Shown here: piece after piece, positions 1 through 64,000 of the stretch | Layout of the letters: each line of letters opens with the position of its first letter | Position numbering within the stretch: position 1 is the first letter of the stretch | Source: Myxococcales bacterium | GTDB lineage: Bacteria; Myxococcota_A; SURF-8 | NCBI GenBank assembly: GCA_003598065.1 | Contig: QZKR01000128.1 | Coordinates: 1 to 64,000 of the forward strand | Direction: 5' to 3' | Length of the DNA stretch: 64,000 nucleotides | Program-made: the position numbers and the translations under genes | Notes under the pieces: model-generated | Databases searched by the model: none | What the model saw: the letters and a program-made list of their open reading frames with translations, nothing else | Told to the model about the DNA's origin: nothing

Positions 1-1
1 C

Positions 2-1204
2 CTGTGGCGCGAGCTGGGACTGGGCAGCGACATCCTCGCCGCGCCGGGGCTGCTCAAATCGACGACGAAGCTGGACGCGCGGCTGGCGATCCTTCCCGAC
101 GCGCCCGCGCCTCTGAAGCACCGGCAGCGCGTCCACGTCCACCTGGGCACGGCCGACTTGCTGGCGCGTGTGCGCTTGCTCGACGGCGACGCGATCGAGC
201 CCGGCGGCGAGGGGCTGGCGCAGCTGTTGCTGGAATCGCCCACGGCCGCGCGGCGGCTGGACCGTTTCATCGTCCGCCGTTACAGCCCGCAGGCCACGCT
301 GGGCGGCGGCGTGATCCTCGACGCCAATCCGGCGACGCATCGCCGCCGCGACGCCGCCATGCTCGCTTCGCTGCGGGCGCTCGCCGGCCGCGACGAGGCG
401 GCGCTTTTGCTCGCTTCCGTCCGGAAAACGCCGTTCGCGATCGAGAGCGAGCTGGCCGCCGCGCTGTCGCTGACCGAGAACGATATCATGCTGGCCGCCG
501 GCGAACTGGCGGCGGAAGGCGAATTGATCGTCGTCGGCGATGGAACGCGTCTCGCGCCGACCTCGCTGTATCGCGCCTTTCTCGCGCAGACGGGCGCGGC
601 CCTGGCGAAGCATCACGCGGCCAGGCCGCTGTCCGCCGGCCTGAACCAGGAGGAGCTGCCGCCCCTCGTGCGCACGCTCGGCTTCTCCGGCAAGCCGCTC
701 GCCTGGCTGATCGAGTACGCCGTGGCGCACGGCGATCTGGTCCGGCCCGCGCCGGGTCTTCTGGCCCTCCCTTCGTTCAAGGTGAAGCTCGACGCCCGCC
801 AGCAGGCGGCGCTCGGCGTGCTGGAAAGCATGTTGCAGGCCGGCGGGCTGACGCCGCCCGGCGTCGCCGAATTGACCGAGGCCGCCCAGTTGAAAGACAA
901 GGAAATTGCGCCGCTGCTCGGCTACCTCGTCGATACGGGCCGAGCCGTCCGCCTGGAGAAGACGCTTTTCTTCCATGGCGAAGCGCTCGGCCGCGCCCGG
1001 GACACGCTGGCGGCGCTCTTGTCGGGCAAAGGCGCGGCGACGGTCGCCGAAATCCGCGACGTCCTGGGCGCGTCGAGAAAATTCATCATCCCGGTGCTGG
1101 AATATTTCGACGCCCAGGGCTTTACGGTCCGCGACGGCGACCTCCGCCGGGCCGGGCCGCGCCTGCCGACCGATCCCGCCGATACGCCGCGCGAGGAGGA
1201 TTGA
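2..1204 (+). CDS. selB: Selenocysteine-specific elongation factor SelB, C-terminal part (5' truncated)
   Basis: This is the C-terminal 400 residues of a protein that starts before the window, read from base 2. SelB is the EF-Tu-like GTPase that brings Sec-tRNA to UGA codons marked by a SECIS hairpin. The first visible segment, containing LKHRQRVHVHLGTAD and a following RVRLLDGD, matches beta-barrel domain 3 of SelB. The rest reads as the four small winged-helix modules that bind SECIS RNA, with features such as GYLVDTGRAVRLEKTLFFHG and a C-terminal module ending KFIIPVLEYFDAQGFTVRDGD. The GTPase domain lies outside. The stop is one base before the cutA start, so the two are probably co-transcribed. 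An operating SelB implies that some UGA codons in this genome encode selenocysteine. I am fairly sure of the family. Confidence 0.85.
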   Translation: MWRELGLGSDILAAPGLLKSTTKLDARLAILPDAPAPLKHRQRVHVHLGTADLLARVRLLDGDAIEPGGEGLAQLLLESPTAARRLDRFIVRRYSPQATLGGGVILDANPATHRRRDAAMLASLRALAGRDEAALLLASVRKTPFAIESELAAALSLTENDIMLAAGELAAEGELIVVGDGTRLAPTSLYRAFLAQTGAALAKHHAARPLSAGLNQEELPPLVRTLGFSGKPLAWLIEYAVAHGDLVRPAPGLLALPSFKVKLDARQQAALGVLESMLQAGGLTPPGVAELTEAAQLKDKEIAPLLGYLVDTGRAVRLEKTLFFHGEALGRARDTLAALLSGKGAATVAEIRDVLGASRKFIIPVLEYFDAQGFTVRDGDLRRAGPRLPTDPADTPREED

Positions 1205-1205
1205 A

Positions 1206-1532
1206 ATGGACGAGCGCCTCGTCCTGTTCGTCACCGCCCCGAACGCCGAGACGGCCGCCGCGATCGCGCGCGCCCTCGTCGAAGGCCGCCTCGCCGCCTG
1301 CGTCAGCATCGTCCCGGCGATCCGCTCGATTTACGCCTGGCAGGGCAAGATCGAGGACGAGGCGGAAAGCCTGCTTGTCGTCAAAACCACCGCCGCCCGC
1401 GTCGAGGCGGCGAAAGCGCGCGTGCTCGCCCTGCACCCCTACTCGGTTCCCGAGATCATCGCCCTGCCCATCGTCGCCGGCCACCAGGCGTATCTGGACT
1501 GGCTGACCGCCGAGACGCGCGAGGAGGCGTAA
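1206..1532 (+). CDS. cutA: Divalent-cation tolerance protein CutA
   Basis: A 108-residue protein, the usual length for CutA, a small trimeric cytosolic protein with a ferredoxin-like fold linked to copper and divalent-metal tolerance. Its exact biochemical role is unsettled in the family. Visible landmarks are the N-terminal strand LVLFVTAPNAETAAAIARAL, the conserved RLAACVSIVPAIRSIYAWQGKI segment split over the first helix and second strand, LLVVKTT, the HPYSVPEIIALPI strand and the closing Y-x-x-W near YLDWL. The ATG lies two bases after the selB stop, so it is translationally close to selB. It also lies just before a lipoprotein gene on the same strand. Confidence 0.93.
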   Translation: MDERLVLFVTAPNAETAAAIARALVEGRLAACVSIVPAIRSIYAWQGKIEDEAESLLVVKTTAARVEAAKARVLALHPYSVPEIIALPIVAGHQAYLDWLTAETREEA

Positions 1533-1533
1533 G

Positions 1534-1860
1534 ATGCGCGCGAAACTGGCGCGGATGGCGTTGGCTCTGGCGGCGCTGGCCGCGCTCGCCGCCGCCTGCG
1601 GCGAGGACGAGAGCGTCGATCAGACGATCGTCGATGACCCCAGGCAGACGATCTGCGATCCGGAAGAGCGCGCCTGCAGCGAGAACGACGTCGTCAAATG
1701 CAACGCCGCCGGCGCGGAATGGGTGTTTTTCAAGGAGTGCGGCGACGAACGCCGTTGCGACGAGGGCGACTGCGTCCAGGTCGAAGCGGAAGGGGACGGC
1801 GACCTCGAGGCCGAGAGCGAAACTGAGGATGAAGCCGAGGACGACGGGGAACCGCAATGA
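1534..1860 (+). CDS. Small cysteine-rich lipoprotein with acidic tail
   Basis: A 108-residue exported protein of unknown function. The N-terminus is a lipoprotein signal: two basic residues, an Ala/Leu-rich core and a lipobox ending ALAAAC, so Cys near residue 22 should be lipidated. The middle contains six more cysteines in a compact module (ICDPEERACS, VVKCN, FKECGDERRCDEGDC) that probably forms disulfides outside the cytoplasm. The last 25 residues are almost all Glu, Asp and Gly. It begins one base after the cutA stop, and its own stop overlaps the next start (ATGA). This is the same cysteine-module style seen at the N-terminus of the large lipoprotein at 26271. Confidence 0.8.
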   Translation: MRAKLARMALALAALAALAAACGEDESVDQTIVDDPRQTICDPEERACSENDVVKCNAAGAEWVFFKECGDERRCDEGDCVQVEAEGDGDLEAESETEDEAEDDGEPQ

Positions 1861-2765
1861 CAGTGGAAAACAACCGCAATACGCCAAGATTGGTGAAAAC
1901 GATCGCCGTGGTGTTGGCGGCGACGGCGATTCTTGTCGTCCTCGTCAATTTTAGTGTGATGGAAACGGAGAATCCCCCCGCGCCGCTCGCGCCCGCCGCG
2001 CCGCCCGCGCCTGCGCCGCCGCCGGCCGATCTGGGGCTGAATTGGGTTCCGGTTCCCGGCGGGACGTTTCAAATGGGCTCGAACAGCGGCATCACCGACG
2101 AGAAACCCGTGCATGCCGTGACGGTGTCCTCCTTCGAGCTGGCGAAAGCCGAAACCACCGGCGCCGACTACGAAGCCTGCGTCAAGGCGGGGGCCTGCGC
2201 GCCGGCGGGCGGCGGCGCATATTGCAACGCGGGGCAGCCCGAGCGCCGCCTCCATCCGATCAATTGCGTGACCTTCCCGCAGGCGCAGGCGTTCTGCGCC
2301 TGGGTCGGCGGGCGGCTGCCGACGGAGGCCGAATGGGAGCGCGCCGCGCGCGGCGACGACGGCCGGCTCTACCCCTGGGGGCCGGAGCCGGCGACCTGCG
2401 AACGGGCCGTAATCGACGAAGGCGGCCCCGGCTGCGGCGAGCACGGCACGAAGCCCGTCTGCTCGCGGCCGAAAGGCGACGCGCCCGGCGGCCTTTGCGA
2501 CATGGCCGGCAACGTCTGGGAATGGACCGCCGACCGCTACCTGAAAACGTATTACGCCGTCTCGCCCGCCGTCGATCCGAAGGGGCCGGAAGAGGGCGAG
2601 GAGACAAAAGGCCGGGCCTTGCGCAGCGGTTCGTGGACCAATACGCCCGAATGGGTGCGGGCCGTCGATCGCGACCGCAACGACGAGCGGGAGCCGCTCA
2701 ACAACCTCGGGTTCCGTTGCGCCCGCGACGTCCGGCCGCCCGCGCCGGCGGGAGCCGCGCCATGA
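1857..2765 (+). CDS. Membrane-anchored formylglycine-generating-enzyme (SUMF1) fold protein, probably not catalytic
   Basis: 302 residues. An N-terminal helix (about residues 13-35) looks like a membrane anchor or uncleaved signal, followed by a Pro/Ala linker. The FGE-sulfatase fold then starts at WVPVPGGTFQMGS. Hallmarks in order: ELAKAETTGADYEACV, PINCVTFPQAQAFCAWVGGR, LPTEAEWERAARG, YPWG, GLCDMAGNVWEWTADRY and a final NNLGFRCARD. In true formylglycine-generating enzymes the segment after GSW carries a catalytic Cys-Arg. Here the corresponding stretch is EWVRAVDRDRN with no Cys, so sulfatase activation is unlikely and a structural or binding role is more plausible. It overlaps the lipoprotein upstream and the membrane protein downstream, which indicates a tight operon. 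Confidence 0.85.
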   Translation: MTVENNRNTPRLVKTIAVVLAATAILVVLVNFSVMETENPPAPLAPAAPPAPAPPPADLGLNWVPVPGGTFQMGSNSGITDEKPVHAVTVSSFELAKAETTGADYEACVKAGACAPAGGGAYCNAGQPERRLHPINCVTFPQAQAFCAWVGGRLPTEAEWERAARGDDGRLYPWGPEPATCERAVIDEGGPGCGEHGTKPVCSRPKGDAPGGLCDMAGNVWEWTADRYLKTYYAVSPAVDPKGPEEGEETKGRALRSGSWTNTPEWVRAVDRDRNDEREPLNNLGFRCARDVRPPAPAGAAP

Positions 2766-3127
2766 ACGCCATCCATTTCATCCTGATTTTCGCCTTGATC
2801 GCCAACGCCGTGGCCAACATCCTCATCAAGGAGGGGATGAAGGCCAAAACGATCGTCCTGAGCGATCCGGCCGGCGCGTTCAAGGCGATCCTCTTCAACC
2901 CCACGCTCCTGGCGGGCGTCGTCTGCTTCGGCCTGGCGCTGGCGGCCTACTCCGTGGTGCTTTCCAAGATCAAGCTGTCGGTGGCCTATCCGATCATGAC
3001 CTCGGCGGGCTTTCTCATCGTCGTCTCCTACAGCTTCTTCAAGCTGCAGGAACAGATCACCGCGCTGCAGGCGGCGGGGCTGGTGCTGATCCTCGCCGGC
3101 GTGTGGATGGTGGCGACGAATCTGTAA
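2762..3127 (+). CDS. Small four-helix DMT/EamA- or SMR-like membrane protein
   Basis: A 121-residue protein with four predicted membrane helices: residues about 4-22, 45-66, 75-95 and 100-118. The Pro-containing third helix (VAYPIMTSAGFLIVVSYSFF) and the closing GLVLILAGVWMVA are typical of half-size drug/metabolite transporters: the EamA family and small multidrug-resistance proteins. Relatives with this length act on lipid-linked sugars (ArnE/F-like flippases) or cationic compounds. The sugar genes that follow at 3270-11717 make a lipid-sugar role possible, but that is inference. The ATG overlaps the previous stop (ATGA). The next gene is convergent. Confidence 0.8.
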   Translation: MNAIHFILIFALIANAVANILIKEGMKAKTIVLSDPAGAFKAILFNPTLLAGVVCFGLALAAYSVVLSKIKLSVAYPIMTSAGFLIVVSYSFFKLQEQITALQAAGLVLILAGVWMVATNL

Positions 3128-3188
3128 GGCCGATGGCCGATCAAGCGAGCGATCCGCGCGTTTTCTTTTCGGGAAAAGGAAAATGTCG

Positions 3189-3237
3189 GGAGCAGGTTGG
3201 AAAACCTGCTCCAACGCTCAGAAAACCGGCTCCAACG
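3189..3237. repeat. Intergenic perfect hairpin plus imperfect direct repeat
   Basis: Bases 3189-3198 and 3203-3212 form a perfect 10-bp stem closed by the tetraloop GGAA. The right arm belongs to a 16-base unit, 3201-3216, repeated with one mismatch at 3222-3237. No T-run follows on either strand, so an intrinsic terminator is not supported. It sits between two convergent genes, a common place for REP-like dispersed elements or bidirectional mRNA 3' ends. Confidence 0.6.
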
Positions 3238-3269
3238 ATCCGGCGGATTCCGCTTCGCCGCATCCGCCC

Positions 3270-4439
3270 TTACTTTGCCGGCGTCAACAGGCCTTCGTAA
3301 ACCTCCGCATGGGCGGCGGCGGCGCGGGCCCAGGTGGTCTGTTCGGCGTACTCGGCGAGGATCTCCCGCGCCCGCTCGCGTAAGCCCGCGTCGGCGGCCA
3401 GCGCCGACATGGCCTTGGACCATTGCGAGATGCGCAGCGGCTCGGGCGTCAACAGCGGCATCGACTCCAGCCGCTTCAAACCGTCCTCGAACTTGGGTCC
3501 CTTGGCGACGATGATCGGCTTCTGCGCCCCGATCGCCTGATGGAAAACGCCGCTGGCCGAACCGTAGCGCTGCCAGTGGGGAAGAAGCAGGACGTCCGAG
3601 GCGGCGAAAACGCGCGGCACGAGTTCGGCCGGGAGGTAGCCGTCGCGGATGATGATCTGCCTGGACAACCCCGTGAGGCGGACGCGCGCCTTCATCGCCT
3701 GGACGTACAAGCGGTTGTAGATCCGGTCGTCCCACGGTTTGCCGACCACGAGCAGCCGGGCCTGCGGCGTTTGCCGGGCGATACGGGCGAAAGCCTCGAC
3801 GACGGTGTGGACGTTCTTCTGGACGTGGATGAAGCCGAAGAAGGTGAAAAGAACGCCCGTCTCGGGCAGATCGAGCAGGCGGCGGCTTTCGACGGGATCG
3901 GGCAGCGCCATCAATTCGGTGCCGTGCGGGATGACGGCGATCTTCTCGCTCGGCACGCCCTGGCTGACGAGCAGGTCGGCCATTCCCGCCCGATGGTGGA
4001 CGACGAGCCGGTCGGCGGCGCGGCCGAGTTCGCGATGGAACCAGCCCGGCGTGCGTCCCGGGCCGAAGCGGAAGAGCCAGGAATCGGCGTAGACGGTGTG
4101 CAGGGTGACGACGCTGCGGATGCCGCGCCGGCCCAGCATCTCCAGAAGCGACGGCAGCCGTTCGTCGCGGGCGAAGAGATCGGTGGCGTACTGGAAGTGG
4201 ACGACCTCCGCCCGCGCCTCGACCGCCGCGTTCAGGATCTTCTCGCGGTAGTCCTCGCGGCGGGAATAGGTCGGCCGGACCGTGATGCCCTTCTCCTCGC
4301 CGGCCGCCGCGCCGTCCTCGCCGATGACGACGGCGGAAAAGCGTTCGTCCCGGGCGGCCAGGGCGCGCAAGAGATGCCGCGTGTAAAGGCCGAGCGAACA
4401 CTGCATCGGGGGGTAGGTGGTGACCAGGGCGATCCGCAT
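3270..4439 (-). CDS. Glycosyltransferase, GT-B fold (family 4-like)
   Basis: 389 residues, the usual size for retaining GT4-type glycosyltransferases that move a sugar from an NDP-sugar to a lipid or glycan acceptor at the inner face of the membrane. The N-terminal Rossmann domain starts MRIALVTTYPPMQCSLGLYTRHL, and AEVVHFQYATDLF lies in the acceptor half. The C-terminal domain has VLFTFFGFIHVQKNVHTVVEAF, RLLVVGKPW and VFAASDVLLLPH, followed by a short SASGVFHQAIGAQKPIIV segment in place of the usual E-x7-E motif. Its start lies 4 bases after the stop of the polytopic membrane protein at 4444, so the two are translationally coupled. Substrate is unknown. Confidence 0.85.
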   Translation of the reverse strand: MRIALVTTYPPMQCSLGLYTRHLLRALAARDERFSAVVIGEDGAAAGEEKGITVRPTYSRREDYREKILNAAVEARAEVVHFQYATDLFARDERLPSLLEMLGRRGIRSVVTLHTVYADSWLFRFGPGRTPGWFHRELGRAADRLVVHHRAGMADLLVSQGVPSEKIAVIPHGTELMALPDPVESRRLLDLPETGVLFTFFGFIHVQKNVHTVVEAFARIARQTPQARLLVVGKPWDDRIYNRLYVQAMKARVRLTGLSRQIIIRDGYLPAELVPRVFAASDVLLLPHWQRYGSASGVFHQAIGAQKPIIVAKGPKFEDGLKRLESMPLLTPEPLRISQWSKAMSALAADAGLRERAREILAEYAEQTTWARAAAAHAEVYEGLLTPAK

Positions 4440-4443
4440 CGTG

Positions 4444-6045
4444 TCATCCTTCGCCGTAAAGTTGGGACGGCGGCGCGCCGCGTTTCGACGGCAGCCGCGT
4501 CATAATGCTCTGCGACCATTCGTCCCGCCAGATCAGCATCGCGCCGACAAGCGCAATCGTCGCCAGAATGCTCACGCTGATGAGAAAATGCCTAAACCAG
4601 CCGAAGTCCACCGCGACGGCGAGGACAAAGGCCAGGATCATCGCGCCGCAGACGGCCGCCCAACTGACGGCATAGCGCCAATCGCGGTTTTTGGCGACGG
4701 CCAACAGCGCCAGCACGACGATGATCGAGGTGTAATAAATCGTCGGCGCAAGCAGGATGAAGATCAGCGGATAGCTGAAGGCCAGCGCCTCGTAGTCCTC
4801 CAGCTTCAAACAGGCGAGCGCCGTCAGCAGGATGAACAGTCCCGCCACGGCCGCCGTGAACGGCAGGCGATCCTTCAGCACCTGCTTTTTGTGCTCCAGA
4901 AAGACGTTCCAGTCGAAGCTCCCGGCGATCTTCTTGAAGTCGGCGCGGCTCGTTTCGCCCTCCCACATCATCACGTACTTGAGCCCGAGCCGCGTGGAGG
5001 TCAGGCTGTTGGCATGGACGTCCATCTTCCGCGCGAACTCGCGCCAGTAGTCGCCGCCCGCCTGGGCGTAGCTCGCCCCGGTCAAGCCGACGGCGACGAC
5101 GGCGAAGACGACGAAAAAGCCCAGCAAACGGCGGTCGAGCGCCCGCTTGACGAGGAGGCCATGCAGAAATTTCACGCCGAAGCCGAAGACGAACAGCGCC
5201 GGGAAGAGGCGCATCGCCGCCGCGTAGGCGACGAGCGCGCCGGCGGTTTTGTAGCGGTTCAGCTTCGTCAGACAGATCGCCCAGACGACGCAGGCCACCC
5301 AGTCGAAGCGCAGGATGCTGCCGTGGATGTTCAGGTTGTGCAGCGTGTAGAGCGAGACGAAGAAGGTCACGGCGATCAGCGCCGTCTCCAGGGAAAAGGC
5401 CAGCCAGACGCCGGCCAGCATCGAGGCGATGAGGGCCACGTCGATCAGCGCCAGCCCCACGAAGCCGGGCTTGCTCACCGGGACGATATTGGTGAGCGCC
5501 GAGCCGACCATGTTCCACATCGGCGTGGCGTTGTAGCCCATGTCTTTGATGCGCGCCTTCAAGGTGCCGATGCCGAAGGTCCGGTGGTAGGCGCGGATGT
5601 CCGACTTGAACTGCTCCCAGCGCTCCGGCGAGAAGCGGTCCGTGCAGATTTCCGGGCGCTCCAGCACCGTGGAGATTTTCAGGTAGCCGTAAGTTTCGAG
5701 GTTGCGGACTTCGGAGTTGAGATAGCCCCGCGGCGTTTTCAGCCCTTCGCTTTCGGCGACGGCGACGCAGCGGTAGAGGTTGAAATAGCCGATCTCGGCG
5801 GAGTATTTCGAGCCGAAGTAATAGTGGAAAAGATCGTGGTAGTTGTTGAAGTGGCCGCGCACGAACTGGCCGAAGACGAAGAAGCCCGACCAGCCGACGA
5901 CAAGGCAGACGATCAGTCCGGTAAGCACGTAAGGTCTGACCCTGGCGTAGCGCTCGGGCTGCATAAGCTGTTTGACCAGCCCGAGCAGGAGCAGCGCGAC
6001 CAGCACGCCGAGCTTGACGAAAAGCGCCGTCCGTTCGAGTTCCAT
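4444..6045 (-). CDS. Polytopic membrane protein, DUF2029/GT87-like
   Basis: 533 residues with roughly 10-12 hydrophobic helices and a large polar loop after the second helix (about residues 60-175, starting FGQFVRGHFNNYHDLFHYYFG). That layout, a first extracytoplasmic loop with Asp/His residues followed by a long helical bundle, resembles GT-C fold glycosyltransferases that use polyprenyl-phosphate sugars, such as mannosyl- or arabinosyltransferases of the DUF2029 group. I see no diagnostic motif that fixes the family. Upstream of the ATG is GAGGACGCGT, a reasonable ribosome-binding site. It is coupled to the GT4-like gene downstream, which supports a glycan-building role. Confidence 0.7.
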   Translation of the reverse strand: MELERTALFVKLGVLVALLLLGLVKQLMQPERYARVRPYVLTGLIVCLVVGWSGFFVFGQFVRGHFNNYHDLFHYYFGSKYSAEIGYFNLYRCVAVAESEGLKTPRGYLNSEVRNLETYGYLKISTVLERPEICTDRFSPERWEQFKSDIRAYHRTFGIGTLKARIKDMGYNATPMWNMVGSALTNIVPVSKPGFVGLALIDVALIASMLAGVWLAFSLETALIAVTFFVSLYTLHNLNIHGSILRFDWVACVVWAICLTKLNRYKTAGALVAYAAAMRLFPALFVFGFGVKFLHGLLVKRALDRRLLGFFVVFAVVAVGLTGASYAQAGGDYWREFARKMDVHANSLTSTRLGLKYVMMWEGETSRADFKKIAGSFDWNVFLEHKKQVLKDRLPFTAAVAGLFILLTALACLKLEDYEALAFSYPLIFILLAPTIYYTSIIVVLALLAVAKNRDWRYAVSWAAVCGAMILAFVLAVAVDFGWFRHFLISVSILATIALVGAMLIWRDEWSQSIMTRLPSKRGAPPSQLYGEG

Positions 6046-6180
6046 ACGCGTCCTCTGGGCTGCGCGCGACCTGCCTTGCTGCGCGGATTTTCCCGGTCGT
6101 TTCGCGGCGCACCTATCCTGCCAGCGGGCGGAGAGTGTGTAAAGGGATTTTTGGGCGGCGGAACGCGGGGAGAAGCGGTT

Positions 6181-6600
6181 TTAACCGAGCGCTTCCCGCA
6201 GCTTCTCCGGCAGCGGCGCGGGCCGGCCCTGGCGGTCGATGCAGACCATCGCCAGCGCGGCTTCGGTGGTCAACTCGCCGCCGCGCCGGACGCGCTGGCG
6301 GACGGTGAAGCTGCGCCGGCCGAGTTTGACGACGTCGGTTTCGATGGCGATGTCGTCGTCGTAAAGCAGCGGCGACAGATAGCGCACGCGGCATTCCGCG
6401 ACCGTCAGATGATGACCCGTCGCCATCAGCGCCGTATAGGGAAATCCGGCCTCGCGCAGATAGGCCTCGCGCGCCGTTTCAAAGAGGGCGAAGTAATTTC
6501 CGTGGTAGACGCCGCCGCCGGCATCGACGAGATAGAACGGCACGCGCAGCGCGTGAACGTGCGCGGCTTCGATCGCCGACGTTGCGGCGCGCGCGGCCAC
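6181..6600 (-). CDS. Acyl-CoA thioesterase, 4-hydroxybenzoyl-CoA thioesterase family (YbgC-like)
   Basis: 139 residues if it starts at a GTG two bases after the pyrE stop, with AGGG about six bases upstream. No ATG occurs before the fold begins, which decides the start. The hotdog-fold signature is clear: FYLVDAGGGVYHGNYFALFE matches the family's active-site segment Y-x-E/D-T-D-x-x-G-V-V-Y-H-x-N-Y-x-x-x-F-E, although the usual catalytic Asp region reads VDAGG here. The strand pattern VRYLSPLLYDDDIAIETDV and the closing ALAMVCIDRQGRPAPLP are standard. The enzyme hydrolyses acyl-CoA or acyl-ACP thioesters in the cytosol. It is in an operon with pyrE, with no obvious functional link. Confidence 0.85.
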   Translation of the reverse strand: MAARAATSAIEAAHVHALRVPFYLVDAGGGVYHGNYFALFETAREAYLREAGFPYTALMATGHHLTVAECRVRYLSPLLYDDDIAIETDVVKLGRRSFTVRQRVRRGGELTTEAALAMVCIDRQGRPAPLPEKLREALG

Positions 6601-6602
6601 GC

Positions 6603-7193
6603 TTAGCCCTTGAAGTCGCGGCGGGTATAGAGCGCCGCCAGCGGCAGGCCCTGCGCCTGCACCGCCTCGCGCCCGCCTTCCAGGCGGTCCACCAGGCAGA
6701 ACACGCCGCCCACGGCGAGCCCTTCCCGCTCGCAGGCCTCGACCGCTTTCAAGGTGGAGCCGCCGGTCGTGACCACGTCCTCCAGAAGCAGCACGCGCAT
6801 GCCGGGCTGCAAGGCCTTCGCGCCTTCGATCTGCTTGCCCATGCCGTGGCCCTTCGGTTCCTTGCGGATCAGGAAGCCGGGGATGGGCCGGCCGGCCAGA
6901 AAGCTCGTCAGGGACGTCGCCGTCACCAGCGGGTCCGCGCCCATCGTCATGCCGCCGATGGCGTCCGGCGCTTCGGGCAGTTCGGCGATCCACTGGTGGA
7001 AAATGCGGCCGATCAGCGCCGCCCCTTCGGCGTCCAGGGAGGTCTGGCGGCAGTCGATGTAGAAATCGCTCTTTTTGCCGGAGGCGAGCGTCACCTCGCC
7101 CTCGACGTAGGATTTCCGTTTCAATAGCTCCAGAAGCCGCGCGCGGTCGGCCTCGGGCGAGGGGAAGGCGGGAGGGAAAACGAAGCGGGACAT
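6603..7193 (-). CDS. pyrE: Orotate phosphoribosyltransferase
   Basis: 196 residues, a typical PyrE length. It converts orotate and PRPP into orotidine 5'-phosphate in de novo pyrimidine synthesis and works as a cytosolic dimer. Seen in order: LASGKKSDFYIDCRQTSL at the orotate-binding N-terminus, the flexible-loop region FLIRKEPKGHGMGKQIEG with the catalytic lysine cluster, and the PRPP-binding motif VLLLEDVVTTGGSTLKAVE. The start ATG is preceded by AGGAGAG (reverse strand). It is the first gene of a two-gene unit with the thioesterase, probably driven by the promoter at 7240-7269. Confidence 0.95.
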   Translation of the reverse strand: MSRFVFPPAFPSPEADRARLLELLKRKSYVEGEVTLASGKKSDFYIDCRQTSLDAEGAALIGRIFHQWIAELPEAPDAIGGMTMGADPLVTATSLTSFLAGRPIPGFLIRKEPKGHGMGKQIEGAKALQPGMRVLLLEDVVTTGGSTLKAVEACEREGLAVGGVFCLVDRLEGGREAVQAQGLPLAALYTRRDFKG

Positions 7194-7239
7194 GGGTCTC
7201 TCCTTTGCCGGTCCTACGGGAAGGCGAAACTGCTGCGGG

Positions 7240-7269
7240 AAGGTAGCAACAGGCGGCGCGGGCTGTCAA
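7240..7269 (-). promoter_or_regulatory. Candidate sigma-70 promoter for pyrE
   Basis: Reading the minus strand, a perfect TTGACA (7264-7269) is followed after 18 bases by TACCTT (7240-7245), which matches 3 of 6 bases of the -10 consensus. The pyrE ATG is 47 bases downstream of the -10 box. The -35 match is strong and the -10 weak. Confidence 0.45.
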
Positions 7270-7368
7270 GCCGCAATCGCGGAGTCGGTAACGCCCGTAG
7301 TAAAGATTCTGGATTCCGGGCGAAAGACAAGTTAAAGTCGGGCATCGTCAGGCGATAAGGGAAAGCGG

Positions 7369-8268
7369 ATGGCCAGGGTGTTGATCTTAGGCGCGACCGG
7401 CATGCTGGGGCACAAGCTGTGCCAAATGCTGCCACGACTGGGACACGAGGCGTCGGCGACGGCGCGCGGAAGCGCCTCCGCCCTCAAGCCCTACCGCGAG
7501 GCGTTCAAACAAGTTCGCCTGATCGGCGGCATTGACGCGCTGGACGAACGGAAACTCGAACGAACGATCTCCCGCGCCGCCCCGGACGTATTGATCAACT
7601 GCGTCGGAATCATCAAACAACATCCGGCGGCGAAGGACCCTCTCCTTTCGATCGGCGTCAATTCCTGCCTGCCGCACAGGCTGGCCCGGCTTTGCGGCGG
7701 GCTGGGCGTTCGCCTGATCCATATCAGCACCGACTGCGTGTTTTCGGGCCGCAAGGGCAACTACACCGAAGAGGATGTCTCGGACGCGGAGGACCTGTAC
7801 GGCCGCTCCAAATTTCTCGGCGAGGTTTCGGGACGCGGCTGCCTGACCTTGCGGACCTCCATCATCGGCCGTGAGCTTGGCGGCGCGAGCGGCCTCTTGG
7901 AGTGGTTTCTGGGCAACCGCGGAAGAACCGCGCCGGGATACACCCGCGCCGTCTATACGGGTTTCACGACGCTGGAGATGGCCCGCCTCATCGATCGGGT
8001 GATCGTGCGGCATCCCGACCTGGAAGGCGTATGGCAGGTCTCCTCCGAGCCGATCAGCAAGTACGATCTGCTCTGTCTGGTGCGCGACGCCATGCGCCTC
8101 GACATCGACGTGACGGCCGAGGCGGCGGTTCGAATCGACCGCAGCCTGAACAGCGAAAAATTCAGAAACAAGACCGGCTACCAGCCGCCTTCGTGGCCGG
8201 CGATGATCGAGGAGCTGGCGCGCGACGCCGCGCCTTACGAGGAGTGGAGAAAAGCGCATGCATCTTGA
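7369..8268 (+). CDS. RmlD-like NDP-sugar 4-keto reductase (SDR family)
   Basis: 299 residues. An extended short-chain dehydrogenase with the NAD(P)-binding GATGMLGHKL at residues 8-17, the catalytic Ser/Thr segment LIHISTDCVFSG and the Y-x-x-x-K of DLYGRSKFLGE. The C-terminus (ISKYDLLCLVRDAM, RPSWP-like QPPSWPAMIEEL) matches dTDP-4-keto-rhamnose reductases. The next two genes encode a UDP-GlcNAc 4,6-dehydratase and a UDP-GlcNAc 2-epimerase. In Vibrio cholerae O37 an RmlD-like reductase (WbvR) works between these two enzymes to give UDP-L-RhaNAc and then UDP-L-QuiNAc. I infer the same step here. It overlaps the next gene by 11 bases. Confidence 0.85.
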   Translation: MARVLILGATGMLGHKLCQMLPRLGHEASATARGSASALKPYREAFKQVRLIGGIDALDERKLERTISRAAPDVLINCVGIIKQHPAAKDPLLSIGVNSCLPHRLARLCGGLGVRLIHISTDCVFSGRKGNYTEEDVSDAEDLYGRSKFLGEVSGRGCLTLRTSIIGRELGGASGLLEWFLGNRGRTAPGYTRAVYTGFTTLEMARLIDRVIVRHPDLEGVWQVSSEPISKYDLLCLVRDAMRLDIDVTAEAAVRIDRSLNSEKFRNKTGYQPPSWPAMIEELARDAAPYEEWRKAHAS

Positions 8269-9322
8269 AGACAAGCGGATTCTGGTGACCGGCGGCACCG
8301 GCTCGATGGGAAAAGTGTTCGTCAAACGCGTCCTGTCCGGCGAGCTGGGCATGCCGAAAAAGGTCGTCGTCTTCTCGCGCGACGAAGCCAAGCAGCACAC
8401 GATGCGGATCTCCTACATGAACCGCGGCGCCGCCACCGACGAGGTGATTTACCGCAACTTTCAGAGCCTCCTGGAGTTCCGCATCGGCGACGTGCGCAGC
8501 TACGCCGACGTCTGCTCGGCGGTCAAGGACGCGGACATCGTCGTCAACGCCGCCGCCCTGAAACAGGTGCCGACCTGCGAATACTTCCCCCTGCAGGCGA
8601 TCCAGACGAACTGCCTCGGTCCGGCCAACATCGTCCAGGCGATCCGCGAGAACGGCTATCCGGTGGAAACGGTGGTCGGCGTCAGCACCGACAAGGCCTG
8701 CAAGCCGGTCAACGTCATGGGCATGACCAAGGCCGTCCAGGAGCGCATTTTCACCTCCGCCAATGTCCTCAACGCGCAGACGCGCTTCATCTGCGTCCGC
8801 TACGGAAACGTGCTGGCCTCGCGGGGGTCCGTCATTCCGCTGTTTCACGACCAGATTCGCGGCGGCGGCCCGGTCACGATCACCGTGCCCGACATGACGC
8901 GGTTTCTGCTGAGCATCGACCAGGCGGTTGACACCGTTTTTGCGGCGCTCAAGCACGCCAAGCCCGGCGAAACCTACATCCCCATCGCCCCGTCGGCCAC
9001 GGTGGAGAACATCGCCAAGGCGTTGATCGGCAAGCGCAAGATAAAACTCAAGGTCATCGGCATCCGGCCCGGCGAGAAGATTCACGAGATCCTCATTTCG
9101 GAAGAGGAAAGCAACCGGACCGCTCGACGGGGAGATTATTACGCCATTCTGCCGATGCTGCCGGAACTGCGCGGCGGCGCGCCCGCGCCGGCGGCGATGG
9201 AGACGGAATACAGTTCGGCGGGCAGCGTCGTCGATCTGCCGGCGACGGTGAAGCTGCTTAAGGCGCACAAGCTGATGGTGGAAGACGTCCAGAACACCGA
9301 CGGCGGCGAGCTGTTGCGATGA
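8258..9322 (+). CDS. UDP-GlcNAc 4,6-dehydratase (CapE/FnlA/WbvB-type polysaccharide biosynthesis protein)
   Basis: 354 residues. An extended SDR enzyme with ILVTGGTGSMGKVFVKRVL at the dinucleotide site, VVVFSRDEAKQ, NAAALKQVPTCEYFP, VSTDKACKPVNVMGMTKAV and VRYGNVLASRGSVIPLF, all hallmarks of the inverting UDP-GlcNAc 4,6-dehydratase/5-epimerase group. The active-site Tyr of the usual Y-x-x-x-K is Met in MGMTKAV, as is normal in this subgroup. It makes the 4-keto-6-deoxy UDP-HexNAc intermediate from UDP-GlcNAc. Neighbours on both sides (reductase, 2-epimerase) supply the following steps. It overlaps both of them, so it sits in the middle of a tight operon. Either UDP-L-QuiNAc or UDP-L-FucNAc could be the end product. 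Confidence 0.9.
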   Translation: MHLEDKRILVTGGTGSMGKVFVKRVLSGELGMPKKVVVFSRDEAKQHTMRISYMNRGAATDEVIYRNFQSLLEFRIGDVRSYADVCSAVKDADIVVNAAALKQVPTCEYFPLQAIQTNCLGPANIVQAIRENGYPVETVVGVSTDKACKPVNVMGMTKAVQERIFTSANVLNAQTRFICVRYGNVLASRGSVIPLFHDQIRGGGPVTITVPDMTRFLLSIDQAVDTVFAALKHAKPGETYIPIAPSATVENIAKALIGKRKIKLKVIGIRPGEKIHEILISEEESNRTARRGDYYAILPMLPELRGGAPAPAAMETEYSSAGSVVDLPATVKLLKAHKLMVEDVQNTDGGELLR

Positions 9323-10476
9323 AAAAGCCGGCCCAGCCGCCAACCAAGGCGAAAAAAGCCATGAAGCCGCTCAAGGTATTGACCGTTCTCGGCACCCGCC
9401 CGGAGATCATCCGGCTGTCGCTGATCATCGCCAAGCTGGACCGCTACGCGACGCAGATCGTCGTCCATACCGGCCAGAACTTCGAGGCGAATCTCGACGC
9501 GATCTTTTTCGACCAGCTCGGCGTGCGCAAGCCCGATTATCATCTCGGCGCGCGCGGTTTGTTCGGCGAGCAGATGGGGACGATCCTCTCCGGCTGCGAA
9601 AAGATCATGCGGGAGGAAAAGCCGGACAAGTTCCTCGTCCTGGGCGACACGAACAGCGCCCTGGCGGCGATCGTCGCCAAGCGGCTCGGCATCCCCGTCT
9701 ATCACATGGAGGCGGGCAACCGCTGCCACGACGACCGCGTGCCGGAGGAAGTGAATCGCCGCATCATCGACCACTCTTCCGACGTGCTTTTGCCCTACAC
9801 CGCCAACAGCAAGGCCAATCTCGTCGCCGAGGGGATTCCCCCTTATCGCATCTACGTCACCGGCAACCCCATCAACGAGGTGCTGCGGCATTTCACGCCG
9901 CAGATCGAGGCCTCGGCGATCCTGACTCAGCTCGGTCTCGCCAAGGGCCGTTATTTTCTCGTCACGATGCACCGGGCGGAGAACGTCGATATCCCCGAGC
10001 GGCTCGACGCCTTCCTCGACGCCTTCGACCGCCTGTCCCGCGAGCATCGCCTGCCGGTGGTCGTCAGCACGCATCCGCGCACGCGCGCCCGGCTCGCCGC
10101 CAGGGGCGGCGCGGCGGTCAAGTCGGACCTGCGCTTTCTCGATCCTTTCGGTTTCTTCGATTTCGTGAACCTGGAGCAGAATGCGTTCTGCGTCCTCTCC
10201 GACAGCGGCACGGTGCAGGAGGAGTGCGCCATCTTCAACGTGCCGTCGGTGACGATCCGCGACGTCACCGAGCGGCCGGAGACGCTGGAGGCGGGCTCCA
10301 ACACGCTTTCCGGCGCGGAGCCGGAGCGGATCGTCGATCTGGTGCGGATGGTGCTCGCGGAAGGAAACGAATGGCGGGCCCCGGCCGAGTATCTCGACGC
10401 CCAGGTGTCGAAGAAAGTGGTGAAAATCGTGCTCGGCCATCACCTGGATTTCAAGCCGCGCCATCCCCTAAGCTGA
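9319..10476 (+). CDS. UDP-N-acetylglucosamine 2-epimerase family protein (WecB/FnlC/WbvD-like)
   Basis: 385 residues. GT-B-like epimerase with the family opening VLTVLGTRPEIIRLS, VVHTGQNF, LVLGDTNSALAA, YHMEAGNRC, VPEEVNRRIIDHSS, the YVTGNPINEVL segment, VTMHRAENVD and the SDSGTVQEECAIFNVP nucleotide-binding loop. It inverts C-2 of a UDP-HexNAc. Placed third in the operon it should act on the 6-deoxy sugar made by the two genes before it. The first ATG overlaps the previous stop (ATGA). A second in-frame ATG at 9361, right before KPLKVLTVLG, would give the more usual N-terminus, so the first 14 residues are uncertain. Confidence 0.9.
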   Translation: MKKPAQPPTKAKKAMKPLKVLTVLGTRPEIIRLSLIIAKLDRYATQIVVHTGQNFEANLDAIFFDQLGVRKPDYHLGARGLFGEQMGTILSGCEKIMREEKPDKFLVLGDTNSALAAIVAKRLGIPVYHMEAGNRCHDDRVPEEVNRRIIDHSSDVLLPYTANSKANLVAEGIPPYRIYVTGNPINEVLRHFTPQIEASAILTQLGLAKGRYFLVTMHRAENVDIPERLDAFLDAFDRLSREHRLPVVVSTHPRTRARLAARGGAAVKSDLRFLDPFGFFDFVNLEQNAFCVLSDSGTVQEECAIFNVPSVTIRDVTERPETLEAGSNTLSGAEPERIVDLVRMVLAEGNEWRAPAEYLDAQVSKKVVKIVLGHHLDFKPRHPLS

Positions 10477-10499
10477 GGCGGCGCGCCGCGCCGAACGCC

Positions 10500-11717
10500 A
10501 TGCGCCCCCTTTCCATCGCCATCGTGAGCAAGGCCGACGACACGGGCGGCGGGGCCAGCCGCGTCGCGGCCGAACTCGCCCGACTGCTTATCGCCGACGG
10601 CCACCGCGTCCATCACTGGCGCGCCTTCGGCCGGCCCGAGCCGCACGCGCGCGATCTTTACGGATCGTTCGCGCTGCCGATCCGCGCCGTGCGCAAGCTG
10701 GCTCGTCTCTCCGGCTGGCCCGACTGGCCGCCCGTCGAGTATCCGCTGCTCGCGCGCCGGCTCGCCGATTACGACGTCGTTCATTTCCACGATCTGACCA
10801 CGGCCCTTTCGCCCTTGACGCCGTCGCTCGTCGCGCGCCGCAAGCCCGTGGCCTGGACTTTCCACGACTGCTCGCCCTTCACCGGCGGCTGTCTTTATCC
10901 GCTGGACTGCCCGAAATTCAAATCGCGCTGCGGTCCTTGCCCGCAGCTCGGCGCATGGCCGCTGGATACGCGTTTCGATTTCACCGGCCCGATCCATGCC
11001 TTGAAGCGTCGTTTGTTCGCCGAAAACACGATCCGCGCCGTCGTTCCTTCACGCTGGAGCCGCGAGATGGCCGTGGCTTCGGGCATGTTCGCCCGCCCGC
11101 CCGAGGTGATTCCCAACGGCATCGACACGGACGTTTTTCGACCCTTTGATCGCCAGGCCTTGCGCCGTGAACTCGGTCTGCCCGACGATCGGAGGATCGT
11201 TCTCATCGCCGCTTACGATCTGTCCTACCCGAACAAAGGCGCGGCCTTCGCCCTGGAAGCCCTGCGCCGCTTAGACGAACCGGCGCCGTTTCTTTTGGCC
11301 GTGGGCGGGCTCGGCCGTTGGACCGAGGCGGCTTTTTCGCCGCTCGCCTTTCGCCATGTCGGTTTTCTCGCCGACGATCGCGAGAAGGCGCGCTGGTTCG
11401 CCGCCGCCGACGTGGCGCTCAACGCCTCGCTCACCGACACCTTCTCGCTCGTCACCGCCGAGGCGATGGCCTGCGGCACGCCGACCGTCGGCTTCGCCAC
11501 CGGCGGCATTCCGGAACTCGTCGAGCACGGCGTGTCCGGCTGGATGGTCCCCACGGGCGACGCCGCCGCCCTGTCCCACGGCCTCGCGCGGGCGCTGGCG
11601 GGCGACGCGCCGAAACACTGGGGCGAAGCGGCGCGGGCGCGGATCGTCGAGCGCTTCTCTCACCCGGGTTTTCTCGCCGCTCATTTGTCGCTGTATCGGG
11701 AGATGATGGGCCGGTAG
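10500..11717 (+). CDS. Glycosyltransferase family 4 protein
   Basis: 405 residues. GT-B fold: an N-terminal domain with VSKADDTGGGASRVAAELARLL and a Trp-Thr-Phe-His segment VAWTFHDCSPFTGGC, then the C-terminal donor domain with VIPNGIDTDVFRP, VLIAAYDLSYPNKGA, HVGFLADDREKARWFAAADV and the nucleotide-sugar motif SLTDTFSLVTAEAMACGTP ending TGGIPELV. The motif order is that of colanic-acid/exopolysaccharide GT4 enzymes. It has a four-cysteine cluster (HDCSPFTGGCLYPLDC, RCGPC), shared by a subgroup of GT4 enzymes, that could bind a metal. It lies 23 bases after the 2-epimerase, so it probably transfers the sugar made by that pathway. Confidence 0.88.
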   Translation: MRPLSIAIVSKADDTGGGASRVAAELARLLIADGHRVHHWRAFGRPEPHARDLYGSFALPIRAVRKLARLSGWPDWPPVEYPLLARRLADYDVVHFHDLTTALSPLTPSLVARRKPVAWTFHDCSPFTGGCLYPLDCPKFKSRCGPCPQLGAWPLDTRFDFTGPIHALKRRLFAENTIRAVVPSRWSREMAVASGMFARPPEVIPNGIDTDVFRPFDRQALRRELGLPDDRRIVLIAAYDLSYPNKGAAFALEALRRLDEPAPFLLAVGGLGRWTEAAFSPLAFRHVGFLADDREKARWFAAADVALNASLTDTFSLVTAEAMACGTPTVGFATGGIPELVEHGVSGWMVPTGDAAALSHGLARALAGDAPKHWGEAARARIVERFSHPGFLAAHLSLYREMMGR

Positions 11718-11721
11718 AGGC

Positions 11722-13053
11722 TCACTTGTCCAGCGGCCACTGCGCGAGCACCCAGCGCTTCGCCGCGTCGGCGTCGAGAAGCTCGCCGTCCAGTTGCCGC
11801 GTGCGCGCGGCGTCGAGGATCACGGAAAATTGGGGACCTGGCGTATAGCCCCAGGCGATCAGATCGTCGCCGCCGATCAAGGGAGGCGGCAGGGCGGGTT
11901 CCGGCGTCTGCGCCAGTTCGGCGCGCACGGCGTCGTAGGTGTCCAGCTGACCATGCGAGGCGAGACAGTCGGCGCGGTGCAGTTCCAGATGCTCGGTGAA
12001 GCGGGGCAGCGCCAGAAAGCGGCGGCGCGTCGAAGGGCGCATCTCCGGATAGTCGAGGAAGCGCATGTGCTCGGAAACCAGCGCCGTCACCTGCTCCCGT
12101 TCGTCGTTGGCGAAATTGAGACGGCGGCAGACGGCGTCGGCGATTTGCGCGCCGACGGCGGCGTGGCGGGGGAAGGTGGGCTGGCCGTCCTTGACGGCGG
12201 CCGTCGGCGGCTTGCCGACATCGTGCAGCAGGGCGCCCCAGGCGAGGGACGGAGTGGGCTCGTCCAGCGCATCCAAGAGAAGGGCGGTGTGGGTAAAAAC
12301 GTCGCCTTCGGGATGGTAGCCGGGCGGCTGGGCCACGCCGTCCATCGCCTTCACCTCGGGAAGCCAGACGTCGAGCAGGCCGGCGTCGCGAAGCAGCGTC
12401 AGGCCGCGCCCGGCGTGCGGGGCGGCGAGAAGGCGCGTCAATTCCTCGCGGACGCGTTCCGGCGCAAGTTCGGCCACGTCCGAAGCATGGGAGGCCAGCG
12501 CTTTCCAGGTCGTTGGTTCGATCCTAAAGTCGAAGCGGGCCGCGAAGCGCACGGCGCGAAACAGCCGCAGGCGGTCCTCGGCGAAACGGCGCTCGGCGTC
12601 GCCGATGGCCCGCACGAGGCCGGCGCGCAGATCCGCCTCGCCGCCGACGAGATCGAGCAGGCGATCGGCGACGGGGTCGTAGAGCAAACCGTTGATCGTG
12701 AAGTCGCGGCGCTGGACGTCCTCTTCGGCGGTCGCGGGGCGCACCCAGTCGGGCCGCCGCCCGTCGCCATAAGGGCCGTCGGTGCGGAATCGCGCCACTT
12801 CGGTCGGCGGCGCATCATCATGCTTGACGAGCGTCACGCCGAAGGCCTTGCCCACCGCCGCCGTGCGCGCGAAAAGCCGCGCCGTCTGGTCCGGCGGGCA
12901 GTCGGTGGCCACATCCACGTCTTCCGGGGGCAGGCCCAGCAGCCGATCGCGCACCGCCCCGCCGGCGAAGTAAGCGGCGTAGCCCGCTTTTTGCAGCGCC
13001 AACACGACGGCGTAAGCGTGGCGTTCGGCGTCTGTCGTGAAAGACTTCATCAT
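11722..13053 (-). CDS. CCA-adding tRNA nucleotidyltransferase with HD domain
   Basis: 443 residues starting at the ATG-ATG at 13053. An upstream in-frame extension exists but would run into the previous gene and lacks homology. Residues about 20-60 carry the class II nucleotidyltransferase signature AYFAGGAVRDRLLGLPPEDVDVATD, with the Asp pair that binds metal, then RRDFTINGLLYDP and a neck domain (FAEDRLRLFRAVRFAARFDF). The C-terminal half has an HD phosphohydrolase motif at LLHDVGKPPTA. The enzyme adds or repairs the 3'-CCA of tRNAs. HD-containing members can also have phosphatase activity. A poly(A) polymerase reading is less likely because of the HD domain. Confidence 0.92.
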   Translation of the reverse strand: MMKSFTTDAERHAYAVVLALQKAGYAAYFAGGAVRDRLLGLPPEDVDVATDCPPDQTARLFARTAAVGKAFGVTLVKHDDAPPTEVARFRTDGPYGDGRRPDWVRPATAEEDVQRRDFTINGLLYDPVADRLLDLVGGEADLRAGLVRAIGDAERRFAEDRLRLFRAVRFAARFDFRIEPTTWKALASHASDVAELAPERVREELTRLLAAPHAGRGLTLLRDAGLLDVWLPEVKAMDGVAQPPGYHPEGDVFTHTALLLDALDEPTPSLAWGALLHDVGKPPTAAVKDGQPTFPRHAAVGAQIADAVCRRLNFANDEREQVTALVSEHMRFLDYPEMRPSTRRRFLALPRFTEHLELHRADCLASHGQLDTYDAVRAELAQTPEPALPPPLIGGDDLIAWGYTPGPQFSVILDAARTRQLDGELLDADAAKRWVLAQWPLDK

Positions 13054-13105
13054 GCCGCCATTATCGGGAGAGAGACGGCGACGGTCAAGGCGCGCGGAGT
13101 ACCGC

Positions 13106-14365
13106 TTAAGGCCCTTCGATGACGGCGATGTATTCCGGCCGCTGGTCAACTGGCGTCAGATAAGCGTCATACCGCGCGTCGCCGTCGAGATGGCGGCGCA
13201 GAAAGGCGAGCGTCAGCCGGTCCATCGCCGCGAACGCCTCGGCCGGCGTGGCGAAGCCCGGCGCGCAGCCTTCCTCGGCGAAATATTCGCTCGACCCGCC
13301 GACCATCTCGCAGAAGTCGGTGAAACTCATGTGCGCCGCGTTCATCAGCGTCGCCAGCCGTTTGTCCGCGCCGGGAAGCGCCTCGTAGATCGGCCGGACC
13401 TCCGAATCCATCGGGCAGGTGCCGTCGCGCTCCGCGCCGACGATCAGCATCGGGATGGCGATCGCTTCCAGGCCGTTCGGTTCGTCGGCGGCGAAGAAGC
13501 CGTAGCCCGCCGGGGCGTAAGCCACGCCGGCCTTGACGCGCGGATCGCCGACCGCGCCGTCCTTGACCATGCTCGTATCGTAATCGGTCAGCCAGTCGCA
13601 GATGTGCAGCGAGGGGTCCTCGGCGCATTCGGTCAGATAAGCCTGGAAATGCATGCTCCCGCCGCAGACCATCAATGTCGTGTAGCCGCCCAGCGAATGC
13701 CCGCCGGCGGCGATGCGCGCTTCATCGATAAGCCCGAAGAGGCGGCTGTCCGCCGCTTCGCTTTTCGCCAGCGCGTGCGAGATCGCCGCCGAAACGTCCA
13801 GCGGCCGGTCGTGGACGGCCTGCGCCACCGTGGACACGTCCCAGTCGCCGGCCGTGTTGCCGACGTGGTTGCAGCTGATGACGACGAAGCCGTGCGCAAC
13901 GAGATACTCGACGAGCGTCCACGACTGTTCGGCGATGCCGCTGTTGCCGTGGGAGAAAGCGAAGAGCGGGTAAGGCGCGCCGCCCGCGTCCGGCTCGGCG
14001 TCGGCGTAGACGTTGTCGCGCACCAGCCAGCCGTCGTAGCGGAACGCTTCTCCGCCCGTCTGGGCCGGATACCAGACGGTGCAGGGCAGTTCGCGCGTCC
14101 GGCCGGCGACGTCCGGATCGTCGTAGGCGACGGTCTCGTTGATCGCGCCGACCGCATACGGCCCCGGCGCATCGGGATCGTCGAAGGGCGGCGCGTCGGC
14201 ATCGCCGTCTTCGTCGCCGTCAGCTGTCTCGCCTTCCGTGTCGCCGTCCTCGGTGGCCGCGTCTCCGTCGCCGTCCGTCGTCTGTTCTTCATTGCTGTCG
14301 CAGGCAGCGAAAGCCGCAACGCAAATCAACAGCGCCCATGCCCAAGGGAGTGATTTTCTTAGCAT
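13106..14365 (-). CDS. Lipoprotein alpha/beta hydrolase (dienelactone/PAF-acetylhydrolase-like) with DGD linker
   Basis: 419 residues. The start at 14365 has an excellent site, GGAGG seven bases upstream. The N-terminus is a lipoprotein signal with lipobox AFAAC at about residue 22, followed by a roughly 45-residue acidic stalk rich in DGD (TDGDGDAATEDGDTEGETADGD in part). The hydrolase domain starts near VGAINETVAYDD. It shows FAFSHGNSG for the oxyanion region, the nucleophile elbow AGGHSLGGYTTL, IPMLIVGAERDGTCP for the acid strand and NAAHMSFTDFC for the catalytic His. It is probably a surface or periplasmic esterase, substrate unknown. The paired cysteines would suit an extracytoplasmic location. 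Confidence 0.85.
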   Translation of the reverse strand: MLRKSLPWAWALLICVAAFAACDSNEEQTTDGDGDAATEDGDTEGETADGDEDGDADAPPFDDPDAPGPYAVGAINETVAYDDPDVAGRTRELPCTVWYPAQTGGEAFRYDGWLVRDNVYADAEPDAGGAPYPLFAFSHGNSGIAEQSWTLVEYLVAHGFVVISCNHVGNTAGDWDVSTVAQAVHDRPLDVSAAISHALAKSEAADSRLFGLIDEARIAAGGHSLGGYTTLMVCGGSMHFQAYLTECAEDPSLHICDWLTDYDTSMVKDGAVGDPRVKAGVAYAPAGYGFFAADEPNGLEAIAIPMLIVGAERDGTCPMDSEVRPIYEALPGADKRLATLMNAAHMSFTDFCEMVGGSSEYFAEEGCAPGFATPAEAFAAMDRLTLAFLRRHLDGDARYDAYLTPVDQRPEYIAVIEGP

Positions 14366-14382
14366 CGTCGCCTCCTGGGGGG

Positions 14383-14410
14383 AAGATAACACGATCGCGA
14401 TGAGATGCAA
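14383..14410 (-). promoter_or_regulatory. Weak candidate promoter for the lipoprotein hydrolase gene
   Basis: On the minus strand TTGCAT (14405-14410) and TATCTT (14383-14388) are separated by 16 bases. The -10 matches 4 of 6 consensus bases and the -35 only 3 of 6. It lies 18 bases upstream of the start, between the terminator at 14467 and the gene. Confidence 0.3.
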
Positions 14411-14466
14411 CAGCCCGGTCGCAAACGGCCGTTGTATTTCCCGGGTTGGATGCCGATGCAAGCCTA

Positions 14467-14497
14467 CAAAAAAAGCGGGCCTTGCGCCCGCCTTTTG
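14467..14497 (-). terminator. Rho-independent terminator after the first DGD lipoprotein
   Basis: A six-bp G+C stem, 14475-14480 with 14486-14491, and a five-base loop are followed on the minus strand by seven T (the A-run at 14468-14474 on plus). It lies about 25 bases past the stop of the lipoprotein gene at 14518. Confidence 0.8.
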
Positions 14498-14517
14498 TTT
14501 TCGAAACGGTTTCCCGA

Positions 14518-14994
14518 TCAGTCGCAATCCGGGTCGGGCGCAGGAGCGCAGCCCTCGTCGCAATAACCGTCCGCCGTGCAGGAATCGTACTGGCAGGGGA
14601 AGATGTCGTCACCGACCATCGGCGTGTCGCCGCAGCAACAATCCGGGTCGTCCGTGCAGGGGAAGTATTCCACGTCGTTAGGCGATACGCCGTTCTCGCA
14701 GACGCCGACCTGCGTATCGCAACCGGCTTTGGATTTGCCGCCGAAATTCTCCTCCAACGGGTCGCTGCACTCCAAGGGTTCGTCGCCGTCGGGCGGCTCG
14801 TCGCCATCGGCCGACTGGTCGCCATCGGCCGACTGGTCGCCGTCGGCCGATTGGTCGCCATCGGCCGATTGGTCGCCGTCGGCGGACGTATCGCCGTCGG
14901 TTCCGTCGTCGTCGTCGTCGCCGCTGGAGCAGGCCGCGAAAAGAGTCACCAATCCAATCAGAAGCAGCAGCCACAAGATTTTTTTGCTACGCAT
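14518..14994 (-). CDS. DGD-repeat lipoprotein with C-terminal cysteine module (paralogue of 15034)
   Basis: 158 residues. The signal peptide is KKILWLLLLIGLVTLFAAC with the lipobox Cys near residue 22. It is followed by five consecutive Asp and an acidic stalk built from repeated ADGDQS units. The C-terminal 75 residues form a cysteine module beginning LECSDPLEENFGGKSKAGCD, with an adjacent triple cysteine (DCCCG) and endings such as CQYDSCTADGYCDEGC. The same module is present, about 80 percent identical by eye, in the next gene upstream, so the two are recent duplicates. A surface-displayed disulfide-rich domain is likely. Function unknown. Confidence 0.85.
   Translation of the reverse strand: MRSKKILWLLLLIGLVTLFAACSSGDDDDDGTDGDTSADGDQSADGDQSADGDQSADGDQSADGDEPPDGDEPLECSDPLEENFGGKSKAGCDTQVGVCENGVSPNDVEYFPCTDDPDCCCGDTPMVGDDIFPCQYDSCTADGYCDEGCAPAPDPDCD
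14776..14898 (-). repeat. Coding repeat array, ADGDQS units
   Basis: Tandem 18-bp units inside the lipoprotein gene encode the stalk of Ala-Asp-Gly-Asp-Gln-Ser repeats, flanked by EPPDGDEP. The copies differ at third-codon positions. Such arrays can expand and contract by slippage. Confidence 0.75.
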
Positions 14995-15033
14995 CGTTCC
15001 TCCTTTTTTAAGCGCCGGATCGCCGGCTGGTGG

Positions 15034-15666
15034 TTACTGGCAATCCAGGTCCGGCGCGGGCGCGCAGGCCGCGTCGCAAAAGCCGTCCGCCGTGCAGGAA
15101 TCATACTGGCAGGGGTACACGTCCTCGAACATCGGCGCGCCGCCGCAGCAGCAATCCGGGTCGTCCGTGCACGGGTAGTATTCCACGTTGTTGGGCGATT
15201 CGGCGTTCTCGCAAACGCCGACCTGCGTGTCGCAGCCGGCGGCGGACTTGCCGCCGAAATTCTCTTCCAGAGGGTCGCTGCACTCCAAAGGCACGTCGCC
15301 GTCGGTGGGGACATCGCCGTCGGTCGGCGCGTCGCCGTCGGTCGGTACGTCGCCATCGGTCGGTACGTCGCCATCGGTCGGTACGTCGCCATCGGTCGGC
15401 GCGTCACCGTCAGTCGGCGCATCGCCGTCGGTGGGGACATCGCCGTCGGTCGGTACGTCGCCGTCGGTGGGGACATCGCCATCGGTCGATTGGTCGCCGT
15501 CGGCCGGCTGGTCGCCGTCGGCCGACTGGTCGCCGTCGGTCGCGTCGCCGTCGGTCGTGTCGCCGTCCGTCCCGTCATTGTCATCGCCGCTGTCGCAGGC
15601 CGCAAACGCGAACAGTACAACCGCCAAAAGCAGAACCGAGCCAAGCCACCATGCGCTACGCTTCAT
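15034..15666 (-). CDS. DGD-repeat lipoprotein with long TDGDVP stalk
   Basis: 210 residues. The signal peptide has lipobox AFAAC near residue 24, with basic N-terminus KR. The stalk runs for about 100 residues: mixed TDGD/ADGDQ units, then eleven six-residue TDGDVP or TDGDAP units. The C-terminal module (LECSDPLEENFGGKSAAGCD, the triple cysteine DCCCGG, CQYDSCTADGFCDAACAP) is nearly the same as in the gene at 14518. The stalk is twice as long, which shows that length differs between copies while the head is conserved. The next gene is 39 bases downstream and lacks its own obvious promoter, so both are probably on one transcript from 15714-15722. Function is unknown; the likely place is the cell surface. 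Confidence 0.85.
   Translation of the reverse strand: MKRSAWWLGSVLLLAVVLFAFAACDSGDDNDGTDGDTTDGDATDGDQSADGDQPADGDQSTDGDVPTDGDVPTDGDVPTDGDAPTDGDAPTDGDVPTDGDVPTDGDVPTDGDAPTDGDVPTDGDVPLECSDPLEENFGGKSAAGCDTQVGVCENAESPNNVEYYPCTDDPDCCCGGAPMFEDVYPCQYDSCTADGFCDAACAPAPDLDCQ
15289..15486 (-). repeat. Eleven tandem 18-bp coding repeats (TDGDVP/TDGDAP)
   Basis: Eleven in-frame 18-bp units fill 198 bases exactly. Eight encode the Val version and three the Ala version. Less regular DGD units continue to about 15560. Synonymous differences between neighbours indicate that the array is not a recent perfect expansion. Confidence 0.85.
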
Positions 15667-15713
15667 CTCGTTCTCCTTTTCCCCTCGTTATTTCTTAATT
15701 TCCATATGGCCGC

Positions 15714-15722
15714 ATTGTATCA
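15714..15722 (-). promoter_or_regulatory. Candidate extended -10 promoter for the DGD lipoprotein pair
   Basis: On the minus strand the sequence TGATACAAT is an extended -10 element (TG-N-TACAAT, 5 of 6 consensus bases). No -35 box sits at the right distance, as expected for this class. The start codon is 48 bases downstream. A terminator of the previous gene lies directly upstream. Confidence 0.5.
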
Positions 15723-15734
15723 CATCGCACTGTC

Positions 15735-15765
15735 AAAAAAAACGGGCGGGAAAAAATCCCGCCCG
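15735..15765 (-). terminator. Rho-independent terminator after the BNR-repeat protein
   Basis: Nine-bp inverted repeat 15743-15751 with 15757-15765, a five-base loop and a run of eight T on the minus strand. It lies 22 bases past the stop at 15788 and separates that gene from the lipoprotein genes. Confidence 0.88.
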
Positions 15766-15787
15766 ATGTAACTCGGAAAATGAGCAA

Positions 15788-17737
15788 TTATCGTTTTCGC
15801 CGCGCCGCCAACGCCGCCAACAGCAACCATGCGAGCGGGCCGCCGGCCGTCGCGCCGCAGCCGGAGCCGGAGCCGTCGGGCTGCTCGGGATTGGTTGTCC
15901 CGTCGCCGTCCGCCGGCAGATCGCCGTCCGGGGGCGCGTCGCCGTCCGCCGCCGAATCGCCGTCGGCGGGAACGTCACCATCGGTGGCCGCATGGCAGGC
16001 CGCGCCGTAGGCGCAGTATTTCGTCTCGCCGGCGTCCACCGAGCAGCAGTAGTCGGTCTGGAAGCCGCCGGCGCAATCGGCGTCGGTGAGGCAGGCCTTC
16101 GAGCAATAGGGATCGCTGACCGCCAGACAGCCGTCGCCGCCCCAGTTGGGATCGCACTCGACCGGCTGCGCCTGCGGATTGCAGTCCTCGCCGACAAGCG
16201 ACCCGGCGTAACCGTGCCACGTCTGGCCGTGGTATTCGACGCAGTCGATGGGGTCGATGAGACAGAGCCGCTTTTCGCCGCCGTCGTAGGCGACGGGCTT
16301 GCAGCAGGCGTCGATAGAGATAACGCGACAATCCTGCGGCTGCGTGCAGTAAGTAGTACAGACCGCCGTCGTCGCCTCGCCTTCCTTCCAGGCGCAGACG
16401 GCCGAGCCCTGCCCCGCGTCGCAGCGGGGATAATCGTACGTCTCGGAGACGCCCGGCACGGGGCACGGTTCGCCGGGGCCGCCGGTGTAAACGGGTCCGG
16501 TATCGACGTCTTCGTCGCCGTCCGCGCCGCCGTCGGCGTCCCCGTCCGCATCGCCGTCCACGGGCGGTTCATACTGCCCGTCCGAATACTGCAACACCAA
16601 CTCGAACTCGCCGAAGGCGAAACCTAAATGCTCGTTGAGAAACACCATGCGGTGCATCGTGCCGGGCATCACCTGACCGTCGGGGTTGGTGGCCTCGTGT
16701 TCATCGAAGCGCATCGCGCCGTTCTCGGTGTAGAAGAACTTGAGCGTGTTGGCCGGCAGACTGCCTTCCGAACCGTAGCTGGCGACGATCCAGCCCTTGT
16801 CGTCGTCGAAGAAATGCACGTCGCCGATGTAATAGAGCGGCAGATCGCCGTACTGGCTGGGGAACTTCGGCGGCAACGGCTGGATGAACCAGTCTTTCCC
16901 GCCGTTGGTGGTCTTCATCAGAAAACCATTGGTCTCGTCGCTTGCGCCCAGATAGCCGATCTGCGACGAAGTGAACTGGATCGTCGAGTACGTCAGATGC
17001 TCGCCGGAAACGAGCGCCTGCCAGGTCGCGCCGCCGTCGGTGGTGTGCAGGATCGTGCCTTTGTCGTGCAGGATGGAGGTTCCCTCCTCTCCCTCCTGCT
17101 CGGGTTCCTGGTACTCCTGGTAATAGTAGGTCGCCCAGCCTTCCGTGACGCTGATGAAGCAAATCGGGCCGGGGTTCATCTCTTCCGTCACCTCGGCGGG
17201 CAGCGCCGCCGACTTCCAGGTCTCGCCGCCGTCGTCGGTGCGGATGATCTTGCCTTTTTCGCAGGTCGCCCAGCAATGGCTCAGGTCGAGGCAGTCCATG
17301 CGGAAGCACATCGGCCCGCCCTCGACGAACAGCGATTCGACCTCCAGGCCGCCTTTTTTGATCCGCCACATCGGCCCGGCGAGCGGCTGGCCCATCATGT
17401 TCATCGAGGCGCCCACGGCGAAACCGTCGTCCTTGTTGAGCAGGACCATGTCCGTGAAGATGTTGAAAAAGGCGTTCTCGACGGGGATGGTCACGTCGCC
17501 CCAGGATTCGCCGCCGTTGGCCGAGCGCTTGAAGACGGGAGTCGAATTGCCCTGGGCGTCCTTCTCCTGACCGTAGGCCAGAAGCACCTTGTCGCTGCCG
17601 ACCGCCCCGGTGATGAAACGGTTGTCCTGGTTGGGATTCCAGAAACGATACTCCCACGTCCCCGTCGCCTCGGCGAACGCCAGCGACGAAAAGGCGAGGA
17701 TCGCCGCGCAAAGCGCGGCCGTCCGCATCCAACGCAT
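15788..17737 (-). CDS. Secreted BNR/Asp-box beta-propeller protein with MYXO-CTERM-like anchor
   Basis: 649 residues. The start at 17737 is favoured by GGAGG eight bases upstream; an earlier in-frame ATG at 17752 has none. A cleavable signal (LCAAILAFSSLAFA) is followed by a propeller with at least four BNR/Asp-box turns: RSANGGESW, RTDDGGETW, HTTDGGATW and KTTNGGKDW. This is the Ycf48/sialidase-like repeat. Around residue 405 a DGD linker leads into a cysteine-rich region with about 20 Cys, and a second DGD linker follows. The protein ends GCGATAGGPLAWLLLAALAARRKR-like: Gly-Cys, a helix, then basic residues. This is the pattern of MYXO-CTERM or related sorting tails that are cut and fixed to the cell surface. 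Ligand unknown. Confidence 0.85.
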   Translation of the reverse strand: MRWMRTAALCAAILAFSSLAFAEATGTWEYRFWNPNQDNRFITGAVGSDKVLLAYGQEKDAQGNSTPVFKRSANGGESWGDVTIPVENAFFNIFTDMVLLNKDDGFAVGASMNMMGQPLAGPMWRIKKGGLEVESLFVEGGPMCFRMDCLDLSHCWATCEKGKIIRTDDGGETWKSAALPAEVTEEMNPGPICFISVTEGWATYYYQEYQEPEQEGEEGTSILHDKGTILHTTDGGATWQALVSGEHLTYSTIQFTSSQIGYLGASDETNGFLMKTTNGGKDWFIQPLPPKFPSQYGDLPLYYIGDVHFFDDDKGWIVASYGSEGSLPANTLKFFYTENGAMRFDEHEATNPDGQVMPGTMHRMVFLNEHLGFAFGEFELVLQYSDGQYEPPVDGDADGDADGGADGDEDVDTGPVYTGGPGEPCPVPGVSETYDYPRCDAGQGSAVCAWKEGEATTAVCTTYCTQPQDCRVISIDACCKPVAYDGGEKRLCLIDPIDCVEYHGQTWHGYAGSLVGEDCNPQAQPVECDPNWGGDGCLAVSDPYCSKACLTDADCAGGFQTDYCCSVDAGETKYCAYGAACHAATDGDVPADGDSAADGDAPPDGDLPADGDGTTNPEQPDGSGSGCGATAGGPLAWLLLAALAARRKR

Positions 17738-17789
17738 GACTGCAACCTCCATATAGATGAGCGGGCACGACACTCGGAAACTCCGGGGA

Positions 17790-17818
17790 AGTGTAGCGCC
17801 GGCGATTGGCGCTGTCAA
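17790..17818 (-). promoter_or_regulatory. Sigma-70 promoter for the BNR-repeat protein
   Basis: On the minus strand a perfect TTGACA (17813-17818) is 17 bases from TACACT (17790-17795), 4 of 6 -10 bases. The gene starts 52 bases downstream. It is arranged back to back with the promoter at 17836-17863; the two -35 boxes are 17 bases apart. Confidence 0.7.
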
Positions 17819-17835
17819 ACGCCCGCCCGCCTTGG

Positions 17836-17863
17836 TTGACAGGCCGCCGGCATGGGCTAGAAT
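17836..17863 (+). promoter_or_regulatory. Sigma-70 promoter for the RNA methyltransferase genes
   Basis: TTGACA (17836-17841), a 16-base spacer and TAGAAT (17858-17863) match 11 of 12 consensus bases. This is the best promoter in the window. The first start codon is 32 bases downstream. Confidence 0.75.
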
Positions 17864-17895
17864 GCTCGCGACTTCTCTTGATCGGCGAAGGACGC

Positions 17896-18753
17896 ATGAA
17901 CACGGAGACGCGCGGCTACAGCCTCATCGACTCGGGAAACGGCAAGCGCCTGGAGCGCTTCGGGGCGTTCGTTCTGGCGCGTCCCGCGCCGCAGGCGCTC
18001 TGGCGGCCGCGCCAGCCGGCCGCGCTCTGGGACGCGGCCGACGCCGCCTTCGAGCGGCGCGGCCAGGACGGCGAATGGCGCGGTCTCGACCGGCTGCCGC
18101 CCTCCTGGCCGGTGGAGATCGACGGACTTACGGCCCTCGTCAAGCCGACGGGCTTCGGCCACGTCGGCCTCTTTCCCGAGCAGGCGGCGAACTGGGCCTT
18201 CGTCGCCCTACGGGCGGCGCGCGGGCCTAGGCCTTACGGGGTGATGAACCTTTTCGGCTACACGGGGCTGGCGACGCTCTACGCGGCGCGCGCCGGCGCG
18301 GAAGTCTGCCACCTCGACGCCTCGAAGGCCGTCGTCGCCTGGGCGCGCGAAAACGCCGCCGCCTCCGGCCTCGCCGATTTCCCGGTTCGCTGGATAGTGG
18401 AGGACGCCGTGAAGTTCCTGCGCCGCGAGGCCAAACGCGGCCGCCGCTATCACGGTCTCGTGCTCGATCCGCCCGCCTTCGGGCGCGGCAGCAAGGGCGA
18501 GGTCTGGAAGATCGAGGACGACCTGGAGGCGCTTCTGGCCGCCTGCCGCGAAGCGCTCGACGAAGCGGCGGAGTTCGTCATCCTCAGCACCTATTCGCCG
18601 AAGTTCACGCCGCTGGTGCTGGCCAACGTCCTGTCCGACGCTTTCGGCGATCGGGGCGGCGCGGTGGAGGCGGCGGAGATGACGATTCCCGAAGCCGACG
18701 GCGGACGGAGCCTGCCGGCCGGCGTCACGGCGCGCTGGGTCGCCAAACCGTAG
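17896..18753 (+). CDS. Class I SAM-dependent RNA methyltransferase (RlmI/RlmK-like)
   Basis: 285 residues starting at MNTETRGYSL. A longer in-frame start exists at 17806, but it would include the promoter. An N-terminal barrel-like part (WRPRQPAALWDAADAAFERR) precedes a Rossmann methyltransferase domain. SAM-binding motif I reads VMNLFGYTGLATLYAARAGA, motif II CHLDASKAVVAWARENA, and the catalytic loop VLDPPAFGRG matches the DPP-x-F of RlmI-type 23S rRNA cytosine-C5 methyltransferases and relatives. The usual catalytic Cys is not evident, and the protein is shorter than RlmI (about 396 residues), without a PUA domain. The target is therefore uncertain. The downstream gene, 8 bases away, is another rRNA-type methylase. 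Confidence 0.85.
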   Translation: MNTETRGYSLIDSGNGKRLERFGAFVLARPAPQALWRPRQPAALWDAADAAFERRGQDGEWRGLDRLPPSWPVEIDGLTALVKPTGFGHVGLFPEQAANWAFVALRAARGPRPYGVMNLFGYTGLATLYAARAGAEVCHLDASKAVVAWARENAAASGLADFPVRWIVEDAVKFLRREAKRGRRYHGLVLDPPAFGRGSKGEVWKIEDDLEALLAACREALDEAAEFVILSTYSPKFTPLVLANVLSDAFGDRGGAVEAAEMTIPEADGGRSLPAGVTARWVAKP

Positions 18754-18761
18754 GAGACGCG

Positions 18762-19619
18762 ATGCGGACGACCCGCCCCGACATGGAAATCGCCAGCCCC
18801 GCCAATGCGCGCATCAAAGCGTTGGTGAAGCTGCGCGACCGCGCCGCGCGCGACCGCGAGGGCCTCGTGCTCATCGAGGGCTACCGCGAACTGCTGCGGG
18901 CGCTGAAGGCCGGCGTCAAACCGGCGGAGGTTTATTTCTGCGAGGCTTTCTTTCTCGGCGCGAACGAGCCGGCTCTTTTGGAGCAGGCCCGCGCCGCCGG
19001 GGCGCGGCTGATCGCGCTGACGAAGACGCCCTTCGCCAAGGCCAGCTATCGCGACCGCCCGGACGGGCTTTTGGCCGTCGCGCCGAAAATCGGCCGGCCG
19101 CTGGAGGCGATTCCGCTCTCGCCCTCGCCGCTTATCGTACTTGCCGTGAACATCGAGAAGCCCGGCAACCTGGGGATGATCCTGCGCTCCGCCGACGCGG
19201 TGGGCGCGGACGGGGTCGTCGTCGCCGACGGCAAGACCGACGTCAACAACCCCAACGTCGTGCGCGCCTCGACGGGAACGCTGTTCTCCATGCCGATCGC
19301 CGAGGCCGGGGCCGAGGAGACCCTCGCCTGGCTGAAGCGCCACGGCATCCGGCTTCTGGCCGCCACGCCCCACAGCGAGTTAGGCCACACCGAGGCCGAT
19401 CTGACCGGACCCGTGGCCATCGCGCTGGGGGCCGAACAGTACGGCCTCACCTCGCGCTGGCTGGAGGCGGCCGAGCTCAAGGTGCGCATCCCCATGGCCG
19501 GCGTCGCCGATTCGCTCAACGTCGGCGCGGCGGCGACAGTGCTGCTCTTCGAGGCGGCGCGGCAGCGCGGCTTCGCCAACGCCAAGCCCGATTTCGCCGA
19601 CGAATCGGCGCCGAAGTAA
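18762..19619 (+). CDS. TrmH/SpoU family RNA 2'-O-ribose methyltransferase
   Basis: 285 residues. SPOUT-fold methylase: an N-terminal L30e-like RNA-binding domain (ANARIKALVKLRDRAARDREGLVLIEGYREL) and a catalytic domain with the three SpoU motifs. Motif 1 is NIEKPGNLGMILRSADAVGADGV with the Asn-Leu/Ile-Gly-x-x-x-R signature, motif 2 is GPVAIALGAEQYGLT, and motif 3 is IPMAGVADSLNVGAAATVLLFE. It probably methylates a ribose 2'-OH of 23S rRNA or tRNA. GGAG sits six bases before the ATG. It probably shares the transcript of the methyltransferase at 17896. Confidence 0.93.
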   Translation: MRTTRPDMEIASPANARIKALVKLRDRAARDREGLVLIEGYRELLRALKAGVKPAEVYFCEAFFLGANEPALLEQARAAGARLIALTKTPFAKASYRDRPDGLLAVAPKIGRPLEAIPLSPSPLIVLAVNIEKPGNLGMILRSADAVGADGVVVADGKTDVNNPNVVRASTGTLFSMPIAEAGAEETLAWLKRHGIRLLAATPHSELGHTEADLTGPVAIALGAEQYGLTSRWLEAAELKVRIPMAGVADSLNVGAAATVLLFEAARQRGFANAKPDFADESAPK

Positions 19620-19747
19620 GCTTGTCTTGAAAGCAGGTTGTCGAGGAAAAACGGGCCGCCGCGCCCCGCTTCTTCTTGTGCCCCGGCCGGTTTGACCGTA
19701 GGATAATTCAATACCCTGGGCGGCGGCCTTGTTTTTTAAGAAACGGC

Positions 19748-22249
19748 ATGGACGAGAACGGTGTGAACAGCAAACCCGGATTCGGCCGGCGCCTGGCCGA
19801 CGCCTGGCGGACCCTGCTGGGCCGTCCGCCGCAAACGATCGAGTCGGAAGCGGTGATCCATTTCAAGTACGAGCGTTTCCGCGAAATCCTGGCGCTCAAT
19901 GAAACGCTGCTGAATCTTTTCTCCGACATCGAGGAAAATCTCCTGGGCCGCCGGCCGTTCGCCTTGAAGCCGCTGACCGCGCGCATCCAGCGGGCCTGCC
20001 TCGATGCGTTTCTGATGGCGAAGAATCTCAACCAGATCGCCGACGGACGCTACAAGTCGCTTTACGACGCCCTGGCGCGGATCAACAAGGCGATCGAGGC
20101 TGAAAGTCCGCTTCGGCTTGAGGTTTCGCCCGGCCCATGGGTGATCCCGTTGAGCGACCTGCGCCTGGCCGATGCGCCGAAGGCCGGGTTGAAAATGGCC
20201 ACGCTCGGTGAAATCCGCGCCGCGCTCGGTTTGGAAACCCCCGACGGCTTCGTCGTCACCACCGCCGCCTTCGCCGGATTCGTCGGCGAAAACGGTTTGC
20301 AGGACAAGATCCTGAGCCTGGACGAAGCCCTGGAGAAAAGCGGCGCGTCGGCCTTGGACGAGCTGTCGCGCGAAACGCGTCTGGCGGTCGTCGAAGGCCG
20401 CATCCCCGACGACATCGCTCAGGCGATCGAAGCCGCTTACGACGCTTTGGGCGGGGACTCGGAACTTCTCGTCGCCATGCGCTCCAGCGCCGTCGGCGAG
20501 GACGGCGACAGCTCGCACGCCGGGCAGTACCTCACCGAACTCAACGTCAACCGCCAGTTTCTGCTCGATTCCTACCTGCAGATTCTGGCGAGCGCCTACA
20601 AGCCCGCCGCCGTGACCTACCGTTACGAACGCGGCCTCACCAGCGACGAAGCGAGGATGGCCGTCGGCTGCCTGAAGATGATCAAGCCGCGCTGCAGCGG
20701 TTTGCTGTTCTCGCGCGATTTTTCGGACATCGCGGCCGACCGGGTGATGATCGGCGTGACCGAGGGGCTTTCCGAGGCCGTCGTCAGCGGCCGGCGCAAC
20801 GCGGAGGAGCTGGCCTTCGCGCCGGCCGTGGCGCGGTACGCCGGCTCGGCGATTCTGCAGCCGCGCGAACTCGAACGCCTGGCCGGGACGGCGCGCCGCC
20901 TCGAAGCGCACTTCGGCCGGCCGCAAGACATCGAATGGGCGATCGAACCTAGCGGTCGGCTGGTGATCCTGCAAAGCCGTCCGATGTCGGCCGCGCCCGT
21001 CCCTCCGCCGCGCGAAACGCCGCCGGCCGTCGAGACGACGCCGATTCTCGCCGGCGGACGCACCGCCTGCCCCGGCGTGGCGGCCGGTCCCGTGTTTCTC
21101 CTGCGCGAGGACAAGGACCTCGACGCCTTTCCGGACGGCGGCGTGCTCGTTTTTCGCCACTCCTCCACCACGTTCTCGCGCGTCATGGCCCGCGCCGCGG
21201 CGATCGTCACCGATGTCGGCTCGCCCACCGGACACATGGCCATCCTCACGCGCGAATTCGGCGTGCCCACCCTCGTCGGCCTGGAAATGGCGACGTCGGC
21301 CCTGACGAACGGCGCGACAATCACCGTCGATGCCACCGAACGGCGGATTTACCCCGGACGCGTAGAGGCGCTGCTTGACGCCAAACCGGCGCGCCCCCCC
21401 CTGGCCGACTCGCCGGCCGTGCGCCGCCTGGAACGCTTGAAGCCGCTGGTGGCGCATCTGAGCCTCACGAATCCGGCGTCGAAGGAATTTCGCCCCGCCG
21501 CCTGCCAGTCGCTGCACGACGTCACCCGTTTCGTGCACGAGAAGCTTTATCAGGCGATGTTCCGCTTCGGCGACATGGCGCAGAGCGGCAGGCGCGAGTC
21601 GCCGCGCCTCGACGTGCGTCTGCCCCTGGAAATCCTCGTCTTCGACCTCGGCAACGGCCTCGCGCCGGAGGCGGCGCTGGCCCGGCGGGTCAAGGCGGAG
21701 CAGATCGCCTCCATTCCGCTTGTCGCCTTTCTGCAGGGCCTCGGCGATCCGCGCATCCGCTGGGACAAGCCCCGCCCCGTCTCGGCGCGCGGCTTTCTGT
21801 CGGTGATGGGGGCGAACCTCGCCGGTCCGCCGCCGGAAGCCCAGGGAATCGGCGCAGCCTCCTTCGTGGTCGTTTCCGACCGCTACATGAATTTCTCCAC
21901 CAAGGCCGGCTACCACTTTTCGACGATCGACACCTACTGCGGCCGGATGGAAAGCAAGAACTACATTCACTTCCGGTTTTCGGGCGGCGGCGCCGCGCCG
22001 GAACGCCGCGACCGCCGGCTCGTCTTTCTCCAGCGCGTGCTGCAGGCGCTGGGATTCGGCGTGGAACTCAAAACGGACCTGCTGACGGCGCGCTTCGACA
22101 AGTACGATCAGGACACGATTCGGGAGCGGCTTCTGCGACTGGGCCGGCTGACGATGTGCGCGCGCCAGCTCGACATGCTGATGGACGACGACACGAGCCC
22201 CCATTTCTTCGCCGAAGCATTCCTGAAAGACGCCATGGACAAGTTCTGA
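19748..22249 (+). CDS. PEP-synthase-like protein: ATP-grasp plus phosphohistidine domain with novel C-terminus
   Basis: 833 residues. Residues about 1-120 are helical with no known family. Residues about 150-430 match the PEP synthase/PPDK ATP-binding domain (DGFVVTTAAFAGFV, LLVAMRSSAVGEDGDSSHAGQYLT, the DIEWAIEPSGRLVILQSRPM end). A swivelling phosphohistidine domain follows, with TDVGSPTGHMAILTREFGVP carrying the phosphorylatable His. The pyruvate/PEP-binding TIM barrel of real PEP synthase is missing. Instead there are about 280 residues with no family I recognise, including SARGFLSVMGANLAGPP and FSTKAGYHFSTIDTYCGR. Proteins with this partial layout include rifampin phosphotransferases and glucan dikinases, so the real acceptor may not be pyruvate. 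The start is chosen at MDENG; the upstream extension lacks homology. Confidence 0.8.
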   Translation: MDENGVNSKPGFGRRLADAWRTLLGRPPQTIESEAVIHFKYERFREILALNETLLNLFSDIEENLLGRRPFALKPLTARIQRACLDAFLMAKNLNQIADGRYKSLYDALARINKAIEAESPLRLEVSPGPWVIPLSDLRLADAPKAGLKMATLGEIRAALGLETPDGFVVTTAAFAGFVGENGLQDKILSLDEALEKSGASALDELSRETRLAVVEGRIPDDIAQAIEAAYDALGGDSELLVAMRSSAVGEDGDSSHAGQYLTELNVNRQFLLDSYLQILASAYKPAAVTYRYERGLTSDEARMAVGCLKMIKPRCSGLLFSRDFSDIAADRVMIGVTEGLSEAVVSGRRNAEELAFAPAVARYAGSAILQPRELERLAGTARRLEAHFGRPQDIEWAIEPSGRLVILQSRPMSAAPVPPPRETPPAVETTPILAGGRTACPGVAAGPVFLLREDKDLDAFPDGGVLVFRHSSTTFSRVMARAAAIVTDVGSPTGHMAILTREFGVPTLVGLEMATSALTNGATITVDATERRIYPGRVEALLDAKPARPPLADSPAVRRLERLKPLVAHLSLTNPASKEFRPAACQSLHDVTRFVHEKLYQAMFRFGDMAQSGRRESPRLDVRLPLEILVFDLGNGLAPEAALARRVKAEQIASIPLVAFLQGLGDPRIRWDKPRPVSARGFLSVMGANLAGPPPEAQGIGAASFVVVSDRYMNFSTKAGYHFSTIDTYCGRMESKNYIHFRFSGGGAAPERRDRRLVFLQRVLQALGFGVELKTDLLTARFDKYDQDTIRERLLRLGRLTMCARQLDMLMDDDTSPHFFAEAFLKDAMDKF

Positions 22250-22290
22250 TCGGCTCCGCCCTTGCCGGCCGTTTCAACTTGCATTTCCGC

Positions 22291-22319
22291 TTGCCTAGCC
22301 GGGCCTTTGTCCCTAACAT
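22291..22319 (+). promoter_or_regulatory. Candidate promoter of the dockerin/cohesin operon
   Basis: TTGCCT (22291-22296), a 17-base spacer and TAACAT (22314-22319), each matching 4 of 6 consensus bases. It lies 42 bases before the M1 peptidase start. Confidence 0.45.
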
Positions 22320-22361
22320 GAGGCGGCTCGCCTGTCGTTTCCAACGGTCTGGAGGTCGCTG

Positions 22362-24344
22362 ATGAGACATCTGCTTTTGGCGGCGCTCGTCGCGTGCGGC
22401 GTCGCGTTCGCCGTTGCGCCGGCTTCAGCCGCGCCCGGCCGCGTCCTCGCCCCGGAATGGCAATCGCCCCCCGACCCGCATTTCGCGGACCGTCTCCGCG
22501 AGGCGCGGGACGTCTACCTGCAGGCCGAGGTTCGCCCGGCGCTGGCGAAGCAGCGGCTCATGGAGCGCCTGGGCCGCCTGGGCGGACGGGCCTCCGGCGA
22601 CGCTTATGAGATTTCCCGCGTCACGGGCGTTTTCTCTCTCGATCCCGGGACGCAGACGCTCCAGGCGGAGGTGGAGATCGCCTTCACCGTTTCCGAGGAG
22701 ATGCCGCAGGAAAGCTTCTGGATCGATCCCTTCGAGACGATCGAGACGGCGCTGGACGGCGAACCGATCGCTTACGCGCCGGAGTGGTATTACGGCCAGC
22801 ATCTGGCGACGATCGCCTTCGACCCGACGCTGGAGGCCGGCTCCACGCACACCTTGCGGTTCATCTACTCGGGCGCCGTGGACTGCGAGGGCTCGATCAT
22901 CTACGACATCCCCGCCTGCCTGTTCGACGCCGAGGCCACGGTGTTCATCTCCAACATGTGGCTGCCGATGGGCGCGACGATCTACTCCGACACCTACTTC
23001 CCGACGGATTTCACGATCACTTTCCCCGAGGGCCAGGTGGCGGCGGCCTCCGGCGTGCTGACGGAAGAGACGGAAAATCCCGATGCGGGCACGGTCACCC
23101 GCCGCTACATCCTGGACCAGCCGCACGAGGGCGGCACGATCGTCGCCGACACGTACGCCACTTACACGGCCGCAAGCCAGAACGGCGTCGAGATCGGCAT
23201 TCGCCTCACCGGCTTCGCCGACGTCGGCGATCAGTGGGCGGACTATTACGCGCGCATCCTCGACGATTACGCCATCGATTACGCGCCTTATCCCTCGCCG
23301 ATATTCAACGCCAGCGAAGTGCCCGATTCCATCGGCGCGGGCCTGGGCTACTATGCCGGCGTGCTGATTCCGCGCGGTTCATTCCAATACGGATTGGAGT
23401 CGGACGGCCATTACAACTCCATCCATGCGCACGAGGCGGCTCACAACTGGTTCCCGGGCCTTGTTCCCGTATCGGACACCTATGCCCCTTGGCTTTCCGA
23501 GGGATTCGCCGAGTATTCGGCGGTGCAGCATGGACTGCTTTATTTTCCCACGTACACGGCCGCCTATATGCGCGTATACTCGCAAATTCTGACGATGACG
23601 GCGCGCCTCGACGATACTTACGACCGCGCCCTCTCCGGCGACATGCACATCTACGACGACGAGTGGGCCTATACCCTGGTCACTTACAACAAAGGCGCGC
23701 TGGCGCTTTTGCAGCTCCACAACCTCTACACCGAGGACGCGTTCAGGTACGCCATGATCGAATACGTGGCCGACAACTATTACGAGGACGTCAACACCCG
23801 CACGCTTGAACATTCCCTGGCGGCCTCGCTGAACGTCCTGCGCGAAGACATGACGATCGAGGATTACTTCGACGAATGGGTTTACGGCCGGGGCTACCCG
23901 GAATACACCGTCGAGGTGAAGAAGGAATGGGACGAGGACCTTTGGAAAACGACCGTCGTCGTGACGCAGACGGGCGAAAAGGTCTTCTCCATCCCGCAGG
24001 AAGTGGCGCTCTATACCGCCGACGAGGCGACGACGCCGACCCAGACGATCTCCGGCGCGGACGACCAGACGCTGGTTTTCGAAACCGTCGCCGAACCCGG
24101 GCGGGTGGTCTTCGATCCGAGCTGGAAAACGATGAAGATCGTCCGTCCGGCTCTGGAAGGAGACGCCAACACCTCCGGCGAGGTGGACGGCGTCGATCTT
24201 CTCCTTTACGCCTACAGCGCGGGCGCCAGCGTCTTCAATTGGAACATGGCCTACTCGACGGCCGTGGACTTCAACCTCGACGGCGAGATCAACGACGACG
24301 ATCTCGACGTCATCACCGCCCACTTCGGCGAAGCGCAGGAATAG
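22362..24344 (+). CDS. Secreted M1-family (gluzincin) metallopeptidase with C-terminal dockerin-like domain
   Basis: 660 residues. Signal peptide with Ala-rich core ending APASAAP. An M1-type N-terminal beta domain precedes the zinc site HEAAHNW (His357, His361), with Glu380 in WLSEGFAEY as third ligand. The spacing of 18 residues is exactly that of M1 aminopeptidases. The usual exopeptidase GAMEN motif appears as DSIGAGLGYY, so specificity may differ. Residues about 600-655 hold two Ca-binding EF-like loops, GDANTSGEVDGVDLL and VDFNLDGEINDDDLDVI, the layout of a dockerin. The gene directly downstream, 9 bases away, encodes a cohesin-like lipoprotein, so this peptidase may be docked to the cell surface. 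GGAGG precedes the ATG. Confidence 0.88.
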   Translation: MRHLLLAALVACGVAFAVAPASAAPGRVLAPEWQSPPDPHFADRLREARDVYLQAEVRPALAKQRLMERLGRLGGRASGDAYEISRVTGVFSLDPGTQTLQAEVEIAFTVSEEMPQESFWIDPFETIETALDGEPIAYAPEWYYGQHLATIAFDPTLEAGSTHTLRFIYSGAVDCEGSIIYDIPACLFDAEATVFISNMWLPMGATIYSDTYFPTDFTITFPEGQVAAASGVLTEETENPDAGTVTRRYILDQPHEGGTIVADTYATYTAASQNGVEIGIRLTGFADVGDQWADYYARILDDYAIDYAPYPSPIFNASEVPDSIGAGLGYYAGVLIPRGSFQYGLESDGHYNSIHAHEAAHNWFPGLVPVSDTYAPWLSEGFAEYSAVQHGLLYFPTYTAAYMRVYSQILTMTARLDDTYDRALSGDMHIYDDEWAYTLVTYNKGALALLQLHNLYTEDAFRYAMIEYVADNYYEDVNTRTLEHSLAASLNVLREDMTIEDYFDEWVYGRGYPEYTVEVKKEWDEDLWKTTVVVTQTGEKVFSIPQEVALYTADEATTPTQTISGADDQTLVFETVAEPGRVVFDPSWKTMKIVRPALEGDANTSGEVDGVDLLLYAYSAGASVFNWNMAYSTAVDFNLDGEINDDDLDVITAHFGEAQE

Positions 24345-24353
24345 GAGGCGGCC

Positions 24354-25166
24354 ATGCGGACGACCTGGACGGCTTTGTGGACGCTGATTGTCGCGGCGTT
24401 GCTCTTCGTTTTCGCCGGCGGCTGCGCCGGCGGTTCGGACATCGGACTTACGCCCGGCGCGCTCGACGGCGACGCCGATACGGATGAGGGCGACGCCGAG
24501 GGCGAGACGGCCGACGGCGACGCAGTTGACGGCGAAGAGGCGGAGGGCGACGGAGCGGAGGATGAATCATCGGACGACGAAACGACCGACGGCGACGCCG
24601 CGGACGGCGACGCGACGGACGGCGATGCGACAGACGGCGATGCGACGGACGGCGACAGCGACGGCGAGGATAGCGACCCCGAGCCGGAGCCCGACATCGA
24701 GATTCCCGCCGACTGGGTTTTCGTTCCCGACCAGGCCGCGCCGGCGGAAGGGCAAATCGTCCTCGCCAACCCGGTGATCGAGGAGGATTATCTGATCCTT
24801 CAGGTGCGGCTCAACGGCTTTACGCCGCTGGCCGGATCGGCCTTCCGGCTGCGCTACAACCCGGCGACGCTGTCCTTGGCCGCCGTGGAGCGGGGCGACG
24901 CGCTGAGCCCCGCCGCGCTGTTGCGCGCGGCCCAGGCGAAGCCGGGCGAGGCGTGGGTGGGCATCGGCAACCCGCAGGCGGCGACCGTGACGATAACCGA
25001 ACCGAAGATCCTCTGTCAGGTTTCGTTCAAGGTCATCGGGCTGACGCCGACGCGCCTCGATTTCGACCTGAACCCCTGGCATTCGTTCGCCGCCGACGAG
25101 AGGCTGCGCGCGCTGCCGGCGACGTTTTTCGGCGGCTCCTTCGGCCCCGCGGTCGAGGGGCGCTGA
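24354..25166 (+). CDS. Lipoprotein with DGD stalk and cohesin-like domain
   Basis: 270 residues. The signal has lipobox FAGGC at about residue 24. A roughly 90-residue acidic DGD stalk follows, then a 150-residue beta domain. The domain reads ILQVRLNGFTPLAGSAFRLR, YNPATLSLAAVERGDALSP and CQVSFKVIGLTPTRLDF. The pattern, an amphipathic strand with a hydrophobic turn, a Tyr-Asn/Asp-Pro-x-x-Leu strand and V-E-x-G-D, is that of cohesin domains, which hold dockerins. The preceding gene ends in a dockerin-like module, so the pair may form a surface scaffold and client. The cohesin call rests on motif resemblance, with no fold evidence. The stop is one base before the next start. Confidence 0.75.
   Translation: MRTTWTALWTLIVAALLFVFAGGCAGGSDIGLTPGALDGDADTDEGDAEGETADGDAVDGEEAEGDGAEDESSDDETTDGDAADGDATDGDATDGDATDGDSDGEDSDPEPEPDIEIPADWVFVPDQAAPAEGQIVLANPVIEEDYLILQVRLNGFTPLAGSAFRLRYNPATLSLAAVERGDALSPAALLRAAQAKPGEAWVGIGNPQAATVTITEPKILCQVSFKVIGLTPTRLDFDLNPWHSFAADERLRALPATFFGGSFGPAVEGR
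24585..24659 (+). repeat. Five tandem 15-bp DGDA coding repeats
   Basis: Five in-frame 15-bp units encode TDGDA, ADGDA, TDGDA, TDGDA and TDGDS within the stalk of the cohesin-like lipoprotein. The unit length (15 bp) differs from the 18-bp units of the lipoproteins at 14518 and 15034. Confidence 0.75.
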
Positions 25167-25167
25167 C

Positions 25168-26181
25168 ATGCCCCGCGCGGCGCGCGGCGCGCTGGCCCCG
25201 GCGCTGCTGGCGCTGATCGCGCTGATCTTCGCCGGTTGTCCGGAATCCGAAGAAAAAACGGAGAAACCTTCCGCGCCCGCGCCTGCCCCCGCCGCCGACG
25301 ATGGGCTGACGACGTTCCGCGGCAAGCCGGCCAAGGTGGAGGTCGAGGTGAAGATGGTCGCCGACGGCGACGAGTCCTCGCCGCTGGCGATCCGCTCGAT
25401 TACGCCGGTCCGCGAAAAAGCGGAAGGGGTCCGGCTGGATTATCCGCCCGACGCCATTCCTTACCAGTTTCTGCACGACACGGAACGCGCCGAGGTTTTC
25501 CGTTTCCCGGAATACAAGGAGCCCACGCGACTGACCAGCCACGGCTACGCCGTGATGGACAAAGAAACGCGCGAGACGCTGCTCATCGATCCCGGCATGG
25601 GCTCGGTGCGCATGGTTCGTTTCTGGGCGGAACAGAAAAAGGCGCAGATCTCGACGATCGCCGTCACGCACGGCCACATCGACCACACCGGCGGCGCGGC
25701 GTTGCTTCTGGAATCCTTTCCCAAGGCGCGCTTCATGGCCTCGAAGGAAGATGCGGCCTGGATGAACGAACCCGACCGGCTCAATTTCCCTTCCCATATG
25801 GGGACATGGCCGCCCAAGCCGGCGCGCGAACTCGCCGGCGGCGATACGATCCCGATCGGCGGCCTGCTCATCGACGCGATCGCCATGCCGGGGCACACCG
25901 TCGGCGGGTTGTGCTTCTCGCTCGCCGAGGAGAAGCTGCTCTTCTGCGGCGACGCCCTGTTTCGCGGTTCGATCGGCCGCACCGACCTGCCGCACGCGAC
26001 GACGATGCTTGAGGAAATCGCCAATCTGAAACAACGGCTCGCCGCTCTGCCCGACGATACGGTCGTCCACCCGGGCCACGGCGCATCGACGACGCTGGGC
26101 GCCGAGAGGCGCGGGAATCCGTATCTCATCGGGGGTGCGGAAGGCGGCGGCAAGCCCGGGACCGGCGAAATCAAACCATAA
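25168..26181 (+). CDS. Lipoprotein with metallo-beta-lactamase fold hydrolase domain
   Basis: 337 residues. Lipobox IFAGC at about residue 24, then an Ala/Pro linker. The MBL domain starts near LTSHGYAVMDKETRETLLIDPG. All metal motifs are present: THGHIDHTGG (H-x-H-x-D-H), PGHTVGG for the third His, FCGDALFRGSIGRTDLP for the bridging Asp and HPGHG for the last His. The glyoxalase II-like and sulfur-dioxygenase-like groups have this order, but an exported version tethered to a membrane is unusual for them, so I leave the substrate open. It begins one base after the cohesin-like gene's stop and is part of the same operon. Confidence 0.88.
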   Translation: MPRAARGALAPALLALIALIFAGCPESEEKTEKPSAPAPAPAADDGLTTFRGKPAKVEVEVKMVADGDESSPLAIRSITPVREKAEGVRLDYPPDAIPYQFLHDTERAEVFRFPEYKEPTRLTSHGYAVMDKETRETLLIDPGMGSVRMVRFWAEQKKAQISTIAVTHGHIDHTGGAALLLESFPKARFMASKEDAAWMNEPDRLNFPSHMGTWPPKPARELAGGDTIPIGGLLIDAIAMPGHTVGGLCFSLAEEKLLFCGDALFRGSIGRTDLPHATTMLEEIANLKQRLAALPDDTVVHPGHGASTTLGAERRGNPYLIGGAEGGGKPGTGEIKP

Positions 26182-26223
26182 ACAGCGGCGCGGCTCCCGC
26201 CTAAAGCTCCTCCTTTCGCTTTC

Positions 26224-26252
26224 TTGCTCCTCCCCTCCGCCTTTGTTACAAC
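26224..26252 (+). promoter_or_regulatory. Weak candidate promoter for the helical lipoprotein
   Basis: TTGCTC (26224-26229), 17 bases, TACAAC (26247-26252). Matches are 3 of 6 and 4 of 6. The ATG with AGGAGG upstream is 18 bases beyond the -10 box. Confidence 0.3.
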
Positions 26253-26270
26253 GTTCATTAGGAGGCGAAC

Positions 26271-28391
26271 ATGCGCAAGCTGGTTTTGGCGGCGACGTTG
26301 ATCGTGGGGACAGCCGCGGCGTTTTTCGGTTGCGAAGACCGCAAAGCGCCGTCCGAAACCGCTGTCGCCTGTCAGGAGGGACAGGCCCGTTGCGATAGCG
26401 AGACGCAGTTGTTCGTCTGCAAAAGCGGCGCCTGGACGCAAGCCGCGCAATGCCCCGCCCCGCAGCGTTGCGACGTCGAATCCCGCGCCTGCGCCGACTA
26501 TCCGCCCCATCCCTGGAATCCCGAACCGGTCGAGTCCCTGGAGACGATCTGGTCGGAGGCCGAAGCCAGGCTCGCCCCGCCCGCCGATTGGCCGGCTTGC
26601 CTGATTCTGCGCCGGCTGCTGCGCGAACAGGACCAAGGCGAGATCGGCGGGCCTGCCGCAAAAGAGCTTGTCCCGCGCGAGGCGCGCCTGGCGCTTAGCG
26701 AGCCGGAACGGCTTGGGCTGGCGCGCTGCGTGTTCGCGACGTTGATGGAACAGACGGCCGCGATCGGCCGGACGCCCCCGACGTCGGAGCGGTTCGCCAA
26801 CTGGGAAGCGGCGGACGTCGTCGTCCGCGAGGCCGGCGCGCGGCTTTCGCTGCGCGCTCGCTACCAAAGCCCGGAGATGGGCGAGCGAGGCGTGGAGAAA
26901 CGGCCGCTGGCGACGGTGGACGTCGAGGTCCGCGCCTCGGGAGGGGCCGGCCCCGCGACAGGCAACCAGTTGCGTCAGGTCGATGCGCCCGACCTGGATC
27001 TGCAGGTCTTCTTCGGCTACGAGGGGGTGAACCCCGAGCAGGAAACGCAACTGCGTCTGGCCTTCGTCGCTCTGGTCGATCGCCTCGGCCGGGCGATGGG
27101 GGCTTTCTACCGCGCCGCCAAGTACACCGACGCCTGGACGCTTTGCGCCAGCGAAGGCGCAGGCGAACTGATGGCCAAGGCGTTCCCCGGCCCTGCCGAG
27201 CAAACCGAATTGTGGCGCTGCGACGCCGGCTGCCGCGGCGCGCTTCTGGAGAATGCCTCCGTTTTCGCGAGTCTGGCGCGCCAGCCCGAGCCCGTGCCGG
27301 GGCGGACGCCGAGTCCGCCGTCCGAGATCGCCCGCCGCGCGCCGGCGATTCTGCCGGGGCTTGTCTGCCTGGCGACGGCCGAGCAGCTGGTCGCCGCCGG
27401 CCGGATGAACGCCGCCCTCGCGCCGGGACGGGTGCTGGGCCAGAACCGTCTGCTGGCGCTCTGGCGCGCCTCGATGTCGCCCGATCAGTACGTGCGGACC
27501 TTGTTGTTTCTCATGGAGCGTTCGCCGGAGGCTTTTCCGCCCTACCTTGCCGGGTTGGCGCAGGCCGACGGTCCGGCTTTGCGCGCCGCGATGCAGGCGC
27601 GCGCCGCGCGGGGCGTGGACCGGACCTTCATCGCCGCCGCGCCTTACTGGGCGGCGCGCGATCGGCTCGCCGCCGTCCCCGCTCTGATCGAAATTTACGG
27701 CAGAATGAAATCCCGCCCCGATTGGCAGCGGGAGCTGCTGCTCGCCATCGGCCAGCTTCCGCAGCCGACGAGCGTGCCCTTTCTGCTCAAGGAAATCGCC
27801 CGGCCCGACGCGCCCGTGGCCGTGTTGCGCGCCTTGCTGGTCAATCCGCAAACGGCGCAGGAAGCCCTGAAAGCCGCTCTTGCCGCTCTGCCCCGCTATG
27901 CGCCGGCGATGGCGTCGGCCGTGCTGGACGAGATCGACAAACGCCTTTCGGGCCCGAAAGACGCCTGGCCCGCCGATTTGGGGAAAGCCTTGAGCGAATT
28001 GCAGCAAACGACGCGGGACGTGGAAATTCTCGGACGCGCCGCGACGTTGACCAGACGGCTTGCGGACCCCGCCTACCGGCCGCCGGAGCGGCCGGCGCAA
28101 GTCGATCTATTCGCCACCAGCGAGGAAAACGCCGTTCGGCTGGAAAGAGCCCTGACGAGCCTGGACGGACTCCCCGACGAGATCGTTCTGGATTTGTTCG
28201 TTTACAGGCGCATCGCGCCCGAGTTCGCCCACCCGCGGCTGAGAACGTTGCTTGTCGCCCTGGCGAAAGAGCGCCCCATCGTGAAAGAGGTCGCCCGGCG
28301 GGTCGCCCGTTGCGCCGACACGCCCGATGCGGCGCAATTGGCCAAGGACGTGCTGGCGGAATTGGCGAAAACCGCGTCGAAACGTCGCTAA
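26271..28391 (+). CDS. Large lipoprotein with N-terminal cysteine module and helical (HEAT-like) repeats
   Basis: 706 residues, function unknown. The signal peptide has a lipobox FFGC near residue 21. Residues about 34-75 form a small disulfide-type module (CQEGQARCDSETQLFVCKSGAWTQAAQCP in part) like the one in the 108-residue lipoprotein at 1534. Residues 95-310 are mixed alpha/beta with no family I know. From about residue 400 to the end the sequence is Ala/Leu-rich amphipathic helices in pairs (such as SVPFLLKEIARPDAPVAVLRALL and RRVARCADTPDAAQLAKDVLAEL), as in HEAT or armadillo repeats that check protein partners. It may be an outer-membrane-attached scaffold. The start follows AGGAGG with seven bases spacing. 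Confidence 0.75.
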   Translation: MRKLVLAATLIVGTAAAFFGCEDRKAPSETAVACQEGQARCDSETQLFVCKSGAWTQAAQCPAPQRCDVESRACADYPPHPWNPEPVESLETIWSEAEARLAPPADWPACLILRRLLREQDQGEIGGPAAKELVPREARLALSEPERLGLARCVFATLMEQTAAIGRTPPTSERFANWEAADVVVREAGARLSLRARYQSPEMGERGVEKRPLATVDVEVRASGGAGPATGNQLRQVDAPDLDLQVFFGYEGVNPEQETQLRLAFVALVDRLGRAMGAFYRAAKYTDAWTLCASEGAGELMAKAFPGPAEQTELWRCDAGCRGALLENASVFASLARQPEPVPGRTPSPPSEIARRAPAILPGLVCLATAEQLVAAGRMNAALAPGRVLGQNRLLALWRASMSPDQYVRTLLFLMERSPEAFPPYLAGLAQADGPALRAAMQARAARGVDRTFIAAAPYWAARDRLAAVPALIEIYGRMKSRPDWQRELLLAIGQLPQPTSVPFLLKEIARPDAPVAVLRALLVNPQTAQEALKAALAALPRYAPAMASAVLDEIDKRLSGPKDAWPADLGKALSELQQTTRDVEILGRAATLTRRLADPAYRPPERPAQVDLFATSEENAVRLERALTSLDGLPDEIVLDLFVYRRIAPEFAHPRLRTLLVALAKERPIVKEVARRVARCADTPDAAQLAKDVLAELAKTASKRR

Positions 28392-28714
28392 TTACCTGTA
28401 CATGCAATCAATTCGGTGAAACAGGCGTTCCCTTCGCGTTTCTGGTTTTAACTGGGGAACGTCTGACATCAGCCTTGCTGGTGTGACAACACCGCTTGAC
28501 AAACACGCATTCCGGTGGCGAGTCCGAATCTATCGCTGTTTTTTACAAAACCAAATTGTTTCAGCATGTTAGCTAGTATTATACGCTGTCTGAAAAATTG
28601 GCACGAGTTCTGCTCTACTTCCAGGCCGTCTTGGGAAGGTTGGCAATGCGACTTGACAAATCGATGTTTTGGTTTGAAGCAAGACGTTATCGGTAGAGGA
28701 GAAAGGGGTACGCG
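28392..28714. other. Gene-free 323-base region before the Kazal lipoprotein
   Basis: AT-richer than the flanks. It has a 5-bp hairpin (28480-28484 with 28489-28493, loop GACA) soon after the upstream stop. Two perfect TTGACA hexamers lie at 28496 and 28653, neither with a good -10 at 16-18 bases. A TATTAT at 28577-28582 could be a -10 with only TTGTTT 15 bases upstream. I see no coding or RNA gene in it. The promoter of the next gene is probably here but I cannot fix it. Confidence 0.4.
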
Positions 28715-31237
28715 ATGAAAAAGCTGTTTGGAGTGGTGCTGGCGATGTGGGCGGCGCTGATCTTCATGGGCTGTCTGGAGACGACGCTGACCAACGATCG
28801 ACCCGAGGACGGCGACACGCCGGACGATCCGGCGATCGGCGACGTGAACAACTCCGGCTGCAAAGCCGACGACCCGGCGCCGATGGCCAGGGGAACGAAC
28901 GCCGACGGTTCGATGCCCGATTTCAATCCGATCGAGGCGGTTGTGCACGGCGATTCCGTGACGATCGTCCATCACGACGCCGTTTACCAATGCGGCGCCG
29001 AGATCCAGTTCGCCCTGCGGGTGGACGGAACCGACCTGACCCTCACCGAGAACGACGTTTCCACGGAAGTCACCCGTTGCGTGTGCCCGATCGATCTTTC
29101 GGTCGAACTGCTCAACCTCAAGCCGGGCCTCGTTTACCACGTCGAAGTGTGGAACGAATTCCACACCGAACTGTTCGGCGCGGTGGACGTGTCGCTCGAC
29201 GACTGCGACAACCAGTGCCGCACGGCCGACGACTGCTGGGCGATGGACCTGCCCGTTCCGCAGTGCGTCGGCGACTGGGCCTGCGTGGAGGGCTTCTGCG
29301 AATGGCGCTGCGGCGGCGAGGAAGGCTGCTGGAGCGACTCGGACTGCCCGCGCGGCTTCCATTGCGAATTCTACTACCCGATGCCGGCCGATCCCACCGA
29401 ACCGCCTCAAGAGAGCGAGGTCCGACCGGACGGGACGGTTGACGGCGGCGCAGGCGATACCCCGGATGGCTCGGGCGGCGCGACCCCTTCGGACCCCGGC
29501 ATGCCGGAGATGATGTGCGCCAGCGACTACGAGTGCCCGGCGGGGATGTGGTGCGAACTGCAGACCAACTGCTGGCCGCCCAGCGACGACTGCGGCGCCT
29601 ACGGCATCTGCCGCGGCGAACAGCCCTGGGAGCAGCCCGGCATGTGCGTCCCGGATTACCCGATCGACCGTTGCGCCGAAGTCGGCGGCTTCTGCAATCC
29701 GCTGGCCCCCGACGGCGCGCTCTGCCCCGAGGGCTTCGAGCCGGCCGTGGAGGCCTTCTGGCAGGAGCCGCTCTGCGGTCTGGGCGGCGTCTGCTGCGTG
29801 CCCGCCCCGATCCAGTGCGAGACGGACGAGGATTGCATGGTCTACGCCGACCCGGCGACCGGCGCGGACGCCAACGGCGACGGCCAGACTGACGACGCCT
29901 ACTGGGGCCGGATGGCTTGCATCGACGGCGCCTGCCAGTGGGTGGACGACTGCAACTACTACACCTGCGCCAGCGACGCCGACTGCGGCTACGGCTCGAT
30001 CTGCGTGTACTACGAGGAATGCCAGGAAAACGGCCAGTGCTGCGGCGGCTCCTACTGCGAATGGACCGAGCCGCCTTGCTACAGCGACATGGACTGCCCG
30101 TCGGGCATGGTCTGCGTCAATGGGTTCTGCACCGGAGATTGCGCCTGCGATACCTACTACGAGCCGGTTTGCGGCGCGGACGGCCAGACCTACAGCAACG
30201 AATGCTTCGCCAAGTGCTCCGGCGTAGACATCCTCTACTGGGGCGAGTGCGAGAACATCTGCCCCGACTCCCCGGTTCCCTACTGCGCCCCCGGTTACGA
30301 ACTGGTGGTTCGTTACGACGAGCGCGGCTGCGCCTGGTACGACTGCGTGCCAAGCGGCGAGCGCTGCTACTCCAGCGACGAATGCCCGGCCGGCTACTAC
30401 TGCACGGTGGACGACGGCGAGTGCCTGCCCCCGTGGGAATGCGACGACCCCAACGGCGACTGCGGCGACATGCCGGCGGTGTGCACGGGCGTCTGCCAGC
30501 CGCTCGACAGCTGCGTCTGCCCCGAATACTACCATCCGGTCTGCGGCTCGGACGGCCAGACCTACGACAACGAATGCTTCGCCGAATGCGCCGGCGTGCG
30601 GATCGTCCATGACGGTTTCTGCGAAGGCGTCCCCTGCGCCGCCGACTCGGACTGCGCCCCCGGCGAGGCGTGCATGGACGGCGTGTGCTTGGCGCTGCCC
30701 TGCGACTACATGGACGCGGACGGCCGCTGCTTCTGCGGCGGCTTCGCCGGCTTCGTCTGCCCGGCCGGCCAGGAATGTTTCTACGATGACCCGAACTGCG
30801 ACCCCGCCGCCGGCGGCGCGGATTGCCTGGGCCACTGCGAGCCGGCCACCTGCGCCTGCGACGACGTCTGGGCCCCGGTTTGCGGCGCGGACGGCCAAAC
30901 CTACGGAAACGACTGCGAAGCCCGCTGCGCGGGAGTGGGCGTCGTCCATGAAGGCCCCTGCGGGGAAATCGAGCCCCAGTGCGGCGCCGACTCCGACTGC
31001 CCGGCGGGCTTCTTCTGCAACACCTGCCCGCCCGATCCGACCTGTCCGATCTGCGCCGTCTGCGGCCCGGCGATCTGCGAACCGGTCGGCGAGTCCTGCT
31101 CGGACTTCGGCGGAATCTGCGCAGGCATCAACTCCGGCGTGGCCTGCCCGCCGGGATTCGCGGCGATCGAAGCCGACGTCCCGTTGTGCGCTCCCGGCGC
31201 CATGTGCTGCGCGCCGGTGGACGCCGGCGGCAAGTAA
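28715..31237 (+). CDS. Large cysteine-rich lipoprotein with three Kazal-type domains
   Basis: 840 residues with well over 80 cysteines. Lipobox FMGC at about residue 20, then a short acidic DGD linker. After a beta domain (residues about 60-170) come many small disulfide motifs of the type SDxDCPxGxxC. Three Kazal domains are seen: each has Cys-x-Cys, then EPVCGADGQTYSNEC, HPVCGSDGQTYDNEC or APVCGADGQTYGNDC, and ends with G-x-C after about 15 residues. Kazal domains inhibit serine proteases; bacterial ones are uncommon and mostly in surface proteins. The stretch between domains is made of EGF-like or dickkopf-like cysteine knots. A protease-blocking or adhesive surface role is possible. A strong terminator follows. 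Confidence 0.85.
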   Translation: MKKLFGVVLAMWAALIFMGCLETTLTNDRPEDGDTPDDPAIGDVNNSGCKADDPAPMARGTNADGSMPDFNPIEAVVHGDSVTIVHHDAVYQCGAEIQFALRVDGTDLTLTENDVSTEVTRCVCPIDLSVELLNLKPGLVYHVEVWNEFHTELFGAVDVSLDDCDNQCRTADDCWAMDLPVPQCVGDWACVEGFCEWRCGGEEGCWSDSDCPRGFHCEFYYPMPADPTEPPQESEVRPDGTVDGGAGDTPDGSGGATPSDPGMPEMMCASDYECPAGMWCELQTNCWPPSDDCGAYGICRGEQPWEQPGMCVPDYPIDRCAEVGGFCNPLAPDGALCPEGFEPAVEAFWQEPLCGLGGVCCVPAPIQCETDEDCMVYADPATGADANGDGQTDDAYWGRMACIDGACQWVDDCNYYTCASDADCGYGSICVYYEECQENGQCCGGSYCEWTEPPCYSDMDCPSGMVCVNGFCTGDCACDTYYEPVCGADGQTYSNECFAKCSGVDILYWGECENICPDSPVPYCAPGYELVVRYDERGCAWYDCVPSGERCYSSDECPAGYYCTVDDGECLPPWECDDPNGDCGDMPAVCTGVCQPLDSCVCPEYYHPVCGSDGQTYDNECFAECAGVRIVHDGFCEGVPCAADSDCAPGEACMDGVCLALPCDYMDADGRCFCGGFAGFVCPAGQECFYDDPNCDPAAGGADCLGHCEPATCACDDVWAPVCGADGQTYGNDCEARCAGVGVVHEGPCGEIEPQCGADSDCPAGFFCNTCPPDPTCPICAVCGPAICEPVGESCSDFGGICAGINSGVACPPGFAAIEADVPLCAPGAMCCAPVDAGGK

Positions 31238-31262
31238 GCCTGAGTTTCCGGAATTTACGGAA

Positions 31263-31291
31263 AGCCCCGCCCGCAAGGCGGGGCTTTTTTT
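31263..31291 (+). terminator. Rho-independent terminator after the Kazal lipoprotein
   Basis: Stem 31264-31271 with 31277-31284 (eight G+C pairs), a five-base loop and seven T (31285-31291). It begins 26 bases after the stop codon. The left side is preceded by AAA, giving a bidirectional shape, but the T-run favours plus. Confidence 0.92.
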
Positions 31292-31389
31292 CGGGCTTAT
31301 GATGCGAGTCATGGAGCGGAAAGCGGCGCTCGACGATACTGGGCGCGTGGGAGCCCGACGGGGGCTTTCCACGAGCACCTAACTCCCCT

Positions 31390-31411
31390 GCGCCCCGCCT
31401 CGGCGGGGCGC
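31390..31411. other. Perfect 10-bp hairpin between convergent genes
   Basis: GC-rich inverted repeat 31390-31399 and 31402-31411 with a two-base loop. No T-run follows on minus, and only CCCCTTTT on plus. It lies 25 bases past the stop of the minus-strand gene at 31437 and may stabilise the 3' end of its mRNA. Confidence 0.45.
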
Positions 31412-31436
31412 ACCCCTTTTATGCTCGTCCGTTTAT

Positions 31437-33044
31437 CTAGCGCCCCGCATCCCTGACCATGACGAAGGAACCCCAGTCCTGGCCGTCGTCGAGCGCGACG
31501 TAAAGGCTGCCGTCCGCGCCGATGGATCGCGGGTAAACGTAGTCCTCCGCGACGTAAAATTTCCATTTGAGCCTGCCGTCGGGATTGATCGCGAACAGCG
31601 CGCCGCGCGAATCGCCGACATAGACGACGTCATTAACGTCCACGAGCGGCGGATAGAGGGTGAGGCCCGGCACCTCGGCGCACCACTTTCGCCCACCGTC
31701 CGGTTTGAAGGCGCACAGCCAACGGGCGGGAGGGTCTTCAACCCAGTCCCATTCGTCGAAAAAGCTGCTAATTTTCGCGACGTAGATTGTGCCTCGGCGA
31801 CCGACGGACATGGACGTTGGGGAGCCTCTCTCCCAGTCCCCGCTGGCGATCTCCGTTTTCCATTTCAAGCGGCCGTCGGGAAAGAGAGCGGTCAGGAAGT
31901 CGTGTGCGTCCTCTCGCGTTTCGTCGGAGAGTTCGTCGGCTTCATTCCATGAATACTCCTGGTCGCCATCTTCCCCCAATGCAGCGCCCTGGAGGTCATC
32001 GGGGAGAATTGAGGGTTCGTACTCGAAAAAGTACAGCGTGCCGTCCGCTCCCACGACCGGCTGAACGATGCCGCCTGTCAGATCAACTTCCCACTCCTTT
32101 TCACCGGCGGAGTTGAAAGCCAGCAGCAGGGATTTGGGGCCGTAGGCAAAAATGTAATCCTCTGTGTCCCTCGTGAGCGCCAAATAGACCGAACCGTCCA
32201 GCCCCATCGCCAAATCGCCGGCTCCGAAATCCCAGCCGGGAAATCTCTGCTGCCAGAGGATAGCGCCGTCCGTCCCGATCTTCATCAAGAGGATGCCCAG
32301 CCCCCATTCCTTCGCATCGTAGCCGGCCAGATAGAGCGAGCCGTCCGGATCGACGAGGATGGTGCTGGCGAGCCGGCTGAAATGCGACGAGTCGAGTATG
32401 GTTCTGGACGTGGTTCCGTTGTAGGCCATGATCTTCGTGGAGACGGGCCCCCCTTCGTCGTGGGTGGACCCGTAGTAGAGTTTTCCGTCCCGGTGCAGCA
32501 CGTAGTGATAGGGATTGCCCGCGTCGCTGCTCCATCCCCGGTTGGCCGAGCCGTTGAGCGTCCAGTGGTAGCCTCCCGGTTCCTTGGCGATCAGGTAGAA
32601 CGAGCCGTTGCGATGGATGAGCGGATCGATGCCATAGGCGGACCCGCTTTCGGTCCACCACTCGTCCCCCGGATATCGCCACCAGACCTCCGGATCCACA
32701 GGGCCGGCGTAAGGGCTGCGGTTGATGCGCGTCTGGCAGAAGCCGTTGGTCGGCCAAGGGGACCAGCGGGCGAGGCCGGACATGTCGCCGCAGCCTTCCA
32801 CTTTGGGGAACGGTTCGCAGCGGTTCACCACGCAGGCTTCGCCGTCCGCGCATTCGTCGCAGTAGCTCATGCAGCCGTCGAAGCGGCAGGACCCGTCTTC
32901 GCACTCGCCGCATCGATCCCACGGATTGACGTCATCGCAGCCGCAAATCCCGGCGGCGAGAAAAGCGAGCACGAGCGGAAACAAAACTTGCCCGGCGGCG
33001 TTTTGGACTGTACGCGGCGCACCTTCCGGAGGTTCGATCGTCAT
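31437..33044 (-). CDS. Lipoprotein with PQQ-like/NHL-type beta-propeller and cysteine-rich N-terminus
   Basis: 535 residues from the ATG at 33044. A GTG two codons earlier (33050), four bases after AGGA, is an alternative. The N-terminal signal has its lipobox at ICGC near residue 36. A compact cysteine module follows (RCGECEDGSC, CMSYCDECADGEACV). The rest is a propeller with repeated blades of the type DPDGSLYLAGYDA, GLDGSVYLALTRD, GADGTLYFFEYEP, GRRGTIYVAKIS and GADGSLYVALDD, each followed by a W-K/L-x-F/A-type turn (LKWKTEI, LKWKFYV), as in PQQ-like outer-membrane propellers. Base composition is a little more AT-rich than neighbours. Ligand unknown. Confidence 0.82.
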   Translation of the reverse strand: MTIEPPEGAPRTVQNAAGQVLFPLVLAFLAAGICGCDDVNPWDRCGECEDGSCRFDGCMSYCDECADGEACVVNRCEPFPKVEGCGDMSGLARWSPWPTNGFCQTRINRSPYAGPVDPEVWWRYPGDEWWTESGSAYGIDPLIHRNGSFYLIAKEPGGYHWTLNGSANRGWSSDAGNPYHYVLHRDGKLYYGSTHDEGGPVSTKIMAYNGTTSRTILDSSHFSRLASTILVDPDGSLYLAGYDAKEWGLGILLMKIGTDGAILWQQRFPGWDFGAGDLAMGLDGSVYLALTRDTEDYIFAYGPKSLLLAFNSAGEKEWEVDLTGGIVQPVVGADGTLYFFEYEPSILPDDLQGAALGEDGDQEYSWNEADELSDETREDAHDFLTALFPDGRLKWKTEIASGDWERGSPTSMSVGRRGTIYVAKISSFFDEWDWVEDPPARWLCAFKPDGGRKWCAEVPGLTLYPPLVDVNDVVYVGDSRGALFAINPDGRLKWKFYVAEDYVYPRSIGADGSLYVALDDGQDWGSFVMVRDAGR

Positions 33045-33203
33045 GGTCACAAATTCCTTCGATTGTTTTTTGTCGTTTGATAAACGGCGAGCCTGATGCT
33101 TATTTTAACATACCAACCGGCGGGACGATGGATTTTCGTTCCGTACAATCTGAAAATTTTGTTGAATCTTTTCGTCCTTACGCTTCTTGCATTCACGTCG
33201 GCG

Positions 33204-33232
33204 TTGACGTCACGCTCCTACAAGGGTAGGCT
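33204..33232 (+). promoter_or_regulatory. Weak candidate promoter for the dipeptidase gene
   Basis: TTGACG (33204-33209), 17 bases, TAGGCT (33227-33232). The -10 matches only 3 of 6. If real, transcription would begin at about the start codon at 33239, giving a leaderless mRNA, which fits the lack of a good ribosome-binding site there. Confidence 0.3.
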
Positions 33233-33238
33233 CCGGCC

Positions 33239-33910
33239 ATGCGCTATCTTCCTGCACTTTTCCTGCGCCGATTTGCGGTAGGGGTGATCCTGCTGGCTGC
33301 GCCGCTTCTACTTGGGCAGGCTGCTCCACCTGCGCCGGCCGTTCCGGCCGTTCCAGCGAAGACGCCGCCCGTCTGCGCCGGCGAGCCGCTTGTCGATGCG
33401 GCGACGCTTATTCCCGACGCCGTCGTCGAAATGAAATATGCCACGGCGGACAACATGTTCAAACGGCCGATGTATGCCGAGGCGACCTGCTGGCTGCGGA
33501 AGTCCGTCGCCGAGCGGCTGGCGCGCGCGGCGGCGATCCTGCGCGAGCAGGGCTATCGGCTCGTGCTCTGGGACTGTTACCGCCCGCCGGCCGTGCAGCG
33601 CGAAATGTTCCGGCTCCACCCGGCGCCGGGCGAGGTGGCGCATCCCAAGGTCGGCTCGAACCACAGCCGCGGCTCGGCCGTGGACGTATCGCTCGCCGAC
33701 CGCGAGGGGAAGCCGCTCGCGATGCCGACGGGTTTCGACGCTTTCGTTCCCGCCGCCTGGCGCGAGGCGGCCGACCTGCCGCCCGAGGCGAAGGCCAACC
33801 GCGAGCGGCTCAAGGCGGCGATGCGGCAGGCCGGCTTCAGCGGCATCCGCCGTGAGTGGTGGCACTACAACGCCAAGGGGGCGGAGAAATGGGGCCTGTG
33901 CGGGCAATAA
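33239..33910 (+). CDS. D-alanyl-D-alanine dipeptidase (VanX/DdpX-type, peptidase M15D)
   Basis: 223 residues. Signal peptide (FAVGVILLAAPLLLGQAAP) and an Ala/Pro linker. The catalytic domain carries the zinc motif SNHSRGSAVDVSL (the H-x6-D pair) and EWWHY near the end with the catalytic Glu and last His. YATADNMFKRPMY and LVLWDCYRP are standard VanX-family segments. It hydrolyses D-Ala-D-Ala. An exported enzyme would recycle cell-wall peptides and not strip cytosolic D-Ala-D-Ala as VanX does, so resistance is not implied. It stands alone with no van genes around it. Confidence 0.93.
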   Translation: MRYLPALFLRRFAVGVILLAAPLLLGQAAPPAPAVPAVPAKTPPVCAGEPLVDAATLIPDAVVEMKYATADNMFKRPMYAEATCWLRKSVAERLARAAAILREQGYRLVLWDCYRPPAVQREMFRLHPAPGEVAHPKVGSNHSRGSAVDVSLADREGKPLAMPTGFDAFVPAAWREAADLPPEAKANRERLKAAMRQAGFSGIRREWWHYNAKGAEKWGLCGQ

Positions 33911-34027
33911 TCGCCTTCCGGCGGGCGGGCCGAGAGATGGTTTTCAATAGAAAATGCGCGAAAAAAACAGCTAAATAGGCGACGTCTTCCGGTCTATGCC
34001 GTTTTATCTTTTTCCTCTCTTTTTTGC

Positions 34028-34056
34028 TTGAAATGACCCAAACGAGGCGCTAAAGT
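34028..34056 (+). promoter_or_regulatory. Candidate promoter of the MocR-ilvE pair
   Basis: TTGAAA (34028-34033), 17-base spacer, TAAAGT (34051-34056): 5 of 6 and 4 of 6 consensus bases. The ATG at 34072 is only 16 bases from the -10 box, leaving a very short leader that starts near the GGAGG at 34063-34067. Confidence 0.4.
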
Positions 34057-34071
34057 GAAGGTGGAGGTGCC

Positions 34072-35553
34072 ATGCTGCTCCACGTCGATCGCGACAGCGC
34101 CATCCCCCTTCATCTGCAAGTGCGCCGCTCCATCCGCGATCTGATCCTCCGAGGCGAACTCAATCCCGGCCAGTCATTGCCTTCCCTGCGCGAGCTCGCC
34201 GCCGCCGCCGGCGTCAACAAGCTCACGATGCTCAAAGCCGTCGATGGCTTGAAGCGCGCCGGCTGGCTGGACACGGTGCGCGGCAAGGGGATTTTCGTTT
34301 CCGAGCATCTGCCGCCCGACGACGCCCGCTTCGATCTCGACCCCGCCGGCGACAACCATTTTTTCGAGGGCGCGCCCATCGGCCCCGCTCCGGAGGAGCT
34401 GGCCGACGGCATCCAGGAGACGGTGGACAGCGCCCGTTCGCCCGACGTCGTTTCCTTCGGCGCGATTTTCCCGCCCAGCGACATCGTCCCGGCGGGCTGG
34501 GTGCGCATGCGGCAGACGGCGATTCTGAAGGAAATGGGTCCGGCGGCGCTCGGCTATGCGAGCACCACCGGCGTCGAGCGTTTCACCGCCGCCGTGCGCG
34601 ACTGGCTCGCCGCGCGCGGCCTGACGCTCGCCCCCGACGACGAGATTCTCGTCACCGGCGGCGCGCAGCAGGCGATCATGCTGGCCCTGCAGGTGCTGCT
34701 GCGGCCGGGCGAGCAGATCCTCATCGAAAGCCCCGGCTATCTCGGCGTGATCTCCGCCTGCCGCCTGCTCGGCATCGGCATGGAGCCGGTGTCGGTGGAC
34801 AAGAGCGGGCTGGACGCCGATCAGCTGGAGACGCGCCTGAAACGCGGCGAGTTCCGCCTCCTGTTCTGCGTCCCCGATTTCCAGAACCCGACCGGCGTGA
34901 CGATGACCGAAACGCGCCGCCGCCGCGTGCACGAACTCTGCCGTCGCTACGGCGTCTACATTCTGGAAGACGACCCCTCGGGGGACCTGCGCTTCACCGG
35001 CAAGGCCATCCCGCCGATCAAGGCGCTGCCCGACAGCGGCCATGTGCTCTACGCCGGCTCGTTCTCCAAGACCGTCGCTCCGGGGCTGCGCGTCGGCTAT
35101 CTCGTCGCCCAGCGGGAGGTCATGGTCCGGCTGCGGCGCATGAAGGAGGCGAGCGACATCTGCTCGCCGGCGCTCTCGCAGCTTCTCTTGGCCGAGATGC
35201 TCGCCTCGGGGGCCTACGCGCGCCACCTGCGGCGGGCGCGGCGCGAATACCGCCGTCGCAAGGCCGCGATGCTCGCCGCCCTGGCGCGCTACCTGCCCGA
35301 GGGGTCGCGCGTCACCGACCCCAAGGGCGGCATGCACCTCTGGGCCGTGCTGCCCGAGCGCATCGACACGATGGCGCTTTTGAAACGCGCCCGCGAGGCG
35401 CAGATTCTGTTCACGCCCGGCGCGCTGTTCTTCGCCGACCGGCGCGGCAACAACTGCCTGCGCCTGAACTTCGCCGCCAACCCGCCCGACCGCATCGAGG
35501 ACGGCATCGCCCGTTTGGGCGCTCTCATTCGACAGGCCGAAAGGAGGCACTGA
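34072..35553 (+). CDS. MocR-type protein: GntR winged helix fused to class I aminotransferase
   Basis: 493 residues. Residues 1-75 are a GntR helix-turn-helix (IPLHLQVRRSIRDLILRGEL, LPSLRELAAAAGVNKLTMLKAV, GWLDTVRGKGIFV). A PLP fold type I domain follows, with LVTGGAQQAIMLALQVLL, FCVPDFQNPTGVTM, the pyridine-binding Asp in EDDPSGDLRF and the Schiff-base lysine in YAGSFSKTVAPGLRVGYL. MocR proteins sense amino acids or PLP and regulate nearby amino acid or PLP genes; some are plain aminotransferases. Its stop overlaps the start of ilvE (TGATG), so it may be a 2-aminoadipate/aromatic-type aminotransferase or regulator acting with IlvE. The family call is firm, the function is not. Confidence 0.92.
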   Translation: MLLHVDRDSAIPLHLQVRRSIRDLILRGELNPGQSLPSLRELAAAAGVNKLTMLKAVDGLKRAGWLDTVRGKGIFVSEHLPPDDARFDLDPAGDNHFFEGAPIGPAPEELADGIQETVDSARSPDVVSFGAIFPPSDIVPAGWVRMRQTAILKEMGPAALGYASTTGVERFTAAVRDWLAARGLTLAPDDEILVTGGAQQAIMLALQVLLRPGEQILIESPGYLGVISACRLLGIGMEPVSVDKSGLDADQLETRLKRGEFRLLFCVPDFQNPTGVTMTETRRRRVHELCRRYGVYILEDDPSGDLRFTGKAIPPIKALPDSGHVLYAGSFSKTVAPGLRVGYLVAQREVMVRLRRMKEASDICSPALSQLLLAEMLASGAYARHLRRARREYRRRKAAMLAALARYLPEGSRVTDPKGGMHLWAVLPERIDTMALLKRAREAQILFTPGALFFADRRGNNCLRLNFAANPPDRIEDGIARLGALIRQAERRH

Positions 35554-36629
35554 TGCAGATCACGATCCGTTCCGTTCCCGAAGCTCAGAAACGCAATCCG
35601 AAAGAGGTCCTGTCCAAGCCCCTGGGCTTCGGCCGCGTCTTCGCCGACCGCATGTTCCGCATGCGCTGGAACGAGAAGAAAAGCTGGCACGACGCCGAGA
35701 TCTGCGCCTACGAACCGCTGGTGCTCGACCCGGCGGCGCTGATTTTCCATTACGCCCAGGAAATTTTCGAGGGCCTCAAGGCCTACCGCCTGCCGGACGG
35801 CGGGGTCGGCCTGTTTCGGCCGAAGCTGAACGCCGAGCGGATGAACGCCTCGGCCCGCCGGCTGGTCATGCCCGAGATCCCCGTCGAGGCCCAGATGCAG
35901 GCGTTGACGATGCTGCTGCGCGAATTGAAGGACTGGGCGCCCTCGGCCGAGGGTTCGTCGCTCTACATCCGGCCGACGATGATCGGCGTCACGCCCGTTT
36001 TGGGAGTGCGGCCGGCTTCGGATTATCTCTATTACATCATCTGCTCGCCGGTTTCCGGCTACTTCGAGAAGGGTTTCGCGCCGGTGAAGGTGGCGACGAG
36101 CGAGGAATACGTCCGCGCCGCCGCCGGCGGCCTGGGCGCATCGAAGGCCGGCGCAAACTACGCCGCGAGCCTGTTGGCGGCGAAGGTGGCCAAGACGAAG
36201 GGTTACGATCAGGTGGTGTGGCTGGACGCCAAGGAACACCGCTTCATCGAGGAGATGGGCGGCATGAACATCTTCTTCGTCTACGGCAAGCAGCTTTTGA
36301 CCAGCCCCTTGACCGGCTCGATTCTCCCCGGCATCACGCGCGACTCGATTCTGAAGCTCGCGCCGGAGATGGACCTGGAGGTGGAGGAGTGCCGGCTCTC
36401 GGTGGACAAGGTGACGCGCGACATCAACTCCGGCAAAATCACCGAAATCTTCGCCTGCGGCACGGCGGCGGTGGTCACGGCGGTGTCGATCTTCTCCCAC
36501 AAGGGCACGGACTGCCAGGTGGGCAACGGCGAACCGGGGCCGGTCACGACGCGCCTTTACAACCAGCTCACCGGCATCCAGACCGGCAAGCTCGCCGACA
36601 CGCATGGGTGGACGTTCAGGGTGCTGTAG
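35553..36629 (+). CDS. ilvE: Branched-chain amino acid aminotransferase
   Basis: 358 residues, the length of the longer BCAT-type IlvE. It moves the amino group between glutamate and Leu, Ile or Val (last step of their synthesis), in the cytosol with PLP. Seen: FHYAQEIFEGLKAYR near the front, RPTMIGVTPVLGV, GGLGASKAGANYAASLLAAKVA with the Schiff-base lysine region, WLDAKEHRFIEEMGGMNIFFVY, the LTGSILPGITRDSIL motif and FACGTAAVVTAVS. All of these are diagnostic for class IV BCAT. It overlaps the MocR-type gene by one base. Confidence 0.95.
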   Translation: MQITIRSVPEAQKRNPKEVLSKPLGFGRVFADRMFRMRWNEKKSWHDAEICAYEPLVLDPAALIFHYAQEIFEGLKAYRLPDGGVGLFRPKLNAERMNASARRLVMPEIPVEAQMQALTMLLRELKDWAPSAEGSSLYIRPTMIGVTPVLGVRPASDYLYYIICSPVSGYFEKGFAPVKVATSEEYVRAAAGGLGASKAGANYAASLLAAKVAKTKGYDQVVWLDAKEHRFIEEMGGMNIFFVYGKQLLTSPLTGSILPGITRDSILKLAPEMDLEVEECRLSVDKVTRDINSGKITEIFACGTAAVVTAVSIFSHKGTDCQVGNGEPGPVTTRLYNQLTGIQTGKLADTHGWTFRVL

Positions 36630-36649
36630 GGTCGCAAATAGGATCTTTT

Positions 36650-37588
36650 TCAGGGACTAAGCAGGGGGCTCTCTTTAAGGGCAGTGGCTATTTTAGCGAT
36701 CAAACCGACGAATTTGGCTATTTCAGCGCTTGTCAGAGACACTTTCCGTCCTACGACAGCTTCTCTATCATTTGTTTTAGTTAGGTATAGCGCATCGACA
36801 ATTCCTGATTTGTGAGTGAACAGGTGCCTTTTTTCAAAGCATCGTTTAAAAAAGCTCCAATCCTCAGGGCCAAACATTTCTTGAATGGAGAAGCCTGCTG
36901 TTTCTTTTAAGAATTTCTCCGCATTTTCCGGGTTCTGAAATGATCTGAAGTCATTCACCAAAAGATCTCTGCTCTTTGCCTCTATTGTAATATCACGGCC
37001 AAACCCATCAAACGATGAGACAATGTCTGTTAAGCAACTACGCAGCCTTCGCTCATAAAGATCTCGATCGGCTTCTTTTTGAGATTCTGATCGGTCTAGC
37101 TCTTTGGTTACTATTTCGCAGTTTCGCAATAGTATACTGACCGAATTACGAGTGCCGCACCTCGGGCAATATGCATATACCCCATATACGGCATATTCAA
37201 AACCGCAATGTTCGCAAGAAACGGCAGTTTCCAGCTCTTTCTCTTCGTATCTCCGGACAGGAGGTAGGGGGGTACTTGTATGCCTAATATGTCCATATCC
37301 TGTTGATCGATTAAACTTATCAACTCTTTTCCCAAGGCGATTTCTTGCTTGATCTATCATTTGGCGCATTGCTTTAGATCTGGCGTAGTGAAGTTGATCC
37401 TCCGTTGTGTAGTTATCGGCAGGATCGTTGCTTCCGCAATAAGGACACTTCAGGTTTTGGGACTCTCGTAAAGAACCTGGGAGGGGTTTTGTCTTGAAGT
37501 AATTCTGACAGTTCTTGCAATTTCTTCCTATGTAGCCGCCTTCGTCGGGCGGGAGGGGAATCGCAATTTTTATGGTTCGGCCTGTCAC
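36650..37588 (-). CDS. AT-rich zinc-ribbon protein with HEPN-like RxxxxH motif
   Basis: 312 residues, GTG start, no family name recognised. Residues 24-51 hold a zinc ribbon (Cys24, 27, 48, 51) and 125-144 a second one (Cys125, 128, 141, 144). Each pair is spaced C-x2-C. The C-terminal half is helical, with R254-HLFT-H259 inside FEKRHLFTHKSGIVDALYL. This is the R-x4-H motif of HEPN domains, which are metal-free RNases in many defence and toxin systems, and the HKSGIVD follow-on is common in such proteins. The base composition stands out: two 60-base lines that I counted, 36841-36900 and 37021-37080, have 26 G+C each. It starts 10 bases after a UbiA-type gene and looks like an insert. Function is inference. 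Confidence 0.75.
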   Translation of the reverse strand: MTGRTIKIAIPLPPDEGGYIGRNCKNCQNYFKTKPLPGSLRESQNLKCPYCGSNDPADNYTTEDQLHYARSKAMRQMIDQARNRLGKRVDKFNRSTGYGHIRHTSTPLPPVRRYEEKELETAVSCEHCGFEYAVYGVYAYCPRCGTRNSVSILLRNCEIVTKELDRSESQKEADRDLYERRLRSCLTDIVSSFDGFGRDITIEAKSRDLLVNDFRSFQNPENAEKFLKETAGFSIQEMFGPEDWSFFKRCFEKRHLFTHKSGIVDALYLTKTNDREAVVGRKVSLTSAEIAKFVGLIAKIATALKESPLLSP

Positions 37589-37598
37589 GTTTTTTGTC

Positions 37599-38474
37599 TC
37601 AGATCGTCCCTTCGATAATCAGGATGCAGGCGGCGAGCCACAACAGGACGTTGATCAGCAGGGGCTTGTCGCTCAGGAAGGCATGGGTCGGGCTGCCGCC
37701 CTGTTCGCGCAGATGCACCAAGTATAGATACCGGAAGATTCCGTACAGCACGAAGGGGATGGTGTAAATCAACTTGCTGGTGCCGAAGTGCGCCACCGTT
37801 TCCGGCGAAATCGTGTAGAGCGCGTAGCTCATCACCGTCGCCGCCGAAACGACGGGCATCATCTGGTCGAGGAAATACGGCGTGTAGTGCTCCAGAACCC
37901 GCCGATGGCCGTCGGCGCTGTCGTTGAGCAGCACCAGTTCGTGCCGCCGCTTGGCGAAACCTAGGAAAAGCGCAAGCAATATCGTACACATCAGCAGCCA
38001 GGGGGTGGCCGGAACCTCGATGATCGCCGCGCCGGCCAGGACGCGCATCACAAAGCCGATGGCGATCACCATCACGTCGATGATGACGACGTGCTTCAAG
38101 TAGAAAGAATACGCGACGTTGAGCGCGAAGTAGCCCAGGGCGAGCACGCCGAAGAGCGTTCCGGAGGCGAAGCCAGCCGCCGCGCCGGCCCCGGCGAGCA
38201 GGAAAAACGCCGCCCAGGCCGTCTTGGCCGAGAGCGCTCCGGAAGCCAGCGGCCGTTTGGATTTCAGAGGATGGAGGCGGTCTTTTTCCCGATCGACGAT
38301 GTCGTTGAGCAGGTAGACGGAGCCGGCCAGAAGGCAGAAGACGCCCACGCCGAGCGTGACCTTCAGCGTCTGATTCCACTCGAAAAAGTTCCGCGAAAAC
38401 ACCAATGGCGCATAGAGAATGAGATTTTTCACCCATTGCTTGGGGCGAAGCGAGACCACCAGGGACTTGAGCAT
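37599..38474 (-). CDS. UbiA-family prenyltransferase, decaprenyl-phosphate phosphoribosyltransferase-like
   Basis: 291 residues, eight to nine membrane helices. The first Asp-rich motif is NDIVDREKDRLHPLKSKRPLASG, and a second (Y-S-F-Y-L-K-H-V-V-I-I-D-V) follows the usual UbiA order. The start SLRPKQWVKNLILYAPL is the hallmark of the Rv3806c-like subgroup, which joins PRPP to polyprenyl phosphate for arabinose-type donors. The same subgroup is found in bacteria without mycolic acids, so the end product here could be another ribose- or arabinose-modified envelope glycan. It sits near but not in the sugar region. The HEPN-like gene follows directly. Confidence 0.87.
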   Translation of the reverse strand: MLKSLVVSLRPKQWVKNLILYAPLVFSRNFFEWNQTLKVTLGVGVFCLLAGSVYLLNDIVDREKDRLHPLKSKRPLASGALSAKTAWAAFFLLAGAGAAAGFASGTLFGVLALGYFALNVAYSFYLKHVVIIDVMVIAIGFVMRVLAGAAIIEVPATPWLLMCTILLALFLGFAKRRHELVLLNDSADGHRRVLEHYTPYFLDQMMPVVSAATVMSYALYTISPETVAHFGTSKLIYTIPFVLYGIFRYLYLVHLREQGGSPTHAFLSDKPLLINVLLWLAACILIIEGTI

Positions 38475-38680
38475 GACGAGATTCGCCTTCTGTGCAGATT
38501 TGCTTAAACATTCCTAGCCATTGGCCGAATTAATTGCAAGGGAAAACGCCCCGCAGGGCCGGCGTTTGCCCTGGGCATCCTTAATTACGGCAGACGGCGT
38601 TGCGCCCGTTTTCGCTGGGAGGGAACGGGGCGCGATGCGTTCGAGCATTCAGCCGGGATGTGCGCCGCGCGGAGGAAGGC

Positions 38681-39076
38681 ATGGCTCGGATCCTGATCGC
38701 CAGAGAATCGCCGCAGGAGAAACAGTTTTTCGCCGTCGCCCTGCGTCGCCTGGGCCACGAGGCGGTCTTCGCCGACGACGGGGAGGAGGCGGAGCAGCTG
38801 TTGTATGAATCGCGTCCGGACCTGGTGGTGGTCGATGCGGCGATGCCGGGGCAGGGGGGGTATCAGTTCTGCCGGACGGTCAAATCCTCCGCCGAATTCC
38901 ATACCACGCCGATCATCCTGCTGGCCTCGCGGGCCCGCGAAAGCGATCGCTGGTGGGCGGTCCGCCAGGGCGCGGACGCCGTCGTCTCCGCGACCCGCAA
39001 CGCTCAAACCGTCCTCGACGCCATTCTCCGCTTCGTTCGCGTCCACGACGCGGCCAGGACCCAGGCCGCGAAATAA
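38681..39076 (+). CDS. Stand-alone response-regulator receiver domain, atypical
   Basis: 131 residues starting at 38681, after GGAGGAAGGC. A single receiver fold: MARILIARESPQEKQFFAVALRRLG, with Asp52 in RPDLVVVDAAMPGQGGYQF as the phospho-acceptor, and PIILLASRARESDRWWAVRQGADAVV. The acidic pair normally at the end of the first strand is only ARES, and the conserved Lys before Pro in strand five is replaced (VVSATRN). It is therefore a divergent CheY-like protein that may bind partners without standard phosphotransfer. It is the first gene of the chemosensory set on plus. Confidence 0.83.
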   Translation: MARILIARESPQEKQFFAVALRRLGHEAVFADDGEEAEQLLYESRPDLVVVDAAMPGQGGYQFCRTVKSSAEFHTTPIILLASRARESDRWWAVRQGADAVVSATRNAQTVLDAILRFVRVHDAARTQAAK

Positions 39077-39108
39077 CGCCGGCCGTGGCGTCGCCGCCTC
39101 GGCGGGTG

Positions 39109-39114
39109 TATCAT
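39109..39114 (+). promoter_or_regulatory. Possible -10 box upstream of the CheW-like gene
   Basis: TATCAT matches 5 of 6 -10 bases and is 39 bases before the GTG start. No -35 box at 16-18 bases is convincing (TGGCGT at 39086). Confidence 0.25.
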
Positions 39115-39152
39115 GACGTCGAGTTGAAACCCAGGCATGGAGGAGCGTTCGC

Positions 39153-39668
39153 GTGCCGGACCGCAAGCCCGACAGACGGGAAACGCCATACGCGCCGGAA
39201 GCCGCCGCGCCGGCGGCGCGCGCGGAACGCCTGCTCTTTATCGCCGCCGGCCGCCTGTGGGCCGTGGCCACGCGGCAGGTGGAACGGTCCTTCTACCTGG
39301 AGTCGCTCACGCCGGTCCCGCTCGCGCCCGCCTTGGCGGCGGGGCTCGCCAATCTGCGCGGGGAAGCCGTGCCGGTGATCGATCTGGCCGGCCTGACGGA
39401 AGGATCGCCGGCGGGCCGTTCGCCCATCGGCCGGCGCTGCCTTCTCGTCAATGCAGGGGGGAGCCTCCTGGCGCTTCTGACCGACGAAATCCTGCGCATC
39501 GTACCGACCGCTTCCGCAACGCGCCTCGAAGCCGAGTCGCCCATCGCCGGCTCGGCCTTCCTCCACGACGGCGAACGCATCGAGGAATTGGATGTCGAAC
39601 GCCTTGCCCAGTCGATCCGCCAGGCCATCCGGCGCGCCGGCCAGCGCGCGGCCGCCGGCGTCAGATAG
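39153..39668 (+). CDS. CheW-like chemotaxis coupling protein
   Basis: 171 residues with a GTG start; TGGAGGAGC is about nine bases upstream. The first 25 residues are a basic and Ala/Pro-rich lead. The CheW SH3-like fold follows with RLLFIAAGRLWAVATRQVER, the conserved ANLRGEAVPVIDLAGL and the LLVNAGGSLLALLTDEILRIVP block. It should bridge an MCP and a CheA in the cytoplasm. The gene is 12 bases before the MCP, and there is no CheB, CheR or CheY next to it. Confidence 0.85.
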   Translation: MPDRKPDRRETPYAPEAAAPAARAERLLFIAAGRLWAVATRQVERSFYLESLTPVPLAPALAAGLANLRGEAVPVIDLAGLTEGSPAGRSPIGRRCLLVNAGGSLLALLTDEILRIVPTASATRLEAESPIAGSAFLHDGERIEELDVERLAQSIRQAIRRAGQRAAAGVR

Positions 39669-39680
39669 GGAGTAGCGCCG

Positions 39681-41411
39681 ATGCCCTTACACCTGCCTTC
39701 CTCCTCCGGGTCGCCATCGACCATGGCGATGGGGCTCGTCAAACGCCTCGCCCTCCCCGTGCTCGTGCTGTTCGCCACGCTTTACATCGGCCTGGGGATC
39801 CTGGTTTTGCGGACCGAGACGGACCTCGCCGACATTCGCGCTCAAACGGCCGCCGCCGGCGCGGCCGCGCAGGCGTCGCTCGCCGAGATCGAGCGAACCG
39901 TCGAGGATTCCTCGCCCGACGCCGGATCGCAAACGGCGCTGCGCCGCATCGGCGCGTCCGTGGAGCGGCTTGCCGACGCGCTGACGGCCATCGACGGCAA
40001 GGCCGAGACGCTCCATGTTCTCTCCCTGGCCTTCCTGGTCCTGGGCGCGATCGTCGGCGCGGCGCTGTTCATGTTTTTTCGGCAGATCGCGCGGCGCTGG
40101 GTGGGCGATCCGCTGACGGAAATGCTGCAAACCGTCGAGGCGGTCCGGGGAGGCGAATCCGACCGCCGCATCGTCCTGGCGCGCCTGCCGCCGGAACTCA
40201 ACGGGCTGGGCCAGGCCTTGAACGCCATGCTCGACGCGCTGGCCGAGTTCGCCGAGAGCGAGGAGAGCCAGAAGCGGCTGCAGGCGAACGTCATTCAGCT
40301 TCTGGAACTGGTCAGCCGGGCGGCGGAGGGCAATCTCGCCCAGCGCGGGCGCGTCACGGGCGACGCCCTGGGACCGGTCATCGACGCCGTCAATCTGATG
40401 CTCGACAGCATCGCGGCGCTCGTCGTCAAGGTGAAGGAATCGGGCCAGCTGGTGGCGCACGCGGCGGCGGCGATCCTCTCCGCCTCGCGCAAGATCGGCG
40501 ACGACGCCAAGCGCCAGGCGCGCGAGATTCAACGCGCCGGCGCGCTGGCCCAGACGGCCCTTCGCCAGGTGCAGCGTGTTTCGCTCACGGCGGATGCGGC
40601 GGCCGACGAATCGCAGAAGGCGGCCGGGCACGCCGGACAGGGGCTCGCCAAACTGGGCGAGTCGGTCCAGAACATGCAGCGCATGCGCGCCAACGTCCAA
40701 TCGACCTCGAAGACGATCAAGACCCTGGGCGACCGGGCTCTGGAAATCAACGCCATCGTCGAACTGATCAACGACATCTCGGCGCGCACCAACATCCTCT
40801 CGCTCAACGCCGCCATCGAAGCGTCGAAGGCCGGCGAGCAGGGCAAGGGCTTCGCCGTCGTCGCCGACGAGATCCGCAAGCTGGCCGAGCGCACGAGCGC
40901 CGCCACCAAGGAGATTTCCCGCTACATCGAAGACATCCAGATCGAGACGAACGACGCCGTGCTGGCCATGGAAGAAGTGACGCGCGAAGTCGAACTGGGC
41001 TGGACGCAGAGCGAGCAGACCGGCGCGCTGTTGCGCGACATCGAGGCGGCGGTCGGCCGCGCCGCCGCGAAGATCGTGGAAATCTCCGAAGCGGCCGGCA
41101 AGATGGCGTCCCAGATGGACCTCGTCGCCGAGGACGTGAAATCGATGGCTCAGGCGAACCACGAAACCGGCGAGAACATTCTGCGCACGACCGGCGAACT
41201 GCTCAAGCTGCGCGCGCCCCTGGGCGGCCTGAGCGCGGCGGTCCGCGCCTTCCGCCTGCCGCCGAGGCTGGAGCAGGATTTGCAGGACGACTGGTCGGCC
41301 TTTGTCGAAACGGCGTCGATCGCGGGAACCGGCGCGGCTTCCGCTGCGACGACGACGGCCGAAGCGGGAGAAAGCGGCGCGCCAGGCGACGACGGCGCGG
41401 CGGCGCGCTGA
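39681..41411 (+). CDS. Methyl-accepting chemotaxis protein, short periplasmic domain
   Basis: 576 residues. Two membrane helices (about residues 24-44 and 113-133) enclose a coiled periplasmic segment of about 70 residues, too small for a standard ligand domain. A HAMP-like region follows, then the signalling hairpin with the tip [21 protein letters not shown] near residue 385, matching the universal MCP core E[13 protein letters not shown]. It resembles PilJ or FrzCD-type receptors more than nutrient receptors. The C-terminal 40 residues are Ala/Gly-rich and lack a pentapeptide for CheR. It lies 12 bases behind cheW and 12 bases before the CheA-like gene. Confidence 0.9.
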
Positions 41412-41423
41412 CGCGAGGCGACG

Positions 41424-44400
41424 ATGGACAGGTATCCGGTCGCTCCCACGCTGTTGCGCATCTTCGCGACGGAGTCGGCCGACTACCTCGCCGGCATCCG
41501 CCGCCTTCTCGCCGCCAACGCCGGGCGGACGCTGGGCGGCGATGCGGATTCGCTGCCGATCTACAACATGCTTTCCAATCTGAAAAGCGCGGCGGAAATG
41601 GTGGGCCTGCGCGAAGCGGCGGCGCTGGCCGCCGAACTGATCGCCGCCTACAATGCGCACCGCAAACAGCGGCGCGCCCTGGCCGAATTCGCCTCCGCCG
41701 CCGAAGCCCATCTGGCGCGATTGGAAGCGCTGGTGGCGCAGGCCGACCCCGAAGCCCGATCCGCCGGAGCGTCGGAGGCGGCGGTCGTCCCCGCCGTCGT
41801 GCTCAATCAGGACCTGAAAGCGTTGTTTCATGTCCGCGCCCGCGACGATCTCGCCGGGCTGCGCGCCGCCGTCGAGGAGTTGACGCGCCGTCACGCCGAT
41901 TCGCTCGCCGCCGGCCGCGTGTTCGGATTTCTGGTCAACATCAAGACGGCGGCGGCGATGATCGACCACTATCGGCTCGTCACCGTGGTCGAGCGGGCGA
42001 TGGCGGTTCTGGAGCGCGTCGAACAGGGGGGGCTTTCGTTCGACGGCGACGCCTCGCTTTTTTTCGAAATCGCCCTGGAGACGATGGCCGATCTCATCGA
42101 GCGCGCCGGCGAGGACGAAACGGCCGACGGCCAGCGGCTCGACGCTTTCCTGCGCGAAACGGACCCTCTGCTGCCCGCCGTTTTCTCCGCTTCGGCCGAT
42201 GAAGACGAAGACGAGCCGCTTATGGAGGGGTTAACGGCGTCGTCCTTCCACGAGCAGCTTGCGGGCATCTTCCGCGGCGAGGGCGCGGAGCATTTGAACG
42301 AGCTGGCCCGGCTGATTCTGCGGGCGACCGATGCGCCCGCCGATCCGGAGGTGGTGGCGCGCCTGTTCCGCGTCGTCCATACGCTCAAAGGAGCGGCGGC
42401 CACGGCCGGCTTCTCGTCTCTCGCCGACGCCGCGCACGAACTGGAAAACCTGCTCGACCGGCTGCGCGCCTCCGGCCAGCGCATCGACGAAGCGGCGCTC
42501 GACCTGCTGGTCGAGGCGGAACGGAAATTCCGCCGGCTTCTGGATCTCGACGCCGAAAGCGACGAGGCGGCCCGAACCGCCGAGGCGCTCAAGACGCGGG
42601 TGCGCGCCGTGCTCGGCCCCTCGTCCGGCGACGCGGAAGGAGCCGCTCCGACGCGATCGGACGGGGAGGAGGCGCTTCCCGAACCGTCGCCGGTCGATCA
42701 TTTCGTCCGCGTCCCCATCGCGCGGCTGGATCAGCTGATGAGCCTCGTGCGCGAACTGCACGTCCACCGCTCAAGGCTGGACGAGATCGCCGGAACGTTC
42801 TCCGGCGTCTCCAAAAAACTCAAGTGGGAGCGGCGAAATCTGCAAAAAAGCATCGGCGATTTCCAGCGCAAACATCAGTGGGAGCTTCCCAATTTTGGCC
42901 GGGCGAAGCTCGACGGCGCCGATTTTTCCGATCTGGAATTCGACCGTTACTCCGACCTCGCCGTGCTGTCGCGCAACCTGGAGGAGGTCGATTTCCGCAT
43001 CGCCTCGCTGCTCGGGCGGCTGGAAGGGCTCATCGGGCGTTTCGTCGAGGACGGCCACGCCTTCGGCGCGCTGATCGCCTCGCTTCAGGACGAAATGGTC
43101 CAGGTGCGCATGGTCCCCCTGGAGGCGTTGTTTTTGCGCATCGACTATCAGACGCGCAGCCTCGCCCGCTCCCTGGGGAAGAAGGTGCAGGTGATCGTCC
43201 AGGGCGGGCAGACCGAACTGGACAAGCGGCTTGTCGATGCCTTGGGCGACGTCATGGTCCACCTCGTCCGCAACGCCCTGGACCACGGCGTCGAAGCGCC
43301 GGACGAGCGCCTGCGGCGCGGCAAGCCGCCGGCGGGAACGATCCGCCTGTCCGCCGCCCAGGAGGAGCGGAACGTCGTCATCGCCGTCCAGGACGACGGC
43401 GCGGGCATCGACCCCGACCGCCTCGTTCAGGCGGCCCTGCGCGCCGGCGTCCTTTCCGCCGAGGAAGCCGCGCAAAAATCCCGCGACGACGTCTTGAACC
43501 TGATTTTCCACCCTCGCGTCAGCACGCGCGACGAGGCCGGCCGGATCTCGGGCCGGGGCGTGGGCATGGACGCGGTGCGGCAGACGATTTCCGATCTCTA
43601 CGGCTCGATCCACGTCGAATCCGAAAGCGGCGTCGGCACGCGGCTGGTCATCCGCCTGCCGCTCACCCTGGCCGTGCAGCCGATCCTCTCCGTTTCCGCC
43701 GAAACGCACGGCTTCAACGTCCCGATGGCCTACGTCGAAACGATCCTTGACGCGGTTTCGCCCCGCCAGGGCGCGGACGGTCGGCCTGCGTTGCGGCATG
43801 GGGAGGAGGAGATGCCGCTCGCCTGGCTGGCGGGGTTTCTGGAATTGGAGCACGACCGCGACCCCACGGGCCACCCCGTCGTCGTGTTGCAGGTCGGCGG
43901 CCGGCGTCTGGGTCTCGTCGTCGATGCCGTGACCGGCCGCGAAGAAGGCATTGTCCGGCCGCTGTCGCCGCTGTTCGAGGCCCTCAATCTCTTCCAGGGC
44001 TACACGCTCACCGCCCAAGGGGAAATCGTTCTCGTTCTCAATGTGCCGATATTGTTCGAAGTCGGCCAGCGGCGGCGGCAGGCGGAGGCCGCGCCGGGCG
44101 AAATCGCGGAGCGGATCAAAGTTTTGATCGCCGACGACAGCCTCTCCGTCCGCCAGACGATCAAGTTTCTGCTGGAGAAATACGGCATCAAGGCGAATAC
44201 GGCCAAGGACGGCCTGATCGCCTGGCAGAAGTTGAACGGCATCCGCCCGCATCTGGCGATCATCGATCTGGAAATGCCCAATTTAAACGGCTACGAACTC
44301 ATGGATCTTATCCGTCAACACCATGAATTTTCTCAGCTTCCAATTCTTGTGCTCACCTCCCGGGGCGGGGAAAAGCACCACCAGAAGGCTTTGGCCGCCG

Positions 44401-44519
44401 GCGCCGACGGTTTTCTTTCCAAACCGGTGCTGGAGCGCAAGCTGATCGCCGCCGTAAGAGACGCCCTCCCGCCCGCTTTAGCGGCTCTTCTCGACGCCTC
44501 CAACCCGATCCGACCATGA
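41424..44519 (+). CDS. Hybrid CheA-type histidine kinase with three Hpt domains (two inactive), CheW and receiver
   Basis: 1031 residues. Three Hpt-like helical bundles come first. The phospho-His position is Ser51 in MLSNLKSAAEMVGL, Val171 in LVNIKTAAAMI and His319 in VHTLKGAAATAGF, so only the third can be phosphorylated. Residues about 430-520 are a P3-like dimerisation segment. The ATPase part has HLVRNALDHGVEAP (N box), VQDDGAGIDPDRL (G1), GRGVGMDAVRQ (G2) and ESGVGTRLVIRLPLTLA. A CheW-like domain follows to about residue 880. A receiver domain has Asp948 in LAIIDLEMPNLNGYE and a full Lys at SKPV. The layout matches ChpA/PilL or FrzE-type kinases used for surface motility, more than swimming-type CheA. 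Confidence 0.92.
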   Translation: MDRYPVAPTLLRIFATESADYLAGIRRLLAANAGRTLGGDADSLPIYNMLSNLKSAAEMVGLREAAALAAELIAAYNAHRKQRRALAEFASAAEAHLARLEALVAQADPEARSAGASEAAVVPAVVLNQDLKALFHVRARDDLAGLRAAVEELTRRHADSLAAGRVFGFLVNIKTAAAMIDHYRLVTVVERAMAVLERVEQGGLSFDGDASLFFEIALETMADLIERAGEDETADGQRLDAFLRETDPLLPAVFSASADEDEDEPLMEGLTASSFHEQLAGIFRGEGAEHLNELARLILRATDAPADPEVVARLFRVVHTLKGAAATAGFSSLADAAHELENLLDRLRASGQRIDEAALDLLVEAERKFRRLLDLDAESDEAARTAEALKTRVRAVLGPSSGDAEGAAPTRSDGEEALPEPSPVDHFVRVPIARLDQLMSLVRELHVHRSRLDEIAGTFSGVSKKLKWERRNLQKSIGDFQRKHQWELPNFGRAKLDGADFSDLEFDRYSDLAVLSRNLEEVDFRIASLLGRLEGLIGRFVEDGHAFGALIASLQDEMVQVRMVPLEALFLRIDYQTRSLARSLGKKVQVIVQGGQTELDKRLVDALGDVMVHLVRNALDHGVEAPDERLRRGKPPAGTIRLSAAQEERNVVIAVQDDGAGIDPDRLVQAALRAGVLSAEEAAQKSRDDVLNLIFHPRVSTRDEAGRISGRGVGMDAVRQTISDLYGSIHVESESGVGTRLVIRLPLTLAVQPILSVSAETHGFNVPMAYVETILDAVSPRQGADGRPALRHGEEEMPLAWLAGFLELEHDRDPTGHPVVVLQVGGRRLGLVVDAVTGREEGIVRPLSPLFEALNLFQGYTLTAQGEIVLVLNVPILFEVGQRRRQAEAAPGEIAERIKVLIADDSLSVRQTIKFLLEKYGIKANTAKDGLIAWQKLNGIRPHLAIIDLEMPNLNGYELMDLIRQHHEFSQLPILVLTSRGGEKHHQKALAAGADGFLSKPVLERKLIAAVRDALPPALAALLDASNPIRP

Positions 44520-44603
44520 ACAGGATTTATAAGTAATCCAAGCACTTGCCTTTACTCGGCGGGGTCGGACCACCCCTTGCAGCGATTTTCCGACCTGCCG
44601 GGG

Positions 44604-44629
44604 ATTAATTTGACATGGAAGGAATTAAT
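44604..44629. promoter_or_regulatory. Inverted repeat, possible operator, upstream of the giant TPR gene
   Basis: ATTAATT (44604-44610) and AATTAAT (44623-44629) are a perfect 7-bp inverted repeat with 12 bases between, so half-site centres are 19 bases apart, two helical turns. It overlaps the -35 box TTGACA at 44610 on its left arm and spacer. Such a position suits a dimeric repressor or activator. Confidence 0.4.
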
Positions 44630-44637
44630 GGTACGTT
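44610..44637 (+). promoter_or_regulatory. Candidate promoter for the giant TPR gene
   Basis: Perfect TTGACA (44610-44615), 16-base spacer, TACGTT (44632-44637; 3 of 6 -10 bases). It is 243 bases before the ATG. The -10 is weak, and the pair near 44697-44724 is an alternative. Confidence 0.4.
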
Positions 44638-44880
44638 ATTGCCGTTCCTCCGGCGCTCAGAGGTTTTCCCGCGCGTCACCGCGTCCAATGAAGGAGTTTA
44701 CACTCGACTCGCGCAAATTATTTCATGACTTTCAGGACGTTTGAAGGGTGGAAGGCTCGGGCCGACTCCGGCGTCGAGAAGGGAACGCGTCATCGATTTT
44801 CTTGGAACCAGGTAACCGGGGGACACATTTCCGGCCCGTCTCGCGCTCCGCGCATCGTTTGCTGAGGAAAGGGCAAGCGG

Positions 44881-47800
44881 ATGGAAAAGCAGATCCACAA
44901 CTACTTGAAGATCCTCGAAACCTCTCCCGACAACGTCCCGGCCTTCAAAGCCCTGGCCAAGATCTACCAAGACCACGAGCGATGGGGGGAATTGGCGAAT
45001 CTGTATGTCGCGAAGGCACAGCGCACCTCCAACAAAGACCAGATCCCCGACCTGCTGTTTATGGCGGCCGAAATCTACGCCGAGCGGCTGGCCAAGTACG
45101 ACCGCGTCGAAGATTGCTACATGATGATCCTCGAAACCGATCCGCTCAACGTCCGCGCCCTTGAAGCGTTGAAGAAGCGATATCGCGAAAGCCACCAGTG
45201 GGACCAACTTATCCATCTTCTGGAACGGGAAGCGGAGCATCGCCCCGAGGCGGGGCAGAAAGCCGATTGCTGCACCGAGATCGCCGCGCTCTGGTCGGGC
45301 GAGCTCAACAACGAAGAGAAACAGGTGGCTTATCTGATCAAGGCGCAGGAGGCCGCGCCCGATCATCTTCCTTCCCTGCGCCAGTTGAAAGCGTACTACC
45401 TCAAGACCTTCCAGGTGGACCGCGCCATCGCGCTGGTCGAACGCGAGGAAGCGCTGCTGACGAAAGACGCCGACAAGGCGGATTTGTATCTGGAAGTGGG
45501 CTTGCAGCTCGCCGAGGATCCCTTCGAGCGCGAGCGCGCCATCCACTATCTGGAACGGGCGTCGCAGTCCAACAAGAAGAAAAAAACGGCGAAAGACAAG
45601 ATCAAGGAGCTGATCGAACTCGACCGCAACTGGGAGGCGCTCACCCGGAAATACCAGGAAGAGGCCATCCAGGTGTCGGACAAGCGCGACGCCTCGGCGA
45701 TCTATCTCAAGATTGCGGGAATCCTTTTCCTCTACTCGCCGCAGAACCAGGAAACGATCCTCTCGACGATCGAGAAGAGCCTGATTCTCGATTCCTCGAA
45801 CCGTCGCGCGCTGCTTTTGGGCGAGCGCTACCTGTCGGATCACGGCCTGTGGGAGAAGCTCGCCGAATTCTACCGCGACATCTACGAGCGGACGCGCGAC
45901 GAGGCGCTGAAGGTCGAGGCGATGGGCAAGGCGGCCGTGCTGCTGCACGAGAAGCTCGGCCGCGCCGGGGACTCGCTGGCCTTGTCGCGCAAGGTCATCG
46001 AACTCAACCCCGACCACGTCGGCGCGTTCAACCGCGTCCGGGAGGACATGGAAGGGCGCGGCGCGTGGGACGAACTCGCCGCCCTGCTGAACGACCGCCT
46101 GCAGCGCTGCCACGAAGTGTCGGCGAAGATCGACACTTACGTCCAGCTGGCCCGCCTCGCCGTCGAGCGCGAGAACTCGCCGGAAAAGGCCATGCAGCAC
46201 CTGGAGAAGGTGTTGGAGCTTGCGCCCGGCCACCTGGACGCGTCGCGCCGTCTGGTGGAGCTCTACGAGCAGGCCCGGCAGTGGGACAAGCTTCTGTCGG
46301 TCTATCCCGCCGTGCTCGCCGCCGCCGATCCGGCGGCGCGTCTCGCTCTCGAACGGCGGCTGGCCGATTTGCTGAAAAACCAGGTGGGCCGGCCGAAAGA
46401 GGCTTTCGCCCATTACGCCGCCGCCTTCGCCCTCGATCCGCAGGACGCCGAAATTTTCCGGCTTCTGGAAGAACTGGCGATCGAACTGGAATGCTGGGAA
46501 GACCTGGTCGGCCTCCTGAAGCGGATCGTGGACGCCAAGGACCGCCCCGCCAACTGGCGCGAACTGAAATTCAAGCTCGGTCAGATCTACGACAAGGAAC
46601 TGTCGCAGTACGATCAGGCCGAAGTCTGCTATCGCGGCCTGCTCGACGAACAGGTCAACCTCGAAACGCTCGACGCCCTGGCCCGCCTGTACGCCAAGGA
46701 CCTGCGCTGGGACAACCTCGTCGAGGTTCTGGCGCTCAAAGCGAAGACGACGCGCGATCCGGAAGAGCGGCGCGAGGTGCTGCTGGAGAGAGCCCGTATT
46801 TTCGAAACGGAAGTCGGCGACAAGCCGCGGGCGATCGAGGCGTTCAACGAAGTCCTCGCCGTCGCCCCCTCCGACCTCGACGCGCTGCGCAGCCTGGCCG
46901 AGCTTTTCGAGTCGGCCGGACAGTGGCGCGAACTGGTGGCCACGCTGGAGCGGGAACTCGACGTCATCACCTCGATTCCCGAGAAGATCAATCTCAACTT
47001 CAAGCGCGGCGCGATCTTCGGCGCGAAACTGAACGACAAGGAATCCGCCGCGCGCGCCTTCCTCGCCGTTCTGGAATTCGACAAGGGGCACCTGGCGGCG
47101 ATCGGCAACTTGGAGGACTACCTCAACGAGGGCATCCTGCCCGACGAAATTTTCAAGGGCCTGGAGGATTACTACCGCCGCCTGGAGCGCTGGGAGAAAC
47201 TGGCCCAGGGCTACGAGGCGCTGTTGAAGGTCGAAACCGACGAGGCGGCGAAGGGCGCGCTGTACCATAAGCAGGCGGAGGTGTTCCTCCTGCATCGCTC
47301 CCTGCCGGCGGAGGCCTTCGCCTACGCGGCGCGCGGCCTGCAGACGCCGTATCACAACGCCGAGTTTCTGAAGCTGTCCCTGGAAGCGGCGCGCAAGATC
47401 GGCAAGCAGGCCGAGCTTCTGTCGCTGCTGGACGACAAGGCGGCCAAGACGAAAAAGCCGCAGGAAAAGGCGCGGCTGGCGCTCTCCCTCGGCCGCCTCT
47501 ACTGGGAAGGCATGCAGGATCTGGAGCAGGCCGAACGGCATTACGCCGCCGCCGCCGAGGCCGCGCCGGAGGCGGCCGAGGTTCTGGAGCAGACGGCGGC
47601 CTTCTTCCGCGGCACCGAAGCCTGGCAGAAGTTCGTCGTCTACGCCGACCGGCTCGCCGCCGCCGCCGAGCCGGAACGCGCCAAGGCCGTGCTTTTCGAA
47701 ATGACGGAGGTCTTTTCCGGGAAGCTAGACCGAAACGACGAGGCCCGCTCGCGCCTGCGCACGATCCTCGCCGCCGACCCCGCCGACATGCAGGCCATCG

Positions 47801-50800
47801 ACCGCCTGCTCGTTCTTTTGGAGGCCGACGGCGTCTGGGACGACGTGGCGCTGACGCTCGTCGATAAGCTCGACCGCACGGCGGACCCCGTCGAACGGAC
47901 CGCGCTCAAGCTGCGGCTCGCCGGCGTTCTGGAAAAACACCTTGAAGACTACGAGGAAGCGGCCCGCCTTTACGGCGACATCCTCGCCGAGGACCCCCGC
48001 CACGCGGAGGCCTTCGCCCACATGGAGCGATTCCTCAACGACGGCCGCGCCGAGAAGCGCGCCGCGGACACCTTGCGGCCGATCTACGAAGACCGGCGCG
48101 AGTTCGACAAGCTGATCCAGGTGTTGACCGTTCAGCACCGTTTTGCGGAAGGCGACGCCGCCTATCAGCTCGCCGTGCGCATCGCCTCGCTCTACGAGGA
48201 GGAAATCGGCGACCGCGCCTCGACCCTGGAATGGTACGGCAAGGCTTTCCTCGCCGGTTCGGGCATCGGTCTTCTGAAAGAGTTGCAGCTCGCCGCCGCC
48301 GCGGCGCGCGACTACGCGCGTCTGGTGGGCTTCGGCGACGAGAAGCTCGGCCAGTCGCTGCCGACCGGCGAGCGCGTCGAACTGCTCTTCGCTCTCGCCG
48401 ACGTGCAGCGCCATCAACTGGCCGACGCCGACGGCGCCCGCTCCCGCTGCCTCGCCGTGCTCGCCGCCCAGGCCGACAACGAAACGGCGATCGACACGCT
48501 GATCGAACTGGCGCGCGGCCGCGAGGACTATCCGGAACTGGCTCGTTTCCTGGAAGAGAAACTGCGCGTCGCCGGGGAGAAAAGCGCGCGCCGGCAGGCG
48601 GCGCTGGAGATCGCCGAGCTGCGTTTCCGCCGCCTGGGCCAGCCGGACGAAGCCGTCGCGCTGCTGCTGGAGCTGATGGAGGAACGGGAAAACGATCCGC
48701 AGGTGTTCGAGCAGCTGGAAACGATCTATCGCGAGACGGCGCGCTGGACCGAGCTTCACGAACTCCTCTTGCGCAAGCTGAAATACCTGCGCGAGGACGC
48801 CGAAATCCTGCCGGTGAAGATTCAGATCGGCGCGATCCTCGAACAGCGGATCGGCGATCTGGAAAAGGCGATGGAAGTCTACATGGAACTCATCGCCAAC
48901 TACTGGTCCTACCCGGCGGTGGGCGAACTCGTCGATCGGCTGCTGATGCAGGAGACGACGCAGCTGGCCGTCGCCAACGAGATGGACCAGAAGTACATCA
49001 AGGTCCAGGACTGGCAGCGGCTCGTGCAGGTCTACGAGATCCAGATCCGCCACGCCAAGGCGCCGAACGAAAAGACCGCCCTGCTCATCAAGCTGTCGGC
49101 CGTCTACCAGGAGCGTCTGCAGGACCCGCAGAAGGCCTTCGACGGCTTCTCGCGGCTGTTCATCGAGGATCCGAAGAACCAGAGCGCGCTGGAAGAGCTG
49201 GAAAAGCTCGCCGGCGAACTGGGCGCCTGGCGCGAACTGGCCGAGGTCTACGAGAAGGCGGGCGAAGGCTCGCCGGAGGCGGAAGAGGCGATCGGCCTGT
49301 TCGTCAAGGCGGCGCGCCTTTACGAAGACATCCTCGCCTTCCAGGACGACGCGATCCGCGCCTTCCGCAAGGTGCTCGACCGCGACCGCAACAACATCAC
49401 CGCCGTGCAGGCGCTGGAAGGCCTGTGCCGCAAGACCGAGCGCTGGGAGGACCTGCGCGACATCTACCTGCAGCGCATCGAACTCACCGACGACGGGTTG
49501 GAGAAGAAGGAACTCTTCACCAACATCTGCATTCTCTACGAGCACCAGCTTGAAGATCCGCTGGGCGCCGCCCCCTATTACGAGGCGATCCTCGAACTCA
49601 CGCCCGACGATCTGGAGGTCATCGACAAACTGCTCGAACTGAACGCCCGGCTCGAACGCTGGGCCAACCTCGCCGAACTCTATTCGATGAAGCTCGCCCT
49701 CGTCGATTCCTTCATCGAAAAACACAACCTCATGCTGGAGAAGGCGGATCTGCACGAAACGCGGCTCGCCGATCCGGTCACGGCCAAGGATCTCTACAAA
49801 ACGGTCCTCGACGCCGACCCGGGCAGCACCCATGCGCTGGCGAGACTGGAGCATTACGTCGAAGACGGGACGTTCCAGGCCGAGCTGGCCCGCTTCCTCG
49901 CGCCCTTCTACCGCGAGCGCGAAGACTGGCATCGTCTCATCGACATGGAGGAATACCAGTTCAACCACAGCGAGGTCGGCGACGAACGGCTGGAGCTTTT
50001 GATCGACGTCGCCGCCGTTTACGAAAACGCGCTGCGACAGCAGCCGCTGGCTTTCTCCGTGCACACGCGCGCCTTCCGCGAACGGCCGACGCACGCCTTC
50101 GTCCAGGCGGAACTGGAGCGGCTGGCCGGTCAGCTCGGCAAATTCGACGAGCTGGTGAAGCTGTACGAAGAACTGATCGAGCAGTTCGCCCCGGAACGCG
50201 ACGCCGAAACGATGGTCGGCCTGCTCTTGAACCTCGCCAATCTCTACGAGACCTATCTGCAGCAGGTCGAGGAAGCCGCGAGCCGCTACCGGCGCGTGCT
50301 CCGCCTGCATCCCAACCATGCCGAGGCGCTCGGCCATCTGGAGCGCATCTACTCCCTGCAGAAAAAATGGCCGGAACTCATCGACGTCCTGAACCGCAAG
50401 CTCTCCATCACGGAGGATGTCGAGCGGCAGAAGGCGATCCTCTTCCAGGCCGCCAACATCTACGAGGACGAACTCGGCAAGAACACGGAAGCGATCGCCG
50501 TCTACCACCGCATGCTGGACATCGACGCGCGCGACTCGGACGTGCTGCGCGCCCTGGTGCGGCTGACGACCAACGAGCAGCAATGGGACGAGCTTGTGGC
50601 CGTGCGGCGGATGCAGCTGGACATCGCGGCCGACGACGACGAGCGCTGGTCGCTGCGTCATCAGATCGGCATGGTCCTGTGGCGCAAGCTGAATCGCACC
50701 GACGAGGCGATCGGCGTCTTCAAGGGCGTCCTTGACGAGAACCACGCTCATTCCCTCGCCCGCGAAGCGATGGAGGGGTTGCAGGCCGAGCCGGCCTCCG

Positions 50801-53800
50801 AACTCGCCGCCGCCCGCATCCTGGAGCCGCTCTACGCCGAGGAATCGCGCTGGGACGAACTCATCCACGCCCTGGACATCCAGGCCGCCCACGCCGAGGC
50901 CGGCGGGGAGCGCCGCGACCTCTGCCTGCGCATGGCCGAACTCGCGGAAGCGCGGCTGTCCGATTTCAAGCGCGCCTTCGGTTTCACCGTCCGCGCCTTC
51001 GCCGCCGACGCCTTCAATCCGGCGATCCGCAGCCAGCTGGAGCGTCTCGCGCCGGCGGCCGACGCCTGGGTCGATCTCGCCCTGGCCTACCGCCGCCGCG
51101 CCGAGGCCGTTACGGAAGCCCGCGAACAGGTGGACCTCTATCTCAACGCCGGCCGCGTGATCCTGCGCCAGATCGACGATCCGGAGGAAGCCGAGGCCGA
51201 CTACCGCGCCGCCAGACAGCGCGACCCGCAGAACGCCGCCGCCCTCGACGCCCTGGAGGAAATCTTCGACCGCTCCGGCAAATGGACCGAACTCGTCGAT
51301 GTTCTGTTCACCAAGGCGCAGTTGGCGTCGGAGGTCCCGGCGAAAGTGGCCCTCTATTCCCGCACGGCCGAAATCCGCGAACAGCGGATGGGCGACAAGC
51401 CGGGGGCCGTCGATTCGCACCTCAAGGCGCTCTCCGTGGATCACGTCCACGTTCCGTCGCTGGTGGAACTCGACCGTCTGTACGGCGAATTGGAGGACTG
51501 GCCGTCCTTGAAGAGCATCCTCACCCGCCGCGTCGCCCAGGCCGCGAACCTCGACGAGCGGCTGGAACTCAAATACCGCATGGGACAGGTCGTGGAGGAA
51601 AAACTCGCCGACCGCTCCGGCGCGGCGGCCGTCTACCGCGAAATTCTGGACGAGCACGACGAGCACCCCGACGCCATCCTGGCCCTGGAGCACATGGTCG
51701 TCGTGGACCGTCAGCTGCAGGCGACGGCGCTCGACATCCTCGCGCCGCTCTACGAACGCAAGCGCTGGTGGGATCAGCTCGGCGATCTCTACGAATCGCA
51801 GCTTTCCACGCTCGCGGACGCCGGCGAACGCATCGCCGTTCTGGCCAGGATCAAAGACATCTACGAGCAGCAGCTTTCCGATCTGCCGCGCGCCTTCCAC
51901 GTCGCCTGCCGCCTTTTCCAGGAGGACTACCACAACCTCCCGGCGCGCCAGGAGATGGAACGGCTCGCCGTGGCCACCGGCGGTTTCGAGGGGCTGGTCC
52001 AGACCTACCTCTCGTTCTTCGATCAGATGAGCGATCCGGCCCTCAAGGTCGAGATCCAGATGAAAGTGGCGCGCGTCTACGAGGAGCAGCTGCAGAACGA
52101 CGTGCAGGCGATCGCCCATTACGGCAAGGTGCTGGAACTGGAGCCGAAAAACTTCACGGCCATCCTCGCCCTGGACCGCCTCTACGAACGCATGGAGCGT
52201 TTCAGCGACCTGGTGGCCCTCATCCCGCGCGAATTCGAGATTTACGACGACCCGAAGGAGCTCGTCGAACTCCGGCTGCGCCTGGGCCGGCTGTGGGAGG
52301 AAAAACTCAGCGACCATCTCACCGCCATCGAGGTGTACCGCCAGGTGACCGACGAGCACCCCGACAACGCCGAGGCGCTCTCCGCCCTGGAACGGCTGTA
52401 CGAGGCGGGAGGTTTCTGGGAGGAGTTGATCGAGGTCTACAAGGCCGAGGTGCGCATCGCGCGCGGCGATACGAAAAAGGCCCGCCTCTACACGAAAATG
52501 GCGCAGGTTCTCTACGACAAGCTCAGCCGCGCGAAAGAAGCCATCCCGCTCTGGAACCGCGTGCTGCAGTTCGACGAGCAGAACACCGCCGTGCTGGAGA
52601 AGCTCGAAGAACTCTACGAGGCGGAGGCGATGTGGGACGACCTCGTCAACCACCACAAGCGCCGCCTGCGCATCGCGCGCGGCCCCGAGGAGCGGGCGCT
52701 CATCACCCGCAAGATGGGCCGCCTCTACCTCGACCGTCTGCAGCAGGAGGACATGGCCACCCAGTTCTTCCTCAAGGTGCTGGAATACACGCCCGGCGAC
52801 CTGGAGACGATCGACACCCTGGAGGCCATCTATCTCAAGAACCAGTCGTGGCGCGAACTGGCCGAACTGCTGAAACGCCTCATCCCGCAGGTGTCGGGCG
52901 CGGATCTGCGCTCCCTCTACCTGCGGCTGGCTTCGATTCTCGTCGAGCGGCTCGGCGACGCGAAGGAAGGCGAGCGGCTCGCCTCGCTGGCGCTGGCCAT
53001 GGAGCCGACGCAGGCCGAACTCGCGCGGCTGGAACAGCTTTTCCGCGCCACGCAATCCTACGGCATCTACCTGGAGGTTCTGGAGCGCCAGAGCCAGATC
53101 GCCGAAGAGGAGCCGGCCAGGATCGCCCTCTTCTTCCGCATGGCCGACATCTGGCGCGAGAAGCTGGGCAAGGTCGATAAGGCGCGGCATTGCCTGGAAC
53201 GGATCCTGGCGATCCGCGCCAACCACCTCCAGGCCGCCGAGGCGCTGGAGCCGATCTATCGCGACGCCGGCATGCATCGCGAACTGATCGCGATGCTCTC
53301 CATCCGCCTTTCCGAAGCGTCCGCCGCCGCCGAGCAGGCGGCCTTCAACCGCCAGATCGCGGCGATCCACGAGGAAAAACTCGGCGACGCCGCGGCCGCC
53401 CTCGATGCGCTGTTGCCCGTCTTCCGCTTCGATCCGTCCGACGAGGCGCTGCTCGCCCATCTGGAGGACCTCGCCGACCGCACCGGCCGCCACCTCGACG
53501 TGGTGCGCAGCGTCCGCGACGCCCTGCCGCAGGTGGACGACAACCCGAAGCTGAAGCGCGCCCTGCTGTTCAAAGTGGCGCAGCTTTACGAAGACAAGGC
53601 GCAGAACCGCGACCTGGCCGCCGAATACTTCAAGATGTTCCTCGAAGCCGGCGAGTACAACGAGCACGCCGCCGACTTCCTCATCGCCTACTACGAGGCG
53701 GTTCAGGAGTGGCGCGAACTGGTGGCCGTCTACCAGCTCAAGCTGCCCTACATGGCCCCGGAGGAAAAAGTCGTCGTCGGCTGCCGCGTCGCCTACATCT

Positions 53801-56800
53801 TCGACGCCCACATGGGCGAGACGGACCGGGCGGTCAAAACCTACCGCCAGGTGCTGAAGATGGACGACGCCAACATGGAGGCGATCCACGCCCTGATCGG
53901 CATCTTCCAACGCACCGGGCGTTTCGAGGAACTCGTCGATCAGCTGCGCCACGAACTGCACATCGTCAGCGATCCGGAACGGATCAGCGCCATCCGCCTG
54001 CGCATCGCCCAGACCTATCAGGACAAGATCGGCGACCTCTCCCAGGCGAAGACCTACTATCGCGCCATCATCGCCGACAACCCGAAGCACCACGAGGCGC
54101 TGGACGCCCTGGAGCGCATCTACGAGGCGGAGGAGAACTACGACGAACTCTTGGAAGTCCTCTCCCGCCGCGTCAACGTCGCCGACGAGGACGCGCAGAA
54201 AATCGCCCTCTACAACAAGATGGCCGACATCTGGGAGCGGAAATTCGACCAGCGCGACATGGCGATCAGCTACATGGAGAAAATCCTCGCCATCGATCCG
54301 TCGAACATTCCGGCGATCGTCAACCTGGAGCGCATCTACCGCACCGCCGCCGACTGGCCGCAGCTCGCCGCCACCTACCAGCGGCACATCGACCAGACGA
54401 TCGATTCCGACGAGATCGTGCGGCTGTTCACGGAAATGGGCCGCATCTACGGCGAATACCTCTTCCAGCCGGTCAAGGCGATCGAATACTTCAACAAGGC
54501 GCTGAAGATCGACGAAAACAACATCGCCGTCATGCTCGCCCTCTCCGAACTCTACATCGCCAACGAGAAGTGGGGCGAGGCGATCAAGATCCTGCGCCAG
54601 ATCGCCGACGCCAGCCAGGAGAAAGCCCAGCGCGTGGAAGCCCTGGCGCGGCTCGGCAACATCTACCTCGACCATCTCGGCGACGCCGAAAAGGCCAAGT
54701 CGGTGTTCGATCAGATGATCGGGATCGATCCGGCCTTCGTCCCCGCCCTGCGCGCGCTGCGGCGCTACTACGCGGTCGTGAAGCAGTGGAAGCAGTTCCT
54801 GAAAACGGTGGCGAAGGAGAAGAAGCACGTCGTCGAGCCCGACCAGAAGGCCGAACTGCTCTACGCCGAGGGCCGCTACTACCACGAGGAGGAGCACGAC
54901 GCCGACCGCGCCCTGGGGCTCTACCGCGAGGCGCTGGGGCTCGTTGACAATTATCCGCCCGTCCTGAAGATCCTGGGCGAGATGTACTTCGAAAAACAGG
55001 CCTGGGACGAGGCGCGGCCGGTTCTGGAACGGCTGCTGCAAAGCGTCGCCCAGCTCGACGAAGCGACCCAGGCCTCCGTCCACTACCGCCTGGCGTTCAT
55101 CGCCGAGCGGGAGGACAACGACACCGAAGCGCTCAAGCATTACACCGCCGCCTACAAGATCGACTCCAACAACCTGCCGACCCTGGAAGGCCTGGCGCGG
55201 ACGCTCTACCGCCGCGGCGACTGGGACCGCGCCTTCCGCGTCTACCAGACGATCCTCGTGCGCTTCCGCGACCAGAAATCGGTGCCGGAACTGGTGGAGA
55301 TCTTCTGCCGGTTGGGCGACGTCAACGGCCAGCTCGGCAAGGACGACGTGGCCGTGCGGATGTACGAGAAGGCGTTGGAACTCGATCCGCGCTCCGTGCG
55401 CGCCCTGAAGGCGATCGTCTTCTTCTACGAATCGCTCGCCAACTGGAAGAAGGTGCTTCAGTACCGCGGCCGGCTGATCAAGCTCGTTGCGGGAGACGAA
55501 CTCTTCGACCAGTGGGTGGCGGTGGGCGACGTCTACTCGGAAAAACTGGGCAACGTCGAGAAAGGCCTCGAAGCCTATCGGCATGCGCTGGAGATCAACA
55601 CCCAGAACGTGCAGTTGCTGTGCAAAGTGGCCGATCTGCTCTTGGCCACCGGCCATTACGACGACGCGATCGGCGTGCTGCGCTCCGCCGTGTCGATCGA
55701 GAAGGAAAACGAAAGACTCATCGAGCTCAACGTCAAGCTCGGCGATCTCGTGCGCCAGCACGGCAAGAACCCCGCCGACTGCCTCGATTACTACAACGCC
55801 GCGCTCGACGTGGACAGCTACCGGATGGATATCTTCCAGGCGATCGAACAGTTCCTGGCGGAACGGCAGGACTGGGATCTTCTGGACGGCAGCTATCGGC
55901 TGATGATCGCCCGCATTCCGCAGGACGAGAAGGGCCGGCGGCTGGCGATGTGGAAGAAGCTCGGCATGCTCCTGGCCGAGCGGAGCACCAACCTGGAGGA
56001 CAGCATCAAGGTGTGGGAGGTCGTGGCGCAGTTGCAGCCGGACGATCTCGCCTCCAAGGAACGACTGGCCGATCTCTACGCCAAGTCGCCCCAGCACCGC
56101 GAAAAGGCGGTGCAGATGCACCGCGAACTGCTCGTCGATGCGCCGGAGCGGGTGAACTCCTACCGCGCCTTGTGGAAGATCGCCTACGAGGCGGAGGAGT
56201 TCGACAAAGCCTTCTGCTACGGCGCGGTCGTGCACCTCGCCGGCGAGAAAGAAGCCCCGGCGGCCGAGTTCTACCGGGAAAACCTGCAGGACGTGAAGGC
56301 CGAGGCGATCAACACGCTCGACCGCCAGCTTTGGGGCACGCTGCTTCTGCACCGCGACGCGCGGCACAACGTGGGTCAGATCCTGACGATCCTCTTCCAC
56401 CATGTGCAGGAGCTCATGCCCTCCGATCTGCGCAAGGAGAACCTCAAGCGCAAGGACCGCCTCGATCTCGACGAGCACATCGGTTTCTGCCTGACGACGA
56501 GCTACATCCTGAAAACGCTCGGACTGCCCGCCCCCGAAATCTACATGAAGAAGGGCTTCGGGCCGGGTATCCAGGTGCTGGCGGTCCAGCCGGCCGCCGT
56601 GCAGATCGGCGCCGACGCCTTCGAGAATTTCCCGCGCCGCGAACTGACCTTCCTGGTGGCGAAGAGCATGGTGCTGGCGCGTCCCGACTTTATGATGGCG
56701 CTGATGCTGCCCGAGGAGCAGGTCCGGGGGCTTCTGGACGCCGCAACGCAGTTGTTCGACGCCAACTTCAAATCGACGGCCGCCGGCGTGGACGTGGCGG

Positions 56801-57111
56801 GGCTCAAGAAGCGGATCGACCGCGCCGTGCCGCGCAAAGTCCGCGAACCTCTCGCCGGCTTCGTGTCCGAGTACGCCCAGATGGCGGGACAGTTCGACAT
56901 CGGCAAATGGCGGCAAGCGCTCCTGTTGAGCGCCTGCCGGGCGGGCCTGCTGATGAGCAACGATCTATCGACGGCCGTGACGACGCTGAACGCGCATCGC
57001 GCCGGCCTCACCGACGAACAGGTGAAAGCGATTATTTCCGACATGACGGCGTTCGGCGTCTCGGACAGCTACTTCCACATGCGCAACTTCCTCGGCTTCT
57101 CGCTGGTGTAG
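44881..57111 (+). CDS. Giant cytoplasmic TPR-repeat protein (4076 residues), GltI-like
   Basis: One unbroken 12.2-kb gene with AGGAAAGGG about seven bases before the ATG. It has no signal peptide or membrane helix. From residue 1 to about 3780 the protein is a solenoid of TPR pairs; the double unit is about 70 residues with a Trp-x-x-Leu in one helix, a Leu-Gly-x-Leu/Ile-Tyr-turn in the next and A-x-x-x-Y/F-x-x-x-L-x-x-x-P in the third, so roughly 55 double units. The last 290 residues are different (RRELTFLVAKSMVLARPDFMMAL is one strong segment) and seem to be a separate domain. In Myxococcus xanthus the gliding protein GltI is also a huge TPR protein encoded next to gltJ (agmX); the next gene here has the GltJ layout. 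It could be a platform linking motors to adhesion complexes. A generic TPR scaffold is the fallback. Confidence 0.9.
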   Translation: MEKQIHNYLKILETSPDNVPAFKALAKIYQDHERWGELANLYVAKAQRTSNKDQIPDLLFMAAEIYAERLAKYDRVEDCYMMILETDPLNVRALEALKKRYRESHQWDQLIHLLEREAEHRPEAGQKADCCTEIAALWSGELNNEEKQVAYLIKAQEAAPDHLPSLRQLKAYYLKTFQVDRAIALVEREEALLTKDADKADLYLEVGLQLAEDPFERERAIHYLERASQSNKKKKTAKDKIKELIELDRNWEALTRKYQEEAIQVSDKRDASAIYLKIAGILFLYSPQNQETILSTIEKSLILDSSNRRALLLGERYLSDHGLWEKLAEFYRDIYERTRDEALKVEAMGKAAVLLHEKLGRAGDSLALSRKVIELNPDHVGAFNRVREDMEGRGAWDELAALLNDRLQRCHEVSAKIDTYVQLARLAVERENSPEKAMQHLEKVLELAPGHLDASRRLVELYEQARQWDKLLSVYPAVLAAADPAARLALERRLADLLKNQVGRPKEAFAHYAAAFALDPQDAEIFRLLEELAIELECWEDLVGLLKRIVDAKDRPANWRELKFKLGQIYDKELSQYDQAEVCYRGLLDEQVNLETLDALARLYAKDLRWDNLVEVLALKAKTTRDPEERREVLLERARIFETEVGDKPRAIEAFNEVLAVAPSDLDALRSLAELFESAGQWRELVATLERELDVITSIPEKINLNFKRGAIFGAKLNDKESAARAFLAVLEFDKGHLAAIGNLEDYLNEGILPDEIFKGLEDYYRRLERWEKLAQGYEALLKVETDEAAKGALYHKQAEVFLLHRSLPAEAFAYAARGLQTPYHNAEFLKLSLEAARKIGKQAELLSLLDDKAAKTKKPQEKARLALSLGRLYWEGMQDLEQAERHYAAAAEAAPEAAEVLEQTAAFFRGTEAWQKFVVYADRLAAAAEPERAKAVLFEMTEVFSGKLDRNDEARSRLRTILAADPADMQAIDRLLVLLEADGVWDDVALTLVDKLDRTADPVERTALKLRLAGVLEKHLEDYEEAARLYGDILAEDPRHAEAFAHMERFLNDGRAEKRAADTLRPIYEDRREFDKLIQVLTVQHRFAEGDAAYQLAVRIASLYEEEIGDRASTLEWYGKAFLAGSGIGLLKELQLAAAAARDYARLVGFGDEKLGQSLPTGERVELLFALADVQRHQLADADGARSRCLAVLAAQADNETAIDTLIELARGREDYPELARFLEEKLRVAGEKSARRQAALEIAELRFRRLGQPDEAVALLLELMEERENDPQVFEQLETIYRETARWTELHELLLRKLKYLREDAEILPVKIQIGAILEQRIGDLEKAMEVYMELIANYWSYPAVGELVDRLLMQETTQLAVANEMDQKYIKVQDWQRLVQVYEIQIRHAKAPNEKTALLIKLSAVYQERLQDPQKAFDGFSRLFIEDPKNQSALEELEKLAGELGAWRELAEVYEKAGEGSPEAEEAIGLFVKAARLYEDILAFQDDAIRAFRKVLDRDRNNITAVQALEGLCRKTERWEDLRDIYLQRIELTDDGLEKKELFTNICILYEHQLEDPLGAAPYYEAILELTPDDLEVIDKLLELNARLERWANLAELYSMKLALVDSFIEKHNLMLEKADLHETRLADPVTAKDLYKTVLDADPGSTHALARLEHYVEDGTFQAELARFLAPFYREREDWHRLIDMEEYQFNHSEVGDERLELLIDVAAVYENALRQQPLAFSVHTRAFRERPTHAFVQAELERLAGQLGKFDELVKLYEELIEQFAPERDAETMVGLLLNLANLYETYLQQVEEAASRYRRVLRLHPNHAEALGHLERIYSLQKKWPELIDVLNRKLSITEDVERQKAILFQAANIYEDELGKNTEAIAVYHRMLDIDARDSDVLRALVRLTTNEQQWDELVAVRRMQLDIAADDDERWSLRHQIGMVLWRKLNRTDEAIGVFKGVLDENHAHSLAREAMEGLQAEPASELAAARILEPLYAEESRWDELIHALDIQAAHAEAGGERRDLCLRMAELAEARLSDFKRAFGFTVRAFAADAFNPAIRSQLERLAPAADAWVDLALAYRRRAEAVTEAREQVDLYLNAGRVILRQIDDPEEAEADYRAARQRDPQNAAALDALEEIFDRSGKWTELVDVLFTKAQLASEVPAKVALYSRTAEIREQRMGDKPGAVDSHLKALSVDHVHVPSLVELDRLYGELEDWPSLKSILTRRVAQAANLDERLELKYRMGQVVEEKLADRSGAAAVYREILDEHDEHPDAILALEHMVVVDRQLQATALDILAPLYERKRWWDQLGDLYESQLSTLADAGERIAVLARIKDIYEQQLSDLPRAFHVACRLFQEDYHNLPARQEMERLAVATGGFEGLVQTYLSFFDQMSDPALKVEIQMKVARVYEEQLQNDVQAIAHYGKVLELEPKNFTAILALDRLYERMERFSDLVALIPREFEIYDDPKELVELRLRLGRLWEEKLSDHLTAIEVYRQVTDEHPDNAEALSALERLYEAGGFWEELIEVYKAEVRIARGDTKKARLYTKMAQVLYDKLSRAKEAIPLWNRVLQFDEQNTAVLEKLEELYEAEAMWDDLVNHHKRRLRIARGPEERALITRKMGRLYLDRLQQEDMATQFFLKVLEYTPGDLETIDTLEAIYLKNQSWRELAELLKRLIPQVSGADLRSLYLRLASILVERLGDAKEGERLASLALAMEPTQAELARLEQLFRATQSYGIYLEVLERQSQIAEEEPARIALFFRMADIWREKLGKVDKARHCLERILAIRANHLQAAEALEPIYRDAGMHRELIAMLSIRLSEASAAAEQAAFNRQIAAIHEEKLGDAAAALDALLPVFRFDPSDEALLAHLEDLADRTGRHLDVVRSVRDALPQVDDNPKLKRALLFKVAQLYEDKAQNRDLAAEYFKMFLEAGEYNEHAADFLIAYYEAVQEWRELVAVYQLKLPYMAPEEKVVVGCRVAYIFDAHMGETDRAVKTYRQVLKMDDANMEAIHALIGIFQRTGRFEELVDQLRHELHIVSDPERISAIRLRIAQTYQDKIGDLSQAKTYYRAIIADNPKHHEALDALERIYEAEENYDELLEVLSRRVNVADEDAQKIALYNKMADIWERKFDQRDMAISYMEKILAIDPSNIPAIVNLERIYRTAADWPQLAATYQRHIDQTIDSDEIVRLFTEMGRIYGEYLFQPVKAIEYFNKALKIDENNIAVMLALSELYIANEKWGEAIKILRQIADASQEKAQRVEALARLGNIYLDHLGDAEKAKSVFDQMIGIDPAFVPALRALRRYYAVVKQWKQFLKTVAKEKKHVVEPDQKAELLYAEGRYYHEEEHDADRALGLYREALGLVDNYPPVLKILGEMYFEKQAWDEARPVLERLLQSVAQLDEATQASVHYRLAFIAEREDNDTEALKHYTAAYKIDSNNLPTLEGLARTLYRRGDWDRAFRVYQTILVRFRDQKSVPELVEIFCRLGDVNGQLGKDDVAVRMYEKALELDPRSVRALKAIVFFYESLANWKKVLQYRGRLIKLVAGDELFDQWVAVGDVYSEKLGNVEKGLEAYRHALEINTQNVQLLCKVADLLLATGHYDDAIGVLRSAVSIEKENERLIELNVKLGDLVRQHGKNPADCLDYYNAALDVDSYRMDIFQAIEQFLAERQDWDLLDGSYRLMIARIPQDEKGRRLAMWKKLGMLLAERSTNLEDSIKVWEVVAQLQPDDLASKERLADLYAKSPQHREKAVQMHRELLVDAPERVNSYRALWKIAYEAEEFDKAFCYGAVVHLAGEKEAPAAEFYRENLQDVKAEAINTLDRQLWGTLLLHRDARHNVGQILTILFHHVQELMPSDLRKENLKRKDRLDLDEHIGFCLTTSYILKTLGLPAPEIYMKKGFGPGIQVLAVQPAAVQIGADAFENFPRRELTFLVAKSMVLARPDFMMALMLPEEQVRGLLDAATQLFDANFKSTAAGVDVAGLKKRIDRAVPRKVREPLAGFVSEYAQMAGQFDIGKWRQALLLSACRAGLLMSNDLSTAVTTLNAHRAGLTDEQVKAIISDMTAFGVSDSYFHMRNFLGFSLV

Positions 57112-57191
57112 GCAGGTGCGGACGCGGGAGCCGGACGCCAAGGGAGGTGTTGCGATATTTGGGGGAGGAACACGCGCTAAATACCCGAAAG

Positions 57192-57221
57192 TTGACCCCA
57201 AAAGGCGTTTCATGTTATGAG
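57192..57221 (+). promoter_or_regulatory. Candidate promoter for the GltJ-like gene
   Basis: TTGACC (57192-57197), an 18-base spacer and TATGAG (57216-57221), 5 of 6 and 4 of 6 consensus bases. It lies 44 bases before the ATG and 80 bases after the giant gene's stop. Confidence 0.45.
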
Positions 57222-57265
57222 GTTGCGTCGTGAAGGCGCATGTCCAGCGGTAGGTGCAGGCGGCC

Positions 57266-58912
57266 ATGAGAGTTCAATGCGAAAGTTGCCAGGCGACGTA
57301 CAACGTGCCCGATGAAAAGGTGGCGGGGCGCTCGTTCCGCTTCCCTTGCAAGAAATGCGGCGCGACCGTCCACGTTCGACCGGAACGGCGCGAAGGCGGC
57401 ATGACCATGGAACTGCCGGCCGCCGATGTTCAGCCGCGCGCCACGCGGATGATGACCGCTCAGGAGCCGGTTGACGAGATGGGCAAAACGCAATTCGCGC
57501 CGATGGAATCGGGCCGCGTCAAACCGTCTCCGGCGCCGCCGGCCAGGCCGACCGCACCGCCGGCGGATCGGCCGAAACCGGAACCCGCGCCTCGGGAGGA
57601 AAAGCCGAAGCCGGCCGCTCCGCCGAAACCTGCGGCTCACCCGGCCGGCGGACCGCCGACGCCCCCGGCGCAGAAATTGATGCCGGTGTGGTATCTGGCG
57701 TTCGGGGGCAACCGCCAGGGGCCTTACACCGTCGAGCAGATCGATCAGGCGCTCAAGCGCGAGCAGCCGAAAGGCGAGATCCACGTCTGGCGCAACGGTT
57801 TCGACGCCTGGAAGAAAATTCAGGACGTTCCCGAATTCGCCGCGAGCCTGGCGCAGCCGAAGGCGGCCAAGCACAAGGCGGCTCCGCCCGTCGCGCCGGT
57901 GGAGGTGCCCGAGTCGCCGGTCGATGCGGCCATGTCCAAACCGGCCGCCGACGTCGCGGCGCAGGCTTCGAAGCCCCGTCCGACCTTCACCGAACTGATC
58001 AAGCACGAACTCGGCGAGGCGGTCGAAGCGCCGTCGGAGACGGGGACGCAGAAAATCGACATTTCCCAGCTTTTGCAGACCGAAACGGTCCGGAAGGAAG
58101 AGGATCCCCAGAAGAAGGCCGCGCCGAAAAAGGACGTCAAGATTCAGGAGTACGTCCCGCCGGTAAAGAAGAAAATCCCCTGGGTGCCTATCGGCATCCT
58201 CATCTTCCTGTTCGCTCTCGTCGTCGGCACGCCGCTGACCCTGGCCTACAAGCAGATCATCGAAATTCCCGGCCTGGACAAGGCCCCCGTCATCGGCAAG
58301 TTTTTCAAGAAGGAAGAAATCGACCGCTACGCCCTGTTGCGCGAGCAATGGGAGATGCTGGTCAAAATCGACGAGGCCAAGGTGGCCTTGCAGGCCACCA
58401 AGGAAGAGGAAGAGCGGCAGCGCATCGAGGAGGAGGAAAAGCAGGCGGCCTTGGAGAAGCAGGCCCGCGAAGCGCGCGCCCAGGAACGGCGGCGGCAGTT
58501 CGCGGCGCACGGCGGCCAGGGCCCGGCGAACGGCGGGGGAGGGGACGTCCAGGAATTCGACTTCTCCGGCGGCGAGGAAGGCGACGAGATGGAAACGTCG
58601 GGCTCTCTCGCCACTAACGACATGGAGCGCAGGCAGCCCCTTTCCCAGGCGGAGGTCAACAAAACGATCAAGGCCAACATGGGCCGCATCGCTTCCTGCG
58701 TCCAGCAGCAGAAAAAATACGGCGCGGTCAGCGGCACCATGGCTGTCCGTTTCACCGTGAGCCGGCGCGGCTCCGTGGTCCGCGCCTCGGTGGTGACGCC
58801 GAAGTTCCAGGATACTTACGTAGCCGACTGCGTATCGGCGACGATCGAGCGGATCCGCTTCCCGCGTTCGGGCGGCTCCGTCACCGTCGATTATCCCTTC
58901 ACCGTGCAGTAG
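57266..58912 (+). CDS. GltJ/AgmX-like protein: zinc ribbon, GYF domain, TM helix and AgmX/PglI C-terminal domain
   Basis: 548 residues from the ATG at 57266; a GTG four codons earlier is weaker. Residues 2-37 are an MJ0042-type zinc ribbon (VQCESCQATYNV, then CKKCG). A Pro-rich linker (residues 85-140) leads to a GYF_2-type domain from Trp142 (WYLAFGGNRQGPYTVEQIDQ, with the GPYT turn, to about 192). A single membrane helix lies at about 305-328 after the basic KKK. A charged coiled coil (about 345-415, EEEERQRIEEEE) and a C-terminal TonB-like/AgmX-PglI domain end it (LSQAEVNKTIKANMGRIASC to SVTVDYPF). This order is the one I know for GltJ (AgmX) of Myxococcus, where the ribbon binds MglA-GTP. 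The preceding gene is a giant TPR gene, as in gltI-gltJ. Confidence 0.88.
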   Translation: MRVQCESCQATYNVPDEKVAGRSFRFPCKKCGATVHVRPERREGGMTMELPAADVQPRATRMMTAQEPVDEMGKTQFAPMESGRVKPSPAPPARPTAPPADRPKPEPAPREEKPKPAAPPKPAAHPAGGPPTPPAQKLMPVWYLAFGGNRQGPYTVEQIDQALKREQPKGEIHVWRNGFDAWKKIQDVPEFAASLAQPKAAKHKAAPPVAPVEVPESPVDAAMSKPAADVAAQASKPRPTFTELIKHELGEAVEAPSETGTQKIDISQLLQTETVRKEEDPQKKAAPKKDVKIQEYVPPVKKKIPWVPIGILIFLFALVVGTPLTLAYKQIIEIPGLDKAPVIGKFFKKEEIDRYALLREQWEMLVKIDEAKVALQATKEEEERQRIEEEEKQAALEKQAREARAQERRRQFAAHGGQGPANGGGGDVQEFDFSGGEEGDEMETSGSLATNDMERRQPLSQAEVNKTIKANMGRIASCVQQQKKYGAVSGTMAVRFTVSRRGSVVRASVVTPKFQDTYVADCVSATIERIRFPRSGGSVTVDYPFTVQ

Positions 58913-58954
58913 GTCTCGCGTTCAAGTCGATTCGTCGAAAAGGGAGCCCGCCGT

Positions 58955-60748
58955 TTACGGGATCGCCATCGCCGTGTCGGCGAGGGTTTTGACCATCCGT
59001 TCGGCGAGGGCCGCCGTGGCGGTTCTGGTCGCCGCGAGGTCGCCCGTCGCCGGCGCATAGAGACTCAGATAAAACTTGATCTTCGGCTCCGTGCCGCTCG
59101 GCCGCAAGGCGATCCAGCTTTTATGGTCTTCGCGCAGACGGAAGATGAGCAGGTTGCTGGTCGGGCCATCCACCGTACCGAGCGAGGTCCCGTCGAGTCC
59201 GCGAATCCGGTTGGTCATCCGGTCGATGACGGCGAGAACCGGCAGCCCCGCGACCTCGGCGGGCGGCGACTGGCGCAGCGCGGCCATGATCCGCGCCATC
59301 CGTTCGGAGCCTTTCGCGCCTTCGAGGAAAATCGACGCGCCCGCGTCGTGGAAATAGCCGTAACGCCGGTAAATATCGTCGAGGAAAGCGAGGAGGGTCC
59401 GGCCGGCGGCCTTCTGGCGCGCGGCGATTTCGGCCATCAATAGCGCCGCCGCCGCCGCGTCCTTGTCGCGGCTCTGCGGTCCGCGCATGAAACCGATCGA
59501 TTCTTCCGATCCGAAGAGGAAATCCTCCGGGTCGGCCTGCTTCTCGATCTGCTCGGCGATCCACTTGAACCCGACCAAAAGGTCGTCTTTCACCGTCAGC
59601 CCGTAGGCGCGGGCGATCGTGGGGAAGAGCGGCGAGGAAACGCAGGTCGTGTAGACGCGGTGGGAAGGTTTCAGCGAACCGCTGGCCTGCATCTCCCGGC
59701 CGATGAACTCCATCATCAGGGCCGCGCTCTGGTTGCCGGAAAGCAGGGCGAAGCCGCCTTTGCCGTCGGACACGGCGCAGGCCAGCCGGTCGGCGTCGGG
59801 GTCGGAGACCATGGCGATGTCGGCCTGGATCGCCTTGGCCAGGGCGATCGCCGCGTCCAGGCCCGTCGTGACCTCCGGATTCGGTTTGTGGCCGGGGACG
59901 TTGGGGAAGCGGCCGTCGGGATCTTTCTGACTTTCGACGAGGTGGATGTCGGCGAAGCCGGCCGCCCGCAGCACGGGCGCGACGGAGGTGAGCCCCGTGC
60001 CGTGCAACGGCGAATAGACGATCTTCACCTGGCGGCAATCCGTCAACGCCCGGGCGGCGACCGCCTGCTGGTAGCGCCGATCGTCCTCCGGAGCGAGCCG
60101 CCGGATGAGACCCCGGCCATACGCCTCCTCGAAGGAAATTTCGCGCACGACCTCGACGGCCTTCACTTCCTCGATCAATTCGCCGTCGAGCGGCGGGACG
60201 ATCTGTCCGCCGTCGCTCCAGTAAGCCTTGAAGCCGTTGTCCTCCGGCGGGTTGTGGCTGGCGGAGATGACGACGCCCGCGTCGCACTTCAGGTCGCGGA
60301 TCATGAACGACAGCTCCGGCGTGGCGCGCGGGCCGTCGAACAGGCAGACTTCGATGCCGTTGCCGGCGAACACTTTCGCCGCGCAAAGCGTGAACGCCGG
60401 CGAGGAGAGCCGCGTGTCGTAGGCGACGGCCACGCGCGGACGACGGCCGGCGATCGTCTTCAAAAGCTTGTTGGCCAACCCCTGGGCGGACTCGGCCACC
60501 GTCGCCTCGTTCATGCGATTCGGACCCACTCCGACCGGGCCGCGCCGGCCGCCCGTGCCGAAGGGAATAAGCTGGTAGAAACAATCGTTCAACGTCTCCC
60601 ATTGCCTGGCGTCGATCAGACGCTCGATCTCCGGGCGAAACGGCGCGTAATGGTTGACGGTGAACCAGCGCTTGAGATTCGCCACGGCCGAAGCCGACAA
60701 CTCTTTTCGCCGGGCGGCCTGTTCGATCGACTCAAGGCGGTCGGACAT
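58955..60748 (-). CDS. Phosphohexomutase (alpha-phosphoglucomutase/phosphomannomutase family)
   Basis: 597 residues, the long form of the superfamily like PgcA of Bacillus. The phosphoserine loop is VVISASHNPPEDNGFKAYW, the metal-binding loop SDPDADRLACAV, the sugar-specificity loop LFGSEESIGFMRGPQSRDKDA and the phosphate-binding loop ALRPSGTEPKIKFY. It interconverts hexose 1- and 6-phosphates (Glc or Man). The activated sugar feeds UDP-glucose or GDP-mannose synthesis for the envelope. A good Shine-Dalgarno, AGGAGAG, is upstream. It is convergent with the GltJ-like gene and divergent from the sensor kinase. Confidence 0.92.
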   Translation of the reverse strand: MSDRLESIEQAARRKELSASAVANLKRWFTVNHYAPFRPEIERLIDARQWETLNDCFYQLIPFGTGGRRGPVGVGPNRMNEATVAESAQGLANKLLKTIAGRRPRVAVAYDTRLSSPAFTLCAAKVFAGNGIEVCLFDGPRATPELSFMIRDLKCDAGVVISASHNPPEDNGFKAYWSDGGQIVPPLDGELIEEVKAVEVVREISFEEAYGRGLIRRLAPEDDRRYQQAVAARALTDCRQVKIVYSPLHGTGLTSVAPVLRAAGFADIHLVESQKDPDGRFPNVPGHKPNPEVTTGLDAAIALAKAIQADIAMVSDPDADRLACAVSDGKGGFALLSGNQSAALMMEFIGREMQASGSLKPSHRVYTTCVSSPLFPTIARAYGLTVKDDLLVGFKWIAEQIEKQADPEDFLFGSEESIGFMRGPQSRDKDAAAAALLMAEIAARQKAAGRTLLAFLDDIYRRYGYFHDAGASIFLEGAKGSERMARIMAALRQSPPAEVAGLPVLAVIDRMTNRIRGLDGTSLGTVDGPTSNLLIFRLREDHKSWIALRPSGTEPKIKFYLSLYAPATGDLAATRTATAALAERMVKTLADTAMAIP

Positions 60749-60996
60749 GGTTTCTCTCCTATCTGCGGTCCGCTCGTCGGTTAGATGATTCCGAGAGGCC
60801 GTCTATTTCAATGAAGCTTTAGCAGATGACGCCCCGCGATGCAACCGCCCCGACGGGCGATTGTCGCGGGCTTGTCGGCTGGACAAACTATCGGTCCTTT
60901 GGCAGAATCAATCCGTTTTCCGGACAAAAGGCGCCGGGGGCGTTGCTCCGGAGGTGCGCGGCGCGCAAAGCCCGAATGCCGCGTGGAGGCGGAAGC

Positions 60997-63468
60997 ATGA
61001 AAGGCGAAGGGAAAAACCGTCCGGCCATCGCAGTGCGGCAAGCGTGGTTCGCCGTGGCCCTGCTGATTTTGCTCGTCGGCGCGCCCGCCTACGGAAGAGC
61101 GCCGATCCGGGTCGGGGTATACGACAATCCGCCGCTCGTCGAGGTCAAAGCGGGCTCCCGCCCCGCCGGTTTCAGCATCGATGTCCTCGACGCCATCGCC
61201 GCCAGGGAAAGATGGAGCCTCGATTACGTCCGCTGCGATTGGGCCGACTGCCTGCGGAAACTGGAACTGACCGAAATCGATCTGCTCGTATCGATCGCCT
61301 ACACCGAAACGCGCGACCACATTTACGATTTCGCCAATGAAACGCTGCTGACCAACTGGGCGCGGCTTTACGCCCAGCCCGGTCTGGCGATCGAAACGGT
61401 CCTCGACCTCGACGGACGACGTCTGGGCGTGCTCGCCGGCGACGTCTACATCATGGAATTCAAGCAGCTTCTGACCCAGTTCAAGGTGAAGGCGACGCTT
61501 GTTGAGTTTCCGTCCTACAAGGGCGTGTTCGAGGCGATCCAGGAAAGGCAGGTCGATGTCGGCGTCGTCAGCCGCCTTTTCGGTCTCGTAAACGAGCGAG
61601 CCTATAAAGTAGAACCGTGCCCGATCGTTTTCAGCCCGGTGGAGATTCGCTTCGCCGTACCCAAAGGTCAAAACCGCGACTTGCTTGTGGCGATCGACAG
61701 CCGCCTGGCGCAAATGCGCGCCGACCGCCAATCCATCTATTATGAATCGCTCGACGACTGGCTCGGCATGCGCAAGAGCCTGATGACGCCGACGCGGCTC
61801 TTATGGGCGATAGGGGCGTTGGCGGTCGTCGCGCTGCTCGTTCTGCTCATAAACGTGATTCTGCGCCGACAGGTCGGCCGGCGCACGGCCGAGTTGGAGG
61901 AGGGGCAGCAGGCCCTCGAAGCCGAAATTTCCGAGCGGGCGCGCATCGAGACGGAACTGGAGGAAAAAGAGGAAACCTATCGCGCCCTGTTCGAAGCCTC
62001 CTCCGACGCCATTTTTCTGGAAACGCTGGACGGCAGGATTCTCGACTGCAATTCCACCGCCTGCGCCATGTACGGCTGTACGCGCGAGCAGATGCTGGCG
62101 CTCTCCGTGCTCGACCTCGTGCCCGAGGAGGTGGCGCGGACGATTCCCGATCTCGTCCGCCGGCAGGAGCAGACCGGCGCCGCCTTCGTCGAGGCGATGG
62201 GCCGGCGCAGGGACGGTTCGCAGTTTCCCACCGAAGTGAGCACGAAGCTCGTGGCGATCCGCGGCCAGACGCGCGTCGTCGTCTACGTGCGCGACATGAC
62301 CGATCACAAAGCCGTCGAACGGGCGCTGCGCAAGAGCGAGGAAAAATTCGCCAAGGTCTTCCATTCCAGCCCCGACATGGTGCTCATCGCGCGGATGTCC
62401 GACGGCCTCATTCTCGACGCCAACCGCTCCTCGTCGCGGGTGCTGGGCTACGACCGGACCGAACTCATCGGCCGTTCGACTCTGAAACTGGGCACCTGGG
62501 AGAAACCCGCCGACCGCGAGGCCCTGGTGCGCCGCCTGCAAACCGAGGAGGAGGTGATCGGTTTCGAGACGGCGGTGATCCGCCAGGGCGGCGAGCGCGC
62601 GATCGTCCTGATTTCGGCGCGCGTCATCGACATCGACGGCCTGCCGTGCCTGCTCACCGTCACGTGCGACATCACGCACGAACGGAAAGTCGAGGAGGAG
62701 AAACGCGAGATGGAAATCCAGCTTCGCCAGCAGCAGAAGCTGGAGGCCATCGGCACGCTCGCCTCCGGCGTGGCCCACGAGATCAACAATCCGATCAACA
62801 TCGTCATGAACTACGCCGAATTGATCATGCAGAAAGCGCCGGCCGAAAGTCCGATCCGCAACAACGCGCGCGAGATCATCTCCGAGAGTCATCGCATCGC
62901 CACGATCGTCCGCAACCTTCTGGCCTTTGCGCGCCAGGAGCGCGAATCGGCGGGCGCGAACGACTACGTCGATATCCTCCAGGCGACCCTCTCCTTGCTG
63001 CAGAAGGTGCTTTCCAAGGACCAGATCGCCTTGAAGGTCAACGTGCCGGCGGACCTGCCCCTCATCAACTGCCGCCGGCAGCAGGTGCAGCAGGTTTTGA
63101 TGAACCTGTTCACCAACGCCCGCGACGCGTTGAATCAGCGTTACCCCAGCTACGATCCCGGCAAGCAGATCGTCATCACCGTCCAGGCGCTCGCCGACGA
63201 GTCGCCGCCGATGGTGCGGACGATCGTCGAGGATTATGGCGCCGGCATTTCCAAAGACATCATCGACCGCATCTTCGATCCTTTCTTCACGACCAAGCCG
63301 CGCGACAGAGGGACGGGACTTGGACTCTCGGTGAGCCACGGCATCGTCAAGGAGCACAACGGCCGGCTGTGGGTGGAGAGCGAAGCCGGGGTTTACGCCC
63401 GTTTCATTATGGATCTGCCGGTGGCTGTCGGCGCGGAACGACCCGTGCATCACGGAGGGGATGTTTAG
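60997..63468 (+). CDS. Membrane sensor histidine kinase with periplasmic solute-binding domain and two PAS domains
   Basis: 823 residues. The start is at 60997 with GGAGG nine bases upstream. Signal/first helix (residues 14-32), then a family-3 solute-binding domain (about 35-255; RVGVYDNPPLVEV, RPAGFSIDVLDAIAARE and SIAYTETRDHIYDFAN). A membrane helix lies at about 268-290, followed by a coiled linker. PAS domains start at about 325 (YRALFEASSDAIFL) and 450 (FAKVFHSSPDMVLIARMSDG). The HisKA His is in GTLASGVAHEINNPINIVMN, and the ATPase has N box MNLFTNARDALNQ, VEDYGAGISKD and GTGLGLSVSHGIVKEH. It should sense an extracytoplasmic amino-acid-like ligand. The C-terminus lacks a receiver, and no response regulator follows in the window. 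Confidence 0.92.
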   Translation: MKGEGKNRPAIAVRQAWFAVALLILLVGAPAYGRAPIRVGVYDNPPLVEVKAGSRPAGFSIDVLDAIAARERWSLDYVRCDWADCLRKLELTEIDLLVSIAYTETRDHIYDFANETLLTNWARLYAQPGLAIETVLDLDGRRLGVLAGDVYIMEFKQLLTQFKVKATLVEFPSYKGVFEAIQERQVDVGVVSRLFGLVNERAYKVEPCPIVFSPVEIRFAVPKGQNRDLLVAIDSRLAQMRADRQSIYYESLDDWLGMRKSLMTPTRLLWAIGALAVVALLVLLINVILRRQVGRRTAELEEGQQALEAEISERARIETELEEKEETYRALFEASSDAIFLETLDGRILDCNSTACAMYGCTREQMLALSVLDLVPEEVARTIPDLVRRQEQTGAAFVEAMGRRRDGSQFPTEVSTKLVAIRGQTRVVVYVRDMTDHKAVERALRKSEEKFAKVFHSSPDMVLIARMSDGLILDANRSSSRVLGYDRTELIGRSTLKLGTWEKPADREALVRRLQTEEEVIGFETAVIRQGGERAIVLISARVIDIDGLPCLLTVTCDITHERKVEEEKREMEIQLRQQQKLEAIGTLASGVAHEINNPINIVMNYAELIMQKAPAESPIRNNAREIISESHRIATIVRNLLAFARQERESAGANDYVDILQATLSLLQKVLSKDQIALKVNVPADLPLINCRRQQVQQVLMNLFTNARDALNQRYPSYDPGKQIVITVQALADESPPMVRTIVEDYGAGISKDIIDRIFDPFFTTKPRDRGTGLGLSVSHGIVKEHNGRLWVESEAGVYARFIMDLPVAVGAERPVHHGGDV

Positions 63469-63802
63469 AAATGATTATAAGGCAACTGATATTATAAAAA
63501 GGTCGCCATCAAACGGAAAAGAAGCGATTTCGGGTTGCTTGACGAGTATTTACCTGCGATGAAATTCGCTTGACACAACCGGTGCGCCTCATGATATTCC
63601 TCATGGCGAAAGCGCCTAATCTGCGGAAAATGCACGCAAGTTCAGTGTGCCAGAGAAGCCGGATTTTATAAGGGAAATCGGAGTTTCTCAGAAGCGGATT
63701 CATTGTTTCCCAGACGGGTCATGATGCGCTCATCCGGGGTCCCGCGGTTTTTTGCGAAGGACCGGATCCGGGGGCGGGGCGCTATGGCGTAGAGGGGTTG
63801 CC
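63469..63802. other. Gene-free 334-base region before the molybdopterin-oxidoreductase-like gene
   Basis: AT-rich in its first 230 bases. It holds the promoter at 63570-63598 and a palindrome CCGGATCCGG near 63763. A 64-codon open frame on minus (63509-63703) has no signal or ribosome-binding site and I do not count it. I see no RNA gene. Confidence 0.4.
63570..63598 (+). promoter_or_regulatory. Candidate promoter for the molybdopterin-oxidoreductase-like gene
   Basis: Perfect TTGACA (63570-63575), 17-base spacer, GATATT (63593-63598; 4 of 6 -10 bases). It is 204 bases before the start at 63803, leaving a long leader. Confidence 0.5.
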
Positions 63803-64000
63803 ATGCAGATGGACAGACGCGCGTTTCTCAAAGCGATGGGAATCATCGGCGCCGGTTCTCTCGCCACCTCCTGCAACAACGCGCCCTTGGAGAAGCTGCA
63901 CGCCTACCTCACCCCGCCGGACGAAATCATCCCCGGCGTGGCCGCCTACTTCGCCTCGGTCTGCCGCGCCTGCCCGGCAGGCTGCGGCATCGTCGCCAAA
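63803..64000 (+). CDS. Tat-exported molybdopterin oxidoreductase-like protein (ActB/QrcB-like), N-terminal part
   Basis: 66 residues are visible; the gene runs past the window. The Tat signal MDRRAFLKAMGIIGAGSLA has the twin Arg plus FLK, followed by a Cys (TSC) that could also be a lipobox. After a short linker comes VCRACPAGCGI, where the cysteines are of the CxxCxxxC type for a 4Fe-4S cluster at the front of molybdopterin-family proteins. The segment IIPGVAAYFASVCRACPAGCGI resembles ActB of alternative complex III and QrcB, which bind quinone-linked modules. AGGGG precedes the ATG. Without the remainder I cannot choose between these and other Tat oxidoreductases. Confidence 0.82.
   Translation, partial: MQMDRRAFLKAMGIIGAGSLATSCNNAPLEKLHAYLTPPDEIIPGVAAYFASVCRACPAGCGIVAK

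Follow-up and report, generated by a model that had tools for sequence, protein, structure and literature searches.

A diverged GltI/GltJ-type gene pair in an uncultured family of Myxococcota

The window, i.e. the 64,000 nucleotide stretch of contig QZKR01000128.1 (Myxococcales bacterium, GCA_003598065.1) analyzed here, carries a giant TPR gene of the GltI type that is directly followed by a gene of the GltJ type. The domain anatomy and family relations of the two predicted proteins, and the presence of most of their partner genes in the same draft genome, are observed directly. The pair is quite probably a component of an Agl/Glt-type machine. GltI and GltJ, both required by Myxococcus for gliding, are already known across Myxococcales; what is new is a diverged pair, with most of its partner genes, placed in an uncultured and previously unsampled family of Myxococcota. 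The features of the pair are:

44881..57111, + strand, GltI-type giant TPR protein, 4076 aa, predicted cytoplasmic, with a 72-residue double-TPR super-repeat
56311..57108, + strand, conserved non-TPR C-terminal domain of the giant, 266 aa, AlphaFold pLDDT 91.7
57266..58912, + strand, GltJ-type protein, 548 aa, 154 bp downstream of the giant, start at ATG 57266
57266..57385, + strand, zinc ribbon (CxxC-CxxC), Zn_ribbon_4, best solved match GltJ ZnR 7zok
57689..57838, + strand, GYF_2 domain, best solved match GltJ GYF 7z3c
58175..58246, + strand, single membrane helix at about residues 304–327, from hydropathy
58640..58906, + strand, AgmX/PglI C-terminal (myxo_SS_tail) domain, NCBIfam

The giant TPR protein and its C-terminal domain

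The first-pass annotation had described a single cytoplasmic TPR protein of 4076 residues, and both its coordinates and its size are right. The open reading frame has a codon-position GC of 0.70/0.35/0.87, which is the pattern of a real gene. An antisense open reading frame at positions 47725–56916 (3063 aa) was rejected by codon-position GC as a GC3 shadow. No signal peptide is seen in the giant and no 19-residue window exceeds a KD value of 1.43, i.e. there is no membrane helix, thus the protein is predicted to be soluble and cytoplasmic. Pfam and NCBIfam scans show essentially TPR-type families alone.

Alignment of the giant with itself displays a strong period of 72 residues with harmonics at 144 and 216. 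Thus the repeat unit consists of two TPRs. The giants of 11 other genomes align collinearly with it over 2,300–3,900 residues at 24–48% identity, and all 11 have the 72-residue period. Collinear homology over thousands of residues, together with a terminal domain held in common with giants in gltG-type clusters, argues for a GltI-type protein. This assignment survives as one made from giants of other genomes and not from the M. xanthus GltI (MXAN_4863) sequence; the NCBIfam scan gave no GltI model.

The last 266 residues of the giant do not match any Pfam family. When the last 377 residues are used as the query, the domain is matched in 78 of the 141 genomes sampled from the phylum, and many of the matches are the terminal ends of proteins of 3,300–4,200 aa; other size classes are about 1,800 and 750 aa. 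Invariant residues of the domain are R, G, S, R, L and G. A Foldseek search with the predicted domain gives no significant solved structure and nothing below an E-value of 0.15. Its sub-threshold list includes several metallopeptidases, i.e. BlaR1, BepA, HtpX and Ste24. The segment that matches the HExxH helix reads RELTFLVAKSMVL, where the catalytic residues are missing as judged by eye. The same segment is aligned by hhalign in a comparison with M48 proteins of E. coli (four proteins, P = 0.33, not significant). The predicted domain may resemble the M48/M56 metallopeptidase fold without the HExxH motif, a weak and non-significant similarity that serves as a lead.

Anatomy and family of the second protein

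The second open reading frame is open already from GTG 57254, with ATG 57266 as the better start, and its codon-position composition is of the coding type. Zn_ribbon_4 (score 40.1, cut-off 30.3) and GYF_2 (47.1, cut-off 25.8) exceed their Pfam cut-offs, and the AgmX/PglI C-terminal domain exceeds that of NCBIfam (66, cut-off 40). Between GYF_2 and this tail is a single membrane helix, the N side of which is probably cytoplasmic and the C side periplasmic. The charged stretch after the helix appears coiled-coil-like by eye. Zinc ribbon, GYF, one helix and AgmX/PglI tail had been listed in this order before any database search, and Pfam, NCBIfam and hydropathy bear it out.

A comparison with the GltJ family had also been proposed, and here the outcome is divided. 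The best PDB matches of the protein are the zinc ribbon (7zok, 2.8e-6) and the GYF domain (7z3c, 7.2e-5) of M. xanthus GltJ. However, the NCBIfam GltJ equivalog model (NF033761) gives 90.8 bits, which does not reach the cut-off of 450; the protein is therefore named GltJ-type and not a GltJ equivalog. This cut-off is reached in none of the 141 phylum genomes, and at a strict E-value the equivalog is found in none of 284 genomes, a result that carries no weight since the controls were silent as well. The GltG model ranks behind that of GltJ (46.8 bits, cut-off 650).

A tree of the tail domains (56 sequences over as few as 92 columns, without M. xanthus GltJ) pairs the second protein with a protein from G001 (96/85), the only other genome of the host family, within a branch of ZnR-GYF proteins (94/98). 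The tails of FHA-GltG proteins are separate from this branch. Thus, in this set of sequences, the tail is placed among ZnR-GYF proteins, and a placement among TonB-like proteins such as GltG, which would have spoken against the GltJ reading, is not seen. The PDB matches, the tail tree and a glt-type cluster in a second genome, G003 (see below), together point to a GltJ-type protein, and this assignment too survives. The tail of the giant-adjacent protein of G003 is on a long branch outside of the ZnR-GYF group.

Gene neighborhoods of the pair and of related giants

A chemosensory array is located upstream of the pair and has the following genes:

38600..39076, + strand, single-domain response regulator
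39153..39668, + strand, CheW
39681..41411, + strand, membrane MCP (HAMP and MCP signalling domain)
41424..44519, + strand, hybrid of CheA kinase and response regulator carrying two Hpt domains; 361 bp separate it from the giant TPR gene downstream

To the right of the pair are a phosphomannomutase-type gene on the opposite strand and then a sensor kinase.

The array (RR-CheW-MCP-CheA-RR) is co-directional with the pair, which would be expected if the two formed one regulatory unit where CheA output directly sets assembly of a GltIJ platform. However, among the relatives read on the upstream side of the giant, none has an array of this type there, and the 361 bp gap speaks against one tight transcript; the terminator scan of the gap shows no signal clearly above chance. 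A single unit is thus improbable. In M. xanthus, the Frz system acts at a distance. There is an equally slim chance for a more elaborate history, in which gltI-gltJ left a glt cluster and joined the chemosensory operon, CheA directly controls platform assembly, and GltI ends in a catalytically dead, metallopeptidase-like binding domain.

G001 and G003, the two MAGs matched when a three-row alignment was run against the named genome collection, are Deltaproteobacteria MAGs placed in Myxococcota. The G003 locus (JAADFL010000025) has the gene order GltE-like, CglF/GltF, GltG-like, TPR lipoprotein, giant TPR, and a GltJ-like gene with zinc ribbon, GYF, helix and tail. Its CglF/GltF is over the cut-off (100.5, cut-off 90) and its GltG-like protein is below (500, cut-off 650). 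A frameshift in the draft splits the GltJ-like open reading frame, which was bridged solely to score it against the profiles. As in the window, the giant TPR gene is followed by a ZnR-GYF GltJ-like gene; unlike the window, the GltE-like, CglF/GltF, GltG-like and TPR-lipoprotein genes are found ahead of the giant. Of the ten other genomes read, nine (G003 and eight further genomes) have a GltG-type gene, its N terminus FHA-like, upstream of the giant, usually with a TPR lipoprotein gene between the two.

The second gene of the pair shows a different distribution. A ZnR gene is next to the giant in only two of 30 giant loci, i.e. the window and G003, and an RsmI-like gene is next to it in many of them. 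The adjacency is absent from G001, where the giant and the GltJ-like gene are on different contigs and the latter has different neighbors. Among the sampled genomes of the phylum, giants of the GltI type often have a GltG-type neighbor, and ZnR-GYF-helix-tail proteins are common but mostly elsewhere. Several Myxococcota loci (L110, L123, L124, L125) have a ZnR-GYF protein after GltD-GltE-like genes, with GltJ scores of 131–191 bits. This pattern is what would be seen if the GltJ-type gene encoded an unrelated ZnR-GYF regulator, located beside the giant by chance. Against this, the same adjacency is found in the glt-type cluster of G003 and reported for cluster G1 of M. xanthus, an unlikely coincidence with few family members per genome, and zinc ribbon, GYF domain and tail are all of the GltJ type. 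A chance placement is accordingly improbable. The distribution of the linkage suggests that it is ancestral and has often been lost, or that it has arisen more than once.

The first-pass annotation had equated the two genes with GltI and GltJ. This stands at the level of family type, by homology, PDB matches, the tail tree and G003. It does not extend to the equivalog cut-off, and the pair is detached from other glt genes, with adjacency lost in G001.

Partner genes in the host genome and comparison with known systems

The host assembly is a draft of 183 contigs with 5% contamination, and the partner genes are scattered over several contigs. An MglA is present, with MglB adjoining; it is 67% identical to the query used, and it is identified as MglA by the structures that the host protein itself matches in the PDB. 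On contig C66, AglR/AglQ/AglS-like genes together with one GltG-like gene adjoin Wza/Wzc-type genes. Contig C124 carries GltC-, GltD- and GltE-like genes up to its end and may continue into C66. On contig C44 an OMP_myx_plus beta-barrel gene is upstream of GltC- (247, cut-off 450), GltD- and GltE-like genes, which again run to the contig end. Contig C8 starts within a GltG tail and then shows CglE/GltH over its cut-off (142, cut-off 70). The host thus has two homologues each of GltC, GltD, GltE and GltG. Most of the named parts are below the equivalog cut-offs, e.g. GltC (247, cut-off 450), GltE (123, cut-off 225) and GltG (192, cut-off 650), with CglE/GltH above. GltF (CglF) was not found in the genome, and its expected site falls where an assembly gap is presumed to separate C44 from C8. 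The tetranucleotide profile of the partner contigs fits that of the window, less clearly in the case of C44. The GltG tail of C8 is placed (90/91) among tails of genomes that gave no giant carrying the C-terminal domain of the window giant. Other ExbB/TolQ loci (C10, C19, C35, C158) are accompanied by ExbD- or TonB-type genes and were rejected as AglR for this reason. Homologues of MglA, AglR and GltD, on which the reading of the pair had been made to depend, are all three present, and the wider genome search for partners gave MglA/MglB, AglRQS-like, GltC/D/E/G and CglE/GltH genes.

The host likely has a gliding machine or a related envelope machine. Under the preferred reading, the pair would supply an envelope-spanning Agl/Glt machine with its cytoplasmic scaffold (GltI type) and its connector in the inner membrane (GltJ type). 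The GltJ-type protein would be anchored in the membrane through its one helix. Its zinc ribbon and GYF domain may bind a cytoplasmic platform in which the giant TPR scaffold GltI is joined by MglA-GTP and cytoskeletal adaptors, and its periplasmic AgmX/PglI tail may couple to the AglRQS motor and to the GltC/D/E/G/H envelope parts. MglA-GTP and MglB would set the sites where complexes assemble and come apart. The binding partners, the transmission of force and gliding itself are here modeled on M. xanthus, where the cytoplasmic domains of GltJ engage MglA-GTP and adaptors.

That the machine serves gliding and not another surface function has somewhat less than an even chance. The pair could be part of a non-gliding Agl/Glt-like envelope machine that assembles or moves surface polysaccharide and is comparable to Nfs, whose Glt-like parts are used by M. 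xanthus for spore-coat formation. The host's only AglRQS-like motor adjoins Wza/Wzc-type export genes, and core complexes occur in non-gliders; among paralogues, Nfs comes closest to Glt (PMC3169522). However, MglA and MglB are also in the host genome, and the M. xanthus Nfs is without GltI, GltJ and GltK (PMC3169522). Having both GltI and GltJ would therefore mark the gliding copy and makes gliding plausible. A non-gliding machine is unlikely, to a lesser degree than the chance placement or the CheA-controlled unit. Compared with the Nfs system, the host contigs C124 and C66 have the same GltC/D/E/G-type parts, whereas the window has the GltI- and GltJ-type proteins that Nfs lacks.

The closest known arrangement to that of the window is in M. 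xanthus, where cluster G1 ends with gltI (4132 aa) and, directly after it, gltJ (674 aa; PMC3169522), in agreement with the giant TPR neighbor of GltJ cited in the first-pass annotation. The suggestion made there that the module is older or wider than usually pictured holds in that the host family was unsampled within Myxococcota; however, GltI and GltJ had already been reported beyond Myxococcus, i.e. in Sorangium, Haliangium, Plesiocystis and Anaeromyxobacter (PMC3169522). GltI (AgmK, MXAN_4863) and the window giant are alike in size (4132 and 4076 aa), in TPR content, in the lack of a signal peptide and membrane helix and in having a GltJ-type gene next to them, a likeness taken from description and not from sequence alignment. 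Unlike GltI, the window giant is linked to a chemosensory array and not to gltD-H. GltJ (AgmX, MXAN_4862) and the second protein both have a zinc ribbon, a GYF domain, one membrane helix and an AgmX/PglI tail, but the chain lengths are 674 and 548 aa and the latter has 90.8 bits against an equivalog cut-off of 450. The diverged pair thus provides comparative material on which properties of GltI and GltJ are conserved, i.e. the 72-residue double-TPR array, the unnamed C-terminal domain and the order of zinc ribbon, GYF, helix and tail. Such comparison helps to distinguish the requirements of a gliding copy from those of the Agl/Glt core in general.

C-terminal domain of the giant TPR proteins

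56311-57108: non-TPR C-terminal domain of GltI-type giants, without a Pfam family
47725-56916 (-): antisense open reading frame of 3063 aa, opposite the giant gene

The C-terminal domain of the GltI-type giant may be a dead metallopeptidase-like fold, a resemblance which is not significant. A second host protein of 1748 aa (L140, contig C2, positions 8101-13347) also has this domain, and a 72-residue TPR period is common to the two proteins. Paralogues of the L140 size class are present in many relatives. The antisense open reading frame was rejected as a gene and is a shadow of high third-position GC.

Other genes and draft composition

28715-31237: predicted protein that contains three protease inhibitor domains of the Kazal type
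60826-63468: histidine kinase that combines PAS domains with a solute-binding domain of family 3

Kazal-type domains are unusual in bacteria. The L071 piece of host contig C19 has a composition unlike that of the window (GC 0.58, tetranucleotide distance 0.28) and is possibly contamination of the draft genome.

GltJ-type proteins and the motor locus

At L110, L123, L124 and L125 of other Myxococcota, GltD-GltE-like genes are followed by a ZnR-GYF-helix-tail protein. This is a D-E-J module, where the GltJ-type protein occupies the GltG position. In the same-family relative G001 the linker between ZnR and GYF is almost absent. Several ZnR-GYF linkers, e.g. L016, L089 and L095, display an acidic-T-[RQ]-[VI]-[FY] type motif that resembles FHA-ligand phosphothreonine motifs; no clear copy of this motif is present in the linker of the window protein.

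On host contig C66 (L066, positions 4691-13772), Wza/Wzc-type polysaccharide export genes directly adjoin an AglRQS-like motor and a GltG-like gene, an arrangement reminiscent of the Nfs/Exo-type.
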